Shown here piece by piece: positions 1 through 64,000 of a DNA stretch of 64,000 nt. Position 1 is the first letter of the stretch. Every line of letters begins with the position of its first letter. The DNA lies in contig NZ_JASXSZ010000001.1 of assembly GCF_030315975.1 (NCBI RefSeq), forward strand, positions 1,054,001 to 1,118,000. The letters run 5' to 3'. The notes beneath the pieces were generated by a model. It was not told the origin of the DNA and ran no database searches. It was given only the letters and a program-made list of their open reading frames with translations. A program made the position numbers and the translations under genes. Source of the DNA: Microbacterium candidum (GTDB taxonomy: Bacteria; Actinomycetota; Actinomycetes; Actinomycetales; Microbacteriaceae).

Positions 1-1
1 C

Positions 2-604
2 GAGCGTGGCAACGCCGTGGCCTTCAACACGATCGACAACGCGTGGGCGGAGCGCCTCGCCCGCTCGGTTGTGACCGACATGGGATGCAGCGGCGGCATG
101 AGCCTCTACGTGCTCACCGGGCGTCAGCTCAAGGACCTCATGGTGCACGACACACTGACGCTGTGCGAGGAGATCGGCCACGCCGTGCGGCTCGCGCGGG
201 AGTCGCATGAGGACCCGGTGCTCGCCGCCGTGTCGGTCACGGGCGGGAGGCAGCTCTTCCAGGGCAAGATCACCGACGTCGAGCGCAATACGGTCGGCGG
301 TTTTGCTCGTGGTCTCGCGCGGCTCGACGGCGTCGGGGGAGATGTCGGGGCGACGCTCGAGATCGACTTCCAGAACGAGAACCTCGTTGCGCGGCGGGGA
401 GGGGAGGTCCTCGCGAGCGTGCCCGACCTCATCTCGGTGCTCGATACCGAGAGCGGTGAGGCCGTCACGACGGAGAAGCTCCGGTATGGACTGCGCGTGA
501 GCGTCATCGCGTCCCCGTGCGACCCGCGCTGGCGTTCGCCGGAGGGTCTCGAGCTCGCCGGCCCCGCCTACTTCGGCTACGCGCACGAGTATCAGCCCGT
601 CTGA
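2..604 (+). CDS. DUF917 (S-Me-THD) family protein, 5' end cut by window edge
   Basis: This is the C-terminal part of a DUF917 protein. The reading frame is already open at base 2, so the internal GTG at 17 is not the true start. It aligns well with the middle and C-terminus of the complete homologue at 32020-33099: both have GN-x4-N-x2-DNAW, a central FQNEN motif, PDLI, and near the end CD-x-RWRSPEGL followed by a FGY motif. About 200 residues remain of a usual 360. The family was renamed after an S-methyl-thiohydantoin desulfurase, but most members have no known substrate. It is followed 42 bp later by a second, more divergent DUF917 gene, and the two could form one enzyme. Family assignment is firm; function is open. 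Confidence 0.85.
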   Translation, partial: ERGNAVAFNTIDNAWAERLARSVVTDMGCSGGMSLYVLTGRQLKDLMVHDTLTLCEEIGHAVRLARESHEDPVLAAVSVTGGRQLFQGKITDVERNTVGGFARGLARLDGVGGDVGATLEIDFQNENLVARRGGEVLASVPDLISVLDTESGEAVTTEKLRYGLRVSVIASPCDPRWRSPEGLELAGPAYFGYAHEYQPV

Positions 605-646
605 GATGCCTCGCCGCGGCGCCTTCCTTGTTGAGATCATGGAGTC

Positions 647-1717
647 GTGAGGAAGGACCGGTTCGGCTTAGAAGACGCGGAGGACCTCGTCGCAGGCGCA
701 CGCCTCCTGGCCTCGGGGGGCGGCGGGGACGTGCGCATCGGGGGACTCCTGCTGACGACCGAGCTGCGCATCGCCGCGGACGAGGGACGGCAGCTCCGCC
801 TGGTCCCGGCGGCGGAGCTGCCGCCCGACCTCCTCGTGGTGCACGTCGGGATGGTTGGCTCGCCGGACGTCTACTCGGAACGGCTGGTAGACCCGCATGA
901 CATCCGGCTGGCAGTGCGGGCACTCGCCGACCGCCTGCAGTCCGCGATCGGTGCGATCGGCATCATCGAGATAGGGGGGCTGAACGCGGTGCTCGGCGCG
1001 ACCTGCGCTCTGGAACTCGAGGTGCCGCTCATCGACGGCGACATCATGGGGCGCGCCTTCCCCTTCATCACGCAGACGACCCTCGCGGTCGCCGGACACC
1101 GCCCGGAGCCAATCGCGATCGCCTCTCCGGCCGGCGATGTCGCGGTCTACGATGGCGCAACGACGGGAGCGACCCAGCGTCTGCTCTCCAGCGGGGCCGC
1201 CGCGATGGGCGGTCTCGCAGCGACCGCGATGTACCCGATCCGCGCGGGCGACCTCGCTGCGCACGGCATCCGGGGGAGCGTCCGCACGGCCTGCGAACTG
1301 GGACACCGCTATCGTGCGTACATTGCAAGCCATCGCGCGGGCGATCTCGAGGAGTTCGCGCGGGCTCTCGGTGCGACTCCCGTCGCGACCGCCCGGATCG
1401 ACGAGGTGCGCCCGCGCGATGGAAGGCACGTCGGCAGTGCGACGCTGCACGACGTCGTGACCGGCGCCATCATCCGGGTCGACTTCCTGGAGGAGTATGC
1501 GCTCGCGACTGTCGACGGGACGATCGTGACCGGAGCGCCCGAGGTCATCGTCGTGATCGATCACGTGACGCTCACGCCGATGCGATCCGACGAACTGCGC
1601 CGCGGCCATACGGTGCTGCTCATGAGCTTCGCGCCGCTGCATCCATGGGCCGTCGCGGATATCGCGACGGTCGGACCGGCGGCGTACGGCATCGAGGTCG
1701 AGGAGACGCACGTATGA
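647..1717 (+). CDS. DUF917 (S-Me-THD) family protein, divergent member
   Basis: A 356-residue full-length DUF917 protein. The N-terminus carries the family's glycine-rich segment (ASGGGGD, near residues 23-29), and a central GGLNAV segment and a DGDIMGRAFP motif (near residue 130) match the family. It lacks the FQNEN and RWRSPEG C-terminal motifs of its neighbour, so it is a diverged paralogue rather than a duplicate. The GTG start at 647 has a GGAG only three bases upstream, which is weak; no better in-frame start is evident. Its TGA overlaps the ATG of the PucR gene (ATGA), so the two are translationally coupled. It probably works with the preceding DUF917 protein on a small cyclic or amide substrate, which is inference. 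Confidence 0.8.
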   Translation: MRKDRFGLEDAEDLVAGARLLASGGGGDVRIGGLLLTTELRIAADEGRQLRLVPAAELPPDLLVVHVGMVGSPDVYSERLVDPHDIRLAVRALADRLQSAIGAIGIIEIGGLNAVLGATCALELEVPLIDGDIMGRAFPFITQTTLAVAGHRPEPIAIASPAGDVAVYDGATTGATQRLLSSGAAAMGGLAATAMYPIRAGDLAAHGIRGSVRTACELGHRYRAYIASHRAGDLEEFARALGATPVATARIDEVRPRDGRHVGSATLHDVVTGAIIRVDFLEEYALATVDGTIVTGAPEVIVVIDHVTLTPMRSDELRRGHTVLLMSFAPLHPWAVADIATVGPAAYGIEVEETHV

Positions 1718-3258
1718 CCTCCGTCGCCCAGCTGCTCTCCGAACCCGTCCTCACATCGGCGTCGGTCGTCGCGGGCGGGGCAGGCGTCGACCGCGCTGTG
1801 GACGACGTCGTGATGTACGCCTCCGCCCGAGACATCCCGACCGCTGACGGCGCTGCCGGAGCGCTCGTCGTGTGCGGCGAGGCGGACGTGACGCCCGCGT
1901 ACAAGATCGACGCGCTCGTGCGGCGCGCCGACCACCTGGGCGCGTCCGCCGTGCTCGTGATCGCTGCACACGGGCATCCGCTGCTGTCCGGCATCCGCCT
2001 TGCCGACCGGCTCGGGCTCCCCGTGTTGTGGATCGTGCAGGAGGATCCCTTTCCTCTCGCGGTCGAGCTGGCCGTGCGCGTGCGCACGCCGCACGTGACA
2101 CGGGCGGACGCTCTGCTGCGCGTCCCCGAAGCGCTCGCGACCGCGAAAGACCTCGATGCGATCACGCTGCGCACGGCGGCGCTCGCTGAGACGTCGGTCG
2201 CGGTGCTCACGGCAGACGGGAGCCGCATCGCGGGCGACGCCGCCGGCGATAGCGAGATCCGCTTCGATCTGGCGGTCGCCCAGCGCGGCGATCGCGTCGT
2301 CGCCCAGCCCGTCGTGCTCCCGCAGGCGTCGGCCGCGGGGGCATGGCTCGTCGCTGTGGTGGACGGTTTCGATGGGATGCGGCGGACGATCGTCGCCGAT
2401 ATCCTGGCGCTCGCAGAGCCATACGTGCGCGCGTGGTTCGTGGGCGAGGCCGCTCGGCTCGATCGCGACGCCGTGTTCCTCGCGCATCTGCTGAACTCGG
2501 TCATCGGCGAGGCGGATGATCCGAGCCGTGACGTCATCGAGAAGGCGGCGAGCGTCGGCTGGCGCCTCCAAGAGTGGCACACCGGCATCTACGTCGTCAC
2601 CGACGACCCTCGTGCTCCCTCCGACCGCGACTCGACCGCGGCGCAGCTGCGGCGCGAGCTCGCGAGGCACGACATCCGGCTTGGCGGTATGGCCGACCAT
2701 TCCGGAGGGTGGGCGATGTGGGTCACCGATCGTGCTGAGCCGTCGGCCGATGACGTGCGCGCCCTCGTGCGCGGGCTCCGCCTCGCGCTCGCCGACCTGC
2801 CGCGCGAGTGGGGCCTCGTCGTCGGCGTCGGTCGGCATCACAGAGGCAGCCGCGGACTCGCCGATACGCTCGCCGAGGCTCGCAATGCCGGATACCTCGC
2901 CCGCAGCCGCGAGTTCCGGCCCTCCGTCGACCACACCGACGAGCTGGGAGTCGCCCAGCTGCTGGCGACGTTGCAGCAGTCCGATGTCACGCGCGCCTTC
3001 GCGGAGTCGGCGCTCGCTCCGATCAGCGACCCCGCGAGCAGCCACCTGCTCGCGACCCTCACGGCGTACCTGCAGAACGGCGGATCCGTTGTCTTCACCG
3101 CTCAGGCGCTGAACGTGCATCGCAACACGGTGACGGCGCGCCTTCAGCAGCTGCGCGACAGGCTCGGCGTCGACCTCGACGACGCGAGCCTGCGCCTGGC
3201 TCTGCAGATGGCCGTGCGCGCCATCGACGCGGGTCCGTCGCATCCGCCCGCACCCTGA
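1714..3258 (+). CDS. PucR/CdaR-type transcriptional regulator
   Basis: A 514-residue cytoplasmic regulator. The N-terminal ~120 residues are a PucR_N-like ligand domain beginning SVAQLLSEPVL. The middle (about 280-400) looks like the GGDEF-like CdaR domain (GLVVGVG, then SRGLADTLAEARNAG). The C-terminal ~60 residues are the PucR helix-turn-helix (LLATLTAYL, then ALNVHRNTVTARLQQL). Such proteins usually activate purine, allantoin or sugar-acid catabolic genes on binding a metabolite. ATG 1714 was chosen because it forms an ATGA overlap with the preceding stop and has GAGGAG about 9 bases upstream. Two promoters nearby, before the racemase and before the aminotransferase, share tandem GTGC-N5-GCAC repeats that are its most obvious candidate targets. 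Confidence 0.88.
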   Translation: MTSVAQLLSEPVLTSASVVAGGAGVDRAVDDVVMYASARDIPTADGAAGALVVCGEADVTPAYKIDALVRRADHLGASAVLVIAAHGHPLLSGIRLADRLGLPVLWIVQEDPFPLAVELAVRVRTPHVTRADALLRVPEALATAKDLDAITLRTAALAETSVAVLTADGSRIAGDAAGDSEIRFDLAVAQRGDRVVAQPVVLPQASAAGAWLVAVVDGFDGMRRTIVADILALAEPYVRAWFVGEAARLDRDAVFLAHLLNSVIGEADDPSRDVIEKAASVGWRLQEWHTGIYVVTDDPRAPSDRDSTAAQLRRELARHDIRLGGMADHSGGWAMWVTDRAEPSADDVRALVRGLRLALADLPREWGLVVGVGRHHRGSRGLADTLAEARNAGYLARSREFRPSVDHTDELGVAQLLATLQQSDVTRAFAESALAPISDPASSHLLATLTAYLQNGGSVVFTAQALNVHRNTVTARLQQLRDRLGVDLDDASLRLALQMAVRAIDAGPSHPPAP

Positions 3259-3280
3259 TCGGCATCCGCCCGGGCGACCG

Positions 3281-3353
3281 GTGCAGGACGCACAGCCGTC
3301 TTTTCGAGGTGTGCATGCGGCACAGCCGCCACGGCGGGCCGCAGGCCTAGCGT
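3281..3353 (+). promoter_or_regulatory. Promoter with two GTGC-N5-GCAC inverted repeats, upstream of racemase gene
   Basis: Two inverted repeats are visible: GTGC-AGGAC-GCAC at 3281-3293 and GTGC-ATGCG-GCAC at 3311-3323, the latter extended by one base pair to TGTGC/GCACA (3310-3324). They are 30 bp apart, about three helical turns. A -10-like TAGCGT lies at 3348-3353, 38 bp downstream of the TGTGCA at 3310. The promoter at 4880-4953 has the same spacing. Binding by the PucR protein encoded just upstream is an inference. Confidence 0.55.
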
Positions 3354-3392
3354 CTCCTCAAGACCACTAGTCGCACAACGAAGGAGTTTTCC

Positions 3393-4115
3393 ATGCACCT
3401 CCGCGTCATCCTGCCCGTCATCGGAGACGGCTTCATCGAGCATGTCCGCACCGAGGTGGAGGCGTGGGCTTTGCCGACGACGACAGTATCGGTCGTTTCG
3501 CTCGCCCGCGGCACAGCGAGCATCGAGTCCGAGTACGACGAGGCGCTGTCGGCGCCTGGCATCCTGGATCGCATCGAGGAGTGCGCCGTCGACGGCGTCG
3601 ACGGCGTCTTCATCACCTGCTTCGGGGACCCGGGTGTGCACGCGGCGCGCGAGATCATCGACGCGCCGGTCGTAGGAGGCTTCGAGCCCGCCGTGCTGAC
3701 AGCGCTGAGCCTCGGCGAGAAGGTCGGGATCATCACGGTCCTGCCCAATGTGCTTCCGATGATCCGCGGCCTCGCGCGCCGCTATGACGTCGACAATCGG
3801 ATCGGCACGATCCGCGTCGTCGACATCCCCGTGCTCGGCCTCGACGGGGATGACGGCATCCTCCTCGACCGACTCGAGGAGCAGGCCGTCTCGGCGATCG
3901 AGGCGGGCGAGGCGGACGTCATCATCCTCGGATGCACAGGCATGCTCGGGGTGGCGGACGCCCTCAAGGCGCGGCTCGCCGGCCGCGGCTTCGTCGTCCC
4001 GGTCGTCGACCCGACCGCGGCCGCCGTCACGTGGATCGAGAGCTCGGTCCGGATGGGCCTCACACCGAGCCGGTTGACGTACATGGCGCCGCCCGCGAAG
4101 GCCCGCAACCTGTGA
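3393..4115 (+). CDS. Asp/Glu/hydantoin racemase family protein
   Basis: A 240-residue protein of the aspartate/glutamate racemase fold, closest in appearance to hydantoin racemases. The two expected catalytic cysteines are present: one in a TCFGDPG motif near residue 75 and one in a LGCTGM motif near residue 180, with PVVDP following. Family members interconvert enantiomers of amino acids or hydantoins without cofactor, or act as maleate isomerases and decarboxylases. The start has a strong AAGGAG seven bases upstream. Its position beside DUF917 and PucR genes favours a hydantoin-like or cyclic amide substrate, but this cannot be fixed from sequence. The stop overlaps a possible GTG start of the aldolase gene. 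Confidence 0.82.
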   Translation: MHLRVILPVIGDGFIEHVRTEVEAWALPTTTVSVVSLARGTASIESEYDEALSAPGILDRIEECAVDGVDGVFITCFGDPGVHAAREIIDAPVVGGFEPAVLTALSLGEKVGIITVLPNVLPMIRGLARRYDVDNRIGTIRVVDIPVLGLDGDDGILLDRLEEQAVSAIEAGEADVIILGCTGMLGVADALKARLAGRGFVVPVVDPTAAAVTWIESSVRMGLTPSRLTYMAPPAKARNL

Positions 4116-4138
4116 CCACCCTCCCTCCGGAGCACCCG

Positions 4139-4870
4139 ATGCGCGTCGACCCGGCCAAGACCGGACCGGCGCGCATCGGCCTGTGGGTCACGATGCTCGG
4201 TCCGTTCGGGATCGAGGCCCTGGCCGGTTTCGAGCTGGACTGGATCGGCATCGACCTGCAGCACGGCGACATCCCGCTTCACGCGCTGCCGCCGCTCGTG
4301 CGCGCGTGCGAGGCCGCGGGCTTCCCGGTCGCGGTGCGCATCGATGGGCACGACCCGGCGCTGATCGCCCGTGTCGTCGACGGTGGAGCGGATGCCGTCA
4401 TCGTACCGGCGGTCGACTCCGCCGCACAGGCAGCGGCTCTCGTCCGGGCTGTCCGGCTCCCGCCGGCGGGCGCGCGCAGCAGCGGCATCTCTCGCACATC
4501 GCTCGGCGTCGCGCGCGCGGCTTCGCACACGCTCCTGCTGCCGATGATCGAGACCGCGGCGGGATTCGCGGCGCTCGACGAGATCCTCTGCGTGCCCGGC
4601 GTGGACGGCGTCTTCGTGGGACCGTATGACCTGTCGCTGTCTCTCGGCACCGACGGTGTCGCGGACCCGCGCACCATCGAGGCGGCGCGAAAGGTCGTCG
4701 ACAGCGCCCGCGGCCGCGGCCTGGTGAGCGGGATCTACAGCGGGAACGCGGACATCACCTCGCGATTCGGGGACGTGTCGCTGCTGGCGCTCGGCAGTGA
4801 CGTGGACGCGCTCCGCCACGGACTCGGCGAGCTCCTCGAGTCGGCGCCGGGAGTGCCGCCAGCGGGCTGA
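4139..4870 (+). CDS. HpcH/HpaI aldolase family protein
   Basis: A 243-residue class II aldolase/citrate-lyase family protein. It has the family landmarks: IGIDLQHGD near the N-terminus, the metal ligand Glu in LPMIETAAG, and GVFVGPYDLSLSLG, which carries the ligand Asp and substrate contacts. Relatives cleave 2-keto-3-deoxy or 4-hydroxy-2-oxo acids to pyruvate plus an aldehyde. ATG 4139 has CCGGAG six bases upstream; an alternative GTG at 4112 overlaps the racemase stop (GTGA) and would add nine residues. The gene is close behind the racemase and is presumably co-transcribed with it. The substrate is unknown. Confidence 0.83.
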   Translation: MRVDPAKTGPARIGLWVTMLGPFGIEALAGFELDWIGIDLQHGDIPLHALPPLVRACEAAGFPVAVRIDGHDPALIARVVDGGADAVIVPAVDSAAQAAALVRAVRLPPAGARSSGISRTSLGVARAASHTLLLPMIETAAGFAALDEILCVPGVDGVFVGPYDLSLSLGTDGVADPRTIEAARKVVDSARGRGLVSGIYSGNADITSRFGDVSLLALGSDVDALRHGLGELLESAPGVPPAG

Positions 4871-4879
4871 GCGGGCGTC

Positions 4880-4953
4880 GTGCACCGTGCACGGGGATGC
4901 CGCTCCGACTGTGCACACCCCCTCTCGGCGGGGCTGACCGTGGCGCCTAGCGT
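4880..4953 (+). promoter_or_regulatory. Promoter with GTGC-N5-GCAC repeat; likely leaderless start of ilvE-like gene
   Basis: GTGC-ACCGT-GCAC lies at 4880-4892 and a half-site TGTGCA at 4910-4915. TAGCGT at 4948-4953 is a plausible -10 box. The TGTGCA to TAGCGT distance (start to start 38 bp) is the same as at 3310-3353. The -10 ends six bases before the ATG at 4960, so transcription would begin at or next to the start codon. That would give a leaderless mRNA, which is common in actinobacteria. Confidence 0.55.
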
Positions 4954-4959
4954 GGGACC

Positions 4960-6012
4960 ATGACAATCGCTGCCTCGTCCTCCGCACCGCGGTCCCGCCC
5001 GTTCGGTGTCGCGTTCGCGCCCGCCACCGTTACGGCGCGCTGGACGGTCGCCGACGGCTGGAGCGAGCTGCGTCTCGACCCGCTCAGCGACCTCTCCCTG
5101 AGCCCGGCGACGATGATCTTCCACTACGGACAGGCGATCTTCGAGGGGCTCAAGGCGTATCGCAGCGCGGCGGGCGACGTCCGGCTGTTCCGCCCTGAGC
5201 GCAACGCCGCGCGGTTCCAGGCATCTGCCCGGCGGATGTCGATGCCAGAACTGCCGCAGGAGACGTTCGTTGCCGCGGCCGAGCTGCTCGTGGACGCTCA
5301 GCGGGAGCAGGTGCCGGTAGAGGCGGGTCACAGCCTGTACCTGCGGCCGTTCATGATCGCGACTGAGGCGACGCTCGGTACCCGGCCCGCGAACGAATAT
5401 CTGTTCAGCATCATCGCCTCGCCCTCAGGCCCGTACTTCTCCGGCGGCTTCGACGCGATCACCGTGTGGGCAACGCACGACTACGTCCGCGCGGCGCCCG
5501 GGGGCACTGGAGCGGCGAAGTGCGCGGGCAACTACGCGGGCGGCATGATCGCCCAGAGGGTCGCCGCGGAGCACGGCTGCGATCAGGTGGTGTTCCTCGA
5601 CGCGATCGAGCGGCGCTACCTCGAGGAGCTCGGCGGGATGAACATCTTCCTCGTCGTCGATGAGGGCGGCGGCCCGACTCTCGTGACGCCGCCGACTTCG
5701 GATACGATCCTCGACGGCATCACCCGCGCATCCCTTCTCGAGCTCGCCCCGGATCTTGGTCTGACGACCGCCGAGCGCCGCGTGGACCTCGCCGAATGGG
5801 AGTCGGGAGCGCTGGCCGGCACCGTCCTCGAGGCGTTCGCGTGCGGTACCGCCGCCGTCGTGACACCGATCGGGCGTGTGCGTCATCGCGACGGCGAGTT
5901 CACTGTCGGCGACGGCTGCGCGGGACAGTGGAGCGCGCGTCTGCGCGAGCGGCTGCTCGGCATCCAGGAGGGCGTCGTCGAGGACACACGCGGATGGGTG
6001 CACCCTCTCTGA
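4960..6012 (+). CDS. ilvE: Branched-chain amino acid aminotransferase (IlvE-type)
   Basis: A 350-residue fold-type IV PLP aminotransferase. Visible landmarks are FHYGQAIFEGLKAY, the PLP lysine K187 in GGTGAAKCAGNYAGG, a GGMN loop near residue 226, and the late AFACGTAAVVTPIG segment that holds the PLP phosphate. The length is normal for IlvE (about 360). It interconverts Leu/Ile/Val and their 2-oxo acids with glutamate. No convincing ribosome binding site precedes the ATG; a TAGCGT -10 box six bases upstream suggests a leaderless transcript. As it shares a promoter design with the racemase gene, it may be a second, catabolic ilvE copy rather than the biosynthetic one. Confidence 0.9.
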   Translation: MTIAASSSAPRSRPFGVAFAPATVTARWTVADGWSELRLDPLSDLSLSPATMIFHYGQAIFEGLKAYRSAAGDVRLFRPERNAARFQASARRMSMPELPQETFVAAAELLVDAQREQVPVEAGHSLYLRPFMIATEATLGTRPANEYLFSIIASPSGPYFSGGFDAITVWATHDYVRAAPGGTGAAKCAGNYAGGMIAQRVAAEHGCDQVVFLDAIERRYLEELGGMNIFLVVDEGGGPTLVTPPTSDTILDGITRASLLELAPDLGLTTAERRVDLAEWESGALAGTVLEAFACGTAAVVTPIGRVRHRDGEFTVGDGCAGQWSARLRERLLGIQEGVVEDTRGWVHPL

Positions 6013-6120
6013 GTAAGCGCGGGTACGGATCGCGTGGTGAACGCGGGTCTGCATGGCTCGCGCGGGCGAGCGCTGATGCCCGGAGGCGTCCATTCGACGT
6101 CCGGGGCGAGGTCAGGCGGC

Positions 6121-7152
6121 TTACGAGCCGTGCGCCACCGCGAGCAGCTCGTCGACTGTGGCATCCGTCATGTCGAACGAGGTCATGATCCGCAGGACGC
6201 GGAGATCGGCGTCCCAGATATGAAGGGCGTAGCGCGAGAGGAGGCGCGCCTCGACTTCGCGCGCGAAGCGCGCGAACACCGCGTTCGACTGGACGGGTGC
6301 CATGATCGTCGTTCCCTCGATCGCCGCGAGGCCCGCCGCCAGCCGGCTTGCAAGGCGGTTGGCCCGGCGCGCGTTGGCGAGCCACAGGTCGTTCTCGAGC
6401 AGCGCTACGATCTGTGCTGAGACGAAACGCATCTTGGAGGAGAGCTGCGTGTCTGCCTTCTGAATGGAAGGCAGGCCGTGGGCGGCATCCTGATTCAGGA
6501 CGACGATGAGGTCCGCCGCCATCGCCCCGTTCTTCGTGCAGCCGAACGATACGAGGTCGATGCCGACATCGGTGGTGAGCGCCGCAAGCGAGGTCCCCAG
6601 ATGCGCGGCCGCGTTCGCGAGGCGCGCCCCGTCCATGTGCACCGAGAGCCCGGCGGCATGGGCGGTCGCAGCGAGTGCGGTCAGTTCCGAAGCACTATAG
6701 GACGTCCCAAGCTCGGTCGACTGGCTGATCGAGACGGCACCGGGATGGGAACGGTGGCGATTCTCGATCTCAGCGGCGGCGCGCTCGATGTCGGCGGGTG
6801 TGAGTTTGCCATGCGCCGAGCGGCTGGTGATGAGCTTGAGTCCGCCGATCTCGGCGGCGCCGCATTCGTCCGTGTTGATGTGCGAATTGACGGGTGTGAC
6901 CACTGACTCCCAGCGGCCGACCATCGAGTGCAGCGCCACGATGTTGGCGCCTGTCCCCGTCAGGACGGGGAATCCCGTCGCGGCGGGGCCGAAGGTCCAC
7001 GTGACGAGCTCGGCGAGGCGCGCCGTGACGTCGTCCGCTCCGTAGGACGCCGCGGCGCCGGTGTTCGCTGCGGCGATCGCCGCCAGCACGTCGGGATGCG
7101 CGCCCGCCACGTTGTCGCTCGCGAAATCGACGAGCTTCGGCACGTCGGTCAT
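6121..7152 (-). CDS. Low-specificity threonine aldolase / beta-eliminating lyase
   Basis: A 343-residue PLP fold-type I enzyme of the threonine aldolase family. It has the TGTGAN phosphate-binding region near residue 65, HMDGARL (172-178) with the PLP-contacting Asp, and the Schiff-base lysine K207 in SFGCTKNG. It cleaves L-threonine or L-allo-threonine to glycine and acetaldehyde; several relatives act on other beta-hydroxy amino acids. The start codon overlaps the stop of the ABC permease gene by four bases (ATGA), so it is the last gene of the transporter operon. That coupling hints that the imported compound or a product is a beta-hydroxy amino acid, which is inference. Confidence 0.88.
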   Translation of the reverse strand: MTDVPKLVDFASDNVAGAHPDVLAAIAAANTGAAASYGADDVTARLAELVTWTFGPAATGFPVLTGTGANIVALHSMVGRWESVVTPVNSHINTDECGAAEIGGLKLITSRSAHGKLTPADIERAAAEIENRHRSHPGAVSISQSTELGTSYSASELTALAATAHAAGLSVHMDGARLANAAAHLGTSLAALTTDVGIDLVSFGCTKNGAMAADLIVVLNQDAAHGLPSIQKADTQLSSKMRFVSAQIVALLENDLWLANARRANRLASRLAAGLAAIEGTTIMAPVQSNAVFARFAREVEARLLSRYALHIWDADLRVLRIMTSFDMTDATVDELLAVAHGS

Positions 7153-8171
7153 CCGCGGCGCCTCTTCGACCAGGCGTCGAGCCCGACGGCGACGAGGAGG
7201 ATCGAGCCCTGCACGATCTGCTGGATCGTGGTGTTGACGTTCAGGAGCGAGAACCCGTTGCCGATCATGGCGTAGAGCAGAACGCCGAGCGCCGTGCGCC
7301 ACATGGCGCCCTCGCCACCGAAGATGCTGGTGCCGCCGACCACGACGACGGCGATCACGATGAGCGGCAGGTTGGCGCCCACGTCCGCCTGGCCGGCGCC
7401 GATCTTGCTCGCCGCGAGGACACCCGCGATCGAGGCGGCGAGGCCCGACAGCACGAAGACGCTGGTGTGCACGAGTCGCACGCCGATGCCGGAAAGACGC
7501 GCCGCCTCCGGGCTGCCGCCGACCGCGTAGACGCGGCGGCCGTAGACGGTGCGTGCGAGGACGAACCACGCGATGAAGAAGATGACGACGAATGCCGCCC
7601 CGGGGATCGTGAGTCCTAGGACCACCCCTTGGCCCAGGGCCGTGAATGCGGGGTCGGTGACGCTCACGAGCAGGCCACCGGAGATCGCGACGGCGATGCC
7701 GGCGAGCATGAGCGAGGTCGCGAGCGTCGCGATGAACGGGTTGATGTTGACGACGGCGACGGCGATGCCGTTGATCAGTCCGACGACGATCCCGGTCGCG
7801 ATGCCGGCGGCGAAGCCCATCCATGCGACTCCCGTCGCGTTCGCGATCGTCGCCGCGACCACGCCCGACAGCGCGTAGATCGCGCCGACCGACAGGTCGA
7901 ACATCCGGCTGATGAGCACGAACGTGCCGGCGCACGCGATGATGCCGACGCTCGCCCACTGATCGAGCAGGTTCGTGACGTTCATCGGCGACAGGAACAC
8001 CGGCGAGGCGATCGACATGAACGCGAACAGCAGGATGCAGATCACGACGATCACGTTCTGCGAGAGGAACCCTCCCGCCCTGTGCAGCGCGCCCCGGGAG
8101 GGCGGCGCCTCCGTCTTCGCATCCTTCGCCGATGCGGCCGTGCGCGTCGCGGTCTCCGTCTTGACGTCCAT
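7149..8171 (-). CDS. Ribose/sugar-type ABC transporter permease
   Basis: A 340-residue inner-membrane permease of the RbsC/BPD_transp_2 family, with about nine to ten hydrophobic segments after a charged 30-residue cytoplasmic N-terminus. Family features include ISRMFDLSVGAIYALSG, GLINGIAVAVVNINPFIATLAT and the cytoplasmic loop RTVYGRRVYAVGGSPEAARLSGI that docks the ATPase. The ATG at 8171 is preceded by GGGAGGAG at a good distance and lies 14 bp behind the ATPase gene. It forms the channel of the importer encoded with the ATPase at 8186-9712 and the binding lipoprotein at 9804-10829. The substrate class (pentose, polyol or purine-like) is not resolved by sequence. Confidence 0.92.
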   Translation of the reverse strand: MDVKTETATRTAASAKDAKTEAPPSRGALHRAGGFLSQNVIVVICILLFAFMSIASPVFLSPMNVTNLLDQWASVGIIACAGTFVLISRMFDLSVGAIYALSGVVAATIANATGVAWMGFAAGIATGIVVGLINGIAVAVVNINPFIATLATSLMLAGIAVAISGGLLVSVTDPAFTALGQGVVLGLTIPGAAFVVIFFIAWFVLARTVYGRRVYAVGGSPEAARLSGIGVRLVHTSVFVLSGLAASIAGVLAASKIGAGQADVGANLPLIVIAVVVVGGTSIFGGEGAMWRTALGVLLYAMIGNGFSLLNVNTTIQQIVQGSILLVAVGLDAWSKRRRG

Positions 8172-8185
8172 CGCCGTCTCCTCCC

Positions 8186-9712
8186 TCATCCGTGCTGCTG
8201 CTCGCTCGCGAACGCGGCGCTCATGATCGACCGCTCCGTGAGGTCGTCGCCCTCGAGCTGCGCGCTGACGCGTCCGCGGTTCATGACGACGACCCGGTGA
8301 GCGAGGCCGAGGATCTCCTCGAGCTCGCTCGAGATGAGCAGCACCGCGACGCCGTTGCTCGCGAGATCCGCGATCAGTTCGTAGATCGACTTCTTGGCGC
8401 CGACGTCGACGCCCCGGGTGGGCTCGTCCACGATGAGCACCTTGGGGTCGGTCATGAGCCACTTGCCGAACAGGACCTTCTGCTGGTTGCCTCCGGAGAG
8501 CCGCTCGACGGCGACTCCGGGCTTCTTCAGACGGATGTCGAGCCGCCGCACCATGTCGGTCGCGGCCTTGGCGACCTTGCGGGTGCGCACGATGCCGGCG
8601 ACCTGGTCGCGGTCCATCGTGGCCATCGTGAGGTTGTCGTCGACGGGAAGCGCGAGCACGAGGCCCTGATTGCGGCGCGACTCCGGCACCATGGCGAGGC
8701 CGAGGGTCTTCGCATGCCGGGGCGAGCGGGCCCGGATGCGCCGGCCGCGCAGGAGGATCTCGCCGCGGTCGACCGGGTCCGCGCCGAAGATCGCGCGCGC
8801 CACTTCGGAGCGCCCCGCGCCGACGAGCCCCGCGACGCCGAGGATCTCGCCCGGATGCAGGTCGAAGGAGACGTCCTCGAACGCGCCGCGGCGCGTGAGG
8901 CCGCGCACCGACAGGATCGGCTCGCCGGCGCCGGCGGGCGCCTTGGGTGGGAACACGGACGTCAGCGGCCGGCCGAGCATCCCGGCGATGAGGCTCGCGT
9001 GCGTCTCGTCGGCGGTGTCCGCGGTGCGCACGACCCGGCCGTCGCGGAGGATCGTCACCCGATCCGAGATCGCGAGCACTTCGTCGAGGTGGTGGGAGAT
9101 GAAGACGATGGTCGCGCCGTCGGCGCGGAGCTCCTCGAGGGCGTCGAACAGGAGCGCGGCGTCGCCGGGACCGAGCGCGGCGGTGGGCTCGTCGAGGATG
9201 ATGACGCGTGACTCGCGGGCGAGCGCGCGGAGGATCTCGACCTTCTGCTGGCTGCTGAACGGGAGGCTCCCGACGCGGGCGCGGCTCGGGATGCCGAAGC
9301 CGATGCGCGCGTCGAGCTGGGCGTACCGCCGCTCGAGCTCCTTGGTGGTGAGCACCCCGGCCACGTTCGGCTCGCGGCCGAGGAACACGTTCTCGCGGAC
9401 CGTGAGGGCGGGGACGAGCGCGACCTCCTGCGCGATGAGGCTGATGCCGGCGGCGAGCGCGGCGGCGGGCGTGTCGAACGAGACCGTCCGTCCGTCGACG
9501 ACGAGCTCGCCCTCGTCCGCGGACTGCGCGCCCGCGATGATGGAGCACAGCGTCGACTTCCCCGCGCCGTTCTCTCCGACGAGGGCGTGGATCTCGCCGC
9601 GCCGGAACGCGAGGTCGACGTCGGAGACCGCGGCCTGGCCGCCGAACCGCTTCGTCACTCCGGTGAGACGGATGATGTGGGGCGTGTCCACGCCCTGATG
9701 CTCGGTGCTCAC
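8186..9712 (-). CDS. Ribose-type ABC transporter double ATPase
   Basis: A 508-residue protein with two fused ABC ATPase domains, as in RbsA/MglA. Domain 1 has Walker A GENGAGKST (46-54) and Walker B VIILDEPT, but its signature is LPFSSQQ rather than LSGGQ. Domain 2 has the family's degenerate Walker A (GLVGAGRSE), a full LSGGNQQ signature and VLIVDEPTRGVDVG. This asymmetry is normal for the family. The start is GTG at 9712 with a GGGGA behind it. The gene lies between the binding-protein gene and the permease gene in the same operon, powering import across the membrane. Confidence 0.92.
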   Translation of the reverse strand: MSTEHQGVDTPHIIRLTGVTKRFGGQAAVSDVDLAFRRGEIHALVGENGAGKSTLCSIIAGAQSADEGELVVDGRTVSFDTPAAALAAGISLIAQEVALVPALTVRENVFLGREPNVAGVLTTKELERRYAQLDARIGFGIPSRARVGSLPFSSQQKVEILRALARESRVIILDEPTAALGPGDAALLFDALEELRADGATIVFISHHLDEVLAISDRVTILRDGRVVRTADTADETHASLIAGMLGRPLTSVFPPKAPAGAGEPILSVRGLTRRGAFEDVSFDLHPGEILGVAGLVGAGRSEVARAIFGADPVDRGEILLRGRRIRARSPRHAKTLGLAMVPESRRNQGLVLALPVDDNLTMATMDRDQVAGIVRTRKVAKAATDMVRRLDIRLKKPGVAVERLSGGNQQKVLFGKWLMTDPKVLIVDEPTRGVDVGAKKSIYELIADLASNGVAVLLISSELEEILGLAHRVVVMNRGRVSAQLEGDDLTERSIMSAAFASEQQHG

Positions 9713-9803
9713 GATTCCCCGTCCTGGGTCCGGCGTCGGATGCTGGGGGCGGCCGTGCGGGCGCGGGCGCGGGGGGGCGTCGCCGGGCCGCCCGGCCGCG
9801 ATC

Positions 9804-10829
9804 TCATCCGGCGGTCCACTCCGCCTGGAACGCCTTGCCGGCGTCGGTGCTGAGGGTCTTCTTCGTGGCCACCGGGCCGATCTTGGAGTAGTCGAGCACG
9901 CTGACCGCGGTCGGCACCTTCTCGCCGGAGCGGGCCTTGAGCGCCAGCTTGACCCCCTCGTAGCCCTCCGTGTACGGCAGGGAGAGCGGGGCTCCGTAGA
10001 TCGTGCCCGCGCGGATCCCGGCGATGTCCTCCTCGGTGGCGCCGTTGCTCACGACCGTGATCTTGCCGGTGCGGCCGACCTGCTCGATGGCCTGCATGGC
10101 GCCGGCGATCGGCTGGCCCGACGCGGCCGCGATGACGTTGAGGTCGGGGTGGGCGGTGAGGATGTTCTGCGCCGTCGCGAGGCCGGTCGCGCGGTCGAAG
10201 CCGCCGGGCTGCTCGGAGACGAGCTCGATCGAGCTGTGGGCCGCGAGCGTCTTCTTGACGGCGGCGGTGCGCAGCTGGTCGGATGCCTGCGCCGAGTCGC
10301 CGGGCATGTACGCGACCTTGCACGGGTCGATGCCGGCGCACGCGTCGACGATGAGACCGCCGATGTACTTGCCGGTCTGGGCGAGGTCAACGCCGACGGT
10401 GATGAGGCCGTCGACGGACGACTGGAGCGTCGTGTTGTCGGTTCCGATCGTCGACAGCAGCGACACGACCTCGACGCCCTTGCTCCGCGCCTGCGTCATG
10501 ACCGGGGCGAGCGCGGCCGGGTTGAGCGGGTTGATGACGAACATGTCGTACCCGCCCTTCGTGAGCGCGTCCTGCACCTGACTGACCTGCGTGGTCGGGT
10601 CGAAGGCGGCGTCGAACTTCGTGACGTGCGCGCCGACCTCCTTCGCGGCCGCCTCGACGCCGCGCAGGTTCGCGGCGGTGTAGGTATTGGTCGCGACGGG
10701 ATTGAAGAACGCGATCTCGAGGGTGTGGGAGTCGGAGGGCGACGCAGTGGACGCCGTATTGGAGCATCCCACGAGCGCAACCGCCGTGGCCATCAGTGCA
10801 AGCGAGGCGGTAAGGACCTTCCGGTTCAT
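9804..10829 (-). CDS. Periplasmic-binding-protein-like sugar ABC lipoprotein
   Basis: A 341-residue lipoprotein with a basic-hydrophobic signal and lipobox ALVGC (Cys22), followed by a Ser/Thr-rich tether and a Peripla_BP_4 fold. Typical segments are NTYTAANLRGVEAAAKEVG, a strand ending DMFVINPLNPAAL, and DLNVIAAASGQPIAGAM. It would be anchored outside the membrane and deliver ligand to the permease/ATPase pair downstream. AGGAAGG lies 9-10 bases before the ATG. A 17-bp dyad at 10850-10866 lies in the leader or promoter. The ligand is unknown; this subfamily binds pentoses, hexoses, polyols or autoinducer-like furanones. Confidence 0.9.
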   Translation of the reverse strand: MNRKVLTASLALMATAVALVGCSNTASTASPSDSHTLEIAFFNPVATNTYTAANLRGVEAAAKEVGAHVTKFDAAFDPTTQVSQVQDALTKGGYDMFVINPLNPAALAPVMTQARSKGVEVVSLLSTIGTDNTTLQSSVDGLITVGVDLAQTGKYIGGLIVDACAGIDPCKVAYMPGDSAQASDQLRTAAVKKTLAAHSSIELVSEQPGGFDRATGLATAQNILTAHPDLNVIAAASGQPIAGAMQAIEQVGRTGKITVVSNGATEEDIAGIRAGTIYGAPLSLPYTEGYEGVKLALKARSGEKVPTAVSVLDYSKIGPVATKKTLSTDAGKAFQAEWTAG

Positions 10830-10849
10830 GCGGGTACACCTTCCTGGGA

Positions 10850-10866
10850 CTCAACGAGGCGTTGAG
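10850..10866 (-). promoter_or_regulatory. Dyad CTCAACG-N3-CGTTGAG upstream of the ABC operon
   Basis: A perfect 7-bp inverted repeat with a three-base centre lies 21-37 bases upstream of the binding-protein start codon. The position suits an operator that blocks RNA polymerase. No regulator gene is adjacent, so the cognate protein is unknown. Confidence 0.4.
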
Positions 10867-11244
10867 GGCGATTGCTCAGAAGGTAGGCGCCACCAGTCCG
10901 GGAGGCACTGGGCCACATGTCCGTCCAGTGAACGGTCGGCGTGCAATCTGCACAGCACGCCGACCGCGGAATTCACGGGCAAGGAAAGTACGTCTGCTTG
11001 CTGCAGACGACGCGAAGTGCCGGGGCCAGAGGACGGACTCTCGCTTGCTTACCGCACCCCGATTGCGAGCAGGCCTCCCGCGCGAACGTGAAGGAGCGTG
11101 CTCTGGAACGAGGGTCCGGCCACGAGCGAGCAGGACAAGAGCTGGGTCGCGAGGGAAGGATCGTCGATCCCTGGTTGATCGGACCCTGAACGAGGGTGCG
11201 AAGTGCGCGCAGGATGAGTGACGACTACCCGGAGGGAAAGGCTC
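10867..11244. other. Intergenic region without recognisable gene
   Basis: About 380 bp between the divergent ABC operon and the decayed SDR gene. Open frames here have no recognisable domain and overlap on both strands, as expected for GC-rich DNA. Apart from the probable ABC promoter at the left end, nothing distinct was seen. Confidence 0.5.
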
Positions 11245-12181
11245 ATGCCGCAACCGCTCGACATCCGAGTTCCCGACTTGAACGGCAGGCGCGCGCTCGT
11301 CACGGGTGCGAGCGACGGTGTCGGCTTCGAGATTGCGGCACGTCCCGCGCGGGCCGGCGCGGCCATCGTCGTGCCCGTGCGCGATGAGGCGAAGGGGAAG
11401 CTGCCGCCGAGCGGATCCGTGCGCGTACACCCCGTGCGCGCATCCAGGTCCTTCCGCTGGACCTCGCGTCGCTCGAGTCGGTCGCCGCGTTCGCCGACAC
11501 GCTGCTGCGGGACGGCAGCACGATCGACATCCTGATCGCGAACGCGGGGGTGATGAACCCGCCCAGTCGACAGCTCACCGTCGATGGGAACGAGCTGTAG
11601 TTCGCGACCAACCATCTCGGGCACTTCGCGCTCATCGCGCAGTCCTGCCGCTCCTGAAGGCAGGTCTCGAGCGCATTACGAGCCAGGTGAGCATCGCCGC
11701 CGATCAAGGAGCGATGAGGTGGGACGACCTCGCTTGGGCGCATGGGTACGACCCGATGAAGGCATACAGCTCGTCGAAGATCGCATTCGGATTGTTCGCA
11801 ATGGAGCTGCAACGGCGATCGGATGCGGCGGGCTGGCGGCTGCGGAGCAACCTGTCGCACCCCGGCATCGTGCAGACGAATCTTCTCGCCGCGCAACCGG
11901 GAATGGGGCGCCCGAAAGACACCACGGTGGTGAAGGCGATCCGATGGATGTCGGCACGCGGCCTCCTCGTCGGCACGCCGTCGTCCGCGGCGCTGCCAGC
12001 CGTGTACGCGGCGACGGACCCGGACGCGCGCGGCGGTCGGCTGTATGGGCCGAGGGGGTTTCGGCACCTGGGCGGGCTGCCGGCGGAGCAGCCGCTGTAC
12101 ACGCGACTACAGAGCGAGCGCGACGCGGTCCGAGTGTGGGACATCTCCGAACAGCTCACCGGCATCCGCTTCAGGGCATGA
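11245..12181 (+). pseudogene. Decayed short-chain dehydrogenase/reductase
   Basis: Pieces of one SDR protein lie in successive frames. The first frame gives LNGRRALVTGASDGVGFEI, the cofactor-binding glycine motif. After a frame change come LPLDLASLESVAAFA and IANAGVMNPPSRQLTVDGN, and then an in-frame TAG at 11598-11600 where the family has Gln (ELQFATNHLGHFAL). A further one-base change near 11650 returns to a frame encoding LPLLKAG, AYSSSKIAFGLFAMELQRR (active-site Tyr/Lys) and a complete C-terminus. At least two frameshifts and one nonsense codon make it non-functional unless the sequence is wrong. The adjacent regulator-like gene is also broken. Confidence 0.8.
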
Positions 12182-12249
12182 GCCGACAGGCGTCACGGAC
12201 GAATCCGCGATGCCTGGCTGAAAGCCGACGTCTGCCCGAGACTCGAATC

Positions 12250-13036
12250 ATGGACAGAGCGCCTCTCGCCGACTTCCTCCGGCGTCGCCGAGAGGCATTG
12301 CAGCCGGAGGACGTGGGTCTTCGGCGCGGCCCGCGGCGCCGCACGTCGGGCTTACGGCGTGAAGAGGTCGCCGCCCTCTGCGACATGTCGGTCCACTACT
12401 ACAGTCGACTCGAGCAGGCCCGCGGTCCGCGGCCTTCCGGGCAGATGCTCGCCGCGATCGCCCGCGGCATGCGACTCACCCTCGACGAACGCGACCACCT
12501 GTTTCGCCTCGCGAGTCACACGGCACCCGCACGAGCCCTGCGCGGCGAGCACGTGTCACCCGGTCTGATGCGCGTACTAGACGCCGGCTGCACGGGCACC
12601 GTTCGGGGACGAGACCCGATTCGTCGGCCCCATGCGAAGCATCGGCTACCGCTGGTTCATGGACCCCGCAACCCGCGATGTGTATCCACCCGAGGACCAT
12701 GCGGCGCTGTCGCGGGCCTTCACCGCCGACATCCGCTCCGCGTACGCGAAGCATCCTGCACACTCTCGCGCTGGCGCCATCGTCGATGCCCTTCTCGCGG
12801 AGAGCGCGGAGTTCGCGGCGCTGTGGGAGTCGCACGAGGTGACGTCTACGCACTCGCGCGAGAAGGGGCTGCAGCACCCCGAGGTCGGCGTGATGGACAT
12901 GCATTGCCAACTCCTGGTCGATCCTGAACAGGGACAGACCCTTCTCGTGCTCACCGCGACCCCGGGCACCGAAAGCTACGAGCGTCTGCGACTGCTCGCC
13001 GTCATCGGGACCCAGGAGATCTCACCCGCCCAGTGA
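12250..13036 (+). pseudogene. Decayed XRE-family (MmyB-like) regulator
   Basis: The first ~110 codons encode a typical XRE helix-turn-helix with RRTSGLRREEVAALCDMS and YYSRLEQARG, followed by the start of the MmyB-like ligand domain (HVSPGLMRVLD). Coding then switches frame near 12580-12620 and resumes as ETRFVGPMRSIGYRW through a complete C-terminus. Compared with the family, about 25-30 residues are missing at the junction, so a deletion together with a frameshift is likely. Genes of this type often sit next to an SDR gene and control it; here both are damaged, suggesting loss of the whole function. Confidence 0.75.
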
Positions 13037-13162
13037 ACCGGCGGGAGCGACTGCTTCGCGCCCCGACGGTGTCCCTGGACATTCACGCAACCACGCTTGC
13101 CTGACCGCACGAACCGGCCGGTGAATGCAGCGGTAGGGGCTCGGGGGAATGTGCGCCGTGTC

Positions 13163-13216
13163 TTGACATGACACCAAAATGAATCTAGATTCATTTCAAA
13201 TGAACACAGATTCATT
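13163..13216 (+). promoter_or_regulatory. TetR promoter with two tandem palindromic operators
   Basis: TTGACA at 13163-13168 and TAGATT at 13186-13191, 17 bp apart, make a strong sigma-70-type promoter. A perfect 20-bp palindrome (13177-13196, core AATGAATCTAGATTCATT) covers the -10 box. A second copy, AATGAACACAGATTCATT at 13199-13216, has the same AATGAA/TTCATT arms. The dyad centres are 21 bp apart, two helical turns. Occupancy would block the promoter, so autorepression by the TetR protein and control of the operon by an acyl-CoA is the natural reading (inference). Confidence 0.75.
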
Positions 13217-13231
13217 ATTTGGGGGCTTGAG

Positions 13232-13924
13232 ATGACGGATGCCCAGGTAGCGGAGGCGATGAGGACCGCTCGGGCGGCTCGCGCCGATCTGCGTACACGG
13301 CAGGTGCTGCGGGCCGCGGCCCGGCTGATGGGCCGCGAAGGCGCCGACGCGGTCTCGATGCAGGCCATCGCGGATGAAGCCGGCGTCAGCGTGGGGCTGA
13401 TCTACAAGTACTTCGGTAACAAGCAGGATCTGGTTCTCGCGATCACCGTCCAGGTGCTCGACGACGTCGCCATGAGCGTTCCCGCGGCCGTCGACCGAGC
13501 GGGAGACGATGCTGTGCTCGCCCTCGCGGCCGGATTCCGTGCCTACTGCGAGACGATCGACGAGCACAGGCACGCGGCGGTCCTCACTTACCGGGAGTCG
13601 AAGACGCTCGGCGCCGACGGCCAGAGCGAGCTGAAGCGACGCGAGGTCGCGACGATGAAGCCGCTCGTGGGCGCCGTGCGTCGCGGCATCGACGCCGGCC
13701 TGTTCACCGCGGTGGACGCGGAACTCATGACTTATGACCTGGTGATGCTCGCCCACGCGTGGGCGCTCAAGCACTGGTACTTCGAGCGATCCTTCGATCT
13801 CGAGGCATATGTCACCCATCAGACCGCGATCGTTCTCGGGGGCCTCATCGTCCCCGAGCGCCGAGCGGACTATCCGGCGCTGCTCCGCCCGTCAGCGGCG
13901 CCTCACACCACAGGAGGACGATGA
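13232..13924 (+). CDS. TetR-family transcriptional repressor of the alicyclic acid operon
   Basis: A 230-residue TetR protein. The N-terminal helix-turn-helix spans about residues 20-65 (RQVLRAAARLMGREG, SMQAIADEAGVSVGLIYKYFGNKQ). The C-terminal domain resembles acyl-CoA-responsive TetR regulators of fatty and aromatic acid operons, but it is not diagnostic. The gene is the first of an apparent eleven-gene operon and its promoter carries two tandem palindromes, so it likely represses itself and everything downstream. Its stop overlaps the next start by one base (TGATG). The inducer would plausibly be a CoA thioester of the pathway. Confidence 0.88.
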   Translation: MTDAQVAEAMRTARAARADLRTRQVLRAAARLMGREGADAVSMQAIADEAGVSVGLIYKYFGNKQDLVLAITVQVLDDVAMSVPAAVDRAGDDAVLALAAGFRAYCETIDEHRHAAVLTYRESKTLGADGQSELKRREVATMKPLVGAVRRGIDAGLFTAVDAELMTYDLVMLAHAWALKHWYFERSFDLEAYVTHQTAIVLGGLIVPERRADYPALLRPSAAPHTTGGR

Positions 13925-14721
13925 TGACCGACTACGAAGACATCACCTATGAGATCGCGGACCACGCCGCGATCATCACGATCAATCGGCCTGAACGCTA
14001 CAACGCGTTCCGCGCCCGGACCGTCGAGGAGATGATCAAGGCGTTCCGATCCGCGTGGTCGGACCCGCAGGTGCGGGGGGTCATCCTCACGGGTGCAGGG
14101 GACAGGGCGTTCTGCAGCGGCGGTGATGTCAAGCAGCGTGCGGAGACCGGCGACTACGGTCCGAGCGAGTCGGGCATGTTCGAGATCGGCAACCTACACA
14201 AGACGATTCGCGACATCCCCAAGCCGGTCATCGCGGCTGTCAATGGCGTCGCGGTCGGCGGGGGCCATGTGCTGCATGTGCTGTGCGACCTGTCGATCGC
14301 CTCCGAGACCGCGCGCTTCGGCCAGTCCGGCCCGAAGGTGGGCTCGTTCGACGCCGGGTTCGGGTCGGCGTACCTCGCCCGCATCGTCGGCGAGAAGCGC
14401 GCGCGGGAGATCTGGTACCTGTGCCGTCAGTACGACGCACAGACTGCCGAGCGCTGGGGGTTGGTCAACGCGGTGGTGGCCCCCGAACGACTCCTCGACG
14501 AAGCGAAGGCGTGGATCGCCGAGATCGCCGAGAAGAGCCCGACCGCGATCCGCATGCTGAAGCAGTCGTTCAACGCCGACACCGACCACCAGGCCGGTCT
14601 CAGCAACATGGCGATGACCGCGCTCGACTTGTTCACCTCGTCGCCGGAGGGCGCGGAGGGCGCCGCCGCGTTCGCCGAGAAGCGCGCCCCCGAGTTCGAC
14701 AGCTACGTGGCCTGGCACTGA
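13924..14721 (+). CDS. badI: 2-ketocyclohexanecarboxyl-CoA hydrolase-like crotonase (BadI-type)
   Basis: A 265-residue crotonase-fold enzyme resembling Rhodopseudomonas BadI and the MenB group rather than simple enoyl-CoA hydratases. Key stretches are INRPERYNAF, AGDRAFCSGGD (oxyanion loop), AVGGGHVL, FGQSGPKVGSFDAGFGSAYL, and GEKRAREIWYLCRQY, all characteristic of ring-cleaving or ring-closing members. BadI hydrolyses 2-ketocyclohexanecarboxyl-CoA to pimeloyl-CoA. ATG 13924 has AGGAGG six bases upstream; the ATG at 13921 is too close. BadH-, AliA-, AliB- and BadK-like genes in the same operon support this role. Confidence 0.8.
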   Translation: MTDYEDITYEIADHAAIITINRPERYNAFRARTVEEMIKAFRSAWSDPQVRGVILTGAGDRAFCSGGDVKQRAETGDYGPSESGMFEIGNLHKTIRDIPKPVIAAVNGVAVGGGHVLHVLCDLSIASETARFGQSGPKVGSFDAGFGSAYLARIVGEKRAREIWYLCRQYDAQTAERWGLVNAVVAPERLLDEAKAWIAEIAEKSPTAIRMLKQSFNADTDHQAGLSNMAMTALDLFTSSPEGAEGAAAFAEKRAPEFDSYVAWH

Positions 14722-14722
14722 C

Positions 14723-15874
14723 ATGGACTTCGCCCTCGACGCCGACCAGCGCGACTGGCAGGCCAAGGCCCGCGCCTTCGCCGACGCCGAGCTCGCTCCG
14801 CGCTATCAGCAGCGCGAGCGGGACGGCCGCATCGAGCCTGAGATCATCGCCCGCATGGGCGAGCTCGGCTTCATCGCCCCCGAGCTTCCGTCGCGCTACG
14901 GCGGGCGGGATGCGCCGCGCCTGCTGAGCGGTCTCATCACGGAGCAGATCAGCCGCGGCGACTTCAACGTCGCGTACGTGCAGGTGGTCGCCTCCCTCGT
15001 CGGCCAGGTCATCGCGCGAAACGGCACGGACGCCGTCAAGGACGAGTGGCTTCCGCGCATGATCGCCGGCACGTCGATCGTCGGCATCGGGCTGTCCGAG
15101 CCCCACGGCGGATCGGATGCCGGCAACCCGCACCTCTCCGCGCGTCGCGAGCGCGGCGGCTGGGTCCTCAACGGCACGAAGTCGATGTCGTTCAACCGCG
15201 TCGCCGACGGAGTGATCGTCTTCGCGAAGACGGATCCGCACGAGCGCAAGCGCGGCCGCGGGATCAGCGCGTTCTTCGTGCCGTTCGCAGCCGAGGGGGT
15301 GACCCGCGACCCGGTGGGCGACCTCGGGACGATCGCCGTCGGGCGCGGGTTCGTGCACTTCGCGGACACCTGGATCCCGGAGGAGAACCTCCTCGGGGAC
15401 GAGGGCAAGGGCTTCACGCAGGTGATGCAGGGCTTCGACTTCAGCCGCGCGCTCATCGCGCTGCAGTGTCTCGCGGTCGCCGAGGTCACCGTCGAGGAGA
15501 CGTGGGAGTACACGAGCAGACGGGATGCGTTCGACAAGCCCCTGAGCACCTACCAGGGGGTCGCCTTCCCGCTCGCGGAGGCGATGACGAAGATCGAGGC
15601 TGCCAAGCAGCTCAGCTACAAGACGCTGTGGCTGAAGGACAACGACCTGCCGCACACGAGCGAGGCGGCCATGGTCAAGTGGTGGGCCCCGCGGGTGTCC
15701 GTGGAGACCCTTCACGAGTGCCTGCTGCTGCACGGCCAGTACGGCTACAAGACCGACCGGCCCATCGGCCAGCGCCTGCGCGACGTCATGGGTCTCGAGA
15801 TCGGCGACGGCACGGCCCAGATCATGAAGCTCATCATCGCCCGGCAGGCCGTCGGGCGGGAGTTCGCGCCGTGA
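14723..15874 (+). CDS. aliB: Cyclohexanecarboxyl-CoA dehydrogenase-like acyl-CoA dehydrogenase (AliB-type)
   Basis: A 383-residue FAD acyl-CoA dehydrogenase with the usual N-terminal helical, middle beta (GIGLSEPHGGSDA) and C-terminal helical domains. At the position where most family members have a catalytic Glu in YEGT, this protein has Asp362 in LEIGDGTAQIMK. An Asp base and this local sequence fit alicyclic acyl-CoA dehydrogenases of the AliB group, which introduce the 1,2 double bond of the cyclohexane ring. Start is the ATG two bases after the preceding stop. Electrons would pass to ETF, whose genes are not in this window. Confidence 0.75.
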   Translation: MDFALDADQRDWQAKARAFADAELAPRYQQRERDGRIEPEIIARMGELGFIAPELPSRYGGRDAPRLLSGLITEQISRGDFNVAYVQVVASLVGQVIARNGTDAVKDEWLPRMIAGTSIVGIGLSEPHGGSDAGNPHLSARRERGGWVLNGTKSMSFNRVADGVIVFAKTDPHERKRGRGISAFFVPFAAEGVTRDPVGDLGTIAVGRGFVHFADTWIPEENLLGDEGKGFTQVMQGFDFSRALIALQCLAVAEVTVEETWEYTSRRDAFDKPLSTYQGVAFPLAEAMTKIEAAKQLSYKTLWLKDNDLPHTSEAAMVKWWAPRVSVETLHECLLLHGQYGYKTDRPIGQRLRDVMGLEIGDGTAQIMKLIIARQAVGREFAP

Positions 15875-15900
15875 GCGGCGCCGAGGAAGGGAGTAGGCGC

Positions 15901-16647
15901 ATGGGAGCGCTGGAAGGAAAGATCGTCATCGTCACCGGGGCCGCGAGCGGCATCGGCAAGGGGATCGCGACGCGACTCGCCGCCGACGGGGCCGGCGTCG
16001 TCGTGAGCGACATCAACGAGGAGGCGGCCGTCGCGACGGCGGCGGAACTGGGCGGCGGAGCCCTCGGCATCCGCACCGACGTCACCGACCGGGCGAGCGT
16101 GGATGCGGCGGTGGCCGCTGTGCTCGAGAAGTTCGGCACGGTCGACGTCCTGGTCAACAACGCCGGGTGGGACAAGGTCGAGCCGTTCATGACGAGCAAG
16201 GTCCCAGACTGGGACCGCGTCATCGCGATCAACCTGTACGGCACCCTCCACATGTCGCAGGCCGTCCTGCCGATCCTCAAGGAGAAGGGCGCGGGCGCCA
16301 TCGTCAACATCGGATCGGATGCCGGCCGTGTCGGCTCGTCGGGCGAGGCGGTGTACTCGGCCGCGAAGGGCGGGATCATCGCGTTCTCGAAGACGCTCGC
16401 CCGCGAGGTCGCCCGCTACGGCATCCGCGTCAACACCGTCTGCCCCGGCCCCGCGGACACCCCGCTGTTCGCCGGGATCAGCGAGGAGAACCCGAACCTG
16501 CGCACCGCGCTGGAGAAGGCCATCCCGATGCGGCGGCTCGCCCAGCCGTCCGACCTCGCCAACGCCGTGGCGTTCTTCGCCGCGGACTCCTCCGCCTACG
16601 TGACCGGCCAGACGCTGTCGGTCAGCGGCGGACTCACCATGAGCTGA
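15901..16647 (+). CDS. badH: 2-hydroxycyclohexanecarboxyl-CoA dehydrogenase-like SDR (BadH-type)
   Basis: A 248-residue classical SDR: TGAASGIGKG NAD(P)-binding motif (12-21), NNAGWD, catalytic Ser in IGSDAGRVGSSGEAVYSAAKGG together with Tyr and Lys, and a C-terminal GQTLSVSGGLTMS. The combination NNAGWD, SDA-x-RVGSSGEAVY and VSGGLTM matches Rhodopseudomonas BadH as I recall it. BadH oxidises 2-hydroxycyclohexanecarboxyl-CoA to the 2-keto ester, the substrate of BadI encoded two genes upstream. The ATG follows a GAAGGGAGTAGG purine stretch. Generic 3-oxoacyl reductase (FabG-like) activity is the alternative. Confidence 0.78.
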   Translation: MGALEGKIVIVTGAASGIGKGIATRLAADGAGVVVSDINEEAAVATAAELGGGALGIRTDVTDRASVDAAVAAVLEKFGTVDVLVNNAGWDKVEPFMTSKVPDWDRVIAINLYGTLHMSQAVLPILKEKGAGAIVNIGSDAGRVGSSGEAVYSAAKGGIIAFSKTLAREVARYGIRVNTVCPGPADTPLFAGISEENPNLRTALEKAIPMRRLAQPSDLANAVAFFAADSSAYVTGQTLSVSGGLTMS

Positions 16648-16691
16648 ACACAGCACGCACGCACTCAACGACGAGTGGAAGGAACCCCGTC

Positions 16692-18377
16692 ATGCCCTTC
16701 GACACGCTTCTCACCGACGAGAAGATCGAGCAGTTCACCCGCAGCGGCGGATGGAAGAACACCGTCCTGACCGACTACCTGGATGCCGCGGCCGACGCGC
16801 ACCCCGATCAGACCGCCATCGTCGACGCGCGCGGCAGCATCACGTATCGCGAGTTCCGCGAGCAGGTGGACCGCGCGGCCCTCGGATACCTCGAGCTCGG
16901 CATCGTCCCCGGCGACACGATCTCGATCCAGCTGCCGAACTGGCGCGAGTGGCTCATCGCCCACTACGCCGCGGTGCGGATCGGGGCGGTGACCAATCCC
17001 CTCATCCCGATCTACCGGGACAACGAGGTCGGCTACATGATGCAGGCGGCGCAGACGAAGCTGCTCGTCACGACCGGCGACTTCCGCGGATTCGACTACG
17101 TCGCGATGGCGGGGCGCCTGCGCTCCGGCATCCCGTCGCTCGAGCACGTGCTGGTCGTGCGCCCCACCGCCGAACTGCCCGACTGGGCGCAGAGCTGGGA
17201 CGACTTCGCCGCGACGCCGTGGGAGGAGCGCCGCGACCCGGCGCAGCTGGCGGGCCTGCGACCCGACCCCAACGAGCTGGTGCTGCTCATCTTCACCTCG
17301 GGCACGACCGGCCGCCCGAAGGGCGTGATGCACACGCACAACACGCTCATCGCGGGGTCGATGCCTTGGCCGGACCGGCTCGGCATGGACCACACCGCCG
17401 TCGTGCACATGGCGTCGACCTTCGGGCACCTCACCGGGTACCTGTACGGTGTGTCGCTTCCGACGATCCTCGGCGGGACGGGCGTCTTCCAGGACGTGTG
17501 GAACGTCGACGAGTTCCTCGCACTCGTCGACGAGCACGGCATCCAGCACACCTCCGGCGCCACGCCGTTCCTGCACGACCTCATCAACGCGCCCGGCCTC
17601 GCCGTCCGCGACCTGTCGTCGCTGCGGCGATTCTGCTGCATGGGGGCGCCGATCCCCGGCGTGTTCCTGACCGAGGCGGCCGAGCGCATCCCCGGCATGA
17701 CCGTGTTCGGCGGATGGGGGCAGACGGAGTGCTGCCTCGTCACGATGGGCCACCCCGACGACCTGCGCGAGAAGATCGCCGCGACCGACGGCAAGGCACT
17801 CCCGGGCATGGAGGTGCGAGTCCTCACCGCCGACGGCGCTTTGTCGCCTGTGGGCGAGGAGGGCCGACTGCAGGTGCGCGGGCCGTTTCTGTTCCAGGGC
17901 TACGTCGGCGACGACCTGCAGACCGCGCGCGACCTCATCGACGAGGACGGCTGGTTCGACACGGGCGACATCGCGACAATGGATGCCGAAGGCTACATCC
18001 GGCTGCAGGGCCGGACGAAGGACGTCATCATCCGGGGCGGCGAGAACATCCCGGTCGCGTACGTGGAGAACATCCTCTACGGGCACCCGTGGATCGACAC
18101 TGTCGCCGTCGTCGCCCTGCCGCACCCGCGCCTCCAGGAGATCGCGTGCGCGGTCGTCACGATCAACCCCGGCTCGCCGATCTTCACCCTCGAGGATCTC
18201 CGCGCGTACTTCGCCGAGAAGGGCGTCGCGAAGCCGTACTGGCCGGAGCAGGTCGTCGTGGTGGAGAGCCTGCCGCGAACACCGAGCGGCAAGATCCAGA
18301 AGTTCCAGCTGCGCGCGCAGCTCGAAGGCACCGTCACCGTGACGGACACGGTGCGACAGGTGGGGGCATCCGCATGA
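16692..18377 (+). CDS. aliA: Cyclohexanecarboxylate-CoA ligase-like acyl-CoA synthetase (AliA-type)
   Basis: A 561-residue ANL-superfamily adenylate-forming ligase. AMP-binding core A3 is LIFTSGTTGRPKGVMHTH, A5 is GGWGQTECC, A7 is WFDTGDIATMD, A8 is GRTKDVIIRGGENI, and the A10 lysine lies in PRTPSGKIQKFQLR. It would activate a free carboxylic acid to its CoA ester with ATP, the entry step of the pathway. Homology to AliA is inferred from its company (AliB, BadH, BadI, BadK types); by itself the protein could be a medium-chain or cyclic acyl-CoA synthetase. GGAAGGAA lies eight bases before the ATG. Confidence 0.75.
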   Translation: MPFDTLLTDEKIEQFTRSGGWKNTVLTDYLDAAADAHPDQTAIVDARGSITYREFREQVDRAALGYLELGIVPGDTISIQLPNWREWLIAHYAAVRIGAVTNPLIPIYRDNEVGYMMQAAQTKLLVTTGDFRGFDYVAMAGRLRSGIPSLEHVLVVRPTAELPDWAQSWDDFAATPWEERRDPAQLAGLRPDPNELVLLIFTSGTTGRPKGVMHTHNTLIAGSMPWPDRLGMDHTAVVHMASTFGHLTGYLYGVSLPTILGGTGVFQDVWNVDEFLALVDEHGIQHTSGATPFLHDLINAPGLAVRDLSSLRRFCCMGAPIPGVFLTEAAERIPGMTVFGGWGQTECCLVTMGHPDDLREKIAATDGKALPGMEVRVLTADGALSPVGEEGRLQVRGPFLFQGYVGDDLQTARDLIDEDGWFDTGDIATMDAEGYIRLQGRTKDVIIRGGENIPVAYVENILYGHPWIDTVAVVALPHPRLQEIACAVVTINPGSPIFTLEDLRAYFAEKGVAKPYWPEQVVVVESLPRTPSGKIQKFQLRAQLEGTVTVTDTVRQVGASA

Positions 18378-19558
18378 CCGTCGCCGACATCGACGAGCTG
18401 CGCGGGCGATCCGACGTCCTCGGCATCGACGCGCTGCTCAGCGCCGAGGAGCGCGCGACGCGCGACCGCGTGCGCGCGTTCGTCGACGAGCACATCCGCC
18501 CGAACATAGCTGACTGGTTCGCGAGCGCGCATTTCCCGGTCGAGATCTCGCGCGAATTCGGCAGGCTCGGTGTGCTCGGCATGCACCTGAAGGGGTACGG
18601 ATGCCCCGGTCGCAGCGCCGTCGAGTACGGGCTCGCCGCCCTGGAGCTGGAGGCGGGGGACTCGGGTCTTCGCACCTTCGTCTCGGTGCAGGGCTCGCTC
18701 GCGATGAGCTCGATCCACCGCTGGGGGAGCGAGGAGCAGAAGCAGCAGTGGCTGCCCGGCATGGCGGCGGGCGAGATCATCGGCAGCTTCGGGCTGACCG
18801 AGCCGACCGCAGGCTCCGACCCGTCGAGCATGAAGACGTACGCGCGGCGCGACGGCGACGACTGGATCCTCACCGGCGCGAAGCGGTGGATCGGCCTCGC
18901 GCCGATCGCGCAGCTGACGGTCGTGTGGGCGCAGACGGATGACGGCATCCGCGGATTCATCGTCCCAACCGACTCGCCCGGGTACGAGGCGATCACCCTC
19001 GAGCCGAAGCTGTCGATGCGCGCGTCGATCCAGGCGGAGCTGCACTTCGACGACATCCGCCTGCCCGCATCCGCGATGCTGCCGGGGGCTAAGGGTCTTC
19101 GCGGCCCGTTCTCTGCCCTCAACGAGGCCCGCTACGGCATCATCTGGGGCGTGCTGGGCGCCGCGCGCGACAGCTATGAGGCGGCGCTTCGCTACAGCCT
19201 CGAGCGCACGCAGTTCGATAAGCCGATCGCGGGCTTCCAGCTCACGCAGCAGAAGCTCGTGGACATGGTGCTCGAGATCCAGAAGGGCGCGCTGCTGGCC
19301 CTCCACACCGGACGCCTGAAGGATGCCGGCACGCTCGACCCGGTGCAGATCTCGGTCGGCAAGCTCAACAACACGCGCGAGGCCATCAAGATCGCGCGTG
19401 AGGCGCGCACGATCCTCGGGGGCAACGGCGTGCTGATCGAGCACTCGCCGATCCGGCACGCCGCCAACCTCGAGTCCGTGCGCACCTACGAGGGCACCGA
19501 CGAGGTGCACACGCTCATCCTCGGCCAGCACCTGACCGGCATCGGAGCCTTCCGGTGA
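18374..19558 (+). CDS. gcdH: Glutaryl-CoA dehydrogenase-like enzyme with substrate-carboxylate Arg
   Basis: A 394-residue flavoprotein of the glutaryl-CoA dehydrogenase branch: GYGCPG, SGLRTFVSVQGSL, SFGLTEPTAGSDPSSM, a KLSMRASI segment, NEARYGI and YEGTDEVHTLILGQ with the catalytic Glu. Arg100 aligns with the Arg that in human GCDH (Arg94) binds the distal carboxylate, so a dicarboxylyl-CoA such as glutaryl-CoA or pimeloyl-CoA is a reasonable substrate. The ATG at 18374 overlaps the AliA stop (ATGA). In this operon it would oxidise the ring-opened pimeloyl-CoA, or decarboxylate glutaryl-CoA at the end of the route. Which of these cannot be decided here. Confidence 0.8.
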   Translation: MTVADIDELRGRSDVLGIDALLSAEERATRDRVRAFVDEHIRPNIADWFASAHFPVEISREFGRLGVLGMHLKGYGCPGRSAVEYGLAALELEAGDSGLRTFVSVQGSLAMSSIHRWGSEEQKQQWLPGMAAGEIIGSFGLTEPTAGSDPSSMKTYARRDGDDWILTGAKRWIGLAPIAQLTVVWAQTDDGIRGFIVPTDSPGYEAITLEPKLSMRASIQAELHFDDIRLPASAMLPGAKGLRGPFSALNEARYGIIWGVLGAARDSYEAALRYSLERTQFDKPIAGFQLTQQKLVDMVLEIQKGALLALHTGRLKDAGTLDPVQISVGKLNNTREAIKIAREARTILGGNGVLIEHSPIRHAANLESVRTYEGTDEVHTLILGQHLTGIGAFR

Positions 19559-20325
19559 GCGCCGTCGAGACCGAGGTCCAGGGCCGGCTGGGCATCGTCA
19601 CGCTCAACCGGCCGGAGGCCCTGAACGCGCTCAACTACGCGGTGTGGGACGGCATCCAGTCCGCCCTCGACGCGTTCCGCGACGACCCGGCCGTCGGCGT
19701 CGTCGTCTTCACCGGCGCGGGCGAGAAGGCCTTCGCCGCGGGCGCCGACATCGCGCAGCTCACGAATTACACCGTCGTCGACGGGCTCAACGCACGGCTC
19801 CAGAAGCTCTTCGACGCCGTCGAGGCATACGACAAGCCGACGATCGCCGCGGTCAACGGGTTCGCGCTCGGCGGCGGCAACGAGCTGGCGTTGGCGTGCG
19901 ACATCCGCATCGCGACGGAGAGCGCGAAGTTCGGGCTCCCCGAGCCGAACCTCGGCGTGCTGCCCGGCGCGGGCGGCACGCAGCGGCTCTCGCGCCTCAT
20001 CGGCAAGGGCCGCGCGATCGAGCTGATCCTTACGGGTCGCTTCGTCGGAGCGGAGGAGGCGCTGCGCGTCGGGCTCGTCACCGAGGTCGTGCCGCAGGGC
20101 GAGCAGCTCGCCGCGGCGCAGCGCATCGCCGACGCGATCCTCACGAAGGGACCACTCGCCGTGCGGCTCGCGAAGCTCGTTGTGTCGAACGGCTTCGAGA
20201 CCGATCAGCGGACGGGCCTGCTGCTGGAGCGGCTGGCGCAGGCGCTGCTGTACGGCACGGCGGACAAGGTCGAGGGCACTCAGGCGTTCATCGACAAGCG
20301 GCCGGCGCAGTTCCGGGGGGCGTGA
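19555..20325 (+). CDS. badK: Enoyl-CoA hydratase (BadK/crotonase type)
   Basis: A 256-residue crotonase-fold hydratase. Oxyanion-hole segments are KAFAAGADIAQL and FALGGGNELALACDIRIA; the two catalytic glutamates are likely in GGGNELALA and GLPEPNLGVLPGAGGTQRL. It would hydrate cyclohex-1-enecarboxyl-CoA to the 2-hydroxy ester, the role of BadK, or 2-enoyl-CoA intermediates of the later beta-oxidation. The GTG start overlaps the preceding stop (GTGA). The intact Glu pair distinguishes it from the BadI-like crotonase at the start of the operon. Confidence 0.8.
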   Translation: MSAVETEVQGRLGIVTLNRPEALNALNYAVWDGIQSALDAFRDDPAVGVVVFTGAGEKAFAAGADIAQLTNYTVVDGLNARLQKLFDAVEAYDKPTIAAVNGFALGGGNELALACDIRIATESAKFGLPEPNLGVLPGAGGTQRLSRLIGKGRAIELILTGRFVGAEEALRVGLVTEVVPQGEQLAAAQRIADAILTKGPLAVRLAKLVVSNGFETDQRTGLLLERLAQALLYGTADKVEGTQAFIDKRPAQFRGA

Positions 20326-20326
20326 C

Positions 20327-21187
20327 ATGGTGGAGCGGATCCTCGTGGTCGGCGCGGGCGCGATGGGCTCGCAGATCGGCATGGTCGCGGCTCTCGCCGG
20401 CATCGACACGACGGTGCAGGACGTCTCCGCCGAGCAGCTCCCGCGCGCCGAGGCGCAGCTGCGGGACCGCCTCGCGGGACAGGTCGCGAAGGGACGCCGC
20501 ACGCAGGAGGACGTGGATGCCGCGTTCGCGCGGCTGCGATTCACGACCGAGCTGGAGACCGCGGCGGCCGCGGCCGACTACGTCATCGAGGCGGCCATCG
20601 AGCGGATCGACATCAAGCGCGAGCTGTTCGCACGGCTCGGCGCTGCGGCCCCGGCGCACGCGATCCTCGCGACGAACTCGTCGACGATCCCGTCCTCGGA
20701 GCTCGCCGACGCGTCCGGGCGCGCGGATCGGGTGTGCAATCTGCACTTCTTCATGCCGCCGCTGGTCATGCGGGCCGTCGAGGTCGTGCGCGGCCCGGAG
20801 ACGAGCGACGCCACGGTGGCGACGACCACCGCACTCGCGGAGCGGCTCGGGAAGACCCCGGTCGTGCTGAACCGGGAAATCCCCGGGTTCGTCGCGAACC
20901 GGCTGCTGTGGGCCATCCGCGAGGAGGCGCTGCGCATGTACGGCGACGGCATCGCGAGTTACCAGGACATCGACGCCGCCGCGCGAGAGGCGCTCGGGCA
21001 CCCGATGGGGCCGTTCGAGCTCATGGATCTCGTCGGCAATGACGTTGCATACCGCAACAAGATCGCGGTGTACGAACAGACCGGCGACGAGGCCGAGCTG
21101 CCGCACCCCGCGCTCGTCGCGTTGTACGAGAAGGGCGACTACGGCCGCAAGACAGGCAAGGGATGGTACGACTATGACTCTCGATGA
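20327..21187 (+). CDS. 3-hydroxyacyl-CoA dehydrogenase
   Basis: A 286-residue L-3-hydroxyacyl-CoA dehydrogenase (HBDH/FadB2 type). The Rossmann motif VVGAGAMGSQIG is at residues 7-18, followed by TNSSTIPSSEL, NLHFFMPP with the catalytic His, VLNREIPGFVANRLL, and the C-terminal domain with HPMGPFELMDLVGND and GRKTGKGWYDY. It oxidises an open-chain 3-hydroxyacyl-CoA with NAD. The ATG is two bases after the hydratase stop, and the 3' end overlaps the next gene by 14 bp. In the operon it serves beta-oxidation after ring cleavage. Confidence 0.88.
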   Translation: MVERILVVGAGAMGSQIGMVAALAGIDTTVQDVSAEQLPRAEAQLRDRLAGQVAKGRRTQEDVDAAFARLRFTTELETAAAAADYVIEAAIERIDIKRELFARLGAAAPAHAILATNSSTIPSSELADASGRADRVCNLHFFMPPLVMRAVEVVRGPETSDATVATTTALAERLGKTPVVLNREIPGFVANRLLWAIREEALRMYGDGIASYQDIDAAAREALGHPMGPFELMDLVGNDVAYRNKIAVYEQTGDEAELPHPALVALYEKGDYGRKTGKGWYDYDSR

Positions 21188-22403
21188 TCCGTTCGTCGCC
21201 GCCCTCGCCGAGGGAATCGCCGACGCGCGCGACACCGACTTCTTCCGGCTCGACGACCGGCTCGGCCCCGCCGAACTCGCGCTCCGGGCGAAGGTGCGCG
21301 GGTTCGTCGAGGACAGCGTGCTGCCGGTCATCAACCACTACTGGGAGCGCGCGGAGTTCCCGTTCGAGGTCCTTCCCGCGTTCGCGGAGCTGGGGGTCGT
21401 CGGGTCGCAGATCGAGGGCTACGGCTGCCCCGGGCTCACGCCGCTGCAGGCCGGCATCGTGACCACCGAGCTCGCGCGCGGCGACGGCTCCCTCAACACG
21501 TTCATGGGCGTCCAGTCGAACCTCACGATGGGCACGATCGCCCTCCTCGGCAGCGAGGAGCAGAAGCAGCGCTGGCTGCCGCGGATGGCGGCACTCGAGC
21601 TCATCGGCGCCTTCGCGCTGACCGAGGCGGCGCACGGATCCGACTCGGTGGGCCTCGAGACCACGGCGCGCCGCGAAGGCGACGAATGGGTGTTGCAAGG
21701 CTCCAAGCGCTGGATCGGCAACGCGAGCTACGCGCACGTCGTCGTCATCTGGGCGCGGGACGAGGCCGACGGCAAGGTGAAGGCGTTCGTGATGCACCGC
21801 GAGCCCGACGAGGGCTTCCCCGCGGGGTACGACGCGCAGGTGATCACCGGCAAGATCGGCAAGCGCGCCATCCTGCAGCCGGACATCCGCATCGACGGGC
21901 TGCGCATCCCCGAATCCGACCGCCTGCCCGGCGCGAACTCGTTCCGTGACGCGGGCCGCGTGCTCGAGCGCACACGCGGCGGGGCGTCGTGGGAGTCGCT
22001 CGGCCACGCCCTCGCCGCCTTCGAGATCGCCGCCGCCTACGCGTCGCGGCGGGAGCAGTTCGGCGGACCGATCGCCCGGTTCCAGCTCGTGCAGTCGACG
22101 CTGGCGCAGATGGTGGCGGAGCTGTCCGCCATCCAGCTGATGTGCCACCGCATGGCGGAGCTGCAGGCCGAGGGGACGTGGACCGGCACGATGGCCTCGA
22201 TCACGAAGCTCGCCACCGCCGACAAGGCCCGCCGCATCTGCCAGCAGGCGCGCGACCTCCTCGGCGGCAACGGGCTGCTCCTCGACTTCCATGTGGCGCG
22301 TCACCTGACCGACATGGAGGTCGTGCACACCTACGAGGGCACGGCGCAGATCCAGGAACTGCTCATCGGGCGCGCCATCACGGGCCTCTCGGCGTTCTCC
22401 TGA
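21174..22403 (+). CDS. Second glutaryl-CoA-dehydrogenase-like acyl-CoA dehydrogenase, lacking the Arg
   Basis: A 409-residue flavoprotein close in layout to GCDH: IEGYGCPG, GSEEQKQRWLP, AFALTEAAHGSDS, KRWIGN, and the catalytic Glu in HTYEGTAQIQELLIG. Where GCDH and the paralogue at 18374 have SG-x-R, this protein reads GSLNTF, with Asn108 in place of the carboxylate-binding Arg. It therefore probably does not act on a dicarboxylyl-CoA in the GCDH manner; a neutral acyl-CoA is more likely. The start overlaps the preceding gene and a GGGATGG inside that gene may serve as ribosome binding site. Its exact place in the pathway is open. Confidence 0.8.
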   Translation: MTLDDPFVAALAEGIADARDTDFFRLDDRLGPAELALRAKVRGFVEDSVLPVINHYWERAEFPFEVLPAFAELGVVGSQIEGYGCPGLTPLQAGIVTTELARGDGSLNTFMGVQSNLTMGTIALLGSEEQKQRWLPRMAALELIGAFALTEAAHGSDSVGLETTARREGDEWVLQGSKRWIGNASYAHVVVIWARDEADGKVKAFVMHREPDEGFPAGYDAQVITGKIGKRAILQPDIRIDGLRIPESDRLPGANSFRDAGRVLERTRGGASWESLGHALAAFEIAAAYASRREQFGGPIARFQLVQSTLAQMVAELSAIQLMCHRMAELQAEGTWTGTMASITKLATADKARRICQQARDLLGGNGLLLDFHVARHLTDMEVVHTYEGTAQIQELLIGRAITGLSAFS

Positions 22404-22421
22404 AGACGGAAGAAGGATGAC

Positions 22422-23618
22422 ATGACCGACGTGTATCTCGTGGGCGGCGTCCGCACCCCGGTGGGCCGCTACGGCGGCGCGCTGAGCGGCGTGCGTCCGG
22501 ACGACCTGGCCGCCCTCGTCGTGGGCGAGGCCGTGCGGCGGGCGGGCGTGGAGGCCGCGCACATCGACGAGGTGATCCTCGGCAACGCCAACGGCGCGGG
22601 CGAGGAGAACCGCAACGTCGCCCGCATGGCGCTCCTCCTCGCGGGGCTGCCGGACTCCGTGCCCGGCTACACCGTAAACCGGCTGTGCGCCTCCGGGCTG
22701 ACAGCGATCGCGAACGCCGCGCAGGCGGTGCGGGCGGGGGAAGCGGATGTCGTCGTCGCCGGCGGCGTCGAGTCGATGACCCGTGCGCCGTGGGTGACCG
22801 CCAAGCCCGACCGGGCGTGGGGCAAGCCCGGCGAGGCGTTCGACACGTCGCTCGGCTGGCGGTTCGTGAACCCGGTGTTCGCGGCCCAGGAGGGGACGAC
22901 CTTCTCGATGCCCGAGACGGCGGAGCAGGTCGCGCGGCGCGACCGGATCTCCCGGGAGGATGCCGACGACTTCGCCCTGCGCTCGCAGCGCCGCGCGATC
23001 GCCGCCATCGACGGCGGCCGCTTCGTCGACGAGATCGTCCCCGTGCCGGTGCCGTCGCGCGGCGAGCCGCGCATCGTCGACGTCGACGAGGGGCCGCGAC
23101 GGGAGACCTCCGCGGAGGTGCTCGCCGCCCTGCGCCCCGTCGTGCGCGGCGGGTCGGTGGTGACCGCGGGCAACTCCAGCACGCTCAACGACGGCGCGTC
23201 CGCGGTTGTCGTCGCCTCGGCGGACGCGGTCCGCCGGTACGGGCTCGTGCCGCGCGCGCGCATCGTCGGGGCGGCTTCGGCCGGCGTGCCGCCGCAGATC
23301 ATGGGCGTCGGGCCGGTCCCGGCGACCGAGAAGCTCCTCGCCCGCGCGGGCGTGTCGCTCGGCGACATCGGCGCGATCGAGCTCAACGAGGCCTTCGCAG
23401 CCCAATCCCTGGCCGTCATCCGCCGTCTCGGACTCGACGAGGCACGGACGAACGCGGACGGCGGCGCGATCGCGCTGGGTCATCCGCTGGGATCTAGCGG
23501 CGCCCGGATCGTCGTGACGCTCCTCGGCCGGATGGAGCGCGAGGATGCGGCGCTCGGCCTCGCGACGCTCTGCGTCGGCGTGGGCCAGGGCGTCTCGATG
23601 CTGATCGAGACGGTCTGA
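22422..23618 (+). CDS. Acetyl-CoA acyltransferase (beta-ketothiolase)
   Basis: A 398-residue thiolase. The nucleophilic Cys89 lies in VNRLCASGL, GGVESMTRAPW is present, and the C-terminal active site has NEAFAAQSLAV, GHPLGSSGAR and CVGVGQG with the second Cys. It is close to PcaF/PaaJ-type 3-oxoadipyl-CoA thiolases, which act on dicarboxylyl-CoA substrates, in keeping with 3-oxopimeloyl-CoA here. GAAGAAGGA stands before the ATG. It closes the beta-oxidation part of the operon. Confidence 0.9.
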   Translation: MTDVYLVGGVRTPVGRYGGALSGVRPDDLAALVVGEAVRRAGVEAAHIDEVILGNANGAGEENRNVARMALLLAGLPDSVPGYTVNRLCASGLTAIANAAQAVRAGEADVVVAGGVESMTRAPWVTAKPDRAWGKPGEAFDTSLGWRFVNPVFAAQEGTTFSMPETAEQVARRDRISREDADDFALRSQRRAIAAIDGGRFVDEIVPVPVPSRGEPRIVDVDEGPRRETSAEVLAALRPVVRGGSVVTAGNSSTLNDGASAVVVASADAVRRYGLVPRARIVGAASAGVPPQIMGVGPVPATEKLLARAGVSLGDIGAIELNEAFAAQSLAVIRRLGLDEARTNADGGAIALGHPLGSSGARIVVTLLGRMEREDAALGLATLCVGVGQGVSMLIETV

Positions 23619-23619
23619 C

Positions 23620-24591
23620 ATGCGGGCCGTGCGCGCGGTCTCCCAGGACTACGACGAGCCGCTGAGCGGTCTGCGCCTGGAGGACGTCCCGGAGCCGATT
23701 CCGCCTGCGGGGTGGACGATGGTGCGGGTCGCCGCGGCGGCCCTCAACCCGCACGACGTGTGGACGCTGCGCGGCGTCGGGCACCCCGCGGAGCGCATCC
23801 CGATCACGCTCGGCTGCGATGCCGCCGGCTGGGACGAGGCCGGGAACCCCGTCGTCATCTACCCGACCCTCGGCGATCCGGATGCCGGGTTCGGCGACAT
23901 CACGTTCGACCCTGCGCGGGGCCTCCTGTCGGAGACCGTGGACGGGACCCTCGCCGAGAAGGTGGCCGTCCCTCGCGGGCATCTGGCGCCCAAGCCCGAG
24001 TTCCTGTCGTTCGAGGAGGCGGCGGCCCTGCCCGTCACCTTCGGGACCGCGTATCGCATGCTGTTCACGCGCGGACGCCTCGTGCCGGGACAGCGCGTTC
24101 TCGTCCAGGGCGCCGCAGGCGGCGTCTCCAGCGCGGCGATCCTCCTCGCGCGGGCGGCCGGCGCGGAGGTCTACGCGACGAGCAGGACCGAGGCGGGCCG
24201 CGCGTTCGCCGCGTCGCTCGGTGCGATCGCCCTCGAGACGGGGGCGCGGCTGCCCGAGCTCGTCGATCTGGTTATCGAGACAGTGGGGGAAGCGACCTGG
24301 GCCCACTCGCTGCGCGTCCTGCGCCGTGGGGGCGCGGTGGTCATCGCCGGCGCCACCAGTGGGGCGATGCCCTCGGCAGATCTGGCCCGCGTGTTCTTCA
24401 ACCAGCTCTCGGTCGTCGGCTCCACCGGCTGCACGTTCGACGAGTTCACCCGGATGCTGCGGTTCGTGACGACGCACGGCATCCGTCCCCCGGTCGCCGA
24501 GGTCATCGGCATCGACGAGGCGCCGCGCGGGTTTTCACGGCTCATCGAGGGCGGAGTGATGGGCAAGATCGTCGTCCGGATCGCTTCCTGA
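23620..24591 (+). CDS. Zinc-free MDR oxidoreductase (quinone oxidoreductase-like)
   Basis: A 323-residue medium-chain dehydrogenase/reductase. It has the GroES-like N-terminal fold (AAALNPHDVWTLRG) and a nucleotide-binding VQGAAGGVSSAAI with a following strand that turns at TSRTEAG. The structural-zinc cysteine cluster is absent, as in quinone oxidoreductases and enoyl reductases. The start lies one base after the thiolase stop, so it belongs to the operon. It may reduce an enoyl-CoA or quinone; its job in the pathway is not obvious from sequence. Confidence 0.82.
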   Translation: MRAVRAVSQDYDEPLSGLRLEDVPEPIPPAGWTMVRVAAAALNPHDVWTLRGVGHPAERIPITLGCDAAGWDEAGNPVVIYPTLGDPDAGFGDITFDPARGLLSETVDGTLAEKVAVPRGHLAPKPEFLSFEEAAALPVTFGTAYRMLFTRGRLVPGQRVLVQGAAGGVSSAAILLARAAGAEVYATSRTEAGRAFAASLGAIALETGARLPELVDLVIETVGEATWAHSLRVLRRGGAVVIAGATSGAMPSADLARVFFNQLSVVGSTGCTFDEFTRMLRFVTTHGIRPPVAEVIGIDEAPRGFSRLIEGGVMGKIVVRIAS

Positions 24592-24861
24592 CGTCGACAG
24601 GTCCCCCGATCAAACACGGACGGCGAAGCCACGCGAAGGGATGGAAAGCCCCTGGATGCAGGCTGAGCGGACGCGGTGATGCCGGCGGCCGCACCGACAT
24701 CTGACGATCGACCGGCCATACGAGCAGCACATCCACGCGGGGCGCCGACGTCGTCGCGCAGCAACGACGGGCCGATCCTCGGGGCGCCGCTCATGTCTAC
24801 TCCGATCGACGGTACGCATCACGGTGGAGTTCAAATGAAATCTCTGTTGGAACACGACTTA
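24592..24861. other. Intergenic region without recognisable gene
   Basis: About 270 bp after the end of the alicyclic-acid operon and before the aminotransferase promoter. No protein domain, strong hairpin or RNA gene was recognised. AT content rises towards the right end where the promoter lies. Confidence 0.5.
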
Positions 24862-24890
24862 TTGAACGTAAAGTTGTAGGCGTTCATACT
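24862..24890 (+). promoter_or_regulatory. Promoter of aminotransferase gene with inverted repeat TGAACG-N12-CGTTCA
   Basis: TTGAAC (24862-24867) and CATACT (24885-24890), 17 bp apart, form a likely promoter 25 bp before the start codon. The arms TGAACG (24863-24868) and CGTTCA (24881-24886) are perfectly complementary and cover both hexamers, so a regulator bound there would block transcription. The Lrp-type protein encoded just downstream is a candidate, by proximity only. Confidence 0.5.
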
Positions 24891-24914
24891 TCACGTTCGA
24901 ACTCAGGGGGTTCC

Positions 24915-26066
24915 ATGGCGAAGACGACCGTCGCGGCATCAGCGGCGACCTCGGCACGCTCCGGCGGCTCCGGCATCCGGGAGATCATGGAGCTCGCGAT
25001 GGGGCGCGAGGACATCGCGCGCTTGGAGGTCGGGGAACCGGATTCCCCCTGTGCGATGCACATCGCGGAGGCCGGTGTGAGGGCCTGCATCGCCCCGGTC
25101 GGCTACGTCCAGGGGGCAGGCGTCCCCGAACTGCGGGTCGCGATCGCGAAGTCCCTCACCCGCCGGTATGGCAGCGAGGTCGACCCCGCTCGCATCATCG
25201 TCACGCACGGCGCAGCCCAGGGCATCGCGCTGGCGTTCTCTCTGCTGTTGCGGGCGGGCGACTCGATCCTCGTGCCCGACCCTGCGTGGCCGAACTACGT
25301 CAACGTCGCGCGCGAGCTCGGCGCACGTCCGCTCGCGTACTCGCTGCGCGCAGAGAACGGCTGGCTGCCGGACGTCGATACCCTGTTCGCGCTCGCCGAC
25401 GACCGCACGCGCGTGCTGGTCCTGAACTCTCCGGGGAACCCCACCGGCGCGGTGATGCCGCGAGCGCTCGTCGCCGAGATCGTCGCCCGCGCGCGTTCGC
25501 GCGGAATCATGGTCGTATCCGACGAGGTATACGACGAGCTGATCTACGAGGGCAGATCTGCGGGGGCCGCCTTCCTCGAACCGGATGCGGTGATCGCAGC
25601 GTTCAGCTTCTCCAAGACCTACGCGATGACGGGGTGGCGTGTCGGCTATCTGCTGGTGCCGCCCGAGATGTCGACGCGCTTCGCCTACGCGCAGGAGGCG
25701 ACCACGTCCTGTCTCTCGCCAATCGTGCAAGTGGGTGCGCTCTCGGCACTCGAGGGGCCACAGGGCGCCGTGTCGGAGATGCGCGACGAGTACCGCGCGC
25801 GTCGTGACCTCCTGGTCGCGCAACTGGATGCAGCCGGGATCCGAATCGAACCGCCCGCCGGCGCGTTCTATGCGCTCCTTCCCGTCCCGGGTGGGCGGGA
25901 CGCGCGCGACGCGGCTCTGGAACTGATCGATCACGGCGTGGCGATGGCACCGGGCACCGCGTTCGGCGCGGTCGCGGCCGACCGGCTGCGCGTCTCGCTC
26001 GCGAGCAGCCGGGAGACCCTGCGCATCGGCCTTGAGCGGTATCTCGCCTGGTACGGCGCGAAGTGA
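24915..26066 (+). CDS. Class I/II PLP aminotransferase
   Basis: A 383-residue fold-type I aminotransferase of the aspartate aminotransferase subgroup. Visible are GYVQGAGVPELR, NSPGNPTGAV (with the substrate-carboxylate region), SDEVYDEL, the PLP lysine K234 in SFSKTYAMTGWRVGY, and a C-terminal RVSLASSRETLRIG with the second Arg. It moves an amino group between an amino acid and a 2-oxo acid. An AGGGGG precedes the ATG. The gene is followed by an Lrp/AsnC regulator, a frequent pairing for amino-acid catabolism. The amino acid substrate cannot be named. Confidence 0.88.
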   Translation: MAKTTVAASAATSARSGGSGIREIMELAMGREDIARLEVGEPDSPCAMHIAEAGVRACIAPVGYVQGAGVPELRVAIAKSLTRRYGSEVDPARIIVTHGAAQGIALAFSLLLRAGDSILVPDPAWPNYVNVARELGARPLAYSLRAENGWLPDVDTLFALADDRTRVLVLNSPGNPTGAVMPRALVAEIVARARSRGIMVVSDEVYDELIYEGRSAGAAFLEPDAVIAAFSFSKTYAMTGWRVGYLLVPPEMSTRFAYAQEATTSCLSPIVQVGALSALEGPQGAVSEMRDEYRARRDLLVAQLDAAGIRIEPPAGAFYALLPVPGGRDARDAALELIDHGVAMAPGTAFGAVAADRLRVSLASSRETLRIGLERYLAWYGAK

Positions 26067-26119
26067 GTCCGCCGGGTCGCGGCTACACTGACCGCGGGCA
26101 GAGCGCCCGAGGAGGCGAA

Positions 26120-26677
26120 GTGGCGAAGAAGTACAGGAACACGGCGGCCCTTTCGCGGCTGGTCGAGCGGCCTGCCGAATCGGTGGCGATCGACGCGATC
26201 GACCGCGCGATCCTCCTGGAGCTATCGGCGGATGCGAGGCTGTCGCATCGCGCGCTGGCCCGCAACGTTCAGATGTCGGCACCCGCAGTCGCTGAGCGCG
26301 TCGCGCGTCTCGAGCGGCTGGGCGTCATCAAAGGGTACGCGGCAGCGATCGATTGGGACCGTCTCGGGTACAGCGTGCTCGTCTTCGTCCTCATCGTCCT
26401 GGACACGGGCAACGACATCGAACCGACGACGGACGCGCTGCGTGCGATCGAGGAGTTGGAGGACCTCACGGTCCTCGCCGGTCGCTACGACATGATCGCG
26501 CGCTTCCGTCTGCGCGACCATGCGCACGTGCGCGAGCTCCTCCTCGATCGCCTCTGGCAGCTGCCGAACGTCTCCCGGATGGAGACGACATTCGGACTCG
26601 GCGGCATCCCGCTGGAGTCACTGACCGCCCGGCTGCTCACCTCCGACGATGACGAGCGTGACACGATCGCGGAGTAG
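26120..26677 (+). CDS. Lrp/AsnC-family transcriptional regulator
   Basis: A 185-residue Lrp/AsnC protein. The N-terminal helix-turn-helix starts at AIDAIDRAILLELSADARLSHRALA and continues with SAPAVAERVARLERLGVIKGY; the C-terminal RAM-like domain includes LVFVLIVLD and a segment on ETTFGLGGI. GTG 26120 was chosen because GAGGAGG lies just upstream and everything before it looks non-coding; a GTG at 26063 overlapping the aminotransferase stop is an alternative. It has an N-terminal extension of about 25 residues (KKYRNTAALSRLV). It probably senses an amino acid and controls the aminotransferase and perhaps the transporter operon downstream. Confidence 0.85.
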   Translation: MAKKYRNTAALSRLVERPAESVAIDAIDRAILLELSADARLSHRALARNVQMSAPAVAERVARLERLGVIKGYAAAIDWDRLGYSVLVFVLIVLDTGNDIEPTTDALRAIEELEDLTVLAGRYDMIARFRLRDHAHVRELLLDRLWQLPNVSRMETTFGLGGIPLESLTARLLTSDDDERDTIAE

Positions 26678-26733
26678 CCCAGCCCTCCAGAAACATTACA
26701 AACGCGTCGGATCAAACATTCGACACCATACAG

Positions 26734-26776
26734 ATACAAAGTATTTTTGACGTTCCTCTTCCATTCGAGAAGGATT
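26734..26776 (+). promoter_or_regulatory. AT-rich promoter region of second ABC operon with dyad ATAC-AAA-GTAT
   Basis: The hyphenated palindrome ATACAAAGTAT lies at 26734-26744, directly before TTGACG (26747-26752). A weak -10 (AAGGAT or AGGATT, 26770-26776) follows at 17-18 bp. The long leader then runs to the ATG at 26873. The local AT content is much higher than in the flanking genes. Regulator unknown. Confidence 0.4.
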
Positions 26777-26872
26777 TGGGCCAAGCTGGGACAGTTGTGA
26801 CGCACGACGACGTGCGATGCAGCATCAGCATCTGCTGACTGTCCTGTTCCATCTCCCGAACCTAGGAACGCC

Positions 26873-27907
26873 ATGAAGAAGTCACTCCTCCTTGCCGCGG
26901 CGACCGCCGCCAGCGCGCTCGCATTGGTGCTGACGGCCTGCACGGGGCCCGAGACCACGGCCGGCGACAGTTCGAGCGCGGCGGGCGCCTCGGGGAAGTC
27001 GGTCTGGTACGCCGATGTCATCGACTCGAACCCGACGACCGTCGCCGTCGCGCAGGGCATGAACTCGGTCTTCTCGAAGAACGGCGTGAAGATGACCCGC
27101 TCGCTCGCCGTCGACCCGACGACAGGGCAGCTCGACATCGGCGCCCAGTCCCAGGCGATCACGCGCGCCATCCAGAGCAACCCCGCGGCGATCGCGTATT
27201 TCATGCTCGACCCGACCGCCTCGCGACCTCAGGTCGAGCAGGCGATGACGGCGAAGATCCCGGTCTTCGCAGCATTCGGCAAGCCGTCCTTCGATGTCAA
27301 CGCCTTCATCGCGTTGTATGACAACCAGCAGGGCTACACGTCGGCGAAGTACCTCGCGTCGCAACTGCAGAAGGGGGACAAGGTCGCCATCATCAGCGGC
27401 CCGAACGTCATCAACGTCAACGACGAGGTGGCCGGCGCGACCAAGGCGCTTCAGGAGGCCGGCATGACCATCGTGGGCAACGTCGAGCAGCAGCGGAATC
27501 TCACGGACGATGCCAATGGCGGCAAGACGGTCATGCAGGGCATCTTGCAGCAGAATCCCGATGTCAAGGGCGTGTTCGTATACAACGACGAGACGGTTCT
27601 CGGGGCCATCGCCGTCGCGAAGCAGGCTGGCAAGAACATCCTGTTCACAAGCCGGAACGCCACGATCGACGCGATCAATGCGATCAAGGCGGGCGATTTG
27701 CTCGGCACGTGCGACATCCAGCCTGTGCAGATGGGCGAGCTGCTGGCGACGGCCATCGTCGCTGAGATCACCGGCCGGAAGACGTACACGAAGTCCGAGC
27801 AGATCCCTTCCCCGTCCGCGGAGAAGTGCATGGTGACCAAGGACAACGTATCCGAGTGGAAGTCGCCGGAGCAGCTCGTCAACTACGTCAAGATCCCCAT
27901 GGGCTGA
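26873..27907 (+). CDS. Ribose-type ABC transporter substrate-binding lipoprotein
   Basis: A 344-residue lipoprotein with lipobox VLTAC (Cys23), a Ser/Ala/Gly tether, and a Peripla_BP_4 fold (NPTTVAVAQGMNSVF, a strand ending AAIAYFMLDP, KVAIISGPNV, DVKGVFVYNDETVLGA, ending in DLLGTCDIQPVQMGELL). It is anchored to the outer face of the membrane. The next two genes supply ATPase and permease. The genes after these (hydantoinase/oxoprolinase, DUF917, amidohydrolase) suggest that the ligand is the substrate of those enzymes rather than a sugar. Confidence 0.9.
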   Translation: MKKSLLLAAATAASALALVLTACTGPETTAGDSSSAAGASGKSVWYADVIDSNPTTVAVAQGMNSVFSKNGVKMTRSLAVDPTTGQLDIGAQSQAITRAIQSNPAAIAYFMLDPTASRPQVEQAMTAKIPVFAAFGKPSFDVNAFIALYDNQQGYTSAKYLASQLQKGDKVAIISGPNVINVNDEVAGATKALQEAGMTIVGNVEQQRNLTDDANGGKTVMQGILQQNPDVKGVFVYNDETVLGAIAVAKQAGKNILFTSRNATIDAINAIKAGDLLGTCDIQPVQMGELLATAIVAEITGRKTYTKSEQIPSPSAEKCMVTKDNVSEWKSPEQLVNYVKIPMG

Positions 27908-27912
27908 GTTCC

Positions 27913-29466
27913 GTGTCGACATTGATCGGACTCCGCGACGTGACGGTGGAGTATCCCGGGAACCGGGCTCTCGACCAGGTCACACTCGACATCAATCCCG
28001 GGGAGGTGCTCGCCATCGTCGGTGCCAACGGCTCCGGGAAGACAACGCTTCTGAGCGTGCTGACGGGCCAGCGCCGACCGACATCAGGATCGGTCGTCGG
28101 CCCGGACGGGGACATCGTCTTCGACCGGCCGGCGGCCGCCCTCGCGGCGGGCGTCGCGCTTGTACCGCAGGAGCCCTTGATGGCACCCACGCTGCCGGCG
28201 TGGGAGAACCTGATCGTCGGTCAGACCCATCTGTGGCGTCCGGCGCCGAATCGCGCGACGCGAGCCTCGGCCCGTGATCGCGTCCGCGAGGTGCTGCCGC
28301 ACGTCGACCCGGACATCCCCGCAGGCGAACTCCGCAAAGCGGATCGCGCGGTGCTGGGTCTTGCACGCGGGATGCTGACAGACCCTCACGTGCTCGCGCT
28401 CGATGAGCCGACAGCCGTTCTCGGTGACCGGGGCGTCGAACTGGTCGAGCAGATCACGCGTGGAGTGACCGCGAGAGGGGGAGCGGTCGTGATCGTCAGT
28501 CATCGGCTACGCGACATCGTCCGCCTCGCCGATCGTGTCGCGGTGCTCGTCGACGGGAAGCTGAAACTGGACGCCGCTGTCGCGGACGTGTCCATCGAGG
28601 AGATCATCGATTCGCTGGCCGCAGGCCGTGGAGTGGCCGTCTCAGCCCACGAGCGCCCGACCGACGCACCGGTCCTCGGCGAGGACGTGCTCAGCGTCAC
28701 AACCGATCGGTCGCACTCTGGGCTGGAGGTGTCCGACCTGTCGGTGCGCTCCGGCGAGATCGTGGGGCTCGTCGGCATGGCAGGAAGCGGTCGCACTCGT
28801 CTGTGCAAGCTCGTCGCCGGGGTTCTGGGGGATCCGCAGGGCGTGCGCTTCCGTGGTGGACGCCCGCCGCGTTCGGCGCGTGCGGCGCGTCGGGCGGGCA
28901 TCGCGTATATCCCCGAGGACCGCCTGAACGAAGGCCTCTTTCCGCCGCTCTCGGTTGCGATGAACATCGAAGTGGGCGATCTCGTTCGCCGCAGCCTCGC
29001 CAGCGTCACAAGATTCAGCCCGAGCAAGTCCGCGACGCAGCGGGCCATCGATCGATTCGGGATCAAGACGCCGTCTCAGAGCGTCGAGGTCACCGCGCTC
29101 AGCGGCGGCAACGCGCAGCGCGTCGTGATCGCACGGGAACTCATGAACGAACCACGGCTGTTGGTCGCCGACGAGCCCACCCAGGGCGTAGACCGCGCCG
29201 GTCGAGCCGCGATCCACGACCTCATGCGCGATTTCGTCCTGCGCGGCGGCGGCGTTCTCGTGGTCAGCTCCGAATTCGAGGAGCTCCAGGAGATCGCATC
29301 CCGGCTCTACGTGATGGTGGACGGCCGCGTCGTCGCGGACGTGCCCGCCGACACCCCATATGCGCGACTGGTGGCCTTGGCATCGGGTCTCGACGACGGC
29401 GCGTCGGCCGAGCAGGACATCCCCCATCTGACTGAGAACGACCCGACTCGAAACGGACAGCTGTGA
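27913..29466 (+). CDS. Ribose-type ABC transporter double ATPase with atypical first signature
   Basis: A 517-residue double ABC ATPase. Domain 1: Walker A VGANGSGKTT, Walker B VLALDEPTAVL, but the segment that should hold the signature reads GELRKADRAVLGLARGML, so LSGGQ is lost. Domain 2: the Walker A is degenerate (GMAGSGRTRL, Lys replaced by Arg) but the signature ALSGGNAQRVVIA and ADEPTQGVDRAG are intact. One composite ATP site (Walker A of domain 1 with signature of domain 2) stays complete. The GTG start is five bases after the binding-protein stop. The last bases overlap the permease start (TGATG). Confidence 0.88.
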   Translation: MSTLIGLRDVTVEYPGNRALDQVTLDINPGEVLAIVGANGSGKTTLLSVLTGQRRPTSGSVVGPDGDIVFDRPAAALAAGVALVPQEPLMAPTLPAWENLIVGQTHLWRPAPNRATRASARDRVREVLPHVDPDIPAGELRKADRAVLGLARGMLTDPHVLALDEPTAVLGDRGVELVEQITRGVTARGGAVVIVSHRLRDIVRLADRVAVLVDGKLKLDAAVADVSIEEIIDSLAAGRGVAVSAHERPTDAPVLGEDVLSVTTDRSHSGLEVSDLSVRSGEIVGLVGMAGSGRTRLCKLVAGVLGDPQGVRFRGGRPPRSARAARRAGIAYIPEDRLNEGLFPPLSVAMNIEVGDLVRRSLASVTRFSPSKSATQRAIDRFGIKTPSQSVEVTALSGGNAQRVVIARELMNEPRLLVADEPTQGVDRAGRAAIHDLMRDFVLRGGGVLVVSSEFEELQEIASRLYVMVDGRVVADVPADTPYARLVALASGLDDGASAEQDIPHLTENDPTRNGQL

Positions 29467-30434
29467 TGATCGACACCACGACTCTGATGTCTACCCGCCG
29501 AGGGCCCGGACAGTACGTCCGCGCGCACACCACGGACATCATGCTTCCCGCGGCGCTCGTCGTCCTCATCATCATCGGCCTCGTCCTCTTCCCGAGCTTC
29601 CGGTCGGTGACGAACTTCTTCAACATCCTCACGTTCTCGTCGGTGCTGTTGATCGTCGCGATCGGCGAGACATTCGTCGTTCTCGGTCGCGCCGCCGACC
29701 TCACCGTCGGCTCGATGGTCGGCCTCTCCGGCGCCATCCTCGCCGTACTCTCGACGACTATGCCCGCGGTGCCAGCCGTGGCACTCTCCATCATCATCGG
29801 GACGCTCATCGGCGCTCTGCAGGGCATCATCATCACGAAGGTGAGGATCTCCTTCCTCATCGTGACACTCGGTCTCTACTCCATCCTGCGCAGCCAGGTG
29901 CAGGTTCTGCTCGGCGGCCAGAGCCAGAACGTCGACATCAGCTGGCTGCAGACCCTGTCCAACGGCTACGTCGGCATCGTCCCCAATCTCGTCATCATTG
30001 CTCTCGTCGTGTTCGTCGTCGCGACCCTTGTCCTGCGCGGCACCGGGTTCGGCCGGGCACTATACGCCGTCGGTGCGAGCCCCGAGACCGCACGACTTGC
30101 TGGCATCCCGGTCGCGCGCGTCGTCATCATCTCGTTCGCGATCAGCGCGTTCGCGGCATCCGTCGCAGGCATCCTGACGGTCGGAACCCTCGGTTCGGCG
30201 CAAACCACCGCCGGGTCCGGGATGGAGCTCGTGGCGCTGTCAGCGGTCCTGTTGGGCGGCACACGCTTCTCCGGCGGCTATGGCAGCGCGACCCGCACGC
30301 TCGTCGGCGTGCTCTTCCTCGGCGTACTGAACAGTCTGCTGTACGCGGCGGGCATCAGCTCGTTCTGGCAAGGCACCGCCTCCGGTCTCGTGCTCATCCT
30401 CGCCGTCGCGCTCGACCGCACGCGCAAAGACTGA
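29466..30434 (+). CDS. Ribose-type ABC transporter permease
   Basis: A 322-residue integral membrane protein of the BPD_transp_2 family with about eight to nine hydrophobic segments. Family stretches are VLGRAADLTVGSMVGLSGAI, ALQGIIITKVRISFLIVTLG, and the ATPase-docking loop GTGFGRALYAVGASPETARL. The ATG overlaps the ATPase stop by one base. It forms the channel for the importer of the second DUF917 module. Confidence 0.9.
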   Translation: MIDTTTLMSTRRGPGQYVRAHTTDIMLPAALVVLIIIGLVLFPSFRSVTNFFNILTFSSVLLIVAIGETFVVLGRAADLTVGSMVGLSGAILAVLSTTMPAVPAVALSIIIGTLIGALQGIIITKVRISFLIVTLGLYSILRSQVQVLLGGQSQNVDISWLQTLSNGYVGIVPNLVIIALVVFVVATLVLRGTGFGRALYAVGASPETARLAGIPVARVVIISFAISAFAASVAGILTVGTLGSAQTTAGSGMELVALSAVLLGGTRFSGGYGSATRTLVGVLFLGVLNSLLYAAGISSFWQGTASGLVLILAVALDRTRKD

Positions 30435-30467
30435 CATCCGCTCACCCCAACCACGACAGGAGAAACT

Positions 30468-32018
30468 ATGGGCCTGCGCATCGGCATCGACGTCGGCGGC
30501 ACCAACACCGACGCCGCCGTCCTCGACGGCGACACGGTCGTCGCCGCGACCAAGGCGACGACAACCGAGGACGTCACGACCGGCATCTTGAACGCCCTCA
30601 TCGAAGTGCTGTCGGCGATCGACGTCGCCCAGGTGGATGCGGTCTTCATCGGAACCACCCACTTCATCAACGCCATCGCGCAGGGCAAGGACCTCGCGAC
30701 GGTCGCGGCCGTCCGGATCGCGACCCCGCCACAGTCCCTCCTGCCGACGATCGACTGGCCGGACCGCCTGCTGCCGGTGATCGGCGACAACTTCCACGTC
30801 GTTCGTGGAGGATCCCAGTTCGACGGCCGACTGCTCAACGAGCTCGACGAGAAGGGTCTGCGCGAAGTAGCTGGGAAGATCCGCGCGGCGGGCATCCGCC
30901 ACGTCGCGCTCAGCTCGGTGTTCTCCTCGGTCAACGCGGACCCCGAGATCCGCGCGGCGGAGATCCTCGAAGAGGAGTTGCCCGAGTCCACCATCACGCG
31001 ATCGGCGCTCGTCGGCCGTGTGGGTCTCCTCGAGCGCGAGAACGCCACGATCCTGAACGCAGCGCTGCGAGATCTGGCGGATCGCGTGATCAGCGGACTC
31101 GAGCGCGTGGTCGGCGGCGTCGGCATCACCGCGCCGATTCTGCTGTCGCAGAACGACGGCACCGTCATGACGCTGGAGCGCGCGCGGCTCTTCCCGATCT
31201 TCACGATCGCCTCCGGGCCGACGAACTCGATGCGCGGAGCAGCGCTGCTCGCGGGCATCACCGACGGCGTCGTGATCGATGTGGGAGGCACCACATCGGA
31301 CATCGGCATGCTGCGGCACGGGTTCCCACGTGAGTCGACGATCGCCATGAGCCTGGCTGGAGTGCGAAGCAATTTCCGAATCCCGGACGTGCTCTCGCTC
31401 GCGCTCGGCGGTGGCACGATCATCTCGGACGACGGTGCGACCGTCGGGCCGCAGAGCGTCGGGTACCGCATCGGAACCGAGGCTCTCGTCTTCGGAGGCG
31501 GGACGACGACCTTCACGGACATTGGCGTGGCCGCCGGCGCGGATCCCATCGGCGACCCCCACCTGGTCACCGGGTTGGATCCCGATACCGTCAGACGCGG
31601 TCTCGACGTCGTCCGCGAGATGCTCGTCAGGGCGGTGGAGAAGGCCAAGCTCACTTCGGGAGACGTGCCCATCATCGCCGTCGGCGGCGGCGCGCCGCTG
31701 CTCAAGGCCATCGGCGGCCTCGAGGGGATGATCATCCCGGAGAACGCCGGCGTCGCCAACGCAGTCGGCGCCTCCTACGCGGAGGCGGGCGGAGAAGTCG
31801 ACAGCGTCTACAGCCTCGAGGGGAAGACCCGTGCACAGGTGCTCGAGGAGGCGAAGGAACTCGCAGTCGCCCGGGCCGTGGAAGCCGGCGCGGACGCCGA
31901 GCATGTCCGGATCATCGAGGCGGAGGAGGTCCCGCTCACTCACCTTCCCGGAGGCACGGCCGTGCACGCCCGCGTGAAGGCCGTCGGACCGTTCATCGCA
32001 CTCAAGAAAGGCAACTGA
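30468..32018 (+). CDS. Hydantoinase/oxoprolinase family protein (HyuA-like)
   Basis: A 516-residue protein of the hydantoinase A/oxoprolinase family with actin-like ATPase features. It opens with GIDVGGTNTDAAVLDGD (phosphate loop 1), then GTTHFINAI, SSVFSSVN, ASGPTNSMRGAALLAGI and VIDVGGTTSDIGML (phosphate loop 2), and later LALGGGT. It is shorter than ATP-dependent N-methylhydantoinase A (about 690), lacking the C-terminal region; this short form commonly pairs with DUF917 genes. It probably activates or opens a cyclic amide with ATP. AGGAGA precedes the ATG, and the DUF917 gene follows after one base. Confidence 0.88.
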   Translation: MGLRIGIDVGGTNTDAAVLDGDTVVAATKATTTEDVTTGILNALIEVLSAIDVAQVDAVFIGTTHFINAIAQGKDLATVAAVRIATPPQSLLPTIDWPDRLLPVIGDNFHVVRGGSQFDGRLLNELDEKGLREVAGKIRAAGIRHVALSSVFSSVNADPEIRAAEILEEELPESTITRSALVGRVGLLERENATILNAALRDLADRVISGLERVVGGVGITAPILLSQNDGTVMTLERARLFPIFTIASGPTNSMRGAALLAGITDGVVIDVGGTTSDIGMLRHGFPRESTIAMSLAGVRSNFRIPDVLSLALGGGTIISDDGATVGPQSVGYRIGTEALVFGGGTTTFTDIGVAAGADPIGDPHLVTGLDPDTVRRGLDVVREMLVRAVEKAKLTSGDVPIIAVGGGAPLLKAIGGLEGMIIPENAGVANAVGASYAEAGGEVDSVYSLEGKTRAQVLEEAKELAVARAVEAGADAEHVRIIEAEEVPLTHLPGGTAVHARVKAVGPFIALKKGN

Positions 32019-32019
32019 C

Positions 32020-33099
32020 ATGCGACTCATCGACGAGGCAGCCCTCGATGACATCACCCTCGGCTCCACGATCTTCGGCGCCGGCGGCGGCGGCGATCCG
32101 TACATCGGAAAGCTCCTCGCGCGCGATGCGATCCGTCGCTTCGGCCCCGTGCCGCTCGTCGACGTCGAAGAAGTGCCCGATGACGCGAACGTTGTGTTCA
32201 TCGCGGGCATGGGCGCGCCGGGAGTCCTGACCGAGAAGGTGCCGCGCGCGCACGAGTACGACAGGGTGCTGCGTGAGCTTGAGAAGCACACCGGCAAGAA
32301 GTACGACTACGTGTGCCCCGCGGAGGCGGGCGGGCTCAACGCGGTCACTCCATTCGCGACGGCAGCCGTCGTCGGCGTGCCCGTGATCGATGCCGATGGC
32401 ATGGGGCGCGCCTACCCCCACCTCGAGATGGTGACTCCGACGCTGTACGGCGGCAAGGCGACCCCACTCGTGATGGTCGACGAGCACGGCAACAACATGT
32501 TCCTCAACTGCGACGACAACGCATGGGTCGAGCTGATCGCCCGGGCCGCCGTGGTGACGAGCGGGGCGAACACGACGCTGGCGCTGTATCCGATGACCGG
32601 AGCGCAGGCCAAGGCCTGGCTCGTGCGGGGTGTGCTGAGCGCCGCGGCCGACGTCGGCCGTGCGATCCGCGAGGCTCGCGCAGACCACCGTTCCGCTGTG
32701 GATGCCGTCATCGACAGCCAGAACGGCATCCTGCTGTTCGAAGGCAAGGTCGAACACGTCGAACGGCGCAACGAGGGCGGGTGGACGATCGGCCGCGCCG
32801 AGATCAGCGGACTGAACGACGACAAGGGCCGCGAGATGGTCGTCCACTTCCAGAACGAGAATCTGATGGCCGAACGCGATGGAACGATCATCGCGACGAG
32901 CCCCGACCTCATCATGGCGCTGGAGCTCGACTCGGGCGAACCGATCCCCGCGGAGGAGATCCGCTACGGGTTCCGCGTCGCCATCATCGGCCTCCCGTGC
33001 GACGCGCGCTGGCGCTCGCCCGAGGGTCTCAAGCTCTCCGGTCCACGGCGATTCGGCTACGACGTCGACTTCACGCCCGTCGAGGACTTCGTGCGATGA
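32020..33099 (+). CDS. DUF917 (S-Me-THD) family protein
   Basis: A 359-residue complete DUF917 protein: GAGGGGDPYIGKLL near the N-terminus, CPAEAGGLNAV, VIDADGMGRAYP, a central NNM-x3-CDDNAW, VVHFQNENLMA and a C-terminal CDARWRSPEGLKLSG. It is the closest relative in this window of the truncated protein at 2-604. In many genomes this family sits immediately after a HyuA-like protein, as here, and the two are thought to act together. Its stop overlaps the amidohydrolase start (ATGA). Reaction and substrate are not established by sequence. Confidence 0.88.
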   Translation: MRLIDEAALDDITLGSTIFGAGGGGDPYIGKLLARDAIRRFGPVPLVDVEEVPDDANVVFIAGMGAPGVLTEKVPRAHEYDRVLRELEKHTGKKYDYVCPAEAGGLNAVTPFATAAVVGVPVIDADGMGRAYPHLEMVTPTLYGGKATPLVMVDEHGNNMFLNCDDNAWVELIARAAVVTSGANTTLALYPMTGAQAKAWLVRGVLSAAADVGRAIREARADHRSAVDAVIDSQNGILLFEGKVEHVERRNEGGWTIGRAEISGLNDDKGREMVVHFQNENLMAERDGTIIATSPDLIMALELDSGEPIPAEEIRYGFRVAIIGLPCDARWRSPEGLKLSGPRRFGYDVDFTPVEDFVR

Positions 33100-34316
33100 C
33101 GCGCACCGTCTTCGCGGGTGGCGAGGTCTTCGACGGCACGGGCGCACCGGCGCTCCTTGCGGACGTCGCGATCGAGGGCGGCCGGATCGTCGAGGTCGCC
33201 CCCGGTCTCACCGGTGACGACATCCACGACGTCACCGGGAAGCTCATCATCCCCGGTCTCATCGACGCCCATGCGCATGCGCAGTTCGATGGAATGGACG
33301 TCGTCGCGAGTCAGCAGCAGCCCTTCTCGCTGCAGTTCTTCGAGGCGGAGCGGAACCTCAGGACGATCCTCGCGTCCGGCATCACGACGATCCGGGATGC
33401 CGGCGGCATCGACCTCGGAGTCAAGACGGCGCTTGAGCGGGGTATGATCGCCGGCCCGAGGGCGCTCATCTCCATCTCGGTGCTCAGTCAGACCGGTGGT
33501 CATGTCGACGGCTGGAATGTTCACGGCGACCACCAGCGGCTCTTGGTTCCTCATCCCGGTCGCCCCGATTGCGTGGTCGACGGGGTGGAGGGCATGCGCC
33601 AGCGCGTTCGCGAGTTGCTCCGCGCGGGCGCCGACACCATCAAGGTGTGCGCGACCGGCGGGGTCATGTCGACGCGCGACGACCCCCGCCACTCGCAGTT
33701 CTCGCTCGACGAGCTCGTCGTCTGCGTCGAGGAGGCGCGGGCAGCCGGCAAGGATGTGCTCGCGCATGCGCAGGGCGCCGCCGGCATCAAGAACGCGCTG
33801 CGGGCCGGAGTGCGCTCGATCGAGCACGGCATCTTTCTCGACGACGAATGCATCGAGCTGTTCCTGGAGACGGGTGCGTGGCTTGTGCCGACGCTGCTCG
33901 CGCCTGCGGCACTCATCGAGTCTATAGACGCCGGGATGCGCGTGACGCCGGAGATGGAGGTGAAGGCGCGATCGGTGGTCGAGGTGCATCGTGCAGCGAT
34001 CGCCCGCGCGCACGCGGCGGGCGTGCGTATCGCGATGGGCACCGACGCGGGAGTGTTCCCGCACGGACAGGCGTCGCGCGAACTCGTCTTTCTCATCGAC
34101 GCCGGGATGTCTCCGGAGGAGGCGCTTGTGGCAGCGACGTCGGGCGCTGCGGAACTGCTCCGCCTGAGTGACGAGATCGGCACCGTGACAGCCGGGAAGG
34201 CCGCCGATCTCCTGGTTCTCGGCGGCGACGCGTGGAACCTCGCGGCGTTCGCGGAGAACCTCGAGACGGTCGTGCAGGCAGGGCAGATCGTCGAACGGGA
34301 AGCAAACGCCACCTGA
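33096..34316 (+). CDS. Metal-dependent amidohydrolase (imidazolonepropionase/Xaa-Pro dipeptidase-like)
   Basis: A 406-residue amidohydrolase-superfamily TIM-barrel enzyme. The metal ligands are visible: HAHAQ after GLIDA, the Lys in TIKVCATGG, His in LAHAQG, His in SIEHGIF, and Asp in AMGTDAG. The C-terminus has GTVTAGKAADLLVLGG, the usual return to the beta-sandwich. It hydrolyses an amide or cyclic amide bond. Coupled by ATGA to the DUF917 gene, it is the last gene of the module and plausibly completes breakdown of the transported compound. Confidence 0.88.
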   Translation: MTRTVFAGGEVFDGTGAPALLADVAIEGGRIVEVAPGLTGDDIHDVTGKLIIPGLIDAHAHAQFDGMDVVASQQQPFSLQFFEAERNLRTILASGITTIRDAGGIDLGVKTALERGMIAGPRALISISVLSQTGGHVDGWNVHGDHQRLLVPHPGRPDCVVDGVEGMRQRVRELLRAGADTIKVCATGGVMSTRDDPRHSQFSLDELVVCVEEARAAGKDVLAHAQGAAGIKNALRAGVRSIEHGIFLDDECIELFLETGAWLVPTLLAPAALIESIDAGMRVTPEMEVKARSVVEVHRAAIARAHAAGVRIAMGTDAGVFPHGQASRELVFLIDAGMSPEEALVAATSGAAELLRLSDEIGTVTAGKAADLLVLGGDAWNLAAFAENLETVVQAGQIVEREANAT

Positions 34317-34373
34317 TCCTGGATTCGCCGGGGTAGTGCACGGAGGGGCGAGGCCGCCCCTGAAGGAGAGTCG

Positions 34374-36719
34374 ATGGAGGAGTTGTTGACGCAGTGCGAT
34401 GGGGTTGACGAGGGCTCCGGGCTCGACGAGGCCGTTCTGGTGGAGGTCGAGCGCAAGGTGCTCTGGCTCGCGACGGCAATGATCGACGCTGCCAACGCCC
34501 CGGATCGCAAGGACCCGGATGGGCTCAAGGTCGGCGGGCACCAGGCGTCCAGTGCCTCGATCGCGACGATCATGACGGCGCTGTGGTTCACAACGCTCAC
34601 CGCCGATGACAGGGTGTCGGTCAAGCCGCACGCTTCGCCCGTGCTGCACGCGATCAACTACCTGCTGGGCGAGCTCGACGCGGAGCAGCTGGGCACGCTG
34701 CGGGGCTTGCACGGACTGCAGAGCTATCCCAGTCGCACGAAAGACCCCGACACTGTCGACTATTCGACCGGGTCGGTCGGTATCGGCGCGACCGCCCCGG
34801 TGTGGGGGGCTGTCGCGCGGCGCTACGCCGCCGACACGGCGGGCTCCCCGCGCAGCGCGGGTCGCCAGTACAGCCTCGTCGGGGATGCCGAGCTCGATGA
34901 GGGTGCGGTCTGGGAGGCCGTCCTCGACCAGACCGTGGGTGAGCTCGGCGAACTCGTCTGGATCGTCGACTTCAATCGGCAGTCCCTCGACCGCGTCGTG
35001 CCGAACATCTCGGCGACGCGTCTGCAGGCGATGTTCCACGCCGCGGGCTGGCAGGTGCTCACGCTGAAATATGGGCGACTCCTCACCGATCTCTTCGAGA
35101 GCCCCGGCGGGCACCACCTCGAGCGCCGCATCGACGAGATGTCGAACCCGGAGTATCAGCGGCTGCTGCGCTGCTCGGCATCCGAGTTGCGCGACCGCCT
35201 TCCCGGGGCGGGAGAGGGCGCTGTCGCCATCCGCGACCTCCTCGACGGTCTCGACGACGCGGAGGTGACGAAGGTCATCCACGGACTCGCCGGACACGAC
35301 ATCCCGAGCCTCGTCGACGCGTTTCGCGCGATCGACGACACGAGGCCTACGGTCATCTTCGCGTACACGATCAAGGGTAACGGCCTGGCGACGGCGGGCC
35401 ACCCGCAGAACCATTCCGCTCTGCTCAAGCCCGATCAGCTCGCCCGGCTGGCGAACGAGCTCGGGGAGAATCTCGCCGATCCGTGGCGCCGGTTCGCGGA
35501 TGGGACGGATGCGGCAGCCCTCTGCGTCGACGTCGCGCGGCGTCTGCGACGGACCCCCGCGATCGAATCCGTCACGCCGAGGATCCCGCAGGACTTCGGC
35601 CGCGCGGTCACGGGGCACGCCTCAACCCAGCAGGCCCTCGGCCGCCTTCTTCTCGATCTCACGCGCCTCGCCCCGGACGCGGCGAGACGTGTCGTGACCG
35701 TCGCTCCAGACGTGGCATCCAGCACGAACCTCGGCGGGTGGGTCAACAAGGCGGGGGTGTGGTCTCCGACCCAGAAGCGGGACTGGTTCGCCGACGACAC
35801 GGAGACCATCCTCCATTGGGACGAACGGCCCAGCGGGCAGCACATCGAGCTCGGCATCGCGGAGGTGAACCTCGTCTCGCTCCTCGGCGAACTGGGGGCG
35901 ACGTGGAGCCGCTGGGGCGAACCGCTCCTGCCCATCGGCACCCTCTACGACCCGTTCGTCACACGAGCGCTCGAACCGTGGTCCTTTGGCGTCTACGGAG
36001 GCGGCCAGTCCATCCTCGTGGGGACCCCATCCGGTGTGACCCTCGCGGCGGAAGGCGGCGCGCACCAGTCGATCATCACACCATCGGTGGGCATCGAGCA
36101 GCCCGGGGTCGTCGCGTTCGAGCCCGCGTTCGTGCAGGACTTCGAATGGTGCATGCTCGAGGCGCTCTCCCGGCTCGGCCGCCCCGGCGGATCTTCGAGC
36201 TACTTCCGGCTCACTTCCCGCTCTCTGGACCAGTCGCTCGCTGCTGTGCCGTCCGATCCGGCCGCGCGGGAGCGGCGTCGACGACAGGTCGTGGGCGGGG
36301 CCTACGCGCTGCGTCGCGTCGAACGACCCGCCGTGACGCTCGTCGGAATGGGGGCGCTCATGCGCGAAGTGCTCGTCGCCGCGGACCGTCTCGCTGCCCA
36401 GGGAATCGACGCGGACGTCGTCTGCGTCACGAGCGCCGACCGCCTCTACCGTGCCGCGCGAGCGCGCGGCGGGCGCGGCGACGGAGATCCCGCCCTCCTC
36501 GAGCAGGTCTTCCCCGCCTCGCGCGTGACCCCCGTCGTGACGGTGCTGGACGGGCATCCGCACACCCTCGCGTTCGTCGCTGCCATCCGCGGGGTGCCGA
36601 GCGTCAATCTGGGGGTGACGGAGTTCGGACAGACCGGCACCCTGCAAGAGCTCTATCGCTTGCACGGCATCGGACCCGAGGCCATCGTCACAGCCGCCCT
36701 CGACCTCACCGGCCACTGA
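34374..36719 (+). CDS. Homodimeric pyruvate dehydrogenase E1-like thiamine enzyme
   Basis: A 781-residue transketolase-superfamily protein resembling homodimeric E1 (AceE) but shorter than the usual ~890-920. The thiamine-diphosphate motif runs from GDAELDEGAVWEAV to VDFNRQSLD (about residues 167-205). Before it lies GHQASSASIATI and KPHASPVLHAI; after it HIELGIAEVNLVSLLGELG, the pyrimidine-domain Glu region, and a TK C-terminal domain. It would decarboxylate a 2-oxo acid. No E2 or E3 gene follows directly; the nearest E2 is in the bkd operon. GAAGGAG precedes the ATG. An open frame continues for 81 codons after its TGA (see 36759-36965). The substrate is unknown. Confidence 0.82.
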   Translation: MEELLTQCDGVDEGSGLDEAVLVEVERKVLWLATAMIDAANAPDRKDPDGLKVGGHQASSASIATIMTALWFTTLTADDRVSVKPHASPVLHAINYLLGELDAEQLGTLRGLHGLQSYPSRTKDPDTVDYSTGSVGIGATAPVWGAVARRYAADTAGSPRSAGRQYSLVGDAELDEGAVWEAVLDQTVGELGELVWIVDFNRQSLDRVVPNISATRLQAMFHAAGWQVLTLKYGRLLTDLFESPGGHHLERRIDEMSNPEYQRLLRCSASELRDRLPGAGEGAVAIRDLLDGLDDAEVTKVIHGLAGHDIPSLVDAFRAIDDTRPTVIFAYTIKGNGLATAGHPQNHSALLKPDQLARLANELGENLADPWRRFADGTDAAALCVDVARRLRRTPAIESVTPRIPQDFGRAVTGHASTQQALGRLLLDLTRLAPDAARRVVTVAPDVASSTNLGGWVNKAGVWSPTQKRDWFADDTETILHWDERPSGQHIELGIAEVNLVSLLGELGATWSRWGEPLLPIGTLYDPFVTRALEPWSFGVYGGGQSILVGTPSGVTLAAEGGAHQSIITPSVGIEQPGVVAFEPAFVQDFEWCMLEALSRLGRPGGSSSYFRLTSRSLDQSLAAVPSDPAARERRRRQVVGGAYALRRVERPAVTLVGMGALMREVLVAADRLAAQGIDADVVCVTSADRLYRAARARGGRGDGDPALLEQVFPASRVTPVVTVLDGHPHTLAFVAAIRGVPSVNLGVTEFGQTGTLQELYRLHGIGPEAIVTAALDLTGH

Positions 36720-36758
36720 CACCATCCACCCCGACCGCATCCCGGTCTCGAAGCCAGG

Positions 36759-36965
36759 CTGAGGGAGATCCTTCATCCACACATTCCGCCGCCGGGCGTC
36801 GACGAATCATTCCTGTGCGGTCCGTCGGCGCTCGTGCGGCTCCGTCAGGACACGCTCACGGGTCTCCGCGTCGAGCCGGAGCGCGCGCGGTTCGAACTGT
36901 ATGCGACGACCGTTCAGCCGCTCACGCGGAGCGACTACCGAGTTGGCGTCGCCCCTGACGGGTGA
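36759..36965 (+). pseudogene. Possible remnant of a flavoprotein reductase C-terminus
   Basis: About 68 codons with plausible coding character, in the same frame as the preceding thiamine-enzyme gene after its TGA. The peptide includes DESFLCGPSALVRLRQDTL and ERARFELYA, which resembles the C-terminal NAD-binding end of ferredoxin-NADP-reductase-like proteins (a CGP motif followed by a final RIHFELF-like strand). No start codon or upstream half is present, so it is either a relic or a readthrough tail. It overlaps the end of the minus-strand Lrp gene by about 30 bp. The assignment is tentative. Confidence 0.35.
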
Positions 36966-37390
36966 TCCTCGAAGACCAGGAACGTACGCGTCGTGTTGAC
37001 GCCCGACAGCGACTGGATGCGCTCGAGGACGATGCGCCGCAGATCACGGTTGTCGAGTGCGCGCACGAGCACCAGGACGTCGAACTCGCCGCCGACGAGC
37101 GCGACATGCTCGACCTCGGGCATGTCGAGAAGGCTCGCCCGGATCTCCTGCCACTGAACCTGGTCGACCCAGAGCGCCACATACGCGGAGGAGTGGAAGC
37201 CTTCGCTCACCGGGTCTGTCTGCACCCGGTAGCCGACGATGACGCCGGCATCCGTCATGCGCTTGATGCGTCCGTAGGCGTTCGCCCGTGACACGGCCGC
37301 CTCGCGGGCGACCTCGTTGATTGAGGCGCGCGCGTCGCGCCGCAGCGCGACGAGGATGGCCCGGTCGACATCGTCCAGGTCTCGAGACAT
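36935..37390 (-). CDS. Lrp/AsnC-family regulator divergent from bkd operon (BkdR-like)
   Basis: A 151-residue Lrp-family protein: LDDVDRAILVALRRDARASINEVA and the recognition region AVSRANAYGRIKRMTDAGVIVGY, then a RAM domain with YVALWVDQ, HVALVGGEFDVLVLV and TFLVFEDH. The gene is transcribed away from the E1alpha gene, with 168 bp between start codons. This is the arrangement of bkdR and bkdABC in Streptomyces and Pseudomonas, where BkdR controls branched-chain keto-acid dehydrogenase. Regulation by branched-chain amino acids is therefore likely but inferred. Confidence 0.87.
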   Translation of the reverse strand: MSRDLDDVDRAILVALRRDARASINEVAREAAVSRANAYGRIKRMTDAGVIVGYRVQTDPVSEGFHSSAYVALWVDQVQWQEIRASLLDMPEVEHVALVGGEFDVLVLVRALDNRDLRRIVLERIQSLSGVNTTRTFLVFEDHPSGATPTR

Positions 37391-37558
37391 GTTCTGCCGC
37401 CTTTGTTCGTGTACGAGGAGACGATCGCGTCGAAGTTCGGGGGTATTTGATAAGAGTGTCTCGCACTTGGCCCACGGTTCGCCAATCCGGCTTGTCGTGT
37501 CGCATTCTAGGAAAGTCTCGTCCATCCCGACGATGTGGTGACATGCAAGGAGACCCCC

Positions 37559-38656
37559 GTGACAGCGATCGCAGAGACGCTGCTGCCCCGCGAGCAGCCG
37601 GTATCCCTTCTCGATGCCGATGGTGTCGTCCACGCCGACGACGCCTACGAACGGCCCGACGATGAGGCGCTGCTCGGCGCGTATCGCGCGCTCGTCACGG
37701 GTCGTCGCGTCAACGACCAGTGTTATGCCCTCGTCCGCCAGGGGCGTCTCGCGGTGTATCCGTCGTCGCACGGCCAGGAGGCCTGTCAGGTGGCGGCATC
37801 GCTTGTGCTGAGCGATCAGGACTGGCTGTTCCCGACCTATCGCGACTCGGTGGCCGTGATGACGCGAGGAGTGAGCCCGGCGGAGGCGCTCGTGCTCCTG
37901 CGTGGAGACTGGCACTCCGGCTACGACCCCCAACGGTATCGGGTCGCGCCGCAGGCGACGCCGCTGGCCACTCAACTGCTCCACGCCGTCGGCGTCGCCC
38001 ACGCCGCGAAGCTCCGCGGCGAACCCACGGTGGTCATGGCGCTGTGCGGTGACGGTGCGACCAGCGAGGGCGACTTCCACGAGGCGCTCAACTTCGCCGC
38101 CGTGTTCCGAGTCCCGGTGGTGTTCCTCGTGCAGAACAACGAGTTCGCGATCTCCGTTCCGCTGTCCCGCCAGACAGCGGCCGCGTCGCTCGCGCACAAG
38201 GCGATCGGGTACGGCATCCGCGGCCAGCGGGTCGACGGCAACGACGTCGCAGCCGTGCTGAGCGTGGTCGGGGACGCGGTGGATCGTGCCAGGGCGGGAG
38301 AGGGGCCGTCGCTCATCGAGGCCCACACGTACCGGATGCAGGCCCACACGAACGCCGACGACGACACCCGCTACCGTGGTCGCGACGAAGTCGCGGCGTG
38401 GGTGGCCCGCGATCCGCTCGTCCGGGTGCGCACCCACCTGCAGGCGGTGGGACTGCTCGACGAGGAACTGGACGCGGAGATCGCGGATGCCGCGGAGGAG
38501 ACAGCCGCGCAGCTTCGGGCCGCGATGAACACCGAGGTCGAGCCGGACCCTGAGGACCTGTTCCGGTACGTGTTCGCGGAGCGTCCCCCGCATCTGGAGC
38601 GTCAATGGCAGCAGCTGCGGGATGAGCTGGAGCGGAACGAGGGGATCGAACGATGA
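37559..38656 (+). CDS. bkdA: Branched-chain 2-oxoacid dehydrogenase E1 alpha subunit
   Basis: A 365-residue E1alpha. The thiamine-diphosphate motif is MALCGDGATSEGDFHEALNF to LVQNN; it also has SSHGQEACQV, FPTYRDSVAVMTRGV and the phosphorylation-loop-like SLIEAHTYRMQAHTNADD. GTG 37559 was taken as start because AAGGAG lies seven bases before it; a GTG at 37535 has no such site. With E1beta it decarboxylates branched-chain 2-oxo acids (or pyruvate-like acids) and reductively acylates the lipoyl group of E2. The stop overlaps the E1beta start (ATGA). The divergent Lrp gene favours the branched-chain over the pyruvate complex. Confidence 0.88.
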   Translation: MTAIAETLLPREQPVSLLDADGVVHADDAYERPDDEALLGAYRALVTGRRVNDQCYALVRQGRLAVYPSSHGQEACQVAASLVLSDQDWLFPTYRDSVAVMTRGVSPAEALVLLRGDWHSGYDPQRYRVAPQATPLATQLLHAVGVAHAAKLRGEPTVVMALCGDGATSEGDFHEALNFAAVFRVPVVFLVQNNEFAISVPLSRQTAAASLAHKAIGYGIRGQRVDGNDVAAVLSVVGDAVDRARAGEGPSLIEAHTYRMQAHTNADDDTRYRGRDEVAAWVARDPLVRVRTHLQAVGLLDEELDAEIADAAEETAAQLRAAMNTEVEPDPEDLFRYVFAERPPHLERQWQQLRDELERNEGIER

Positions 38657-39675
38657 CCATGCTGGACATGCGCGTGGAGGCGGCGACGATCGCCCCCATC
38701 GAGACGATGACGATGGCCGCGGCGCTGAACCGCGCACTGGCCGACGCGATGGCCGCCGACGACAGCGTGCTCGTGTTCGGCGAGGACGTGGGGGCGCTCG
38801 GCGGCGTGTTCCGCGTCACGGACGGCCTCACCGCCCGCTTCGGCGAGACCCGCTGCTTCGACACGCCGCTGGCCGAGTCCGGGATCGTCGGGACGGCGAT
38901 CGGCATGGCCATGAACGGCATGCGCCCCGTCGTCGAGATGCAGTTCGACGCGTTCGCCTACCCGGCGTTCGAGCAGGTGGTCAGCCATGCCGCGAAGCTC
39001 GGCAACCGCACGCGGGGCGCGGTGCGCGTGCCCATCGTGATCCGCGTGCCGTTCGGCGGCGGGATCGGCGGCGTCGAGCACCACTGCGACTCCTCCGAGG
39101 CCTACTACGCACACACGGCGGGCCTGACCGTCGTGTGCCCCTCGACGCCGCAGGACGCCTACAGCCTGCTGCGCGCCGCGATCGCCCATCCCGACCCCGT
39201 CGTGTTCCTGGAGCCGAAGAAGCTGTATTGGGGCAAGGGCGAGGTCGACGTCACCCGCACGACCTCGATCGGTCGCGCCACCGTGGCCCGCCAGGGGACC
39301 GACGTCACTCTGATCTCGTACGGGACTTCCGTCGGGATCGCCCTGGATGCCGCGGCCGTGGCCGAGAGCGAGGGGCGCAGCGTCCAGGTCGTCGACGTCC
39401 GCACGCTCACCCCGTGCGACGACGAGACGATCTTCGCCGCGGTGCGGACGACGGGCCGGGCGGTCATCGTCGCCGAAGCGTCCGGGTTCGCCAGCGTTGC
39501 CTCCGAGCTCGCCGCCCGTGTGGGCGAGCACTGCTTCCAGTACCTGGCCGCGCCGGTGCGCCGCGTCACAGGGTTCGACGTGCCGTTCGCACCGCCGAAA
39601 CTCGAGCGCTACTTCCTGCCCGACGTCGACCGGGTGCTCGACGCGATCGACTCGCTCAACTGGGAGGACGCGTGA
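38653..39675 (+). CDS. bkdB: Branched-chain 2-oxoacid dehydrogenase E1 beta subunit
   Basis: A 340-residue E1beta with the transketolase pyrimidine domain (FGEDVGALGGVFRVTDGLTA, FDTPLAESGIVGTAIGMA, with the cofactor-activating Glu) and a transketolase C-terminal domain (VTLISYGTSVGIAL, VVDVRTLTPCDDETI). It pairs with the E1alpha encoded upstream. A second ATG six bases in (38659) is a possible start. The stop overlaps a GTG start candidate of the E2 gene. Confidence 0.9.
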   Translation: MTMLDMRVEAATIAPIETMTMAAALNRALADAMAADDSVLVFGEDVGALGGVFRVTDGLTARFGETRCFDTPLAESGIVGTAIGMAMNGMRPVVEMQFDAFAYPAFEQVVSHAAKLGNRTRGAVRVPIVIRVPFGGGIGGVEHHCDSSEAYYAHTAGLTVVCPSTPQDAYSLLRAAIAHPDPVVFLEPKKLYWGKGEVDVTRTTSIGRATVARQGTDVTLISYGTSVGIALDAAAVAESEGRSVQVVDVRTLTPCDDETIFAAVRTTGRAVIVAEASGFASVASELAARVGEHCFQYLAAPVRRVTGFDVPFAPPKLERYFLPDVDRVLDAIDSLNWEDA

Positions 39676-39677
39676 CC

Positions 39678-41117
39678 ATGACGTTGCAGACCCAACAGTT
39701 CCGTCTCCCCGACCTGGGCGAGGGGCTCACCGAAGCAGCCCTCGTGCAGTGGCTGGTCACCGTCGGGGACCTCGTGACGGTCGACCAGGCGATCGCCGAG
39801 GTCGAGACCGCCAAGAGCATCGTCGAGCTCCCGACGCCGTTCGCAGGCCTGATCACTGCCCTGCACGGAACGCCCGGCGACCTCATTCCCGTCGGGGACC
39901 TCGTCCTCGAAGTCGCTGCGGATGCGGTCCCCTCCGAAGACTCCTCGGCGTCCGCCGACATGACGGCAGGCGCCGAGGACACCACGGAGATCGAGACCTA
40001 CCGGGAGGAGGAGCGTGCAGGCTCCGGCAACGTCCTGATCGGGTACGGCACGTCCGGGCACTCGACGCCGGCGCGACGCCGGCGCTCGGCGCGTGCGGCG
40101 GCGACCTCGCGCAGCGCTGCCACCACGACGGCCGTGCCGGCTGTGGCGTCGGCTGTGGTGCCCGCGGCGGCTGTGGTGCCCGCGACGGCCCCGGCGACCA
40201 CGGCAGGGGCGGCGCCGCAGTCCGGCGCGCACGCGGTCGCGGTGCGCTCGCCGCTCATCCGGCGGCTGGCCCGCGACCTCGGGCTCGACGTCACGACCAT
40301 CACCGGCACGGGTCCCGGCGGCGTGATCACGCGTGCGGACGTGGTCGGGGCAGCGGGCGGAGCTCCCGCCGCGGTCGCGAGCACCGCCGCCGTCCCCGGC
40401 AGCGCCGCCGTCCCCGACGGCCTGCAGATCGTCGGACGCGAGCCGTTCTCGATGCTGCGCCGGGCGGTGAGCGCGAAGATGAGCGCGAGCCGTGCCGAGA
40501 TCCCCGAGGCGACGGTGTGGGTCGACGTCGACGCCACGATGCTGTGGGAGCTGCGTCCGCAGATGGCGCGCGGCGACGAGCGCCCGCCGTCGCTGACCGC
40601 CCTCGTCGCGCGTTTCGTCCTGCTGGCCCTCGCCGAGTACCCGCTCCTCGCCGCACAGCTCGGCCCGTCGCGGGACGAGCTCATCACCTTCGACGGCATC
40701 AACCTGGGCATCGCGGCGGACACCGATCGAGGGCTCATGGTGCCCCACATCCCTCGTGCCGACGCTCTTTCGGTTCGCGAACTCGATGCGCAGCTGCGCG
40801 CGCTGACCGAGACCGCCCGGGCGGGACGGACCGCCCCGGAGCGGCTGCGCGGATCGACGTTCACGCTCAACAACTACGGCTCCCTCGGCGTCGACGGCTC
40901 CGCAGCGATCATCAACCACCCCGAGGTCGCGATCCTCGGCATCGGCCGCATGATCGAGAAGCCGTGGGTGGTCGACGGCGCGATCGTCCCCCGCCGTATC
41001 GCACAGCTGTCCCTCGTGTTCGATCACCGTGTCTGCGACGGCGGGTATGCGGCGGGCTTCCTGCGGCACGTGGCCGGGTCGATCGAGAACCCGCTCAGCC
41101 AGTTCGCACAGCTGTGA
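39678..41117 (+). CDS. bkdC: Branched-chain 2-oxoacid dehydrogenase E2 (dihydrolipoamide acyltransferase)
   Basis: A 479-residue E2 with a single lipoyl domain (FRLPDLGEGLTEA, lipoyl lysine K46 in VETAKSIVE), a long Ala/Pro/Val linker, a peripheral-subunit-binding domain (VRSPLIRRLARDLGLD, GPGGVITRADV), a second Ala-rich linker, and the catalytic domain ending in FDHRVCDGGYAAGF with the active-site His and Asp. It moves the acyl group from lipoate to CoA. The ATG at 39678 has GGGAGG ten bases upstream; GTG 39672, overlapping the E1beta stop, is an alternative. No E3 gene follows, so a housekeeping lipoamide dehydrogenase elsewhere is expected. Confidence 0.9.
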   Translation: MTLQTQQFRLPDLGEGLTEAALVQWLVTVGDLVTVDQAIAEVETAKSIVELPTPFAGLITALHGTPGDLIPVGDLVLEVAADAVPSEDSSASADMTAGAEDTTEIETYREEERAGSGNVLIGYGTSGHSTPARRRRSARAAATSRSAATTTAVPAVASAVVPAAAVVPATAPATTAGAAPQSGAHAVAVRSPLIRRLARDLGLDVTTITGTGPGGVITRADVVGAAGGAPAAVASTAAVPGSAAVPDGLQIVGREPFSMLRRAVSAKMSASRAEIPEATVWVDVDATMLWELRPQMARGDERPPSLTALVARFVLLALAEYPLLAAQLGPSRDELITFDGINLGIAADTDRGLMVPHIPRADALSVRELDAQLRALTETARAGRTAPERLRGSTFTLNNYGSLGVDGSAAIINHPEVAILGIGRMIEKPWVVDGAIVPRRIAQLSLVFDHRVCDGGYAAGFLRHVAGSIENPLSQFAQL

Positions 41118-41769
41118 AGTGCCAGAGAATGATCGAGGTCCATCTCGTCGCGTGAGCTCATGGCTGGTGCGTTGTCGAGTCGGACGGGAGCTGTATCGGC
41201 GCTTCCCTCGGAACACGAGAGCAGAGGCGGCACGCCCCACCTGTGGCACTCGGTCTCGTGGAATCCGTTCACCTCAGGGGTGTCGAGGATGGATCGAGTC
41301 GAGGATCTCGGCCGATGACTTCGAGGCGCACGCATCTGCCCGATGAGTCGGATACAATTCGGCACCCGCTCCGCGGTGACGTCCGGCTGGGTCGTGGCGG
41401 AGTGCGACGAGATCGCGAGCAACTTGAGCCATTCGTGGGAACGCTTCCAGTGGTCTCGCCGCCTTCGTCCTCGTGGTGGACGTGGGCTGAGGCCAGGCCC
41501 CGCTGGTTGCGCCAGGTGTCCCCCAGGTGTCCCCGAGCATGGCGAGGACACCGATTCTCGGCGGGTCCTGGTTGAACTTTTCGCAGATTGTTCGCACGCT
41601 CACCCGGGATTTCTCTCGTCGGTCTCCGCTGCGCCGCGAGAAGCGGTTGGCGTCTCGCCTAGAGTTGGGCGCCGACGGATTGCAGTCAGTCGACGCACGA
41701 TCACCTGCTACCTCGCTTAACCGGGGTTGAACCGCCGGCCGTTCATCGATCCGCAAGGAGACGAGCCGC
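41118..41769. other. Non-coding or decayed stretch between bkd operon and IS481 remnant
   Basis: About 650 bp with no protein that I recognise on either strand. Open frames are short and of low complexity. The only local structure is a tandem 11-bp repeat CCAGGTGTCCC at 41512-41522 and 41523-41533. The base composition is less strongly coding-like than in neighbouring genes. It marks the border of an accessory patch. Confidence 0.5.
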
Positions 41770-42155
41770 GAGGTCAAGACGATCACCGCCAAGCATCCCG
41801 GGCACGTGGCCTACCTGGACGTGAAGAACGTACGCATCCCCGGCGGCGGCGGATGGCGCGTCCACGCAACAACAGCCAAGCGGCCCGGGCCGGGTACGCG
41901 CAAAATCCTGCGCGGCTCGCGCCAGGTACGCCTACCTGCATTCCGCGATCGACGGGCCGACGCGCCTGGCGCACGCCGAGTCGCTCGGGAACGATCAGGC
42001 GGCCACCGCCATCGCGTGCTTAACCCGGGCTGGTCGACTGGTTCACCAAGCACGGGATCATGAAACGCGAGCGGATCATCGCCCGACAACGGCTCCTGCT
42101 ACGGTTCCAACGCCTTCGCCGCCCCCTTGAACGGTGCCGAGCACCGGCGGACAAA
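41770..42155 (+). pseudogene. IS481-family transposase remnant
   Basis: Fragments of an IS481-type DDE transposase appear in three frames. These include KTITAKHPGHVAYLDVKNVR followed by IPGGGGWRVHA (first catalytic Asp region), YAYLHSAIDGPTRLAHAESL, VDWFTKHGI, ERIIA and then DNGSCYGSNAFAAPLNG with the second Asp. The reading frame shifts at least three times, and the final third with the catalytic Glu is missing; after EHRRTKP the frame continues into unrelated sequence. No terminal inverted repeats were recognised. It is a dead, truncated element. Confidence 0.75.
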
Positions 42156-42475
42156 GCCGGTTTGGCGGGTCAAGAGCTGTGCGGAGGCACTACGCGCGGA
42201 GCGAATCCCGGTTCTGCCGCCCGAGGAGGCTGCCAAGCAGTTCCACAATGAGGGAGCAATCTTCTTCGCGACCGACCTCATAGTGTTCAAGATGAACTCG
42301 TTGCACTACATCAATGAGGTGAATCGGGTCGCGAACGTGGTGCCGCTCGCCGGCAGCTTGCCGATGTTGGTGAGGTGCGACTGCACACACCTCGGTACGC
42401 ACATGATTACATCGCCTCCCGCGGCGTTCGTCGGCACCACCCCTGATCGTCAGCGGGTCGGCGGGATGGCAGGGA
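42156..42475. other. Gene-poor stretch after the IS481 remnant
   Basis: The frame of the transposase fragment stays open to 42516 and reads through ALRAERIPVLPPEEAAKQF, faintly like the start of a rhodanese-type domain, and then into sequence with no recognisable features. I cannot assign a gene here. The stretch ends at the stop codon of the minus-strand AICAR-formyltransferase-like gene. Confidence 0.4.
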
Positions 42476-43618
42476 TCAGTGGTGGAATAGCCGCAGGCCC
42501 GTCTGCACATGGGTGATGCCGTGCTCGAGCGCGGCGTTCACCACATCGTTGGTACGGAGTGAGCCGCCGGGCTCAATAATCGTCGCGACGCCGGCTTCGG
42601 CAGCGTGTTCGACGTTGTCTCTGAACGGCAGGGAGCCGTCTGAGACGAGCGTCACACCGTTCAGACCCTCCAACCAGGTTTCGCGCCAGTCCGCTTCGTC
42701 GTACAGGGCTCGGGCTTCCGAACCGAACTGCCGGCCGAAGTCGTCGAGTTGACCACGGGTCATTTCTCGGCCAGCGAAACGCATCTGCCAGTTCAACCTG
42801 TCCTGCCGCTGCATGCCCGGTACTTCGGGAAGGCCACGCACGCACGGATGCCGGCGTAGCCACCAGACGCGCGCCTTGGCTCCGGCCAGGCGGATACAGT
42901 CAACGCGATTCTGCTGCCCAGCGCCGATACCGATCGTGGTGCCGTCCTTGATGAGCGCAACCGAGTTGGACTGCGTGTACCGGGAGACGACCATGCCGAG
43001 CAGTGCGTCCATGCGCGTTCCGGCGTCGAGTGGAGGATCTGCCGGGAGCGCGGCGGCGAGGTCTGCAGCGTCACGGTCCTGCTCAATCGTCACCCCGAGC
43101 ACGTCTCGTCGCTCACGCACGGGTAGTTGCGCGATCGAGTGCGCCTCGAACACCAGAAACCGCCCCGACTTCTTCCGGCGCAACTGCGCGAGCGCACCCG
43201 GCTCGAATCCGGGCGCTATCACGGCATCACAGATCACTGTCCGCAGGAACATCGCGGTTTGCAGGTCCACGGGCCGTGAAAGCGCCACCACGTCACCGAA
43301 CGACGACTTCGGATCGGCGTCGCGGGCGCGTAGGTACGCGGACAGCGGTGTGTCCTCGGACATCTCGGCGACCCCGCAGGTCTCAGCGGTCGTCTCGTCG
43401 ATGCGGCCCGCGACCGCAGCACCAGCGGGTGAAACATGTTTGAACGAGGCAGCGGCCGCGCGGCCCGTCAGGGCTTCGGCTTCGCTCGCAAGCGCGAACG
43501 CATTTAGTGCATCGAGATAGTTGATCAGTGAGGCGTCACCGTTCAACACTGTCGGCCCGCCGGAAATCAGGTCGGCCGCCTGGTGTGGATTCATTCCGTA
43601 GCGCAATTCGCGTCCCAT
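42476..43618 (-). CDS. Stand-alone AICAR formyltransferase domain protein (PurH C-terminal type)
   Basis: A 380-residue protein matching only the C-terminal AICAR transformylase domain of bifunctional PurH: LRYGMNPHQ, LINYLDALNAFALASEAEAL, the catalytic pair K60-H61 in AASFKHVSPAG, SSFGDVVALS, YTQSNSV, GIGAGQQNRVDCIRLAGAKA, and SDGSLPFRDNVEHAAEAG. The IMP cyclohydrolase domain is absent. It would transfer a formyl group from 10-formyl-tetrahydrofolate to AICAR or an analogue. The start is the ATG immediately before GRELRYGMN; the Shine-Dalgarno is poor (GACGAG). It stands alone beside an IS remnant, so a role outside housekeeping purine synthesis, or horizontal gain, is likely. Confidence 0.85.
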   Translation of the reverse strand: MGRELRYGMNPHQAADLISGGPTVLNGDASLINYLDALNAFALASEAEALTGRAAAASFKHVSPAGAAVAGRIDETTAETCGVAEMSEDTPLSAYLRARDADPKSSFGDVVALSRPVDLQTAMFLRTVICDAVIAPGFEPGALAQLRRKKSGRFLVFEAHSIAQLPVRERRDVLGVTIEQDRDAADLAAALPADPPLDAGTRMDALLGMVVSRYTQSNSVALIKDGTTIGIGAGQQNRVDCIRLAGAKARVWWLRRHPCVRGLPEVPGMQRQDRLNWQMRFAGREMTRGQLDDFGRQFGSEARALYDEADWRETWLEGLNGVTLVSDGSLPFRDNVEHAAEAGVATIIEPGGSLRTNDVVNAALEHGITHVQTGLRLFHH

Positions 43619-43813
43619 CTCGTCGAAGTAGATGGGTACCCAGGCGGTCGATACCGGTCACGCGCTCCCTGCCGGTACACCCGGCCACGCCAGTCGCGCG
43701 ATCAGGCTACCCGCTGGACGGACCGTTCACGACAGGCCTCAGCAAGGCAGCATTGAACGGCGAGTGAGTCGCTACCTTCGACGATGGGCACGCCGACGCG
43801 TCGACGTGTGCGC

Positions 43814-44518
43814 CTATGTTGACGGGGGAGTCCGATCGGACCGAACGCGGGGCCAGGCTCGCACAGGCTCCATCGCGTGGGCGGGCTGTTCCCGTCTGAG
43901 CGCGACTCCGTAGAGAATCGCACCGAGGAGGAAGAGCACACCGTGCGTGATCCTGAGCGGCTGGTCTACGAAGAATTGAGGCACGAGGAGGATTTCGGCC
44001 AGTCCGAGAACGATGGCGCCCCACCGGCGGAATGTCATCGGTTTGGTTGCACCCACGCCAAGGACTGCACCCACGCCCAGTGCTAGAGCTCCAGCGAGAA
44101 AGACCAGGAGCCCGGCCCCGCCTCGCACTCCCGACGCAAGCCCTATGAGGAAGGTCGCGTTCGGCTCGCCCACGGACACTGCCGCCTGTCCCAGCGTGTG
44201 GAGCCCGTACGCTTCAGCGCCGTAGAAGGGCAGGATGAGGCAGATCCCGAGTGTTTGGAGCACCCACGCAACCTGCGCCGCCCGGGTGCGTGCGGGCGCC
44301 GTCGAATATGTGCCCGTCACCGCGACGAGCAAGCACGAAAACGCCGCGATCGCACAGAGGTGTGCCACGAGCCACCACGGCGATGCGAACGCATCAGCAC
44401 CACTCAACCCTGTCTCATCCGAGAACGGTCGGACCACAGGATAGACGACGAAAGACGCGCCGGATAGGAACCAGAAGACAGCGGTAGTCTGCCGCGTCAA
44501 GATACTCCCACGTGCCAT
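43814..44518 (-). CDS. Multi-pass membrane protein of unknown function (DUF998-like)
   Basis: A 234-residue hydrophobic protein with about six to seven predicted transmembrane segments and a hydrophilic Arg-rich tail. It begins RQTTAVFWFLSGASFVVYPV and includes WWLVAHLCAIAAFSCLLVAV. The overall pattern resembles DUF998-type membrane proteins, but no diagnostic motif was found. GAGGAG lies six bases before the ATG. A 23-bp dyad lies 29-51 bp upstream of the start, so it seems to be specifically regulated. Function unknown. Confidence 0.7.
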   Translation of the reverse strand: MARGSILTRQTTAVFWFLSGASFVVYPVVRPFSDETGLSGADAFASPWWLVAHLCAIAAFSCLLVAVTGTYSTAPARTRAAQVAWVLQTLGICLILPFYGAEAYGLHTLGQAAVSVGEPNATFLIGLASGVRGGAGLLVFLAGALALGVGAVLGVGATKPMTFRRWGAIVLGLAEILLVPQFFVDQPLRITHGVLFLLGAILYGVALRREQPAHAMEPVRAWPRVRSDRTPPST

Positions 44519-44546
44519 TCTCTGCTCCTCGATCGTTCAGCGCCAC

Positions 44547-44569
44547 GAAGGCTAATGCCGTTAGCCTTC
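44547..44569 (-). promoter_or_regulatory. 23-bp dyad GAAGGCTAA-N5-TTAGCCTTC
   Basis: Perfect 9-bp inverted arms with a five-base centre lie just upstream of the membrane-protein gene start (44518). Size and position fit a repressor operator, for example of TetR type. No TetR gene is adjacent. It could also fold as a hairpin terminating the GlxA-type gene on the same strand, but it has no T-run. Confidence 0.5.
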
Positions 44570-44632
44570 ACATTGATTTTAGGGGATCCTCACCCCTCCG
44601 GGAGACCGAGGGTGTCTGGAGCAAGGAAAATG

Positions 44633-45601
44633 TCATCCCGTTCCGGCTGGTAGTGGAGCGAAAGCCCGACGGTATGCGGTGGGCGTGACGCCCAGGACGG
44701 ATGCGAATCTGAGCCGTAGGTTGGAGGCGGTACCAAGGCCTGCTCGCATCGCTACCTCGTCGACGCTGAGCGTTGGGTCCTCGAGCAGGCGGCACGCGAG
44801 CGAGATCTTCTCGCGAGCAAGCCACTCGCCTGGCGAATATCCGGTCAGCTCGAGACAGTGCCGGTGTAGGGATCTCACCGAGACATTCGCCTTTCGTGCG
44901 AGTTCTGACACGCTCCGTACCTCGCCCACGGTCACGGCAACTCGCCGCAGCGCCGCGGCGACCGGTCCGCTCGCGCTTATGAGGGGTGCTGGCCGGTATT
45001 GCGCCTGGCCGCCCATTCGGTGTCGCGGCATGACGAGACTTCTGGCGACCTCGAGCGCCGACTGTGCTCCGAGATCCCTCTCGAGCATGTGGAGGCATAG
45101 GTCAACGCCGGCAGTGACGCCTGCGCTGGTGAAGACCCCGTCCTGCTCTGTATAGAGGACGTTGGGGTCGACGATGACGTTCGGGTATTCCGTCGCTAGC
45201 TGTGCTGTGCGCTGCCAGTGGGTGGTTGCGGTGCGCCCGTCGAGCAAACCCGCAGCAGCCAGGATGAAGGCGCCTGTGCAGATGGAGGCTATGAGCGCTC
45301 CTCGTTCGTGCGCGGCGGTCAGCGCTCGAAGCAGCGACTCGGGTTGACGCGCCGCCAGGTCGAAGCCCGGCACGATGACCGCGTGAGCTTCGACGACGGC
45401 AGACAGGTCCGCGTCAACGCAGAGGCCGATGCTCGTCGTTGTCGTTACAACTCCTGGGCGCTCGGCGCATCCGACCACGTCGAATGCCCCACATAACTCA
45501 GGACGGCTGAAGACCTCAAACGGGATCGTGAAGTCGAACGCCACGACTCGCTCGGGTGCAACGACAGCGATACGTCGAGGTGTGGCTGAATCCTTGTGCA
45601 T
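44633..45601 (-). CDS. GlxA-type AraC transcriptional regulator (DJ-1/PfpI + AraC HTH)
   Basis: A 322-residue regulator. The N-terminal half is a DJ-1/PfpI glutamine-amidotransferase-like domain (RIAVVAPERVVAFDFTIPFEVFSRP, then SICTGAFILAAAGLLDGR with the nucleophile-elbow Cys). The C-terminal ~100 residues form two AraC-type helix-turn-helix motifs (SVRSLHRHCLELTGYSPGEWL, AGLGTASNLRLRF-x-VLGVTPTAYRR). ATG 45601 was preferred; a GTG at 45664 would add 21 unconserved residues. It is divergent from an MFS transporter 84 bp away, which is its likely target. Confidence 0.88.
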   Translation of the reverse strand: MHKDSATPRRIAVVAPERVVAFDFTIPFEVFSRPELCGAFDVVGCAERPGVVTTTTSIGLCVDADLSAVVEAHAVIVPGFDLAARQPESLLRALTAAHERGALIASICTGAFILAAAGLLDGRTATTHWQRTAQLATEYPNVIVDPNVLYTEQDGVFTSAGVTAGVDLCLHMLERDLGAQSALEVARSLVMPRHRMGGQAQYRPAPLISASGPVAAALRRVAVTVGEVRSVSELARKANVSVRSLHRHCLELTGYSPGEWLAREKISLACRLLEDPTLSVDEVAMRAGLGTASNLRLRFASVLGVTPTAYRRAFAPLPAGTG

Positions 45602-45685
45602 GCTGGCAATCTTGCCACTCGTGGCATCTGCCGTGCCCTGTGAGGGTGTGAGCAGGACTTCCACCCGCCGACAAGACGAGGAAAC

Positions 45686-46993
45686 ATGACCACGAGCCCT
45701 GGCCCCACTCTCGATAGGTCCGTCCGACGAAGTCGGCGGCCGGCCAGCCGACGCCGACAGACGGAGTGGTCGACGTGGGGACTCCTCGGGTGCCAGGCGT
45801 TGTACTACGCGACGGTGAGCGTTGACCTGACCCTCACGGCATTGGTGGGACTGAGCCTCGCGCCGTCGCCAGCCTTGGCAACGCTCCCGCTAGCGTTCAT
45901 GACTCTCGTCGGCGCAATCTGCGCCGTGCTTGCGGGCCTCGTCGCAGGACGGATCGGATATACGCCGGTCATGATCGGTGGAGCAGTTATGGGCGCCGGC
46001 GGCGCGTTGGTGTGTGCGTGGGCGGTCTCCGGCGGAGGATTCTGGCTCTTGTGCGCCGGGACGGGGCTGGTTGGGACGTACCGCGCGACGGGCGGATATA
46101 TCCGCCTGATGGGAGCGGACCTGGCCAGCGCCGGCCGACGGGATAGGGCCATGTCGCTCATTCTCGCTGGCGGGCTGCTCGCTGCCATCGCCGGTCCGTG
46201 GGTGGCAACCAGCACAATGAGCATGTTCGGCTCGTTGTACACAGGGTCGTATCTCGTGGTCGCCGTCCTGAGTTTCGCCAGCGTTCCCATCCTCGCCGCC
46301 ATCGTTCCAGTGGAGCGGCGGCACCGAAGGCCACGAAAGAACAGCGCGCATAGGCACCACCCAGCGCCACCGCTCCGCTTGCGCGAGGTCGAACGGCCAC
46401 GAGACTTCATCACGGCCCTCGCGACGCTAGCTATCGCCGGAACCGTGATGACGCTCGTCATGGCCATCGGTCCACTCGAAAGCGTCCACGCGCAATACCC
46501 GCCGACGGCCAGCGCGGCGGTAATCCAATGGCACATGGTCGGCATGTTCGCCCCATCACTGTTCTCCGGGCTCCTACTCGGGCGATGGGGACGCCGCGCG
46601 ATCGCCATCCTGGGCACCCTCATCCTCGCGAGTGGAGGAATCATCGGAATGTCCGGCGAGAGCTTCGCACAACTGCTCCTCGCACTCGGGCTGAACGGTC
46701 TGGGCTGGAACTTTCTCTTCGTCGCGGGAACGTCATACCTGGTTTCCTGCTACCCGCCCGGACGCGGGGGACGTCTACAAGCCATCACCGAAGGCGTCGG
46801 CAGCGCGACAGCGGTGATCGTATCCTTCGCAGCCAGCGCCGCCTTCCTCACATTGGGCTGGCGAGGCTCGAACGTGATTGCCGTCATCCTGCCCCTGCTC
46901 CTCCTTCTCTGGCTCGCCAGAAAGGGAAACCGCCAACCCGGCCCGCGGGAAGAATCGACAGGCTGGCGCCAGGTGGGTGCGCTCGGGGAGTAG
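45686..46993 (+). CDS. MFS transporter
   Basis: A 435-residue membrane protein with about twelve hydrophobic segments and a central basic loop (RRHRRPRKNSAHRHH) separating two halves, as in the major facilitator superfamily. ACGAGGAAAC precedes the ATG. It is divergent from the GlxA-type regulator gene, the usual context for a drug or metabolite exporter under its control. Substrate cannot be told from sequence. Confidence 0.85.
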   Translation: MTTSPGPTLDRSVRRSRRPASRRRQTEWSTWGLLGCQALYYATVSVDLTLTALVGLSLAPSPALATLPLAFMTLVGAICAVLAGLVAGRIGYTPVMIGGAVMGAGGALVCAWAVSGGGFWLLCAGTGLVGTYRATGGYIRLMGADLASAGRRDRAMSLILAGGLLAAIAGPWVATSTMSMFGSLYTGSYLVVAVLSFASVPILAAIVPVERRHRRPRKNSAHRHHPAPPLRLREVERPRDFITALATLAIAGTVMTLVMAIGPLESVHAQYPPTASAAVIQWHMVGMFAPSLFSGLLLGRWGRRAIAILGTLILASGGIIGMSGESFAQLLLALGLNGLGWNFLFVAGTSYLVSCYPPGRGGRLQAITEGVGSATAVIVSFAASAAFLTLGWRGSNVIAVILPLLLLLWLARKGNRQPGPREESTGWRQVGALGE

Positions 46994-47286
46994 TCGAACG
47001 CGCGGCGTCAGTGCGCACGGACCTATCACGCGAGCGGCGAGCACGCGCGAGAGGCCGGCCGGGAACCGCGTCGCGATGCGCTCGTCGGCCAGGAATGGCG
47101 GTCGAGTGCCAGTCTGCGGTCGCCTTGTCCATGTGGCTTGGTGAGCCATGTCTCGTTGGGGATGTCAGCGACCTGCTGGTTGCGGGGGCGAGAATCCCAC
47201 AGGAGGCGTTGTCGCTGACTGCCCCCGCCGCCAGCAAGGCGGTGCTCATCGCGGCGTGACGAAACTGCTCGCACGCGCGTCGTCAC
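46994..47286. other. Intergenic stretch between MFS gene and manA
   Basis: Just under 300 bp. A short open frame ends at 47259 (peptide VGDVSDLLVAGARIPQEALS) but has no start context or family I recognise, and may be a relic. Nothing else was seen. Confidence 0.4.
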
Positions 47287-48477
47287 TCAGAGCGCGCTGG
47301 CGATCCAGACGCGCCCGCGCCCGCTGATGTGGAGGATGCCGGTGTTGGCGGGGATGAATGCAGCCCCACCCCGAGTGAGGGTGATTGCGGCGTCGTCCGA
47401 TTCGAGGCATATCTCAGCCCCGTCCACGAGGGCGATAGCAGGCCTGAGTACGGAGGTGGCAATCGAAGCGCGACCGGGTTCGAACAGGTCGAGCTTGAAC
47501 GGGGCGGGAGGCCTGTACGAGGTCGCCCCGGGGCCGATTCCGATCGGATCGAGAAGGTGGGCCGGCCCCTGGGCGCTCGAGAGGAGCTGGGTCAGTTCCG
47601 GAGTGTCGATGTGTTTCGGGGTGAGGCCGCCCCGGACGACATTGTCGCTCGCGGTCATGAGCTCGATCCCGACGCCGTTGAGGTAGGCATGGAGGACCCC
47701 GGCCGGTGCATAGAGGCACTCTCCGCGGCGCAGGCTCACTCGGTTCATGAGGGCGGCCACGATGACGCCGGCGTCCTGAGGGTAGTGCGCTGCGAGCTCG
47801 GTGATCGTTGCATAGGTTGATGCAAGGGGGGTGGATGCTGCCACGGGGGTCTCTGCGAACGCGGTGATGCCGGCAACGCAGGCGGATACCCGGGGGTCGC
47901 CGCTGAGGAGCCATGTGAGGGCGTCGATGACGCGCGTCGGGTCGGCGAGAAGAGTTCGAAGCGGCTGCGCGTCGTCGATGGAGTTGACGTCGAGGTCGGC
48001 CATCAACTCCGCTACTTCGTGCGCTGGGCGAAAGCCCGACAGTGCCTCGAAGCGATCGCTCACGGAGACGATGATCTCCGGCTTCGAGTACGGGTCGCGA
48101 TAATTGCGCGCGGGGTCATCGCGGGGGATACCGCTGGCCTCTTCCGCGGCGAAGCCCGCGGCCGCCTGCGATGGCGTCGGGTGCACCTGCAGGGAGAGCG
48201 GACTGTCCGCGGCGAGGATCTTCAGCAGGATCGGCAGGGTGGTGTCGCGTGCGTTCCCCGATGCTTGGGCGGGGTTCTCGGCCACCCACTGGGCGAGGGT
48301 CGCGACGCCCGACGTGGGCGGCACGGTCCGGACAATGCGAGCGGGGGATCCGGGATGTGTGCCGAACCAGAGTTCGGCCTCCGGGCCGCCTTGCGCGGGT
48401 CGGCCGAGGAAGGCCGCGATCCCTGTCGCGGAACCCCACGCGTAGTCGCGGGGGGTGTTGGTGAGTTCGAGAAACAC
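47287..48477 (-). CDS. manA: Mannose-6-phosphate isomerase, class I
   Basis: A 396-residue type I phosphomannose isomerase: DYAWGS near the N-terminus, zinc ligands in LSLQVHPTPSQA and KPEIIV, and the C-terminal signature PAGVLHAYLNGVGIELMTASDN with the third ligand His. It converts mannose-6-phosphate to fructose-6-phosphate in the cytoplasm. The GTG start has GAAGG upstream. It is divergent from a LacI gene with a shared operator-like dyad between them, and is the exit step of the mannan locus that follows. Confidence 0.92.
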   Translation of the reverse strand: MFLELTNTPRDYAWGSATGIAAFLGRPAQGGPEAELWFGTHPGSPARIVRTVPPTSGVATLAQWVAENPAQASGNARDTTLPILLKILAADSPLSLQVHPTPSQAAAGFAAEEASGIPRDDPARNYRDPYSKPEIIVSVSDRFEALSGFRPAHEVAELMADLDVNSIDDAQPLRTLLADPTRVIDALTWLLSGDPRVSACVAGITAFAETPVAASTPLASTYATITELAAHYPQDAGVIVAALMNRVSLRRGECLYAPAGVLHAYLNGVGIELMTASDNVVRGGLTPKHIDTPELTQLLSSAQGPAHLLDPIGIGPGATSYRPPAPFKLDLFEPGRASIATSVLRPAIALVDGAEICLESDDAAITLTRGGAAFIPANTGILHISGRGRVWIASAL

Positions 48478-48513
48478 GTTGGCCTTCAGGTCGTGGTGTG
48501 CGGCGGAGATAGC

Positions 48514-48539
48514 TTAACCGCTTTAGCGCGCGTGGTTAA
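48514..48539. promoter_or_regulatory. LacI-type operator region between manA and lacI
   Basis: TTAACCGCTTTA (48514-48525) matches the locus operator TAAAGCGCTTTA at 10 of 12 positions. A wider dyad, TTAACC (48514-48519) and GGTTAA (48534-48539), surrounds it. The site lies between the divergent manA and LacI genes and could control both. Binding is inferred. Confidence 0.55.
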
Positions 48540-48562
48540 TACGCTCGTGAAATGATTCCGGG

Positions 48563-49603
48563 GTGAGCACTTCGCATCGCCGATCTACCGGGCGCGTCAC
48601 GATCACGGACATCGCTGAACGGGCCGGTGTGTCGATCGGCGCCGTGTCCTTTGCCCTGAACGGCCGGAAGGGAGTCTCGGAGAAGACGCGGGAGCGCGTG
48701 CTCGCCGTCGCCGACGAACTGGGATGGGCTCCTGCCAGTGCTGCGAGGTCGCTCGCCGAGGCGAAGACCGATACCGTCGGCCTCGTGCTGGCGCGGGATC
48801 CGCACAATCTCGGCGTCGAGTCGTTCTACATGCAGTTCCTTGCGGGCATGGAGACCGAGCTGTCGCGGCGCGGATATGGACTGCTCCTGCAAGTCGTCCC
48901 CGACGGCGACCGTGAGCTGGCGACCTTGCGCGGGTGGGGCCGTTCGCATCGAGTGGACGGGGTCTTGCTCGTCGATCTGCGCGTTGACGACCCGCGCGTC
49001 GGACTGTTCGCGTTGGACGGTTCGCTTCCCGCCGTTGCCGTGGGCGACCCGTCGGTCGCCCCGGGTCTCACCACGGTGTGGACGGATGACGCCACCTCGA
49101 TGCGGGAGGCCGTGCGGTACCTCGCGGGGCTGGGTCACCGGCGCATCGCTCGCGTATCAGGCCTTGCCGCGCTCGCGCATACCCGCATCCGCGACGACGC
49201 GTTCGCTGCGGAGATGCGCGCACGGGGTCTGCAGCCGGTGCTGATGCGGACCGACTACTCCGCCGAGAGCGGGGCGGCCGCGACGCGCTCGGCGCTGGAC
49301 TCCCCGGACCGGCCCACGGCGTTCATTTTCGACAACGACATCATGGCCGTTGCAGGGCTGTCAGTCGCGCTGGAGCGCGGTCTCTCAGTGCCGGAGGACG
49401 TGTCGATGATCGCCTGGGACGACTCCGTGCTGTGCGCCCATACGTTTCCGACGCTCACCGCGCTCAGCCACGACGTAGTGGCGTTCGGCGCGCACGCGAC
49501 ACGTCGACTGTTCGACGTCATCGAGGGGGCCGCGCCTGCGCCGCACCTGGACTCGACACCCAGCATCCAGGTCCGCGCATCGACCGGGCCCGCGCCGGAG
49601 TGA
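48563..49603 (+). CDS. LacI-family transcriptional regulator (mannan locus)
   Basis: A 346-residue LacI protein: helix-turn-helix TITDIAERAGVSIGAVSFALNG with the hinge WAPASAARSLAEAKTDTVGLVLA, then a periplasmic-binding-like sensor domain (GVLLVDLRVDDPRVG, MREAVRYLAGLGHRRIA, FIFDNDIMAVAGL, SMIAWDD). The GTG start has CGGG just before it. It lies between manA and the ABC operon and is a candidate for binding the TAAAGCGCTTTA sites in this locus, with a manno-oligosaccharide or mannose as inducer. Its hinge helix reads ASAARSLA, close to the LacI consensus. Confidence 0.88.
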   Translation: MSTSHRRSTGRVTITDIAERAGVSIGAVSFALNGRKGVSEKTRERVLAVADELGWAPASAARSLAEAKTDTVGLVLARDPHNLGVESFYMQFLAGMETELSRRGYGLLLQVVPDGDRELATLRGWGRSHRVDGVLLVDLRVDDPRVGLFALDGSLPAVAVGDPSVAPGLTTVWTDDATSMREAVRYLAGLGHRRIARVSGLAALAHTRIRDDAFAAEMRARGLQPVLMRTDYSAESGAAATRSALDSPDRPTAFIFDNDIMAVAGLSVALERGLSVPEDVSMIAWDDSVLCAHTFPTLTALSHDVVAFGAHATRRLFDVIEGAAPAPHLDSTPSIQVRASTGPAPE

Positions 49604-49612
49604 GCATCCCAC

Positions 49613-50617
49613 TCAAGCGGGGGGCCGCTCGCCGCTGCCGCGCAAGACAAGGTGTGTCGGTACCTCGAGCTGCGTCGTGAAACCGCCGAGATCAGACATC
49701 CGATCGATCGCGAGCTCCGCGGCGCGCCGTCCCATTTCTGCGGGGTCATGGCTGACAACGCTCACGCCCAGGATGTCGGCGGTGTCGAAGTCGTCGAATC
49801 CGATGAGGGCGGGTGGGTTTGCGAGTTCACGGATGACGCGAAGCACGCCGATGCACATGCGGTTGTTTCCCGCAACGATCGCCGTAGGGGGGTCGGGCTG
49901 GGCGAGCATCGCGCGCGCGGTCTCTTCGGCCGGCACCGTCATGTCGTCGACGAGACTCTCGTAGCGGCCGTCTGCAGGGATCCCGGCGCTCGTAAGGGCG
50001 TCACGGTAGCCGGCGCATCGCTCCATCTGCGTGTACACGGATGCGGGATTGCACAGGTAGGCGATGCGTCGATGACCGTGTGCGATGAGTGAGCGGGTGG
50101 CCTCCTTCGCCCCCTCGCGATTGCGCAAGACGACGGAGTCGGCGACGAGATTGCGCGCGGGGCGATCGATCGCCACCACCGCGGTGCCGAGCTGGCGCTC
50201 ACCCTCGAGATAGGACTGGTCCGGACCGACAGGAATGAGAAGCAGCGCGCCCACTCGTTGGGCGAGCAGGGTATCGGCGACACGCTCTTCGCCCTCTTCG
50301 GAGTCATCCGTCGTCGCGACGATCAGGGTGAGTCCTCGGTCGGCGAGTGCACGTTCGACACCCGCGGCGATCGTGTAATAGAACGGATTGCCCAGGTCGC
50401 CCATCAGAAGTCCGACCGTCGTGGCGACGCCACCATGCCGGAGGGTGCGGGCGAGGGTGTTCGGGCGGAATCGCAGCCGCTTGGCTGCAGACAGGACGCG
50501 CTCAACAGTCGCCGGAGCGACCTGCTCGCGATGCGCGAACACTCGGGAGACCGTCTTGGGGCTCACGTTGGCGAGCCGTGCGACGTCCTGAAGGGTGGCT
50601 CGATGTAGTGCGCTCAT
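49613..50617 (-). CDS. LacI-family transcriptional regulator (second, divergent from ABC operon)
   Basis: A 334-residue LacI protein with helix-turn-helix TLQDVARLANVSPKTVSRVFA, hinge RPNTLARTLRHG, and a full sensor domain (GLLMGDLGNPFYYTIAAGVERAL, TDDSEEGEERVADTLL, RRIAYLCNPAS, IVAGNNRMCIGVL, IGFDDFDTADIL). Its gene converges on the first LacI gene and is divergent from the binding-protein gene at 50887. Two candidate operators lie in the shared 270-bp gap. Which LacI reads which site is not decidable by eye. Confidence 0.88.
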   Translation of the reverse strand: MSALHRATLQDVARLANVSPKTVSRVFAHREQVAPATVERVLSAAKRLRFRPNTLARTLRHGGVATTVGLLMGDLGNPFYYTIAAGVERALADRGLTLIVATTDDSEEGEERVADTLLAQRVGALLLIPVGPDQSYLEGERQLGTAVVAIDRPARNLVADSVVLRNREGAKEATRSLIAHGHRRIAYLCNPASVYTQMERCAGYRDALTSAGIPADGRYESLVDDMTVPAEETARAMLAQPDPPTAIVAGNNRMCIGVLRVIRELANPPALIGFDDFDTADILGVSVVSHDPAEMGRRAAELAIDRMSDLGGFTTQLEVPTHLVLRGSGERPPA

Positions 50618-50679
50618 GATCGGACCAACCTAGTCGCCCAAGCACCCGCAGGCGGATGACCACGCAGGACATTTGAGAG

Positions 50680-50699
50680 ACATCCGCAGCGGTGGATGT
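50680..50699. promoter_or_regulatory. Inverted repeat ACATCC-N8-GGATGT near second lacI gene
   Basis: Perfect 6-bp arms with an eight-base centre, 63-82 bp upstream of the second LacI start codon. It differs from the TAAAGCGCTTTA operator and could be a site for autoregulation. Confidence 0.3.
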
Positions 50700-50775
50700 G
50701 TCATAAGAGCCGGTAATACCCAGATCAAAAGCATAATTTGTCAGCACCTCTCCTGTCGGACACGATTGGACAAGC

Positions 50776-50793
50776 TTGACATAAAGCGCTTTA
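50776..50793 (+). promoter_or_regulatory. Promoter element and perfect LacI operator upstream of mannan ABC operon
   Basis: TTGACA (50776-50781) is followed without gap by the perfect 12-bp palindrome TAAAGCGCTTTA (50782-50793). An exact copy stands upstream of the second mannanase gene at 60747-60758. A LacI protein bound here would cover the spacer of the promoter. No clear -10 was identified. Confidence 0.7.
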
Positions 50794-50886
50794 CTTTTCG
50801 GTGGATCCCGATTAGCGTTCTCGATCGAACCCCAACGGCGGGACGCCCCGCCTGGATGCGGGGCACATCTACAAGGGAGTAATCAC

Positions 50887-52212
50887 ATGGCAACACGCAA
50901 GGCATTGATCGGCCTTGCTGCGGTCGCAGCGATCTCGGCGCTGGCCCTCGCGGGCTGCTCGGGAAGTTCGGGCGACACCAGCAGCTCGTCGGGCAAGCCC
51001 TCCGGCTCGATCAAGTTCCTCACCAACCGTACGGACCTGAAGACCGACGGCACGTGGGACCGCTACGTCAAGGAGTTCAACCAGAAGTACCCCGACGTCA
51101 AGGTGACTGTCGAGGCGCACACGAACTACGAGGACGACGTCAAGACGCTCATGTCGACGCCGAACGGGTACGGAGACGCGCTCCTGATCCCGGACGCGGT
51201 CGGCACGGACCAGTTCGCAGACTTCTTCCAGCCGTTCGGATCGCTGTCCGACGTGGAGAAGAACTACCGCTTCGTCGCGGACAAGGCCGTGGACGGCAAG
51301 GTCTACGGTCTCGCGATCGGTGGCAACGCGGCCGGTGTCCTGTACAACAAGGCCGTGTGGGACAAGGCCGGCATCACCAAGCTGCCGACCACGCCGAACG
51401 ACTTCCTCAGCGACCTGAAGCTGATCAAGGAGAAGACCACCGCGACGCCGTACTACACGAACTACAAGGACGGCTGGCCGCTCGCCGGGCAGTGGACCGA
51501 CCAGTGGGCGGGCATCGCCGGAAGCGGTCAGTTCGAGAACAAGCTCGCCAAGGACAAGAGCCCGTGGGACTCGGGCAAGCCCGCGGCCATCGGGGACGGC
51601 CTGCTCTATGACATCGTTCACGACGGTCTGAGCGAGTCCGACCCGCTGACCACGAACTGGGAGCAGTCCAAGAGCGACTTCGCGACCGGCAAGATCGCGA
51701 CGATGGTCCTCGGCTCGTGGGCCGTCTCGCAGTTCCAGGCTGCCGCGACCGCCGCAGGGGCGGATCCGAAGGACATCGCGTTCATGGCGTTCCCCACGAA
51801 CATCGACGGCAAGCAGTACTCGAAGATCGGCGGCGACAAGCGCATGGCGATCAACGTCCACTCGAAGAACCAGGCTGCCGCCCGCGCATGGGTCGAGTGG
51901 CTCGTGAACGACAGCGACTTCGCGCTCTCGCAGGGCATGATCTCGCCGTCGAAGGCTGTCAAGGAGCTTCCCGCCAACCTGTCGTCCCTCAAGACGGCCG
52001 GTGTCGAACTCTTCGAGAACGTGCCCGCGCCGTCGAGCGAGGCCGGTCTGCTGAACAACGTCGCTGACGCGTCGAAGGTCGACATCTGGGGCAACATCTA
52101 CCGCCAGAAGCTCATCGACACCGCGCGTGGACAGGCGTCCGGCGACAAGGCGTCGTTCTTCGCCCAGCTCAACCAGCAGTGGGGCGCTGCCGTCGCGCAG
52201 CTCGCCAAGTAA
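50887..52212 (+). CDS. Family 1 solute-binding lipoprotein of carbohydrate ABC importer
   Basis: A 441-residue SBP_bac_1 lipoprotein: signal with lipobox LALAGC (Cys24), Ser/Gly tether, then WDRYVKEFNQKYPDVKVTVEAHTN, YGLAIGGNAAGVLYNKAVWDKAGI, KIATMVLGSWAV and AFMAFPTNIDGK. This family binds oligosaccharides; in this locus manno-oligosaccharides are the obvious ligand. GGGAGT lies seven bases before the ATG. A hairpin follows before the permease genes, which may raise the level of this protein over the permeases. Confidence 0.9.
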   Translation: MATRKALIGLAAVAAISALALAGCSGSSGDTSSSSGKPSGSIKFLTNRTDLKTDGTWDRYVKEFNQKYPDVKVTVEAHTNYEDDVKTLMSTPNGYGDALLIPDAVGTDQFADFFQPFGSLSDVEKNYRFVADKAVDGKVYGLAIGGNAAGVLYNKAVWDKAGITKLPTTPNDFLSDLKLIKEKTTATPYYTNYKDGWPLAGQWTDQWAGIAGSGQFENKLAKDKSPWDSGKPAAIGDGLLYDIVHDGLSESDPLTTNWEQSKSDFATGKIATMVLGSWAVSQFQAAATAAGADPKDIAFMAFPTNIDGKQYSKIGGDKRMAINVHSKNQAAARAWVEWLVNDSDFALSQGMISPSKAVKELPANLSSLKTAGVELFENVPAPSSEAGLLNNVADASKVDIWGNIYRQKLIDTARGQASGDKASFFAQLNQQWGAAVAQLAK

Positions 52213-52228
52213 TACCCGAACCCCCCCT

Positions 52229-52244
52229 CGGTCCGAGTGGACCG
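52229..52244 (+). terminator. Intercistronic hairpin between binding-protein and permease genes
   Basis: CGGTCC-GAGT-GGACCG with flanking CTC and GAG that extend the stem with one bulged base. There is no T-run. At this place in ABC operons such hairpins usually cause partial termination or protect the upstream message. Confidence 0.4.
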
Positions 52245-52263
52245 GAGTCTCCAAGGAGCGAAC

Positions 52264-53268
52264 ATGTCCGTCACCGCGACGGGTCCCGACCCGATCGGAG
52301 TCTCCGGTCCTCTCCACGGCGCAGCCGACGTCGGTCTCCACGGCCCGGCTGCCTCCCCCCGCAGGCGTCGCCGACGCCGCGGGGGGAGCGGCCCCGCCGG
52401 CCGCGGTTTCCTCTCGGCCGTCACGCCGTACCTCTTCATCCTGCTGGCGGTCGGTCTGCTCCTTCTCCTGACCTACCTGCCGGCCGTAAACATGGTCTGG
52501 TACAGCTTCCTCAAGTGGAACGGGATCAGCCCGCGGCAGACATTCGTCGGCTTCGACAACTACGTCGAGGTCTTCACTGACCCTGCGGTATTCGGCGTGT
52601 TCCTCGTCAGCCTGTACTACTTCTTGGGCTCGTTCGTGCAGATGGCGATCGCTCTCTACTTCGCCGCGCTGCTGAGCTTCAAGACGCGGTTCTCGAGCTT
52701 CTTCCGCGGGGTGATCTTCTTCCCCTACCTCATCAACGGCGTCGCGATCGGCTTCGTCTTCCTCTACCTGTTCCAGCCGGGCGGCACGCTCGACACCGTG
52801 CTCTCCTGGGTCGGTGTGCAACACCCGCCACAGTGGCTCGGGGATGCCTCCATCGCGAATCTCTCGCTCACCGCGACGTCGGTGTGGCGTTTCACCGGAC
52901 TGAACTTCGTGCTCTTCCTCGGCGCCATCCAATCGATCCCGGGTGAGATCTACGAGGCCGCCGAGCTGGACGGTGCGAACCGCTGGCAGCAGTTCTGGTC
53001 GCTCATCTTCCCCGGCATCCGCCGGATCATCGGACTCTCCTTCATCCTCGCCGTCGCCGGCAGCCTGTCGGTGTACGAGATCCCCCTCATCATGACCGGA
53101 GGAGCGAACGGCACCGCAACGTTCGTCATCCAGACCCTCCAGACCGCCTTCCAGTACCACGCGGTCGGGCTCGCCTCAGCGATGGCCGTGGTCCTGCTGG
53201 CGATCGTGCTCGTCGTGACCTGGATCCAACGAAGAGTCTTCCCCGACGAGAAAGTGGAGCTGTCCTGA
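52264..53268 (+). CDS. Carbohydrate ABC transporter permease 1 (MalF type)
   Basis: A 334-residue membrane protein of the BPD_transp_1 family. A 55-residue basic cytoplasmic N-terminus (SPRRRRRRRGG) precedes six transmembrane segments. The EAA loop that contacts the ATPase reads EIYEAAELDGANRWQQFWSLIFPGI. AAGGAG lies five to six bases before the ATG 52264. It forms a heterodimeric channel with the next gene product. No ATPase gene is in the operon, so a shared MsiK-type ATPase encoded elsewhere probably energises it. Confidence 0.9.
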   Translation: MSVTATGPDPIGVSGPLHGAADVGLHGPAASPRRRRRRRGGSGPAGRGFLSAVTPYLFILLAVGLLLLLTYLPAVNMVWYSFLKWNGISPRQTFVGFDNYVEVFTDPAVFGVFLVSLYYFLGSFVQMAIALYFAALLSFKTRFSSFFRGVIFFPYLINGVAIGFVFLYLFQPGGTLDTVLSWVGVQHPPQWLGDASIANLSLTATSVWRFTGLNFVLFLGAIQSIPGEIYEAAELDGANRWQQFWSLIFPGIRRIIGLSFILAVAGSLSVYEIPLIMTGGANGTATFVIQTLQTAFQYHAVGLASAMAVVLLAIVLVVTWIQRRVFPDEKVELS

Positions 53269-54083
53269 TGCGCGCGTTCTGGGGACTCGTCAAATACGTC
53301 TCCCTCATCGTCGCCTGCCTCCTTGTCCTGGTCCCGCTGTCGGTGGTGCTGTTCGCCAGCTTCAAGACGCCCAAGGAGTACGCCACCACGGGGCCGCTCT
53401 CGCTTCCGAGCAATTGGTTCAACTTCGAGAACTTCGCTATCGCGTTCCGGCAAGGTGGCATGCTCGAGGGCTTCGTGAACACGACGATCGTGCTCGTGAT
53501 CTCCCTGGCGATCACGATTCTCGTCGGCACCATGGCCGCCTACGCGATCGACCGGTTCCAGTTCCGCGGGCGCGGCCTCGTGATGGCCCTGTTCCTGATC
53601 GCCACCCTCATCCCGAGCGTCACGAGCCAGGTCGCGACCTTCCAGATCATCGCCGGGATCGGGCTCTTCGACACGAAGGCCTCGCTCGTGCTGCTGTTCG
53701 CAGGTACCGACATCGTCTCGATCTACATCTTCATGCAGTTCATGTCCTCGATCCCGACGTCCCTCGACGAGGCGGCAATGATCGACGGCGCCAACCGCTG
53801 GACGATCTATTGGCGCGTCGTTCTGCCGCTGCTGAAGCCGGCGATCGCGACCGTGATCATCATCAAGGGCATCGCGATCTACAACGAGTACTACCTGCCC
53901 GCCCTCTATCTCCCCTCCGAGGGGATGATCTCCACCTCGCTGTACCGGTTCAAGGGACCGTTCGGGGCGCACTGGGAGATCATCACCGCGGGCACCATCC
54001 TCGTCATCATCCCGACCCTGATCGCGTTCCTGTTCCTCCAGCGATGGATCTACAAGGGCCTGGTCGCAGGAGCAGTCAAGTGA
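53268..54083 (+). CDS. Carbohydrate ABC transporter permease 2 (MalG type)
   Basis: A 271-residue BPD_transp_1 permease with six transmembrane segments. The EAA loop reads SLDEAAMIDGANRWTIYWRVVLPLLKPA. The start overlaps the first permease stop by one base (TGATG) and the stop overlaps the beta-mannosidase start (GTGA), so all are one operon. It is the partner of the preceding permease. Confidence 0.92.
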   Translation: MRAFWGLVKYVSLIVACLLVLVPLSVVLFASFKTPKEYATTGPLSLPSNWFNFENFAIAFRQGGMLEGFVNTTIVLVISLAITILVGTMAAYAIDRFQFRGRGLVMALFLIATLIPSVTSQVATFQIIAGIGLFDTKASLVLLFAGTDIVSIYIFMQFMSSIPTSLDEAAMIDGANRWTIYWRVVLPLLKPAIATVIIIKGIAIYNEYYLPALYLPSEGMISTSLYRFKGPFGAHWEIITAGTILVIIPTLIAFLFLQRWIYKGLVAGAVK

Positions 54084-56557
54084 CAGACACCATCATCAAC
54101 ACGGCCCCACCGGCACTCACCGGTCGCGCGCTCTCCACCGGATGGACCGTACGTGCCGCTGGCGGCAAACTTCCCCAGCCGTTCGCCGCCCGGCTGGAGG
54201 CGGCGATCCCCGCAGAAGTCCCTGGCGTGGTCCACCTCGATCTCCTGCGTGCGGGGATCATCCCCGATCCGTACCTCGACGACAACGAGTCGCTCCTTGC
54301 GTGGATCGGTCTCGTCGACTGGACGTACGAGACGGTATTCGACCTGACCGCGCTGGAGCTCGTCGCGCACTCCCGGCACGACCTCGTCTTCGACGGCCTC
54401 GACACGGTCGCGACCGTGTTGCTGAACGGGGCAACGGTGGCGGAGGTCGCCAACCAGCACCGTTCGTACCGGATCGACGTGCGGCGACATCTGCAGGTCG
54501 GTGCCAACGTTCTCACCGTGGCGTTCCGCAGCCCTGTGCGCGCTGCCGACACCCAGAGCGTCGTGCTGGGCGCGCGGCCGCGCCCTTACCCGAGCCCCTT
54601 CAACTCGATCCGCAAATCGGCATGCAGCTTCGGCTGGGACTGGGGCATCTCGACGACCACCTCGGGTGTCTGGCGGGCCGTGCGACTGGAGTCCTGGTCG
54701 GGCGTGCGTCTGGCCGAGGCTCGTGTCGTTGCGACGCCCGAAGGTACGGGCGGACGCGTGGATGCCGCCGTCCGCATCGAGCGGGACGACACGGACCCCT
54801 TCCCGGCATCCGTCTCGCTCGACGCAGCGGGCGTGCGCGCCGACATCACGATCCCTGCGGAGGCGGATCAGGGAACGTTGACTGTCGCTCTCGACAAGGT
54901 CGACCTGTGGTGGCCCACCGGTCATGGCGCCCAGCCGCTGTACGACGTCACGGTCTCGCTCGGCGAGGACGTGGCGCGACGCCGCGTGGGCTTCCGGACG
55001 CTCCACTGGAACACAGCACCGGATGCCTCCGGCACGCCCTTCGAACTCGTGGTGAACGACCGTCCGATCTACGTCAAGGGCGTCAACTGGATCCCCGATG
55101 ACGCCTTCCCCTCCCGTATCGACCGCGCCCGGTACGCGCAACGCCTCGAGCAGGCGAAGGCAGCCAACCTCAACCTCATCCGTGTGTGGGGGGGAGGTAT
55201 CTACGAGACGGACGACTTCTACGACCTGTGCGACGAGCTGGGCCTGTTGACCTGGCAGGATTTCCTGTTCGCCTGCGCCGCTTACAGCGAAGAAGAACCG
55301 CTGCGCGGCGAGGTCGAAGCAGAGGCGCGGGAGAACGTCGCGCGCATCGCGCATCACGCCTCCCTTGCCCTGTTCACCGGGAACAACGAGAACCTCTGGG
55401 GCTACGAGGACTGGAACTGGAAGGCGCTGCTCGACGGCAAGACGTGGGGCGCGTACTACTACTACGAGCTGTTCCCCGCGGTGATCGGCGCGCTGGCGCC
55501 CCAGGTTCCTTATGCCCCGGGAAGCCCGTTCAGCCCGGGCGGCCAGCATCCGGCTGACGAACTCCATGGGACCACGCACTTGTGGGAGCAGTGGAATCGG
55601 CTCGACTGGGCGACCTACCGCGACCACCGGCCCCGTTTCGTCGCCGAATTCGGCTGGCAGGGCCCGCCGGCATGGACGACGCTCACGCAGGCCCTCAGCG
55701 ATGACCCGATGACGCCCGACTCGCCCGGGATGATCGTGCATCAGAAGGCGATCGACGGCAATGCCAAGCTCGCCACCGGTCTCGTCGCCCATTACCGCAT
55801 CCCTGACGACATGGAGAACTGGCACTGGGCCATGCAGCTGAACCAGGCCAACGCTGTGGGTACCGCGCTGTCCTGGTTCCGGTCGCTCGCCCCGTACAAC
55901 GCGGGAGCGGTGGTGTGGCAGCTGAACGACTGCTGGCCGGTCACCTCCTGGGCGGCGATCGACGGCTACGGGCGTGAGAAGCCCCTGTTGCATGCCATCC
56001 GAAACGCCTTCGCGTCACGCGTCGTGACGATCCAGCCATCCGATGGTGCGCTTCGCGTCGTGGTCGGCAATGACACGGACGCGTCGTGGGCCGGGCAGCT
56101 CACGATCACGCGTCGCTCGTACGACGGCTTGGTTCTCGAGACGCAGATGGCGGTCGTCGATGCATCCCCCCGCTCGTCCGTCACGGTTCCCGTCGATCTC
56201 GCCGCTCCGGTCGATGCGTCGTGCGAACTGATCGTGGCCGAACTCGGCGGGGCGCGCGGAGAGTGGTTCTTCACCGATCCCCGCGACAGCGCGCTTCCGG
56301 CTCAGCAGACGGCAGTGGTCGTCGTCCCTGCCGCCGAGGGGTTCGACGTGACGGTGGTCGCTGACGGGCTCGTCCGCGATCTCACCCTGCTCATCGACAG
56401 AGTTGCACCCGACGCGCGCGTCGACTCCGGGCTCGTGACGCTCCTCCCGGGGGAGTCCCACACGTTCCGTGTGACGGGCGTCGAGGAGCTGGCCGCAACG
56501 GACGTCGCCCGGCCCGAGGTGCTGCGGTCGGGCAACCAGCTGGTGACGACTGCATGA
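54080..56557 (+). CDS. Beta-mannosidase, glycoside hydrolase family 2
   Basis: An 825-residue cytoplasmic GH2 enzyme. The N-terminal jelly-roll domain contains PGVVHLDLLRAGIIPDPYLD; the Ig-like domain follows; the TIM barrel has the acid/base Glu437 in FTGNNEN and the nucleophile Glu523 in FVAEFGWQG. The segments NWIPDDAFPSR, RVWGGGIYE and WQLNDCWPVTSW are characteristic of beta-mannosidases rather than beta-galactosidases. No signal peptide is present. It removes mannose from imported oligosaccharides. The GTG start overlaps the permease stop. Confidence 0.92.
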   Translation: MTDTIINTAPPALTGRALSTGWTVRAAGGKLPQPFAARLEAAIPAEVPGVVHLDLLRAGIIPDPYLDDNESLLAWIGLVDWTYETVFDLTALELVAHSRHDLVFDGLDTVATVLLNGATVAEVANQHRSYRIDVRRHLQVGANVLTVAFRSPVRAADTQSVVLGARPRPYPSPFNSIRKSACSFGWDWGISTTTSGVWRAVRLESWSGVRLAEARVVATPEGTGGRVDAAVRIERDDTDPFPASVSLDAAGVRADITIPAEADQGTLTVALDKVDLWWPTGHGAQPLYDVTVSLGEDVARRRVGFRTLHWNTAPDASGTPFELVVNDRPIYVKGVNWIPDDAFPSRIDRARYAQRLEQAKAANLNLIRVWGGGIYETDDFYDLCDELGLLTWQDFLFACAAYSEEEPLRGEVEAEARENVARIAHHASLALFTGNNENLWGYEDWNWKALLDGKTWGAYYYYELFPAVIGALAPQVPYAPGSPFSPGGQHPADELHGTTHLWEQWNRLDWATYRDHRPRFVAEFGWQGPPAWTTLTQALSDDPMTPDSPGMIVHQKAIDGNAKLATGLVAHYRIPDDMENWHWAMQLNQANAVGTALSWFRSLAPYNAGAVVWQLNDCWPVTSWAAIDGYGREKPLLHAIRNAFASRVVTIQPSDGALRVVVGNDTDASWAGQLTITRRSYDGLVLETQMAVVDASPRSSVTVPVDLAAPVDASCELIVAELGGARGEWFFTDPRDSALPAQQTAVVVVPAAEGFDVTVVADGLVRDLTLLIDRVAPDARVDSGLVTLLPGESHTFRVTGVEELAATDVARPEVLRSGNQLVTTA

Positions 56558-57516
56558 GCGCCATCGATCTGTTGCGCGAACCCGTCTGCGGCATGACCTG
56601 GGGTTGGGTGGGCACCCGCGGCACGTGGGCGACGCCCGTGGCGGAGGCATCCCTCGACCGGATGGCCGAGCATGCCGTGACGTGGACCGCGATCGCCTAT
56701 GCGGCCGAGCAGGCGACGCCGTTCTCCACGGAGATCCCGTTCGACCAGCCGCCGACGGTCACCGAGGACGAGATCGTGTGGGCGATCCGCGGTGCGCACG
56801 AGCGCGGGATGAAAGTGTGTCTCAAGCCCGTAGTCAACGTCGCCGACGGCACCTGGCGTGCCTTCATCGGGTTCTTCGATTGGGACGTGCCGGGCGAGCC
56901 GAGCTGGACCCAATGGTTCGCGTCCTACACGCGCTTCATCCTCAATGCGGCGGCCATCGCCGAGGCGGAGAGCTGCGAGATGTTCTGCATCGGCTGTGAG
57001 ATGGTGCGCTCCGACGGCCAGGAAACGCACTGGCGTGAGCTCATCCGGAAGGTGCGTGATGTCTACTCAGGCCCGATCACGTACAACTGCGACAAATATC
57101 AGGAAGACCACGTCACGTGGTGGGACGCGGTGGACATCGTGTCCTCGAGCGGCTACTACCCGATCGGCGCGTGGGATACACAACTCGATCGCATCGAACG
57201 CGTCGTGGAAGCCTCGGGAAAGCCGTTCTTCTTCATGGAGGCCGGATGCCCCTCGCGCGAGGGATCGGCCCGGCTGCCGAACGACTGGAACCTCGTCGGC
57301 GAGCCATCGGGAGCCGAGCAGGAGACCTACTATCGCGCGATGTTCGCAGCGGTGCGCGCCCGGCCTTGGGTGGGTGGCCTCATGCTGTGGGATTGGCCGG
57401 CAGACCTCTACGACGAAACCGGTGCGATGGCGAACGACGACTACTGTCCCTATGGCAAGCCGGCGGCGCGGGTCATGGCCGAGCAGTACGCGGCGTGGGC
57501 GGCGGGTGCCGCATGA
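56554..57516 (+). CDS. Intracellular GH113-type beta-mannanase/mannosidase
   Basis: A 320-residue TIM-barrel glycosidase without signal peptide, matching family GH113. The acid/base Glu149 is in FCIGCEMV and the nucleophile Glu229 in FFMEAGCPS; the 80-residue spacing and absolute positions are close to those of the characterised Alicyclobacillus GH113 enzyme (151 and 231, from memory). It is expected to cut beta-1,4-manno-oligosaccharides inside the cell. ATG overlaps the beta-mannosidase stop (ATGA) and its own stop overlaps the kinase start. Confidence 0.82.
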   Translation: MSAIDLLREPVCGMTWGWVGTRGTWATPVAEASLDRMAEHAVTWTAIAYAAEQATPFSTEIPFDQPPTVTEDEIVWAIRGAHERGMKVCLKPVVNVADGTWRAFIGFFDWDVPGEPSWTQWFASYTRFILNAAAIAEAESCEMFCIGCEMVRSDGQETHWRELIRKVRDVYSGPITYNCDKYQEDHVTWWDAVDIVSSSGYYPIGAWDTQLDRIERVVEASGKPFFFMEAGCPSREGSARLPNDWNLVGEPSGAEQETYYRAMFAAVRARPWVGGLMLWDWPADLYDETGAMANDDYCPYGKPAARVMAEQYAAWAAGAA

Positions 57517-58481
57517 CGTCCGCCAGCACCCTCTTCGCCCTCGACGCCGGGCAGACCGGCACCAAGGTGCGTGTGACGACGCCCGGTGCGGCTCCGATAG
57601 AGCTGATCCAGCCCGGCGTGCGTACCCACGAGCCGCTGTTGCCGCAACTCGCCGAGACGGTCCGCCGCGCAGCGGAGGAGACGCATCTGACACCGGACTC
57701 TGTCGCCGCCGGCGTCTCCGGCCTCACCTCCGCCGATGCGGATGCGCGCCGTCTGCTCAGGCTCGTGCACGCGACGGGCGCCCGTGATGTGCTGCTCGCC
57801 CACGATTCAGTGACCTCGTTCCTCGGCACCCTCGGCAACGAGCGCGGTGCGGTTGTCGCCGCCGGGACAGGGGTGGTGACCCTCGGTGTCGGCCGTGATG
57901 CCGTGGCGCGCGTCGACGGATGGGGCAACATCATGGGCGATGCGGGAAGCGGATACTGGATCGGCCGGGAGGCCCTGGACGCCGTCATGCGCGCGTACGA
58001 CGGGCGCGGCGCGCAGACCGCGCTGACCGCGATCGTCCAGGATCGGTGGCCCGACCTCGCTGACGCGTATGTCCAGCTGCAGGGCGACCCCGACCGCGTG
58101 CGTGTCGTCGCATCGTTCTCCCAGGAGGTCGTCGCCCTCGCAGGCCATGATTCCGTCTCCGCGCGGATCTGCCTCGCCGCAGCGCGTGAACTCGCGCAGT
58201 CCGCGGCGACGGCCCTGCGCCGCGTAGGCGAGGGCCCCGTCGCTGACACGGCGGCCGAGGCCACGGATCGCACCGGCAACGACACCGCCCGCGTGAGCGC
58301 GATCGGCGGCGTGTTCCGTTCCGATCTCATCCGGTCCCGCTTCGAAGATCTGCTCGCGGAGGCGATCCCCGGGGTGGTATTCGAAGCGCCCCACGGCACA
58401 GGCCTCGACGGCGCGCAGGCGCTGCACACCCTGGCCGCGCAGCATCCGCTGCACACACTCGTCTCGGTCGCGACGGTCTGA
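57513..58481 (+). CDS. BadF/BadG/BcrA/BcrD-family sugar kinase, probable mannose kinase
   Basis: A 322-residue ASKHA-fold kinase of the BadF/N-acetylglucosamine-kinase group: ALDAGQTGTKVRV (phosphate 1), LAHDSVTSFLGTL, VVAAGTGVVTLGVG (phosphate 2), and WGNIMGDAGSGYWIGREAL, a hallmark of this group. Relatives phosphorylate GlcNAc or glucosamine. Here it lies in the mannan operon between the glycosidases and, across the locus, manA; no other sugar kinase is present, so phosphorylation of mannose is the simplest role. This is inference from context. Start overlaps the GH113 stop (ATGA). Confidence 0.85.
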   Translation: MTSASTLFALDAGQTGTKVRVTTPGAAPIELIQPGVRTHEPLLPQLAETVRRAAEETHLTPDSVAAGVSGLTSADADARRLLRLVHATGARDVLLAHDSVTSFLGTLGNERGAVVAAGTGVVTLGVGRDAVARVDGWGNIMGDAGSGYWIGREALDAVMRAYDGRGAQTALTAIVQDRWPDLADAYVQLQGDPDRVRVVASFSQEVVALAGHDSVSARICLAAARELAQSAATALRRVGEGPVADTAAEATDRTGNDTARVSAIGGVFRSDLIRSRFEDLLAEAIPGVVFEAPHGTGLDGAQALHTLAAQHPLHTLVSVATV

Positions 58482-58506
58482 GCCCGCGCTCCGCCCGTCG
58501 CGACCG
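58465..58506 (+). terminator. Strong hairpin terminator after the mannan ABC operon
   Basis: Perfect 12-bp arms (58465-58476 and 58495-58506, CGGTCGCGACGG and its complement) with an 18-base loop. The left arm lies within the last codons of the kinase gene. No T-run follows, as is common in high-GC actinobacteria. Confidence 0.6.
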
Positions 58507-58554
58507 CGGCACCTGGATCGGCGACCGCCGACCAGCCCCCCATGGAGGTCGAAG

Positions 58555-60621
58555 ATGACAAGCATGAAATCGCGGCGCCTTGCCGCGTTGGCGACGGCGA
58601 TCGCCGTTGCCGCCGTCGGACTGGTCGCCGTCTCGGCGCCAGCACAAGCCGCGCAGTCGCCACGCCCTGCCCCCGCGGCGTCGTTCGTGAAGGCGCAGGG
58701 CTCGCACCTGACGCTCGACGGAAAGCCGTACGAGTTCGCCGGGACGAACAACTACTACCTGGGGTACAAGTCGTCCACGATGGTCGACAACGTGCTGGAC
58801 GACGCGAAAGCTGCGGGGCTGAACACGATCCGCACCTGGGGATTCCAGGATTTCCAGAACCCCGATGGCACGAACTCCGTGCAGGGCAGCTTCGAGGGCG
58901 TCTGGTATCAGGCGTGGGATTCCGCGGCGGGCAAGCCGGTCGTCAACGGCAGCGCTGATGGCCTGCAGAAGCTCGACTTCGCGATCGCGGAGGCCGGAAA
59001 GCGCGGCATCCGCCTGGTCATCCCGTTCACCAACAACTGGAACAACTTCGGCGGCATGGACCAGTACGTCCAGTGGGGTCAGACCGCGGGCCTCGGCACC
59101 TCCACCCACGCCGACTTCTACACCAACGCGACGATCAAGACGTGGTTCAAGACCTGGATCTCCACCCTCCTGAACCGCACGAACTCGATCACGGGCGTGA
59201 AGTACAAGGATGACCCGACGATCATGGCGTGGGAGCTCGCGAACGAGCCGCGCTGCACCAGCGCGGGGAAGTATCCGAACGGCACGTGCAACACGTCGAC
59301 TATCACCGGATGGGCCGACGAGATGAGCACGTATGTGAAGTCGATCGACCGGAACCACCTGCTGTCGGCGGGGGACGAAGGCTTCTTCGATCTTCCGCAG
59401 AGCCAGTGGACCCTCGACGCGCAGTACGGGCAGTCCGGCTACGGTCCCGGCTTCGGTCAGGACGGTGCGGACGGCATCGATACGGTCGCCCTCGCGTCAC
59501 TGAAGAACATCGACCTCATGTCGATGCACCTCTACCCGGACAGCTGGAAGACCACGGCAGCGTGGGGCGACGGCTGGATCGCTGCGCATGCGGCCGCTGC
59601 GCGGAAGATCGGCAAGCCGGTCTACCTCGGCGAGTACGGCATCGCCGACAAGGCCACGCGCATGCCTGTCTACTTCAATTGGCTGAAGACCATCCGGCAG
59701 ACCGGTGTTGACGGATCGCTGTATTGGATGTTGGCGTCCCGTCAGGATGACGGCACGCTCTACTCCGACTACGACGGCTACACGGTCTACTGCCCGAGCC
59801 CGGTGTGCACTCTGATGTCCGACCAGTCGAAGCTCGTGTCCGGAGGGCTCGCGGCCGCGAAGACCCTCCTCGATGTCATCGCCGACAACGACGCCGCCAC
59901 GGTCGAGAGGGACACCTCCGCGGACGTCGACCTCCTCGCGAACGACGTGTCGTTCACGCTTCCCGTTCAGGCGAGCACCCTCGATCTCGACCCGTCCGCG
60001 CCAGGCCGCCAGACATCGACGACCGCCCCGGGCGGATCACTCGCGATCACGACGGGCGGCACGGTTCGGTTCACGCCGACCGCCGGCTTCACCGGCAAGG
60101 CGGTCTTCTCGTACTCGGTGGGCAACGCCGTGCGGACGGCGTCCGCGAACCTGACCGTGACCGTGCGGCCGCGGCCCGGCGACCCTGTGCTCCTCGCCTC
60201 GTGGGAGGACGGGCTCGCCGGCTGGGCGCCCGCGAACTGGCAGTCCGATCCCGGCACGTTGAGCGTCGGCGCGACGGGCGCGACGAACGGCTCGCAGGCT
60301 CTGCAGATCGCTTCGAACGGTGCATGGTTCGACTCGCCCGCAGACAGCCCGACTCTGGATCTCACCACGCGCGCGTCGATCCAGTTCGACCTGACCACGC
60401 AGGCGGCCGGCACGTCCTTCTCGGTCGCCGTGCGCAGCGGCTCGGGCTGGACGTGGTGCCAGACGCCGTGGACGTGGGTGCCTGCAGGCACGGACCGCCA
60501 GCATGAGACCGTGGCCATCGACTCCTTCGGATGCGACACCTCCACGCTCACCGATGTGCACGACGTGCTCATCTACCTGAACGCGGGATCGTTCGCCATC
60601 GACAACCTGACCATCAACTGA
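58555..60621 (+). CDS. Secreted mannan endo-1,4-beta-mannosidase, GH5
   Basis: A 688-residue exported enzyme. The signal peptide runs to about residue 36 (hydrophobic core followed by APAQAAQS). The GH5 barrel (about 45-440) has acid/base Glu231 in ELANEPR and nucleophile Glu360 in YLGEYGI, as in subfamily 7 mannanases. A C-terminal Ig/cadherin-like domain (ADVDLLANDVSF, GFTGKAVFSYSV) and a final beta-sandwich of about 150 residues (LLASWEDGLAGWAP), probably carbohydrate-binding, follow. GGAGGT lies five bases before the ATG. It makes oligosaccharides for the upstream importer. A strong hairpin ends the gene. Confidence 0.9.
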   Translation: MTSMKSRRLAALATAIAVAAVGLVAVSAPAQAAQSPRPAPAASFVKAQGSHLTLDGKPYEFAGTNNYYLGYKSSTMVDNVLDDAKAAGLNTIRTWGFQDFQNPDGTNSVQGSFEGVWYQAWDSAAGKPVVNGSADGLQKLDFAIAEAGKRGIRLVIPFTNNWNNFGGMDQYVQWGQTAGLGTSTHADFYTNATIKTWFKTWISTLLNRTNSITGVKYKDDPTIMAWELANEPRCTSAGKYPNGTCNTSTITGWADEMSTYVKSIDRNHLLSAGDEGFFDLPQSQWTLDAQYGQSGYGPGFGQDGADGIDTVALASLKNIDLMSMHLYPDSWKTTAAWGDGWIAAHAAAARKIGKPVYLGEYGIADKATRMPVYFNWLKTIRQTGVDGSLYWMLASRQDDGTLYSDYDGYTVYCPSPVCTLMSDQSKLVSGGLAAAKTLLDVIADNDAATVERDTSADVDLLANDVSFTLPVQASTLDLDPSAPGRQTSTTAPGGSLAITTGGTVRFTPTAGFTGKAVFSYSVGNAVRTASANLTVTVRPRPGDPVLLASWEDGLAGWAPANWQSDPGTLSVGATGATNGSQALQIASNGAWFDSPADSPTLDLTTRASIQFDLTTQAAGTSFSVAVRSGSGWTWCQTPWTWVPAGTDRQHETVAIDSFGCDTSTLTDVHDVLIYLNAGSFAIDNLTIN

Positions 60622-60625
60622 GACG

Positions 60626-60670
60626 GCGGATGCCACGTCCCGGCGACGATCGCCCGGACGTGGCATCCGC
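60626..60670 (+). terminator. Terminator hairpin after GH5 mannanase gene
   Basis: Perfect 15-bp inverted repeat, arms 60626-60640 and 60656-60670 (GCGGATGCCACGTCC and complement), starting four bases after the stop codon. Inner bases GGCG/CGCC can pair further. No clear T-run follows. Confidence 0.7.
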
Positions 60671-60740
60671 ACGCCCATTTGCGGATTTCGAGGCTGCCTT
60701 TAATGGGGCATTGGGCGGGTGGGGAAGAAGCCGGAGGCTC

Positions 60741-60769
60741 TTGCGCTAAAGCGCTTTATTCAATACCGT
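60741..60769 (+). promoter_or_regulatory. LacI operator and promoter of second mannanase gene
   Basis: The perfect palindrome TAAAGCGCTTTA lies at 60747-60758, identical to the one at 50782-50793. It is preceded by TTGCGC (60741-60746), a weak -35; TACCGT at 60764-60769 is a possible -10 at 17 bp. The operator fills the spacer, as in the ABC promoter. Confidence 0.65.
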
Positions 60770-60851
60770 CGCCCATGGTCGGTCGCGGGAGCGCAGAAGC
60801 TCCCTTTATCACGGCATGAACCGACCAACTCGAAGAAGAGAGAGGGTAGGG

Positions 60852-62543
60852 ATGAAGATCCAGTCATATCCGCGGCTCACGCGGCGCAGAACGATCGGCA
60901 TCGCCGTCATCGTCGCGTTGATCGTCGCCTTCTGGGTGGCGATTCCGCGTGCCGCGAATGCGGACACGTCGACGTTTGTCACGCGCTGTGGCATCCACTT
61001 CTGTACCGCCGGAAAGGTGTCGTATTTCGCCGGCGCCAACTCGTACGACCTGTTCACCTACGGCTCTGGATCGGGTGACACCGAGACGCAGTACATGGAC
61101 AAGGCTGCGATCGACCAGCAGTTCGCGAACATGCAGGCGGACGGCGTGAACCTGGTCCGTACCTGGATGTTCTCGCACGAGAGCTGGCATGGATTCGAGC
61201 CGACCCGCGGCGTCATGAACGAGCAGCAGTGGGCCGAGTTCGACTACATCCTGTACTCGGCATCGCAGCACGGCATCCGCGTCATCCCGACCTTCGAGAA
61301 CTACTGGTCGGCGTACGGGGGGATCGGTCAGATTCTGAGCTGGAACGGAATGTCCAGTGGTGATCCGGCGAACGGCCAGTTCTTCGACCCCTCGAAGTGC
61401 GCCGGCTGCCTCAGCGACTACCTCTACGAGGTGGACTATGCCCTCAACCGCGTCAACCACTACACCGGAGTGGCGTACAAGAACGACCCGGCCATCTTCG
61501 CCTGGGAGCTGATGAACGAACCACGCCATCAGAACCAGACCCCGAACGACAACACCACGGGGACTGCCTTCAACGCCTGGGTGAGCACGGTCGGCGCGCA
61601 CATCAAGGCGATCGACCCGAACCACATGATCACGACGGGCATCGAGGGTCAGGGAACGGAGTATGGATACGGCAGCGACAACGGCGTCCCGTTCGTCGCG
61701 ACGTGCGCGAACGCCTACGTCGATTTCTGCTCGGCGCACATCTACCCGACGGAATACTGGGCGAATCTGTCCGTCGATCAGACCGCGGCGCTCGTAGCGA
61801 AGTACATCTCCGACGCGCACAATGTCGTCGGGAAGCCGATGTTCCTCGGCGAGTTCAACGTCGACTCCTCGCATCGCTCAACGTATTGGCCCGCGATCTA
61901 CTCGGCCATCGAACAGAACCAGGGCGATGCGAGCGCCTTCTGGTGGTATGAGAACACAGGCAAAGACGGCACGTACGGCATCCTTCACGGGGACTCGATC
62001 CTCTCGGTCTTCGCGACGCATGCCCAGCACATGGCGGCGATGAGCGGGACGACGGCGACGAGCACGCCCACGCCGACGCCGACATCCACGCCGACGCCGA
62101 CCGCCACGCCGACGGCTACGCCGACGCCGACGGCGACGCCAACCCCCACGGCCACGCCGACAGCGTCCCCCACGCCGACGCAGAGCGCGCCTCCCACGCC
62201 GACTCCCACGTCGACACCCGGGGGATGCAGTGTTCAGTACCACCTCGACGACTGGGGAAGCTCGTTCAACGCGAACGTCACGATCGTGAACTCCTCATCC
62301 GCGGCGATCAACGGATGGTCTTTGACATTCACGTTCCCCGGGACCCAGACCCTCAACTCGGCGTGGAACGCAATCGCCACGCAATCGGGTGAGACAGTCA
62401 CCGCGACCAGCCCGTCGTGGAACGCCGCCATCCCCGCCGGGGGAAGCGCGTCGTTCGGCATGAGCGGCGCCTCGACCGGAGGAAACGGCACGCCGACCGG
62501 ATTCGTTCTCAACGGCGCGATCTGCACGGTAACGCGTACCTAG
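60852..62543 (+). CDS. Secreted GH5-type mannanase with Pro-Thr linker and CBM2-like domain
   Basis: A 563-residue exported enzyme. After a signal peptide or anchor segment (GIAVIVALIVAFWVAIPRAANA) comes a GH5 barrel with acid/base Glu223 in ELMNEPRH and nucleophile Glu334 in FLGEFNVDS. A low-complexity linker of Thr-Pro repeats follows (about residues 400-457), then a cellulose-binding CBM2-like domain of about 105 residues (CSVQYHLDDWGSSFNANVTI, INGWSLTFTF, ending NGAICT) with the terminal cysteine pair. The CBM would hold the enzyme on plant cell wall. The gene has its own LacI operator and terminator, so it is a separate unit of the same regulon. Confidence 0.9.
   Translation: MKIQSYPRLTRRRTIGIAVIVALIVAFWVAIPRAANADTSTFVTRCGIHFCTAGKVSYFAGANSYDLFTYGSGSGDTETQYMDKAAIDQQFANMQADGVNLVRTWMFSHESWHGFEPTRGVMNEQQWAEFDYILYSASQHGIRVIPTFENYWSAYGGIGQILSWNGMSSGDPANGQFFDPSKCAGCLSDYLYEVDYALNRVNHYTGVAYKNDPAIFAWELMNEPRHQNQTPNDNTTGTAFNAWVSTVGAHIKAIDPNHMITTGIEGQGTEYGYGSDNGVPFVATCANAYVDFCSAHIYPTEYWANLSVDQTAALVAKYISDAHNVVGKPMFLGEFNVDSSHRSTYWPAIYSAIEQNQGDASAFWWYENTGKDGTYGILHGDSILSVFATHAQHMAAMSGTTATSTPTPTPTSTPTPTATPTATPTPTATPTPTATPTASPTPTQSAPPTPTPTSTPGGCSVQYHLDDWGSSFNANVTIVNSSSAAINGWSLTFTFPGTQTLNSAWNAIATQSGETVTATSPSWNAAIPAGGSASFGMSGASTGGNGTPTGFVLNGAICTVTRT
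62045..62222 (+). repeat. Low-complexity Thr-Pro linker coding repeat
   Basis: Imperfect tandem repeats of 6- and 12-base units such as ACGCCGACG encode (Thr-Pro/Ala)n between the catalytic and carbohydrate-binding domains of the mannanase. Such tracts vary in length between strains. Confidence 0.8.
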
Positions 62544-62545
62544 CG

Positions 62546-62584
62546 TCTGTTCATGGCGGGTGCTACGCACCCGCCATGAACAGA
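62546..62584 (+). terminator. Terminator hairpin after second mannanase gene
   Basis: A perfect 18-bp inverted repeat with a three-base loop (arms 62546-62563 and 62567-62584, beginning TCTGTTCATGGCGGGTGC) directly after the stop codon. This is an unusually long perfect stem. No T-run follows. Confidence 0.75.
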
Positions 62585-62637
62585 TCACGCGGGCGGATCT
62601 TTGACCGATACCGAACCCCGCCGAAGAAGGGAAGGCT

Positions 62638-63063
62638 GTGATCACCACACTCGAGAGGCCGGCGTTCGTCGTCGCCGGAATTCCCGTGCTCGCACCGTTC
62701 GAGCATTTAGCGTTTGCCGTGCCCGAAGCCTGGGCGGCCGCGTTCGCCGATCTCGAGGGGACTTTCGCGGAGGCGAGCACCTACATCAATGGGCGCTACC
62801 ACGAGGTCGTGGGGATACTGGTCGACCTCGAAGATCACCTCGACGGGTTCGTGCACACGATCGTCCCTGCGGGGGAGTATGCCCATCTCACCCATGTTGG
62901 TCCTCGGTCGGCAATCGCCGACTCATTCGGAGGCATCGAGTCCTGGGCGCTCGATCACGGTCGTGTCGTCGGCTCATTCAAGCTCGACGTCGGGTATCAG
63001 GCGGACGGGATGGATCGCGTGCACGAGCTGTACGTGAGTCTTGTTCCGCGTGAGGCGAGCTGA
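62638..63063 (+). CDS. Small cytoplasmic protein, possible GyrI/effector-binding fold
   Basis: A 141-residue soluble protein with no signal or membrane segment. Stretches such as EHLAFAVPEAWAAAFADLEGTF, a VDLEDHLDGFVHTIVPAGEYAHLTH segment (split here at G), and a final DGMDRVHELYVSL suggest the GyrI-like/AraC effector-binding fold, which commonly has PAGEYA followed by a closing strand. No diagnostic residue confirms this. GGGAAGG precedes the GTG start. It faces the MarR gene tail to tail, one base apart. Confidence 0.6.
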   Translation: MITTLERPAFVVAGIPVLAPFEHLAFAVPEAWAAAFADLEGTFAEASTYINGRYHEVVGILVDLEDHLDGFVHTIVPAGEYAHLTHVGPRSAIADSFGGIESWALDHGRVVGSFKLDVGYQADGMDRVHELYVSLVPREAS

Positions 63064-63064
63064 G

Positions 63065-63523
63065 TCAGCGAAGGCGCAGCCTTCGGAGGTGGACGAGCAG
63101 AACTGCCTGTTCGTCCGGGTCCAATCCGTTCAGCATTCCCGAGGCGTGCACGCGCTCCGTGAGGGTGTGCCAGAGCTCGGCACCGTTGTCTGTGAGCATG
63201 AGTGTCCTCTTGCGGCCGTCGGTGGGATGCGATGAGCGTTCGACCAGTCCGGCCTCGACGAGTTTGTCTGTCGTGAGGCTGAGCGTGGAGGGATCGCGTC
63301 CGAGTCGGGCCGCGATCTCTCGCGGCGTGAGAGGCGCGGTCGCCGTCGCGATCATGCGGAGTGCGTCGCCCACCGAGGCCGGTACGCCGTACTCGAGCAG
63401 TGCCGCCGACACGATCGTCCTCGATGCGTCTGCAGCATCGAGGAGCAGGCTGATGATCTCCGACTTCCGCTCCGCGGCTTCCGCCGAACCCTGCCGGGCA
63501 ACGGCATCCTGCATTCTTGCCAT
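63065..63523 (-). CDS. MarR-family transcriptional regulator
   Basis: A 152-residue MarR protein. The winged helix spans TPREIAARLGRDPSTLSLTTDKLVEAGLVERSSHP (split at the wing), followed by DGRKRTLMLTDNG, the beta-wing that contacts DNA. It is divergent from a damaged NAD-dependent epimerase gene, with 58 bp between start codons. Overlapping palindromes in that gap are likely its operator, giving autoregulation and control of the epimerase. Confidence 0.88.
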   Translation of the reverse strand: MARMQDAVARQGSAEAAERKSEIISLLLDAADASRTIVSAALLEYGVPASVGDALRMIATATAPLTPREIAARLGRDPSTLSLTTDKLVEAGLVERSSHPTDGRKRTLMLTDNGAELWHTLTERVHASGMLNGLDPDEQAVLLVHLRRLRLR

Positions 63524-63542
63524 GCGTTTACGATAGCCCCTA

Positions 63543-63560
63543 AACTCAGTGAGTTACTCA
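63543..63560. promoter_or_regulatory. Overlapping palindromes ACTCA-G-TGAGT-T-ACTCA between marR and epimerase gene
   Basis: AACTCAGTGAGTT (63543-63555) and TGAGTTACTCA (63550-63560) are both perfect odd-centred palindromes sharing the middle TGAGT. Three alternating half-sites spaced six bases apart suit binding of one or two MarR dimers in the divergent promoter region. Confidence 0.6.
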
Positions 63561-63581
63561 TTGAATAGAAGGAGCAACAAC

Positions 63582-64000
63582 ATGAGCGCAACGGAATCAC
63601 GGAGGGTCCTCGTCACGGGGGGGGAACCGGCTACCTTGCGGGGTGGGTCATCGCCGGACTACTGGAGCGCGGCTATCGAGTGCGGACCACCGTTCGAGAT
63701 GTCGGCAAGGCGTCGCTCCTGCTCACGTCGATCGGGGAGCGAGTCGGACCCGACAGGCTGGCCGCGCTTGAGATCGTCACGGCGGACCTTCTCGCGGACG
63801 AGGGCTGGGCGGCGGCCGCAGCCGGCACGGAGTTCGTTGTTCACCCGGCGTCACCGATCCCGCTCGACGCGAAGGCGGACCTCGTTGCGACCGCTCGCGA
63901 GGGCACGCGTCGCGTGCTCATCGCGGCTGCGGATGCCGGGACGCGACGCGTGGTCGTCACGTCCTCCGCGTTGACTGCGATGCCGCAGGACTCGGCGACG
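63582..64000 (+). pseudogene. NAD-dependent epimerase/reductase gene, frameshifted at G8 tract and cut by window edge
   Basis: The ATG at 63582 has AAGGAG seven bases upstream and begins SATESRRVLVTGG, the first half of a nucleotide-binding motif. The run of eight G at 63617-63624 then shifts the frame. In the frame from 63626 the protein continues TGYLAGWVIAGLLERGYRVRTT, then LAALEIVTADLL, a VVHPASPIPLD motif and RRVVVTSSALTAMP to the window end. The protein is of the dihydroflavonol-reductase-like extended SDR type. The shift needs a net change of one or two bases in the G tract. The gene may be dead, phase-variable, or hit by a sequencing error. Confidence 0.7.

Follow-up and report, generated by a model that had tools for sequence, protein, structure and literature searches.

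The 64,000-nucleotide stretch of Microbacterium candidum DNA analysed here (the window) carries a run of eleven genes that raises the question of which acid they serve to degrade, and with which enzymes. The genes (13232-24591) all lie on the plus strand, several of them overlap, the largest stop-to-start gap is 44 nt and the next gene begins 323 nt downstream, a layout that makes a single, co-transcribed operon likely. With a rough probability of 0.7, and judging from sequence, this operon degrades cyclohexanecarboxylate or a close alicyclic acid via CoA thioesters to acetyl-CoA. The initial annotation had placed AliB-, BadH-, AliA-, BadI- and BadK-type genes and a TetR gene in the run, and all of them are where it put them. 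Its proposal of a cyclohexanecarboxylate operon holds for AliB (by phylogeny, active-site residues and synteny), for BadH and AliA (also by scores) and for the presence of a whole pathway, but not for membership of the BadI-like protein among classical BadI enzymes.

In profile searches, the product of aliB (14723-15874), an AliB-type cyclohexanecarboxyl-CoA dehydrogenase, scored best with TIGR03207, at 455.5 bits against 243.8 for the next family and a cut-off of 575.35. Likewise, the best family was TIGR03206 for badH (15901-16647, with an alternative GTG start at 15871; BadH-type 2-hydroxycyclohexanecarboxyl-CoA dehydrogenase), by 64 bits (313.8 against 249.3; cut-off 431.2), and TIGR03208 for aliA (16692-18377; AliA-type cyclohexanecarboxylate-CoA ligase), by 95 bits (514.4 against 419.8; cut-off 792.3). 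The BadH-type protein clears the broad SDR subfamily model NF005559 (249.3, cut-off 215), and it carries the motifs NNAGWD and, in its tail, GGLTM; these, previously offered as BadH marks, are fair ones, being present in three of four classical rows (the fourth reads NNAGFD) and in all four, respectively. By the yardstick that the initial annotation had set for itself, HMM scores under the cut-offs, its reading fails, because the four signature proteins (badI, badH, aliB and aliA) all stay below those of NCBIfam and the BadI-like protein matches MenB best. The BadI, AliB, BadH and AliA proteins of Aromatoleum (L052) and Paraburkholderia pBN3 (L096), used as controls, clear all four cut-offs, with AliB at 732.1 and 743.3 bits; the Tersicoccus operon (L019) fails all four, like that of the window, with AliB at 466.0. 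Both actinobacterial operons thus lie beyond the reach of the NCBIfam models, and standard family models overlook the actinobacterial proteins examined here.

Phylogenetic analysis placed the window AliB in a clade of 28 rows with proteobacterial AliB, including that of Aromatoleum toluolicum (support 96/97), and separate from acd1, acd2 and five further acyl-CoA dehydrogenases encoded in the genome; the IGDGT active-site motif occurs in the 15 AliB rows examined, the window's among them. This AliB is an ortholog, sister to proteobacterial AliB. The tree was built for AliB, and BadH and AliA were assigned by scores and synteny, BadH also by its motifs.

Within the MenB/BadI family, the badI-like gene (13921-14721), which encodes a predicted ring-opening hydrolase, falls into a third lineage. 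Its product reached 329.5 bits with TIGR03210 (badI cut-off, 467.6), with which the control BadI proteins pass (L052, 520.5; L096, 546.7) and two other proteobacterial ones just miss (L097, 457.0; L044, 453.3); with the MenB models NF005637 and TIGR01929 it reached 354.1 of 380 and 333.2 of 342.7, under both cut-offs. In the tree, the third group comprises 39 rows (100/99), MenB comprises 12 (100/98), and the BadI-like protein falls outside the classical BadI clade, although a sister relationship of the third group with classical BadI was not rejected (p-AU 0.437). The nearest folds to its predicted model are those of MenB, and Ser161, Asp163 and the A-loop Tyr97 of MenB are matched by Ser142, Asp144 and Tyr79. 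Tyr258 of E. coli MenB corresponds to Thr239; the C-terminal helix of the model did not superpose on MenB (alignments including it gave an rmsd of 13-14 Å), and this match therefore rests on a gap-free sequence alignment. All five classical BadI rows have VGSVDPG and a Tyr at the Tyr258 position, where the BadI-like protein reads VGSFDAG and Thr239. We thus rejected the stretch VGSFDAGFG as a sign of BadI, a role in which GPKVGSFDAGFGSAYL had been cited, because VGSFD is a MenB-type motif, found in 11 of 12 MenB rows and in none of the five classical BadI rows. The Tyr shared by MenB and classical BadI is absent from all 39 third-lineage tree rows; among the 120 nearest homologues listed, which include the window's own protein, the position is occupied by T in 95, A in 13, V in six, Y in three and G in three, so we discarded the idea that this Tyr is always lost in the lineage. 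Source annotations of these 120 are mostly naphthoate synthase, dihydroxynaphthoic acid synthetase or enoyl-CoA hydratase, and three bear the name 2-ketocyclohexanecarboxyl-CoA hydrolase.

The downstream genes resemble a beta-oxidation set. From its relatives and its residues, acd1 (18374-19558) is of the glutaryl-CoA dehydrogenase (GCDH) type: the solved structures that match it best bear the name glutaryl-CoA dehydrogenase (3sf6, 537.7 bits), and it retains the Arg of DSGxR, the carboxylate-binding residue of GCDH, which we take to be Arg94 in the human enzyme. A relative elsewhere in the genome (L006) is 61% identical. The two GCDH-like enzymes previously described are thereby reduced to one, because acd2 (21174-22403) lacks this Arg; it has an Asn instead, as do its counterparts in three other genomes (L019, L020 and L122), and its nearest solved structures are an acyl-CoA oxidase 4 (2ix5, 334.5 bits) and then a putative GCDH (2eba, 298.0). 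acd2 is likely a pimeloyl-CoA dehydrogenase, its substrate being a guess; as a counterpoint, in Aromatoleum L052 the gene at the AabA position still has the Arg missing from acd2. The enoyl-CoA hydratase (19555-20325), with a putative BadK role, has NF004475 as its best model (268.6 of 394), with none of the 25 models listed over its cut-off, and is 62% identical to its counterparts in those three genomes; the 3-hydroxyacyl-CoA dehydrogenase (had, 20327-21187; NF006124, 265.5 of 508) is 62-65% identical to its own. The 3-oxoacyl-CoA thiolase (22422-23618), whose nearest relatives are 3-oxoadipyl-CoA thiolases, scored 537.7 of 605 with NF006551 and 535.0 of 597 with TIGR02430, and passed the broad TIGR01930 (461.1, cut-off 240.55). 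The last gene encodes an MDR-family (zinc-binding dehydrogenase) reductase (23620-24591; PF00107, 72.7 bits), which exceeded the cut-off of none of 18 NCBIfam models.

Reading each reaction from its family, AliA would convert cyclohexanecarboxylate to cyclohexanecarboxyl-CoA, AliB would dehydrogenate this thioester, the single enoyl-CoA hydratase would add water to the product and BadH would oxidise the resulting alcohol, after which the BadI-like enzyme would open the ring of 2-ketocyclohexanecarboxyl-CoA to give pimeloyl-CoA. This would likely be dehydrogenated by acd2, and the hydratase, the 3-hydroxyacyl-CoA dehydrogenase and the thiolase would yield acetyl-CoA and glutaryl-CoA; acd1 would turn the latter into crotonyl-CoA and CO2, and the same three enzymes would finish crotonyl-CoA, the hydratase presumably serving both the linear and the crotonyl steps. 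A genome search for PF06050, which we take to be the family of class I benzoyl-CoA reductase subunits, gave no match, with E. coli positive as the control; cyclohexanecarboxylate is therefore a more likely entry substrate than a benzoate intermediate, and on the basis of this class I search we rejected an anaerobic benzoate pathway.

The same chemistry might instead act on a different alicyclic acid, for which cyclopentanecarboxylate, naphthenic acids bearing alkyl substituents and terpenoid ring acids are examples; we consider this rather unlikely. The loss of the Tyr from the BadI-like protein would leave room for such a substrate, and the residue at that position varies among the 120 nearest homologues listed, but AliA and AliB are nearest to cyclohexanecarboxylate families, and a GCDH in the operon suits unsubstituted pimeloyl-CoA as the source of glutaryl-CoA. 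According to passages of PMC5906575, the Rhodococcus aetherivorans BCP1 chcpca cluster responds more strongly to cyclopentane- than to cyclohexanecarboxylate (ORF1-5 and ORF7 up about 180-800 fold and 70-290 fold, respectively), and passages of PMC9795900 link badKHI clusters to monoterpenes. We give very little credence to the BadI-like protein being a duplicated MenB amid ordinary fatty-acid or dicarboxylate beta-oxidation genes: MenB provides its best model, its VGSFD motif and its nearest folds, but it remains under the MenB cut-offs, branches separately from MenB and has lost the MenB Tyr, AliB is distinct from general acyl-CoA dehydrogenases, and a true MenB is encoded elsewhere in the genome (402.8 bits, cut-off 342.7). 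Because of this separate MenB the BadI-like copy is free for ring opening, and on these grounds and the tree we rejected a plain duplicate. It is likewise highly improbable that the operon supplies pimeloyl-CoA, an intermediate of the route, for biotin, or clears cyclohexanecarboxyl-CoA from the cyclohexyl fatty acids that occur in some Microbacteriaceae, because its acyl-CoA ligase, GCDH and thiolase point to full breakdown of a free acid and a BadI-like gene found in 1 of 198 genomes of the genus is ill-suited to housekeeping.

The preferred cyclohexanecarboxylate operon opens with tetR (13232-13924; PF00440, 65.9 bits), preceded by two predicted operators of the form RTGAAY-N4-RTTCAY: operator 1 (13179-13194, ATGAATCTAGATTCAT), a perfect palindrome, and operator 2 (13200-13215, ATGAACACAGATTCAT), 21 bp from it. 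The second hexamer of a promoter-like TTGACA-17-TAGATT (13163-13191, plus strand), the sole such match in 12900-25000 (shuffles average 0.6), falls within operator 1. Single palindromes are not rare, with at least two at one mismatch in 8 of 100 window shuffles; the 4.35 Mb genome holds the twin only once, even with up to three mismatches allowed. Within the order, the twin is present in 15 of the 22 genomes that have AliB and in 2 of the 374 others, 13 of those 15 being of one genus and the consensus deriving partly from the same loci. TetR is probably a repressor of its own operon, for which the twin palindrome would be the on/off switch, the first copy overlying the -10-like box. BadR is reported to recognise cyclohexanecarboxyl-CoA (passages of PMC9795900), and by analogy this thioester would be the inducer. 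We found no operator for a Gram-positive TetR in the titles and abstract openings searched or in the TetR passages of PMC9795900 and PMC5906575, and the word operator is absent from the passages of the latter. The twin could serve as a simple sequence tag for such operons and as a candidate sensor for naphthenic acids.

The initial annotation considered this route best known from R. palustris, and proteobacterial bad-ali genes are reported to be responsible for cyclohexanecarboxylate degradation, also aerobically, but Gram-positive clusters with a TetR gene are already published for Rhodococcus and Corynebacterium (passages of PMC9795900). The window operon has the features given there for the Gram-positive kind, ali and bad genes accompanied by a TetR gene and mostly sharing one orientation, and its regulator is a TetR, not the MarR-type BadR of the Gram-negative kind. 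Compared with the bad-ali genes of R. palustris and Aromatoleum sp. CIB, with their aab lower pathway, it shares AliB, which groups with the proteobacterial proteins, and differs in its regulatory site (CAAN4TTG with BadR), in its BadI lineage and sub-cut-off scores, and in joining upper and lower pathways in one run with GCDH, although passages of PMC9795900 also report gcdH beside bad-ali in Gram-negatives. Like BCP1 chcpca and its kin, it is Gram-positive and aerobic, with TetR and GCDH genes, and it has the same BadI lineage, judged by R. phenolicus (L018), whose cluster resembles chcpca in gene order and holds a BadI relative 82% identical. Its gene order differs from theirs, and BCP1 has two TetR genes. 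Despite 82-83% identity in BadI, the clusters of Rhodococcus L018 and Gordonia L017 have unrelated, non-orthologous AliA and AliB (28-30%), and function transfer by BadI alone is therefore weaker than it appears. In the legend to its Fig. 6, PMC9795900 also names Corynebacterium terpenotabidum and C. efficiens as actinobacteria with bad-ali clusters; the BadI of C. terpenotabidum (P0045) shares about 81-82% identity with the window protein. The window operon is a variant of the TetR-type Gram-positive clusters described in PMC9795900 and PMC5906575, with a divergent enzyme that likely opens the ring and with the twin palindrome as its probable switch. Somewhat short of even odds, we suggest that in actinobacteria the cyclohexane ring is cleaved by a hydrolase of their own from a third MenB/BadI branch, in a retro-Claisen reaction without the second active-site Tyr, and that this enzyme is joined to proteobacterial-type AliB and BadH in a self-contained acid-to-acetyl-CoA operon under a TetR and twin-palindrome switch. 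If this enzyme works, the family would have two active-site solutions for one ring cleavage.

The order tetR-badI-aliB-badH-aliA-acd1-badK-had-acd2 recurs in L019, L020 and L122, Tersicoccus and Citricoccus among them, and is therefore not due to chance; the heading TetR proteins are 49-50% identical to that of the window, and the thiolase and MDR genes were not found in these three clusters. Given its scarcity among the 198 genomes, the operon would extend the non-aromatising cyclohexanecarboxylate route to a genus that almost lacks it. The operon may have been acquired by horizontal transfer. GC content is 67-75% in operon ORFs and 62-73% in the other window ORFs, some of the ORFs measured being over-long. 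Plasmid records offered no near source of the entire run, the 47 with AliB relatives all being below 60% identity. BadI relatives occur in four plasmid records, one of them, 80% identical, adjoining an SDR gene on a Mycobacterium dioxanotrophicus plasmid.

The initial annotation had placed a cyclohexanecarboxyl-CoA degradation operon at 13232–24591, and eleven genes on the forward strand do occupy this interval, in the order tetR, badI-like, aliB, badH, aliA, acd1, hydratase, 3-hydroxyacyl-CoA dehydrogenase, acd2, thiolase and MDR. Their ends overlap or almost touch (widest gap, 44 nt), and 323 nt separate the last of them from the next gene downstream. For BadH, ATG 15901 with its good ribosome site is a more probable start than GTG 15871.

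The family models gave a less simple picture. AliB (455.5 bits, cut-off 575.35), BadH (313.8, cut-off 431.2) and AliA (514.4, cut-off 792.3) had the cyclohexanecarboxylate families as their best NCBIfam models, each below the cut-off, and the BadI-like protein scored 329.5 with the badI model (cut-off 467.6) versus 354.1 with a MenB model (cut-off 380). Judged by these scores, on which the initial annotation had staked its assignment, the claim does not hold, although the cyclohexanecarboxylate reading survives in part on other evidence. Control loci from Aromatoleum (L052) and a Paraburkholderia plasmid (L096) exceed all four cut-offs, whereas the Tersicoccus operon (L019) stays below them, as does that of the window; therefore, these models fail to capture the actinobacterial members that were tested. 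Proteobacterial BadI from two loci (L097 and L044) also falls narrowly under the badI cut-off.

Gene clusters of the same kind are already known. Sanz and Diaz (2022; PMC9795900) describe bad-ali clusters that include TetR genes for Rhodococcus and Corynebacterium and, in Gram-negatives, aab and gcdH adjoining bad-ali; likewise, Presentato (2018; PMC5906575) reports a Rhodococcus cluster, listed earlier in PMC4591350, that is induced 70–290 fold on cyclohexanecarboxylate and whose BadI homologue was annotated as naphthoate synthase. Because of these reports of Gram-positive TetR bad-ali clusters and of an induced one, we see the operon as a variant of a published type; it adds a BadI lineage in which the MenB/BadI active-site tyrosine is missing, a gene set that is complete in one run, and a predicted operator.

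In a tree of 42 rows, the AliB of the window lies within a clade of 23 actinobacterial rows (100/100) that joins five others at 96/97, four proteobacterial and one (L161) from the window's class; a few more distant rows (L041, L062, L162, L028 and L030) join outside all of these. Separate from this assemblage are acd1, acd2, five further acyl-CoA dehydrogenases encoded in the genome, and the 'AliB' found in the Gordonia and Rhodococcus clusters. All 15 AliB rows examined, chosen from those at hand and including the window, contain IGDGT, where acd1 and acd2 retain YEGT; the Asp of this motif occupies the position of the catalytic Glu of acyl-CoA dehydrogenases. The clusters of Gordonia (L017) and Rhodococcus phenolicus (L018) encode a BadI 82–83% identical to that of the window, but an AliA and an 'AliB' of just 28–30% identity, the latter falling among general acyl-CoA dehydrogenases.

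The BadI tree comprised 66 rows after removal of three long ones (L058–L060), which are included in a 69-row version. It separates MenB (12 rows, 100/98) from classical BadI (6 rows, 98/61) and places the window protein in a third group (39 rows, 100/99), leaving nine rows ungrouped; a sister position of the third group to classical BadI was not rejected (p-AU 0.437). The tyrosine equivalent to E. coli MenB Tyr258 occurs in 12/12 MenB rows and in the five surest classical BadI, versus 0/39 in the third group. Of the 120 closest homologues, one of which is the window protein itself, three have Tyr at this position and 117 Thr, Ala, Val or Gly, while Ser142 (Ser161 of MenB), Asp144 (Asp163), the A-loop Tyr79 (Tyr97), Gln135, Gly137 and Trp165 are kept in every one. 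In MenB, according to PMC3637252, the carboxyl of a substrate analogue is held jointly by Tyr97 and by Tyr258 of the facing subunit; having an equivalent of the former and lacking the latter, the third group thus retains half of this pair. The predicted structure is a crotonase fold nearest to MenB, and a separate true MenB is encoded elsewhere in the genome.

For the lower pathway, the nearest solved structures to acd1 are GCDHs, whose arginine it retains, whereas the closest to acd2 is acyl-CoA oxidase 4, and acd2 carries Asn in place of the arginine. We therefore take acd2 as the probable pimeloyl-CoA enzyme, although the gene at the AabA position in the Aromatoleum locus retains the Arg, which counts against this. 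The thiolase is closest to 3-oxoadipyl-CoA thiolases, and the single hydratase, hydroxyacyl-CoA dehydrogenase and thiolase would each act at the C7 as well as the C4 stage. After acd2, the window carries the thiolase and MDR genes, where the Tersicoccus locus and L122 have an SDR, accompanied in the former by a MaoC protein. Homologues of the MDR gene (23620–24591) and of BadI fall on contigs of equal size (50,647; 66,424 in Leucobacter komagatae), so MDR may be a recurring operon member.

Counting the window's genome, the BadI-like protein (E ≤1e-90) occurs in 1/198 genomes of the genus and 3/299 of the family, the other two being 63–64% identical and in different contexts, and AliB (E ≤1e-100) in 22/396 genomes of the order and 3/345 of the class. 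This patchy distribution suggests horizontal transfer. In two loci of the same family (L140 and L141), the BadI relative adjoins a hydratase, SDRs and a thiolase; an AliB relative (47%) lies about 6 kb away in L141, and L140 has none above 26%. These sets possibly serve another ring substrate. Five other loci (L123, L124, L127, L128 and L129) contain tetR-aliB-badH-badK clusters, and two (L125 and L126) aliB-badH without tetR or badK, in all seven with badI and aliA not nearby.

A twin palindrome recurs upstream of these gene runs. It consists of two copies of RTGAAY-N4-RTTCAY 5 bp apart, located at 13179–13194 and 13200–13215 in the window, where the first covers a −10-like hexamer. The twin is perfect (24 of 24) in the window, Kocuria (L016) and Tersicoccus, scores 23 in Citricoccus (L020) and R. 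phenolicus and 22 in L122, and reaches 23–24 in 10/10 of L130–L139; 0/60 first-order random sequences per stretch attained the scores of twin-bearing loci (22–24). It is missing from the Gordonia locus (19), L021 (15), L099 (17) and third-group loci of other context (≤17). Among the badI-less loci, the five with tetR have one good palindrome (11–12 of 12) and no twin, and L125 and L126 neither. Single palindromes are not rare alone: at one mismatch the window has just these two, but 8/100 shuffles had as many. The twin, with as many as three mismatches allowed, has a single occurrence in the 4.35 Mb genome. Across the 396 genomes of the order (≤2 mismatches), it was found in 17, comprising 15/22 with AliB, 13 of these from one genus and the consensus drawn partly from the same loci, and 2/374 without AliB; the backward control matched one genome. 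The seven AliB genomes without a twin are those lacking badI and aliA in the 18.5 kb AliB stretch, and in the two AliB-less twin genomes none of the thirteen query proteins had a relative within the 16–20 kb examined. The TetR protein would bind this putative operator, with CHC-CoA as a candidate effector by analogy with BadR (PMC9795900). One locus (L159, genome G858) bears a perfect twin at 9707–9743 with no bad-ali gene near, perhaps a relic; 13 other sampled genomes of its genus have both.

Around the operon, an MmyB-like regulator (12265–13036) is broken across two frames, with HTH_31 in the ORF 11584–12927 and MLTR_LBD, its ligand-binding domain, in the ORF 12632–13036, and is a pseudogene or a sequence error. 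Both flanks (647–10829 and 24915–33099) carry alike gene sets, namely an S-Me-THD-like protein, an ABC transporter ATPase with a Peripla_BP_4 protein, and an aminotransferase. Further downstream, 56554–62543 encodes a GH113 protein as well as two with cellulase domains (GH5), of which one has a CBM2.
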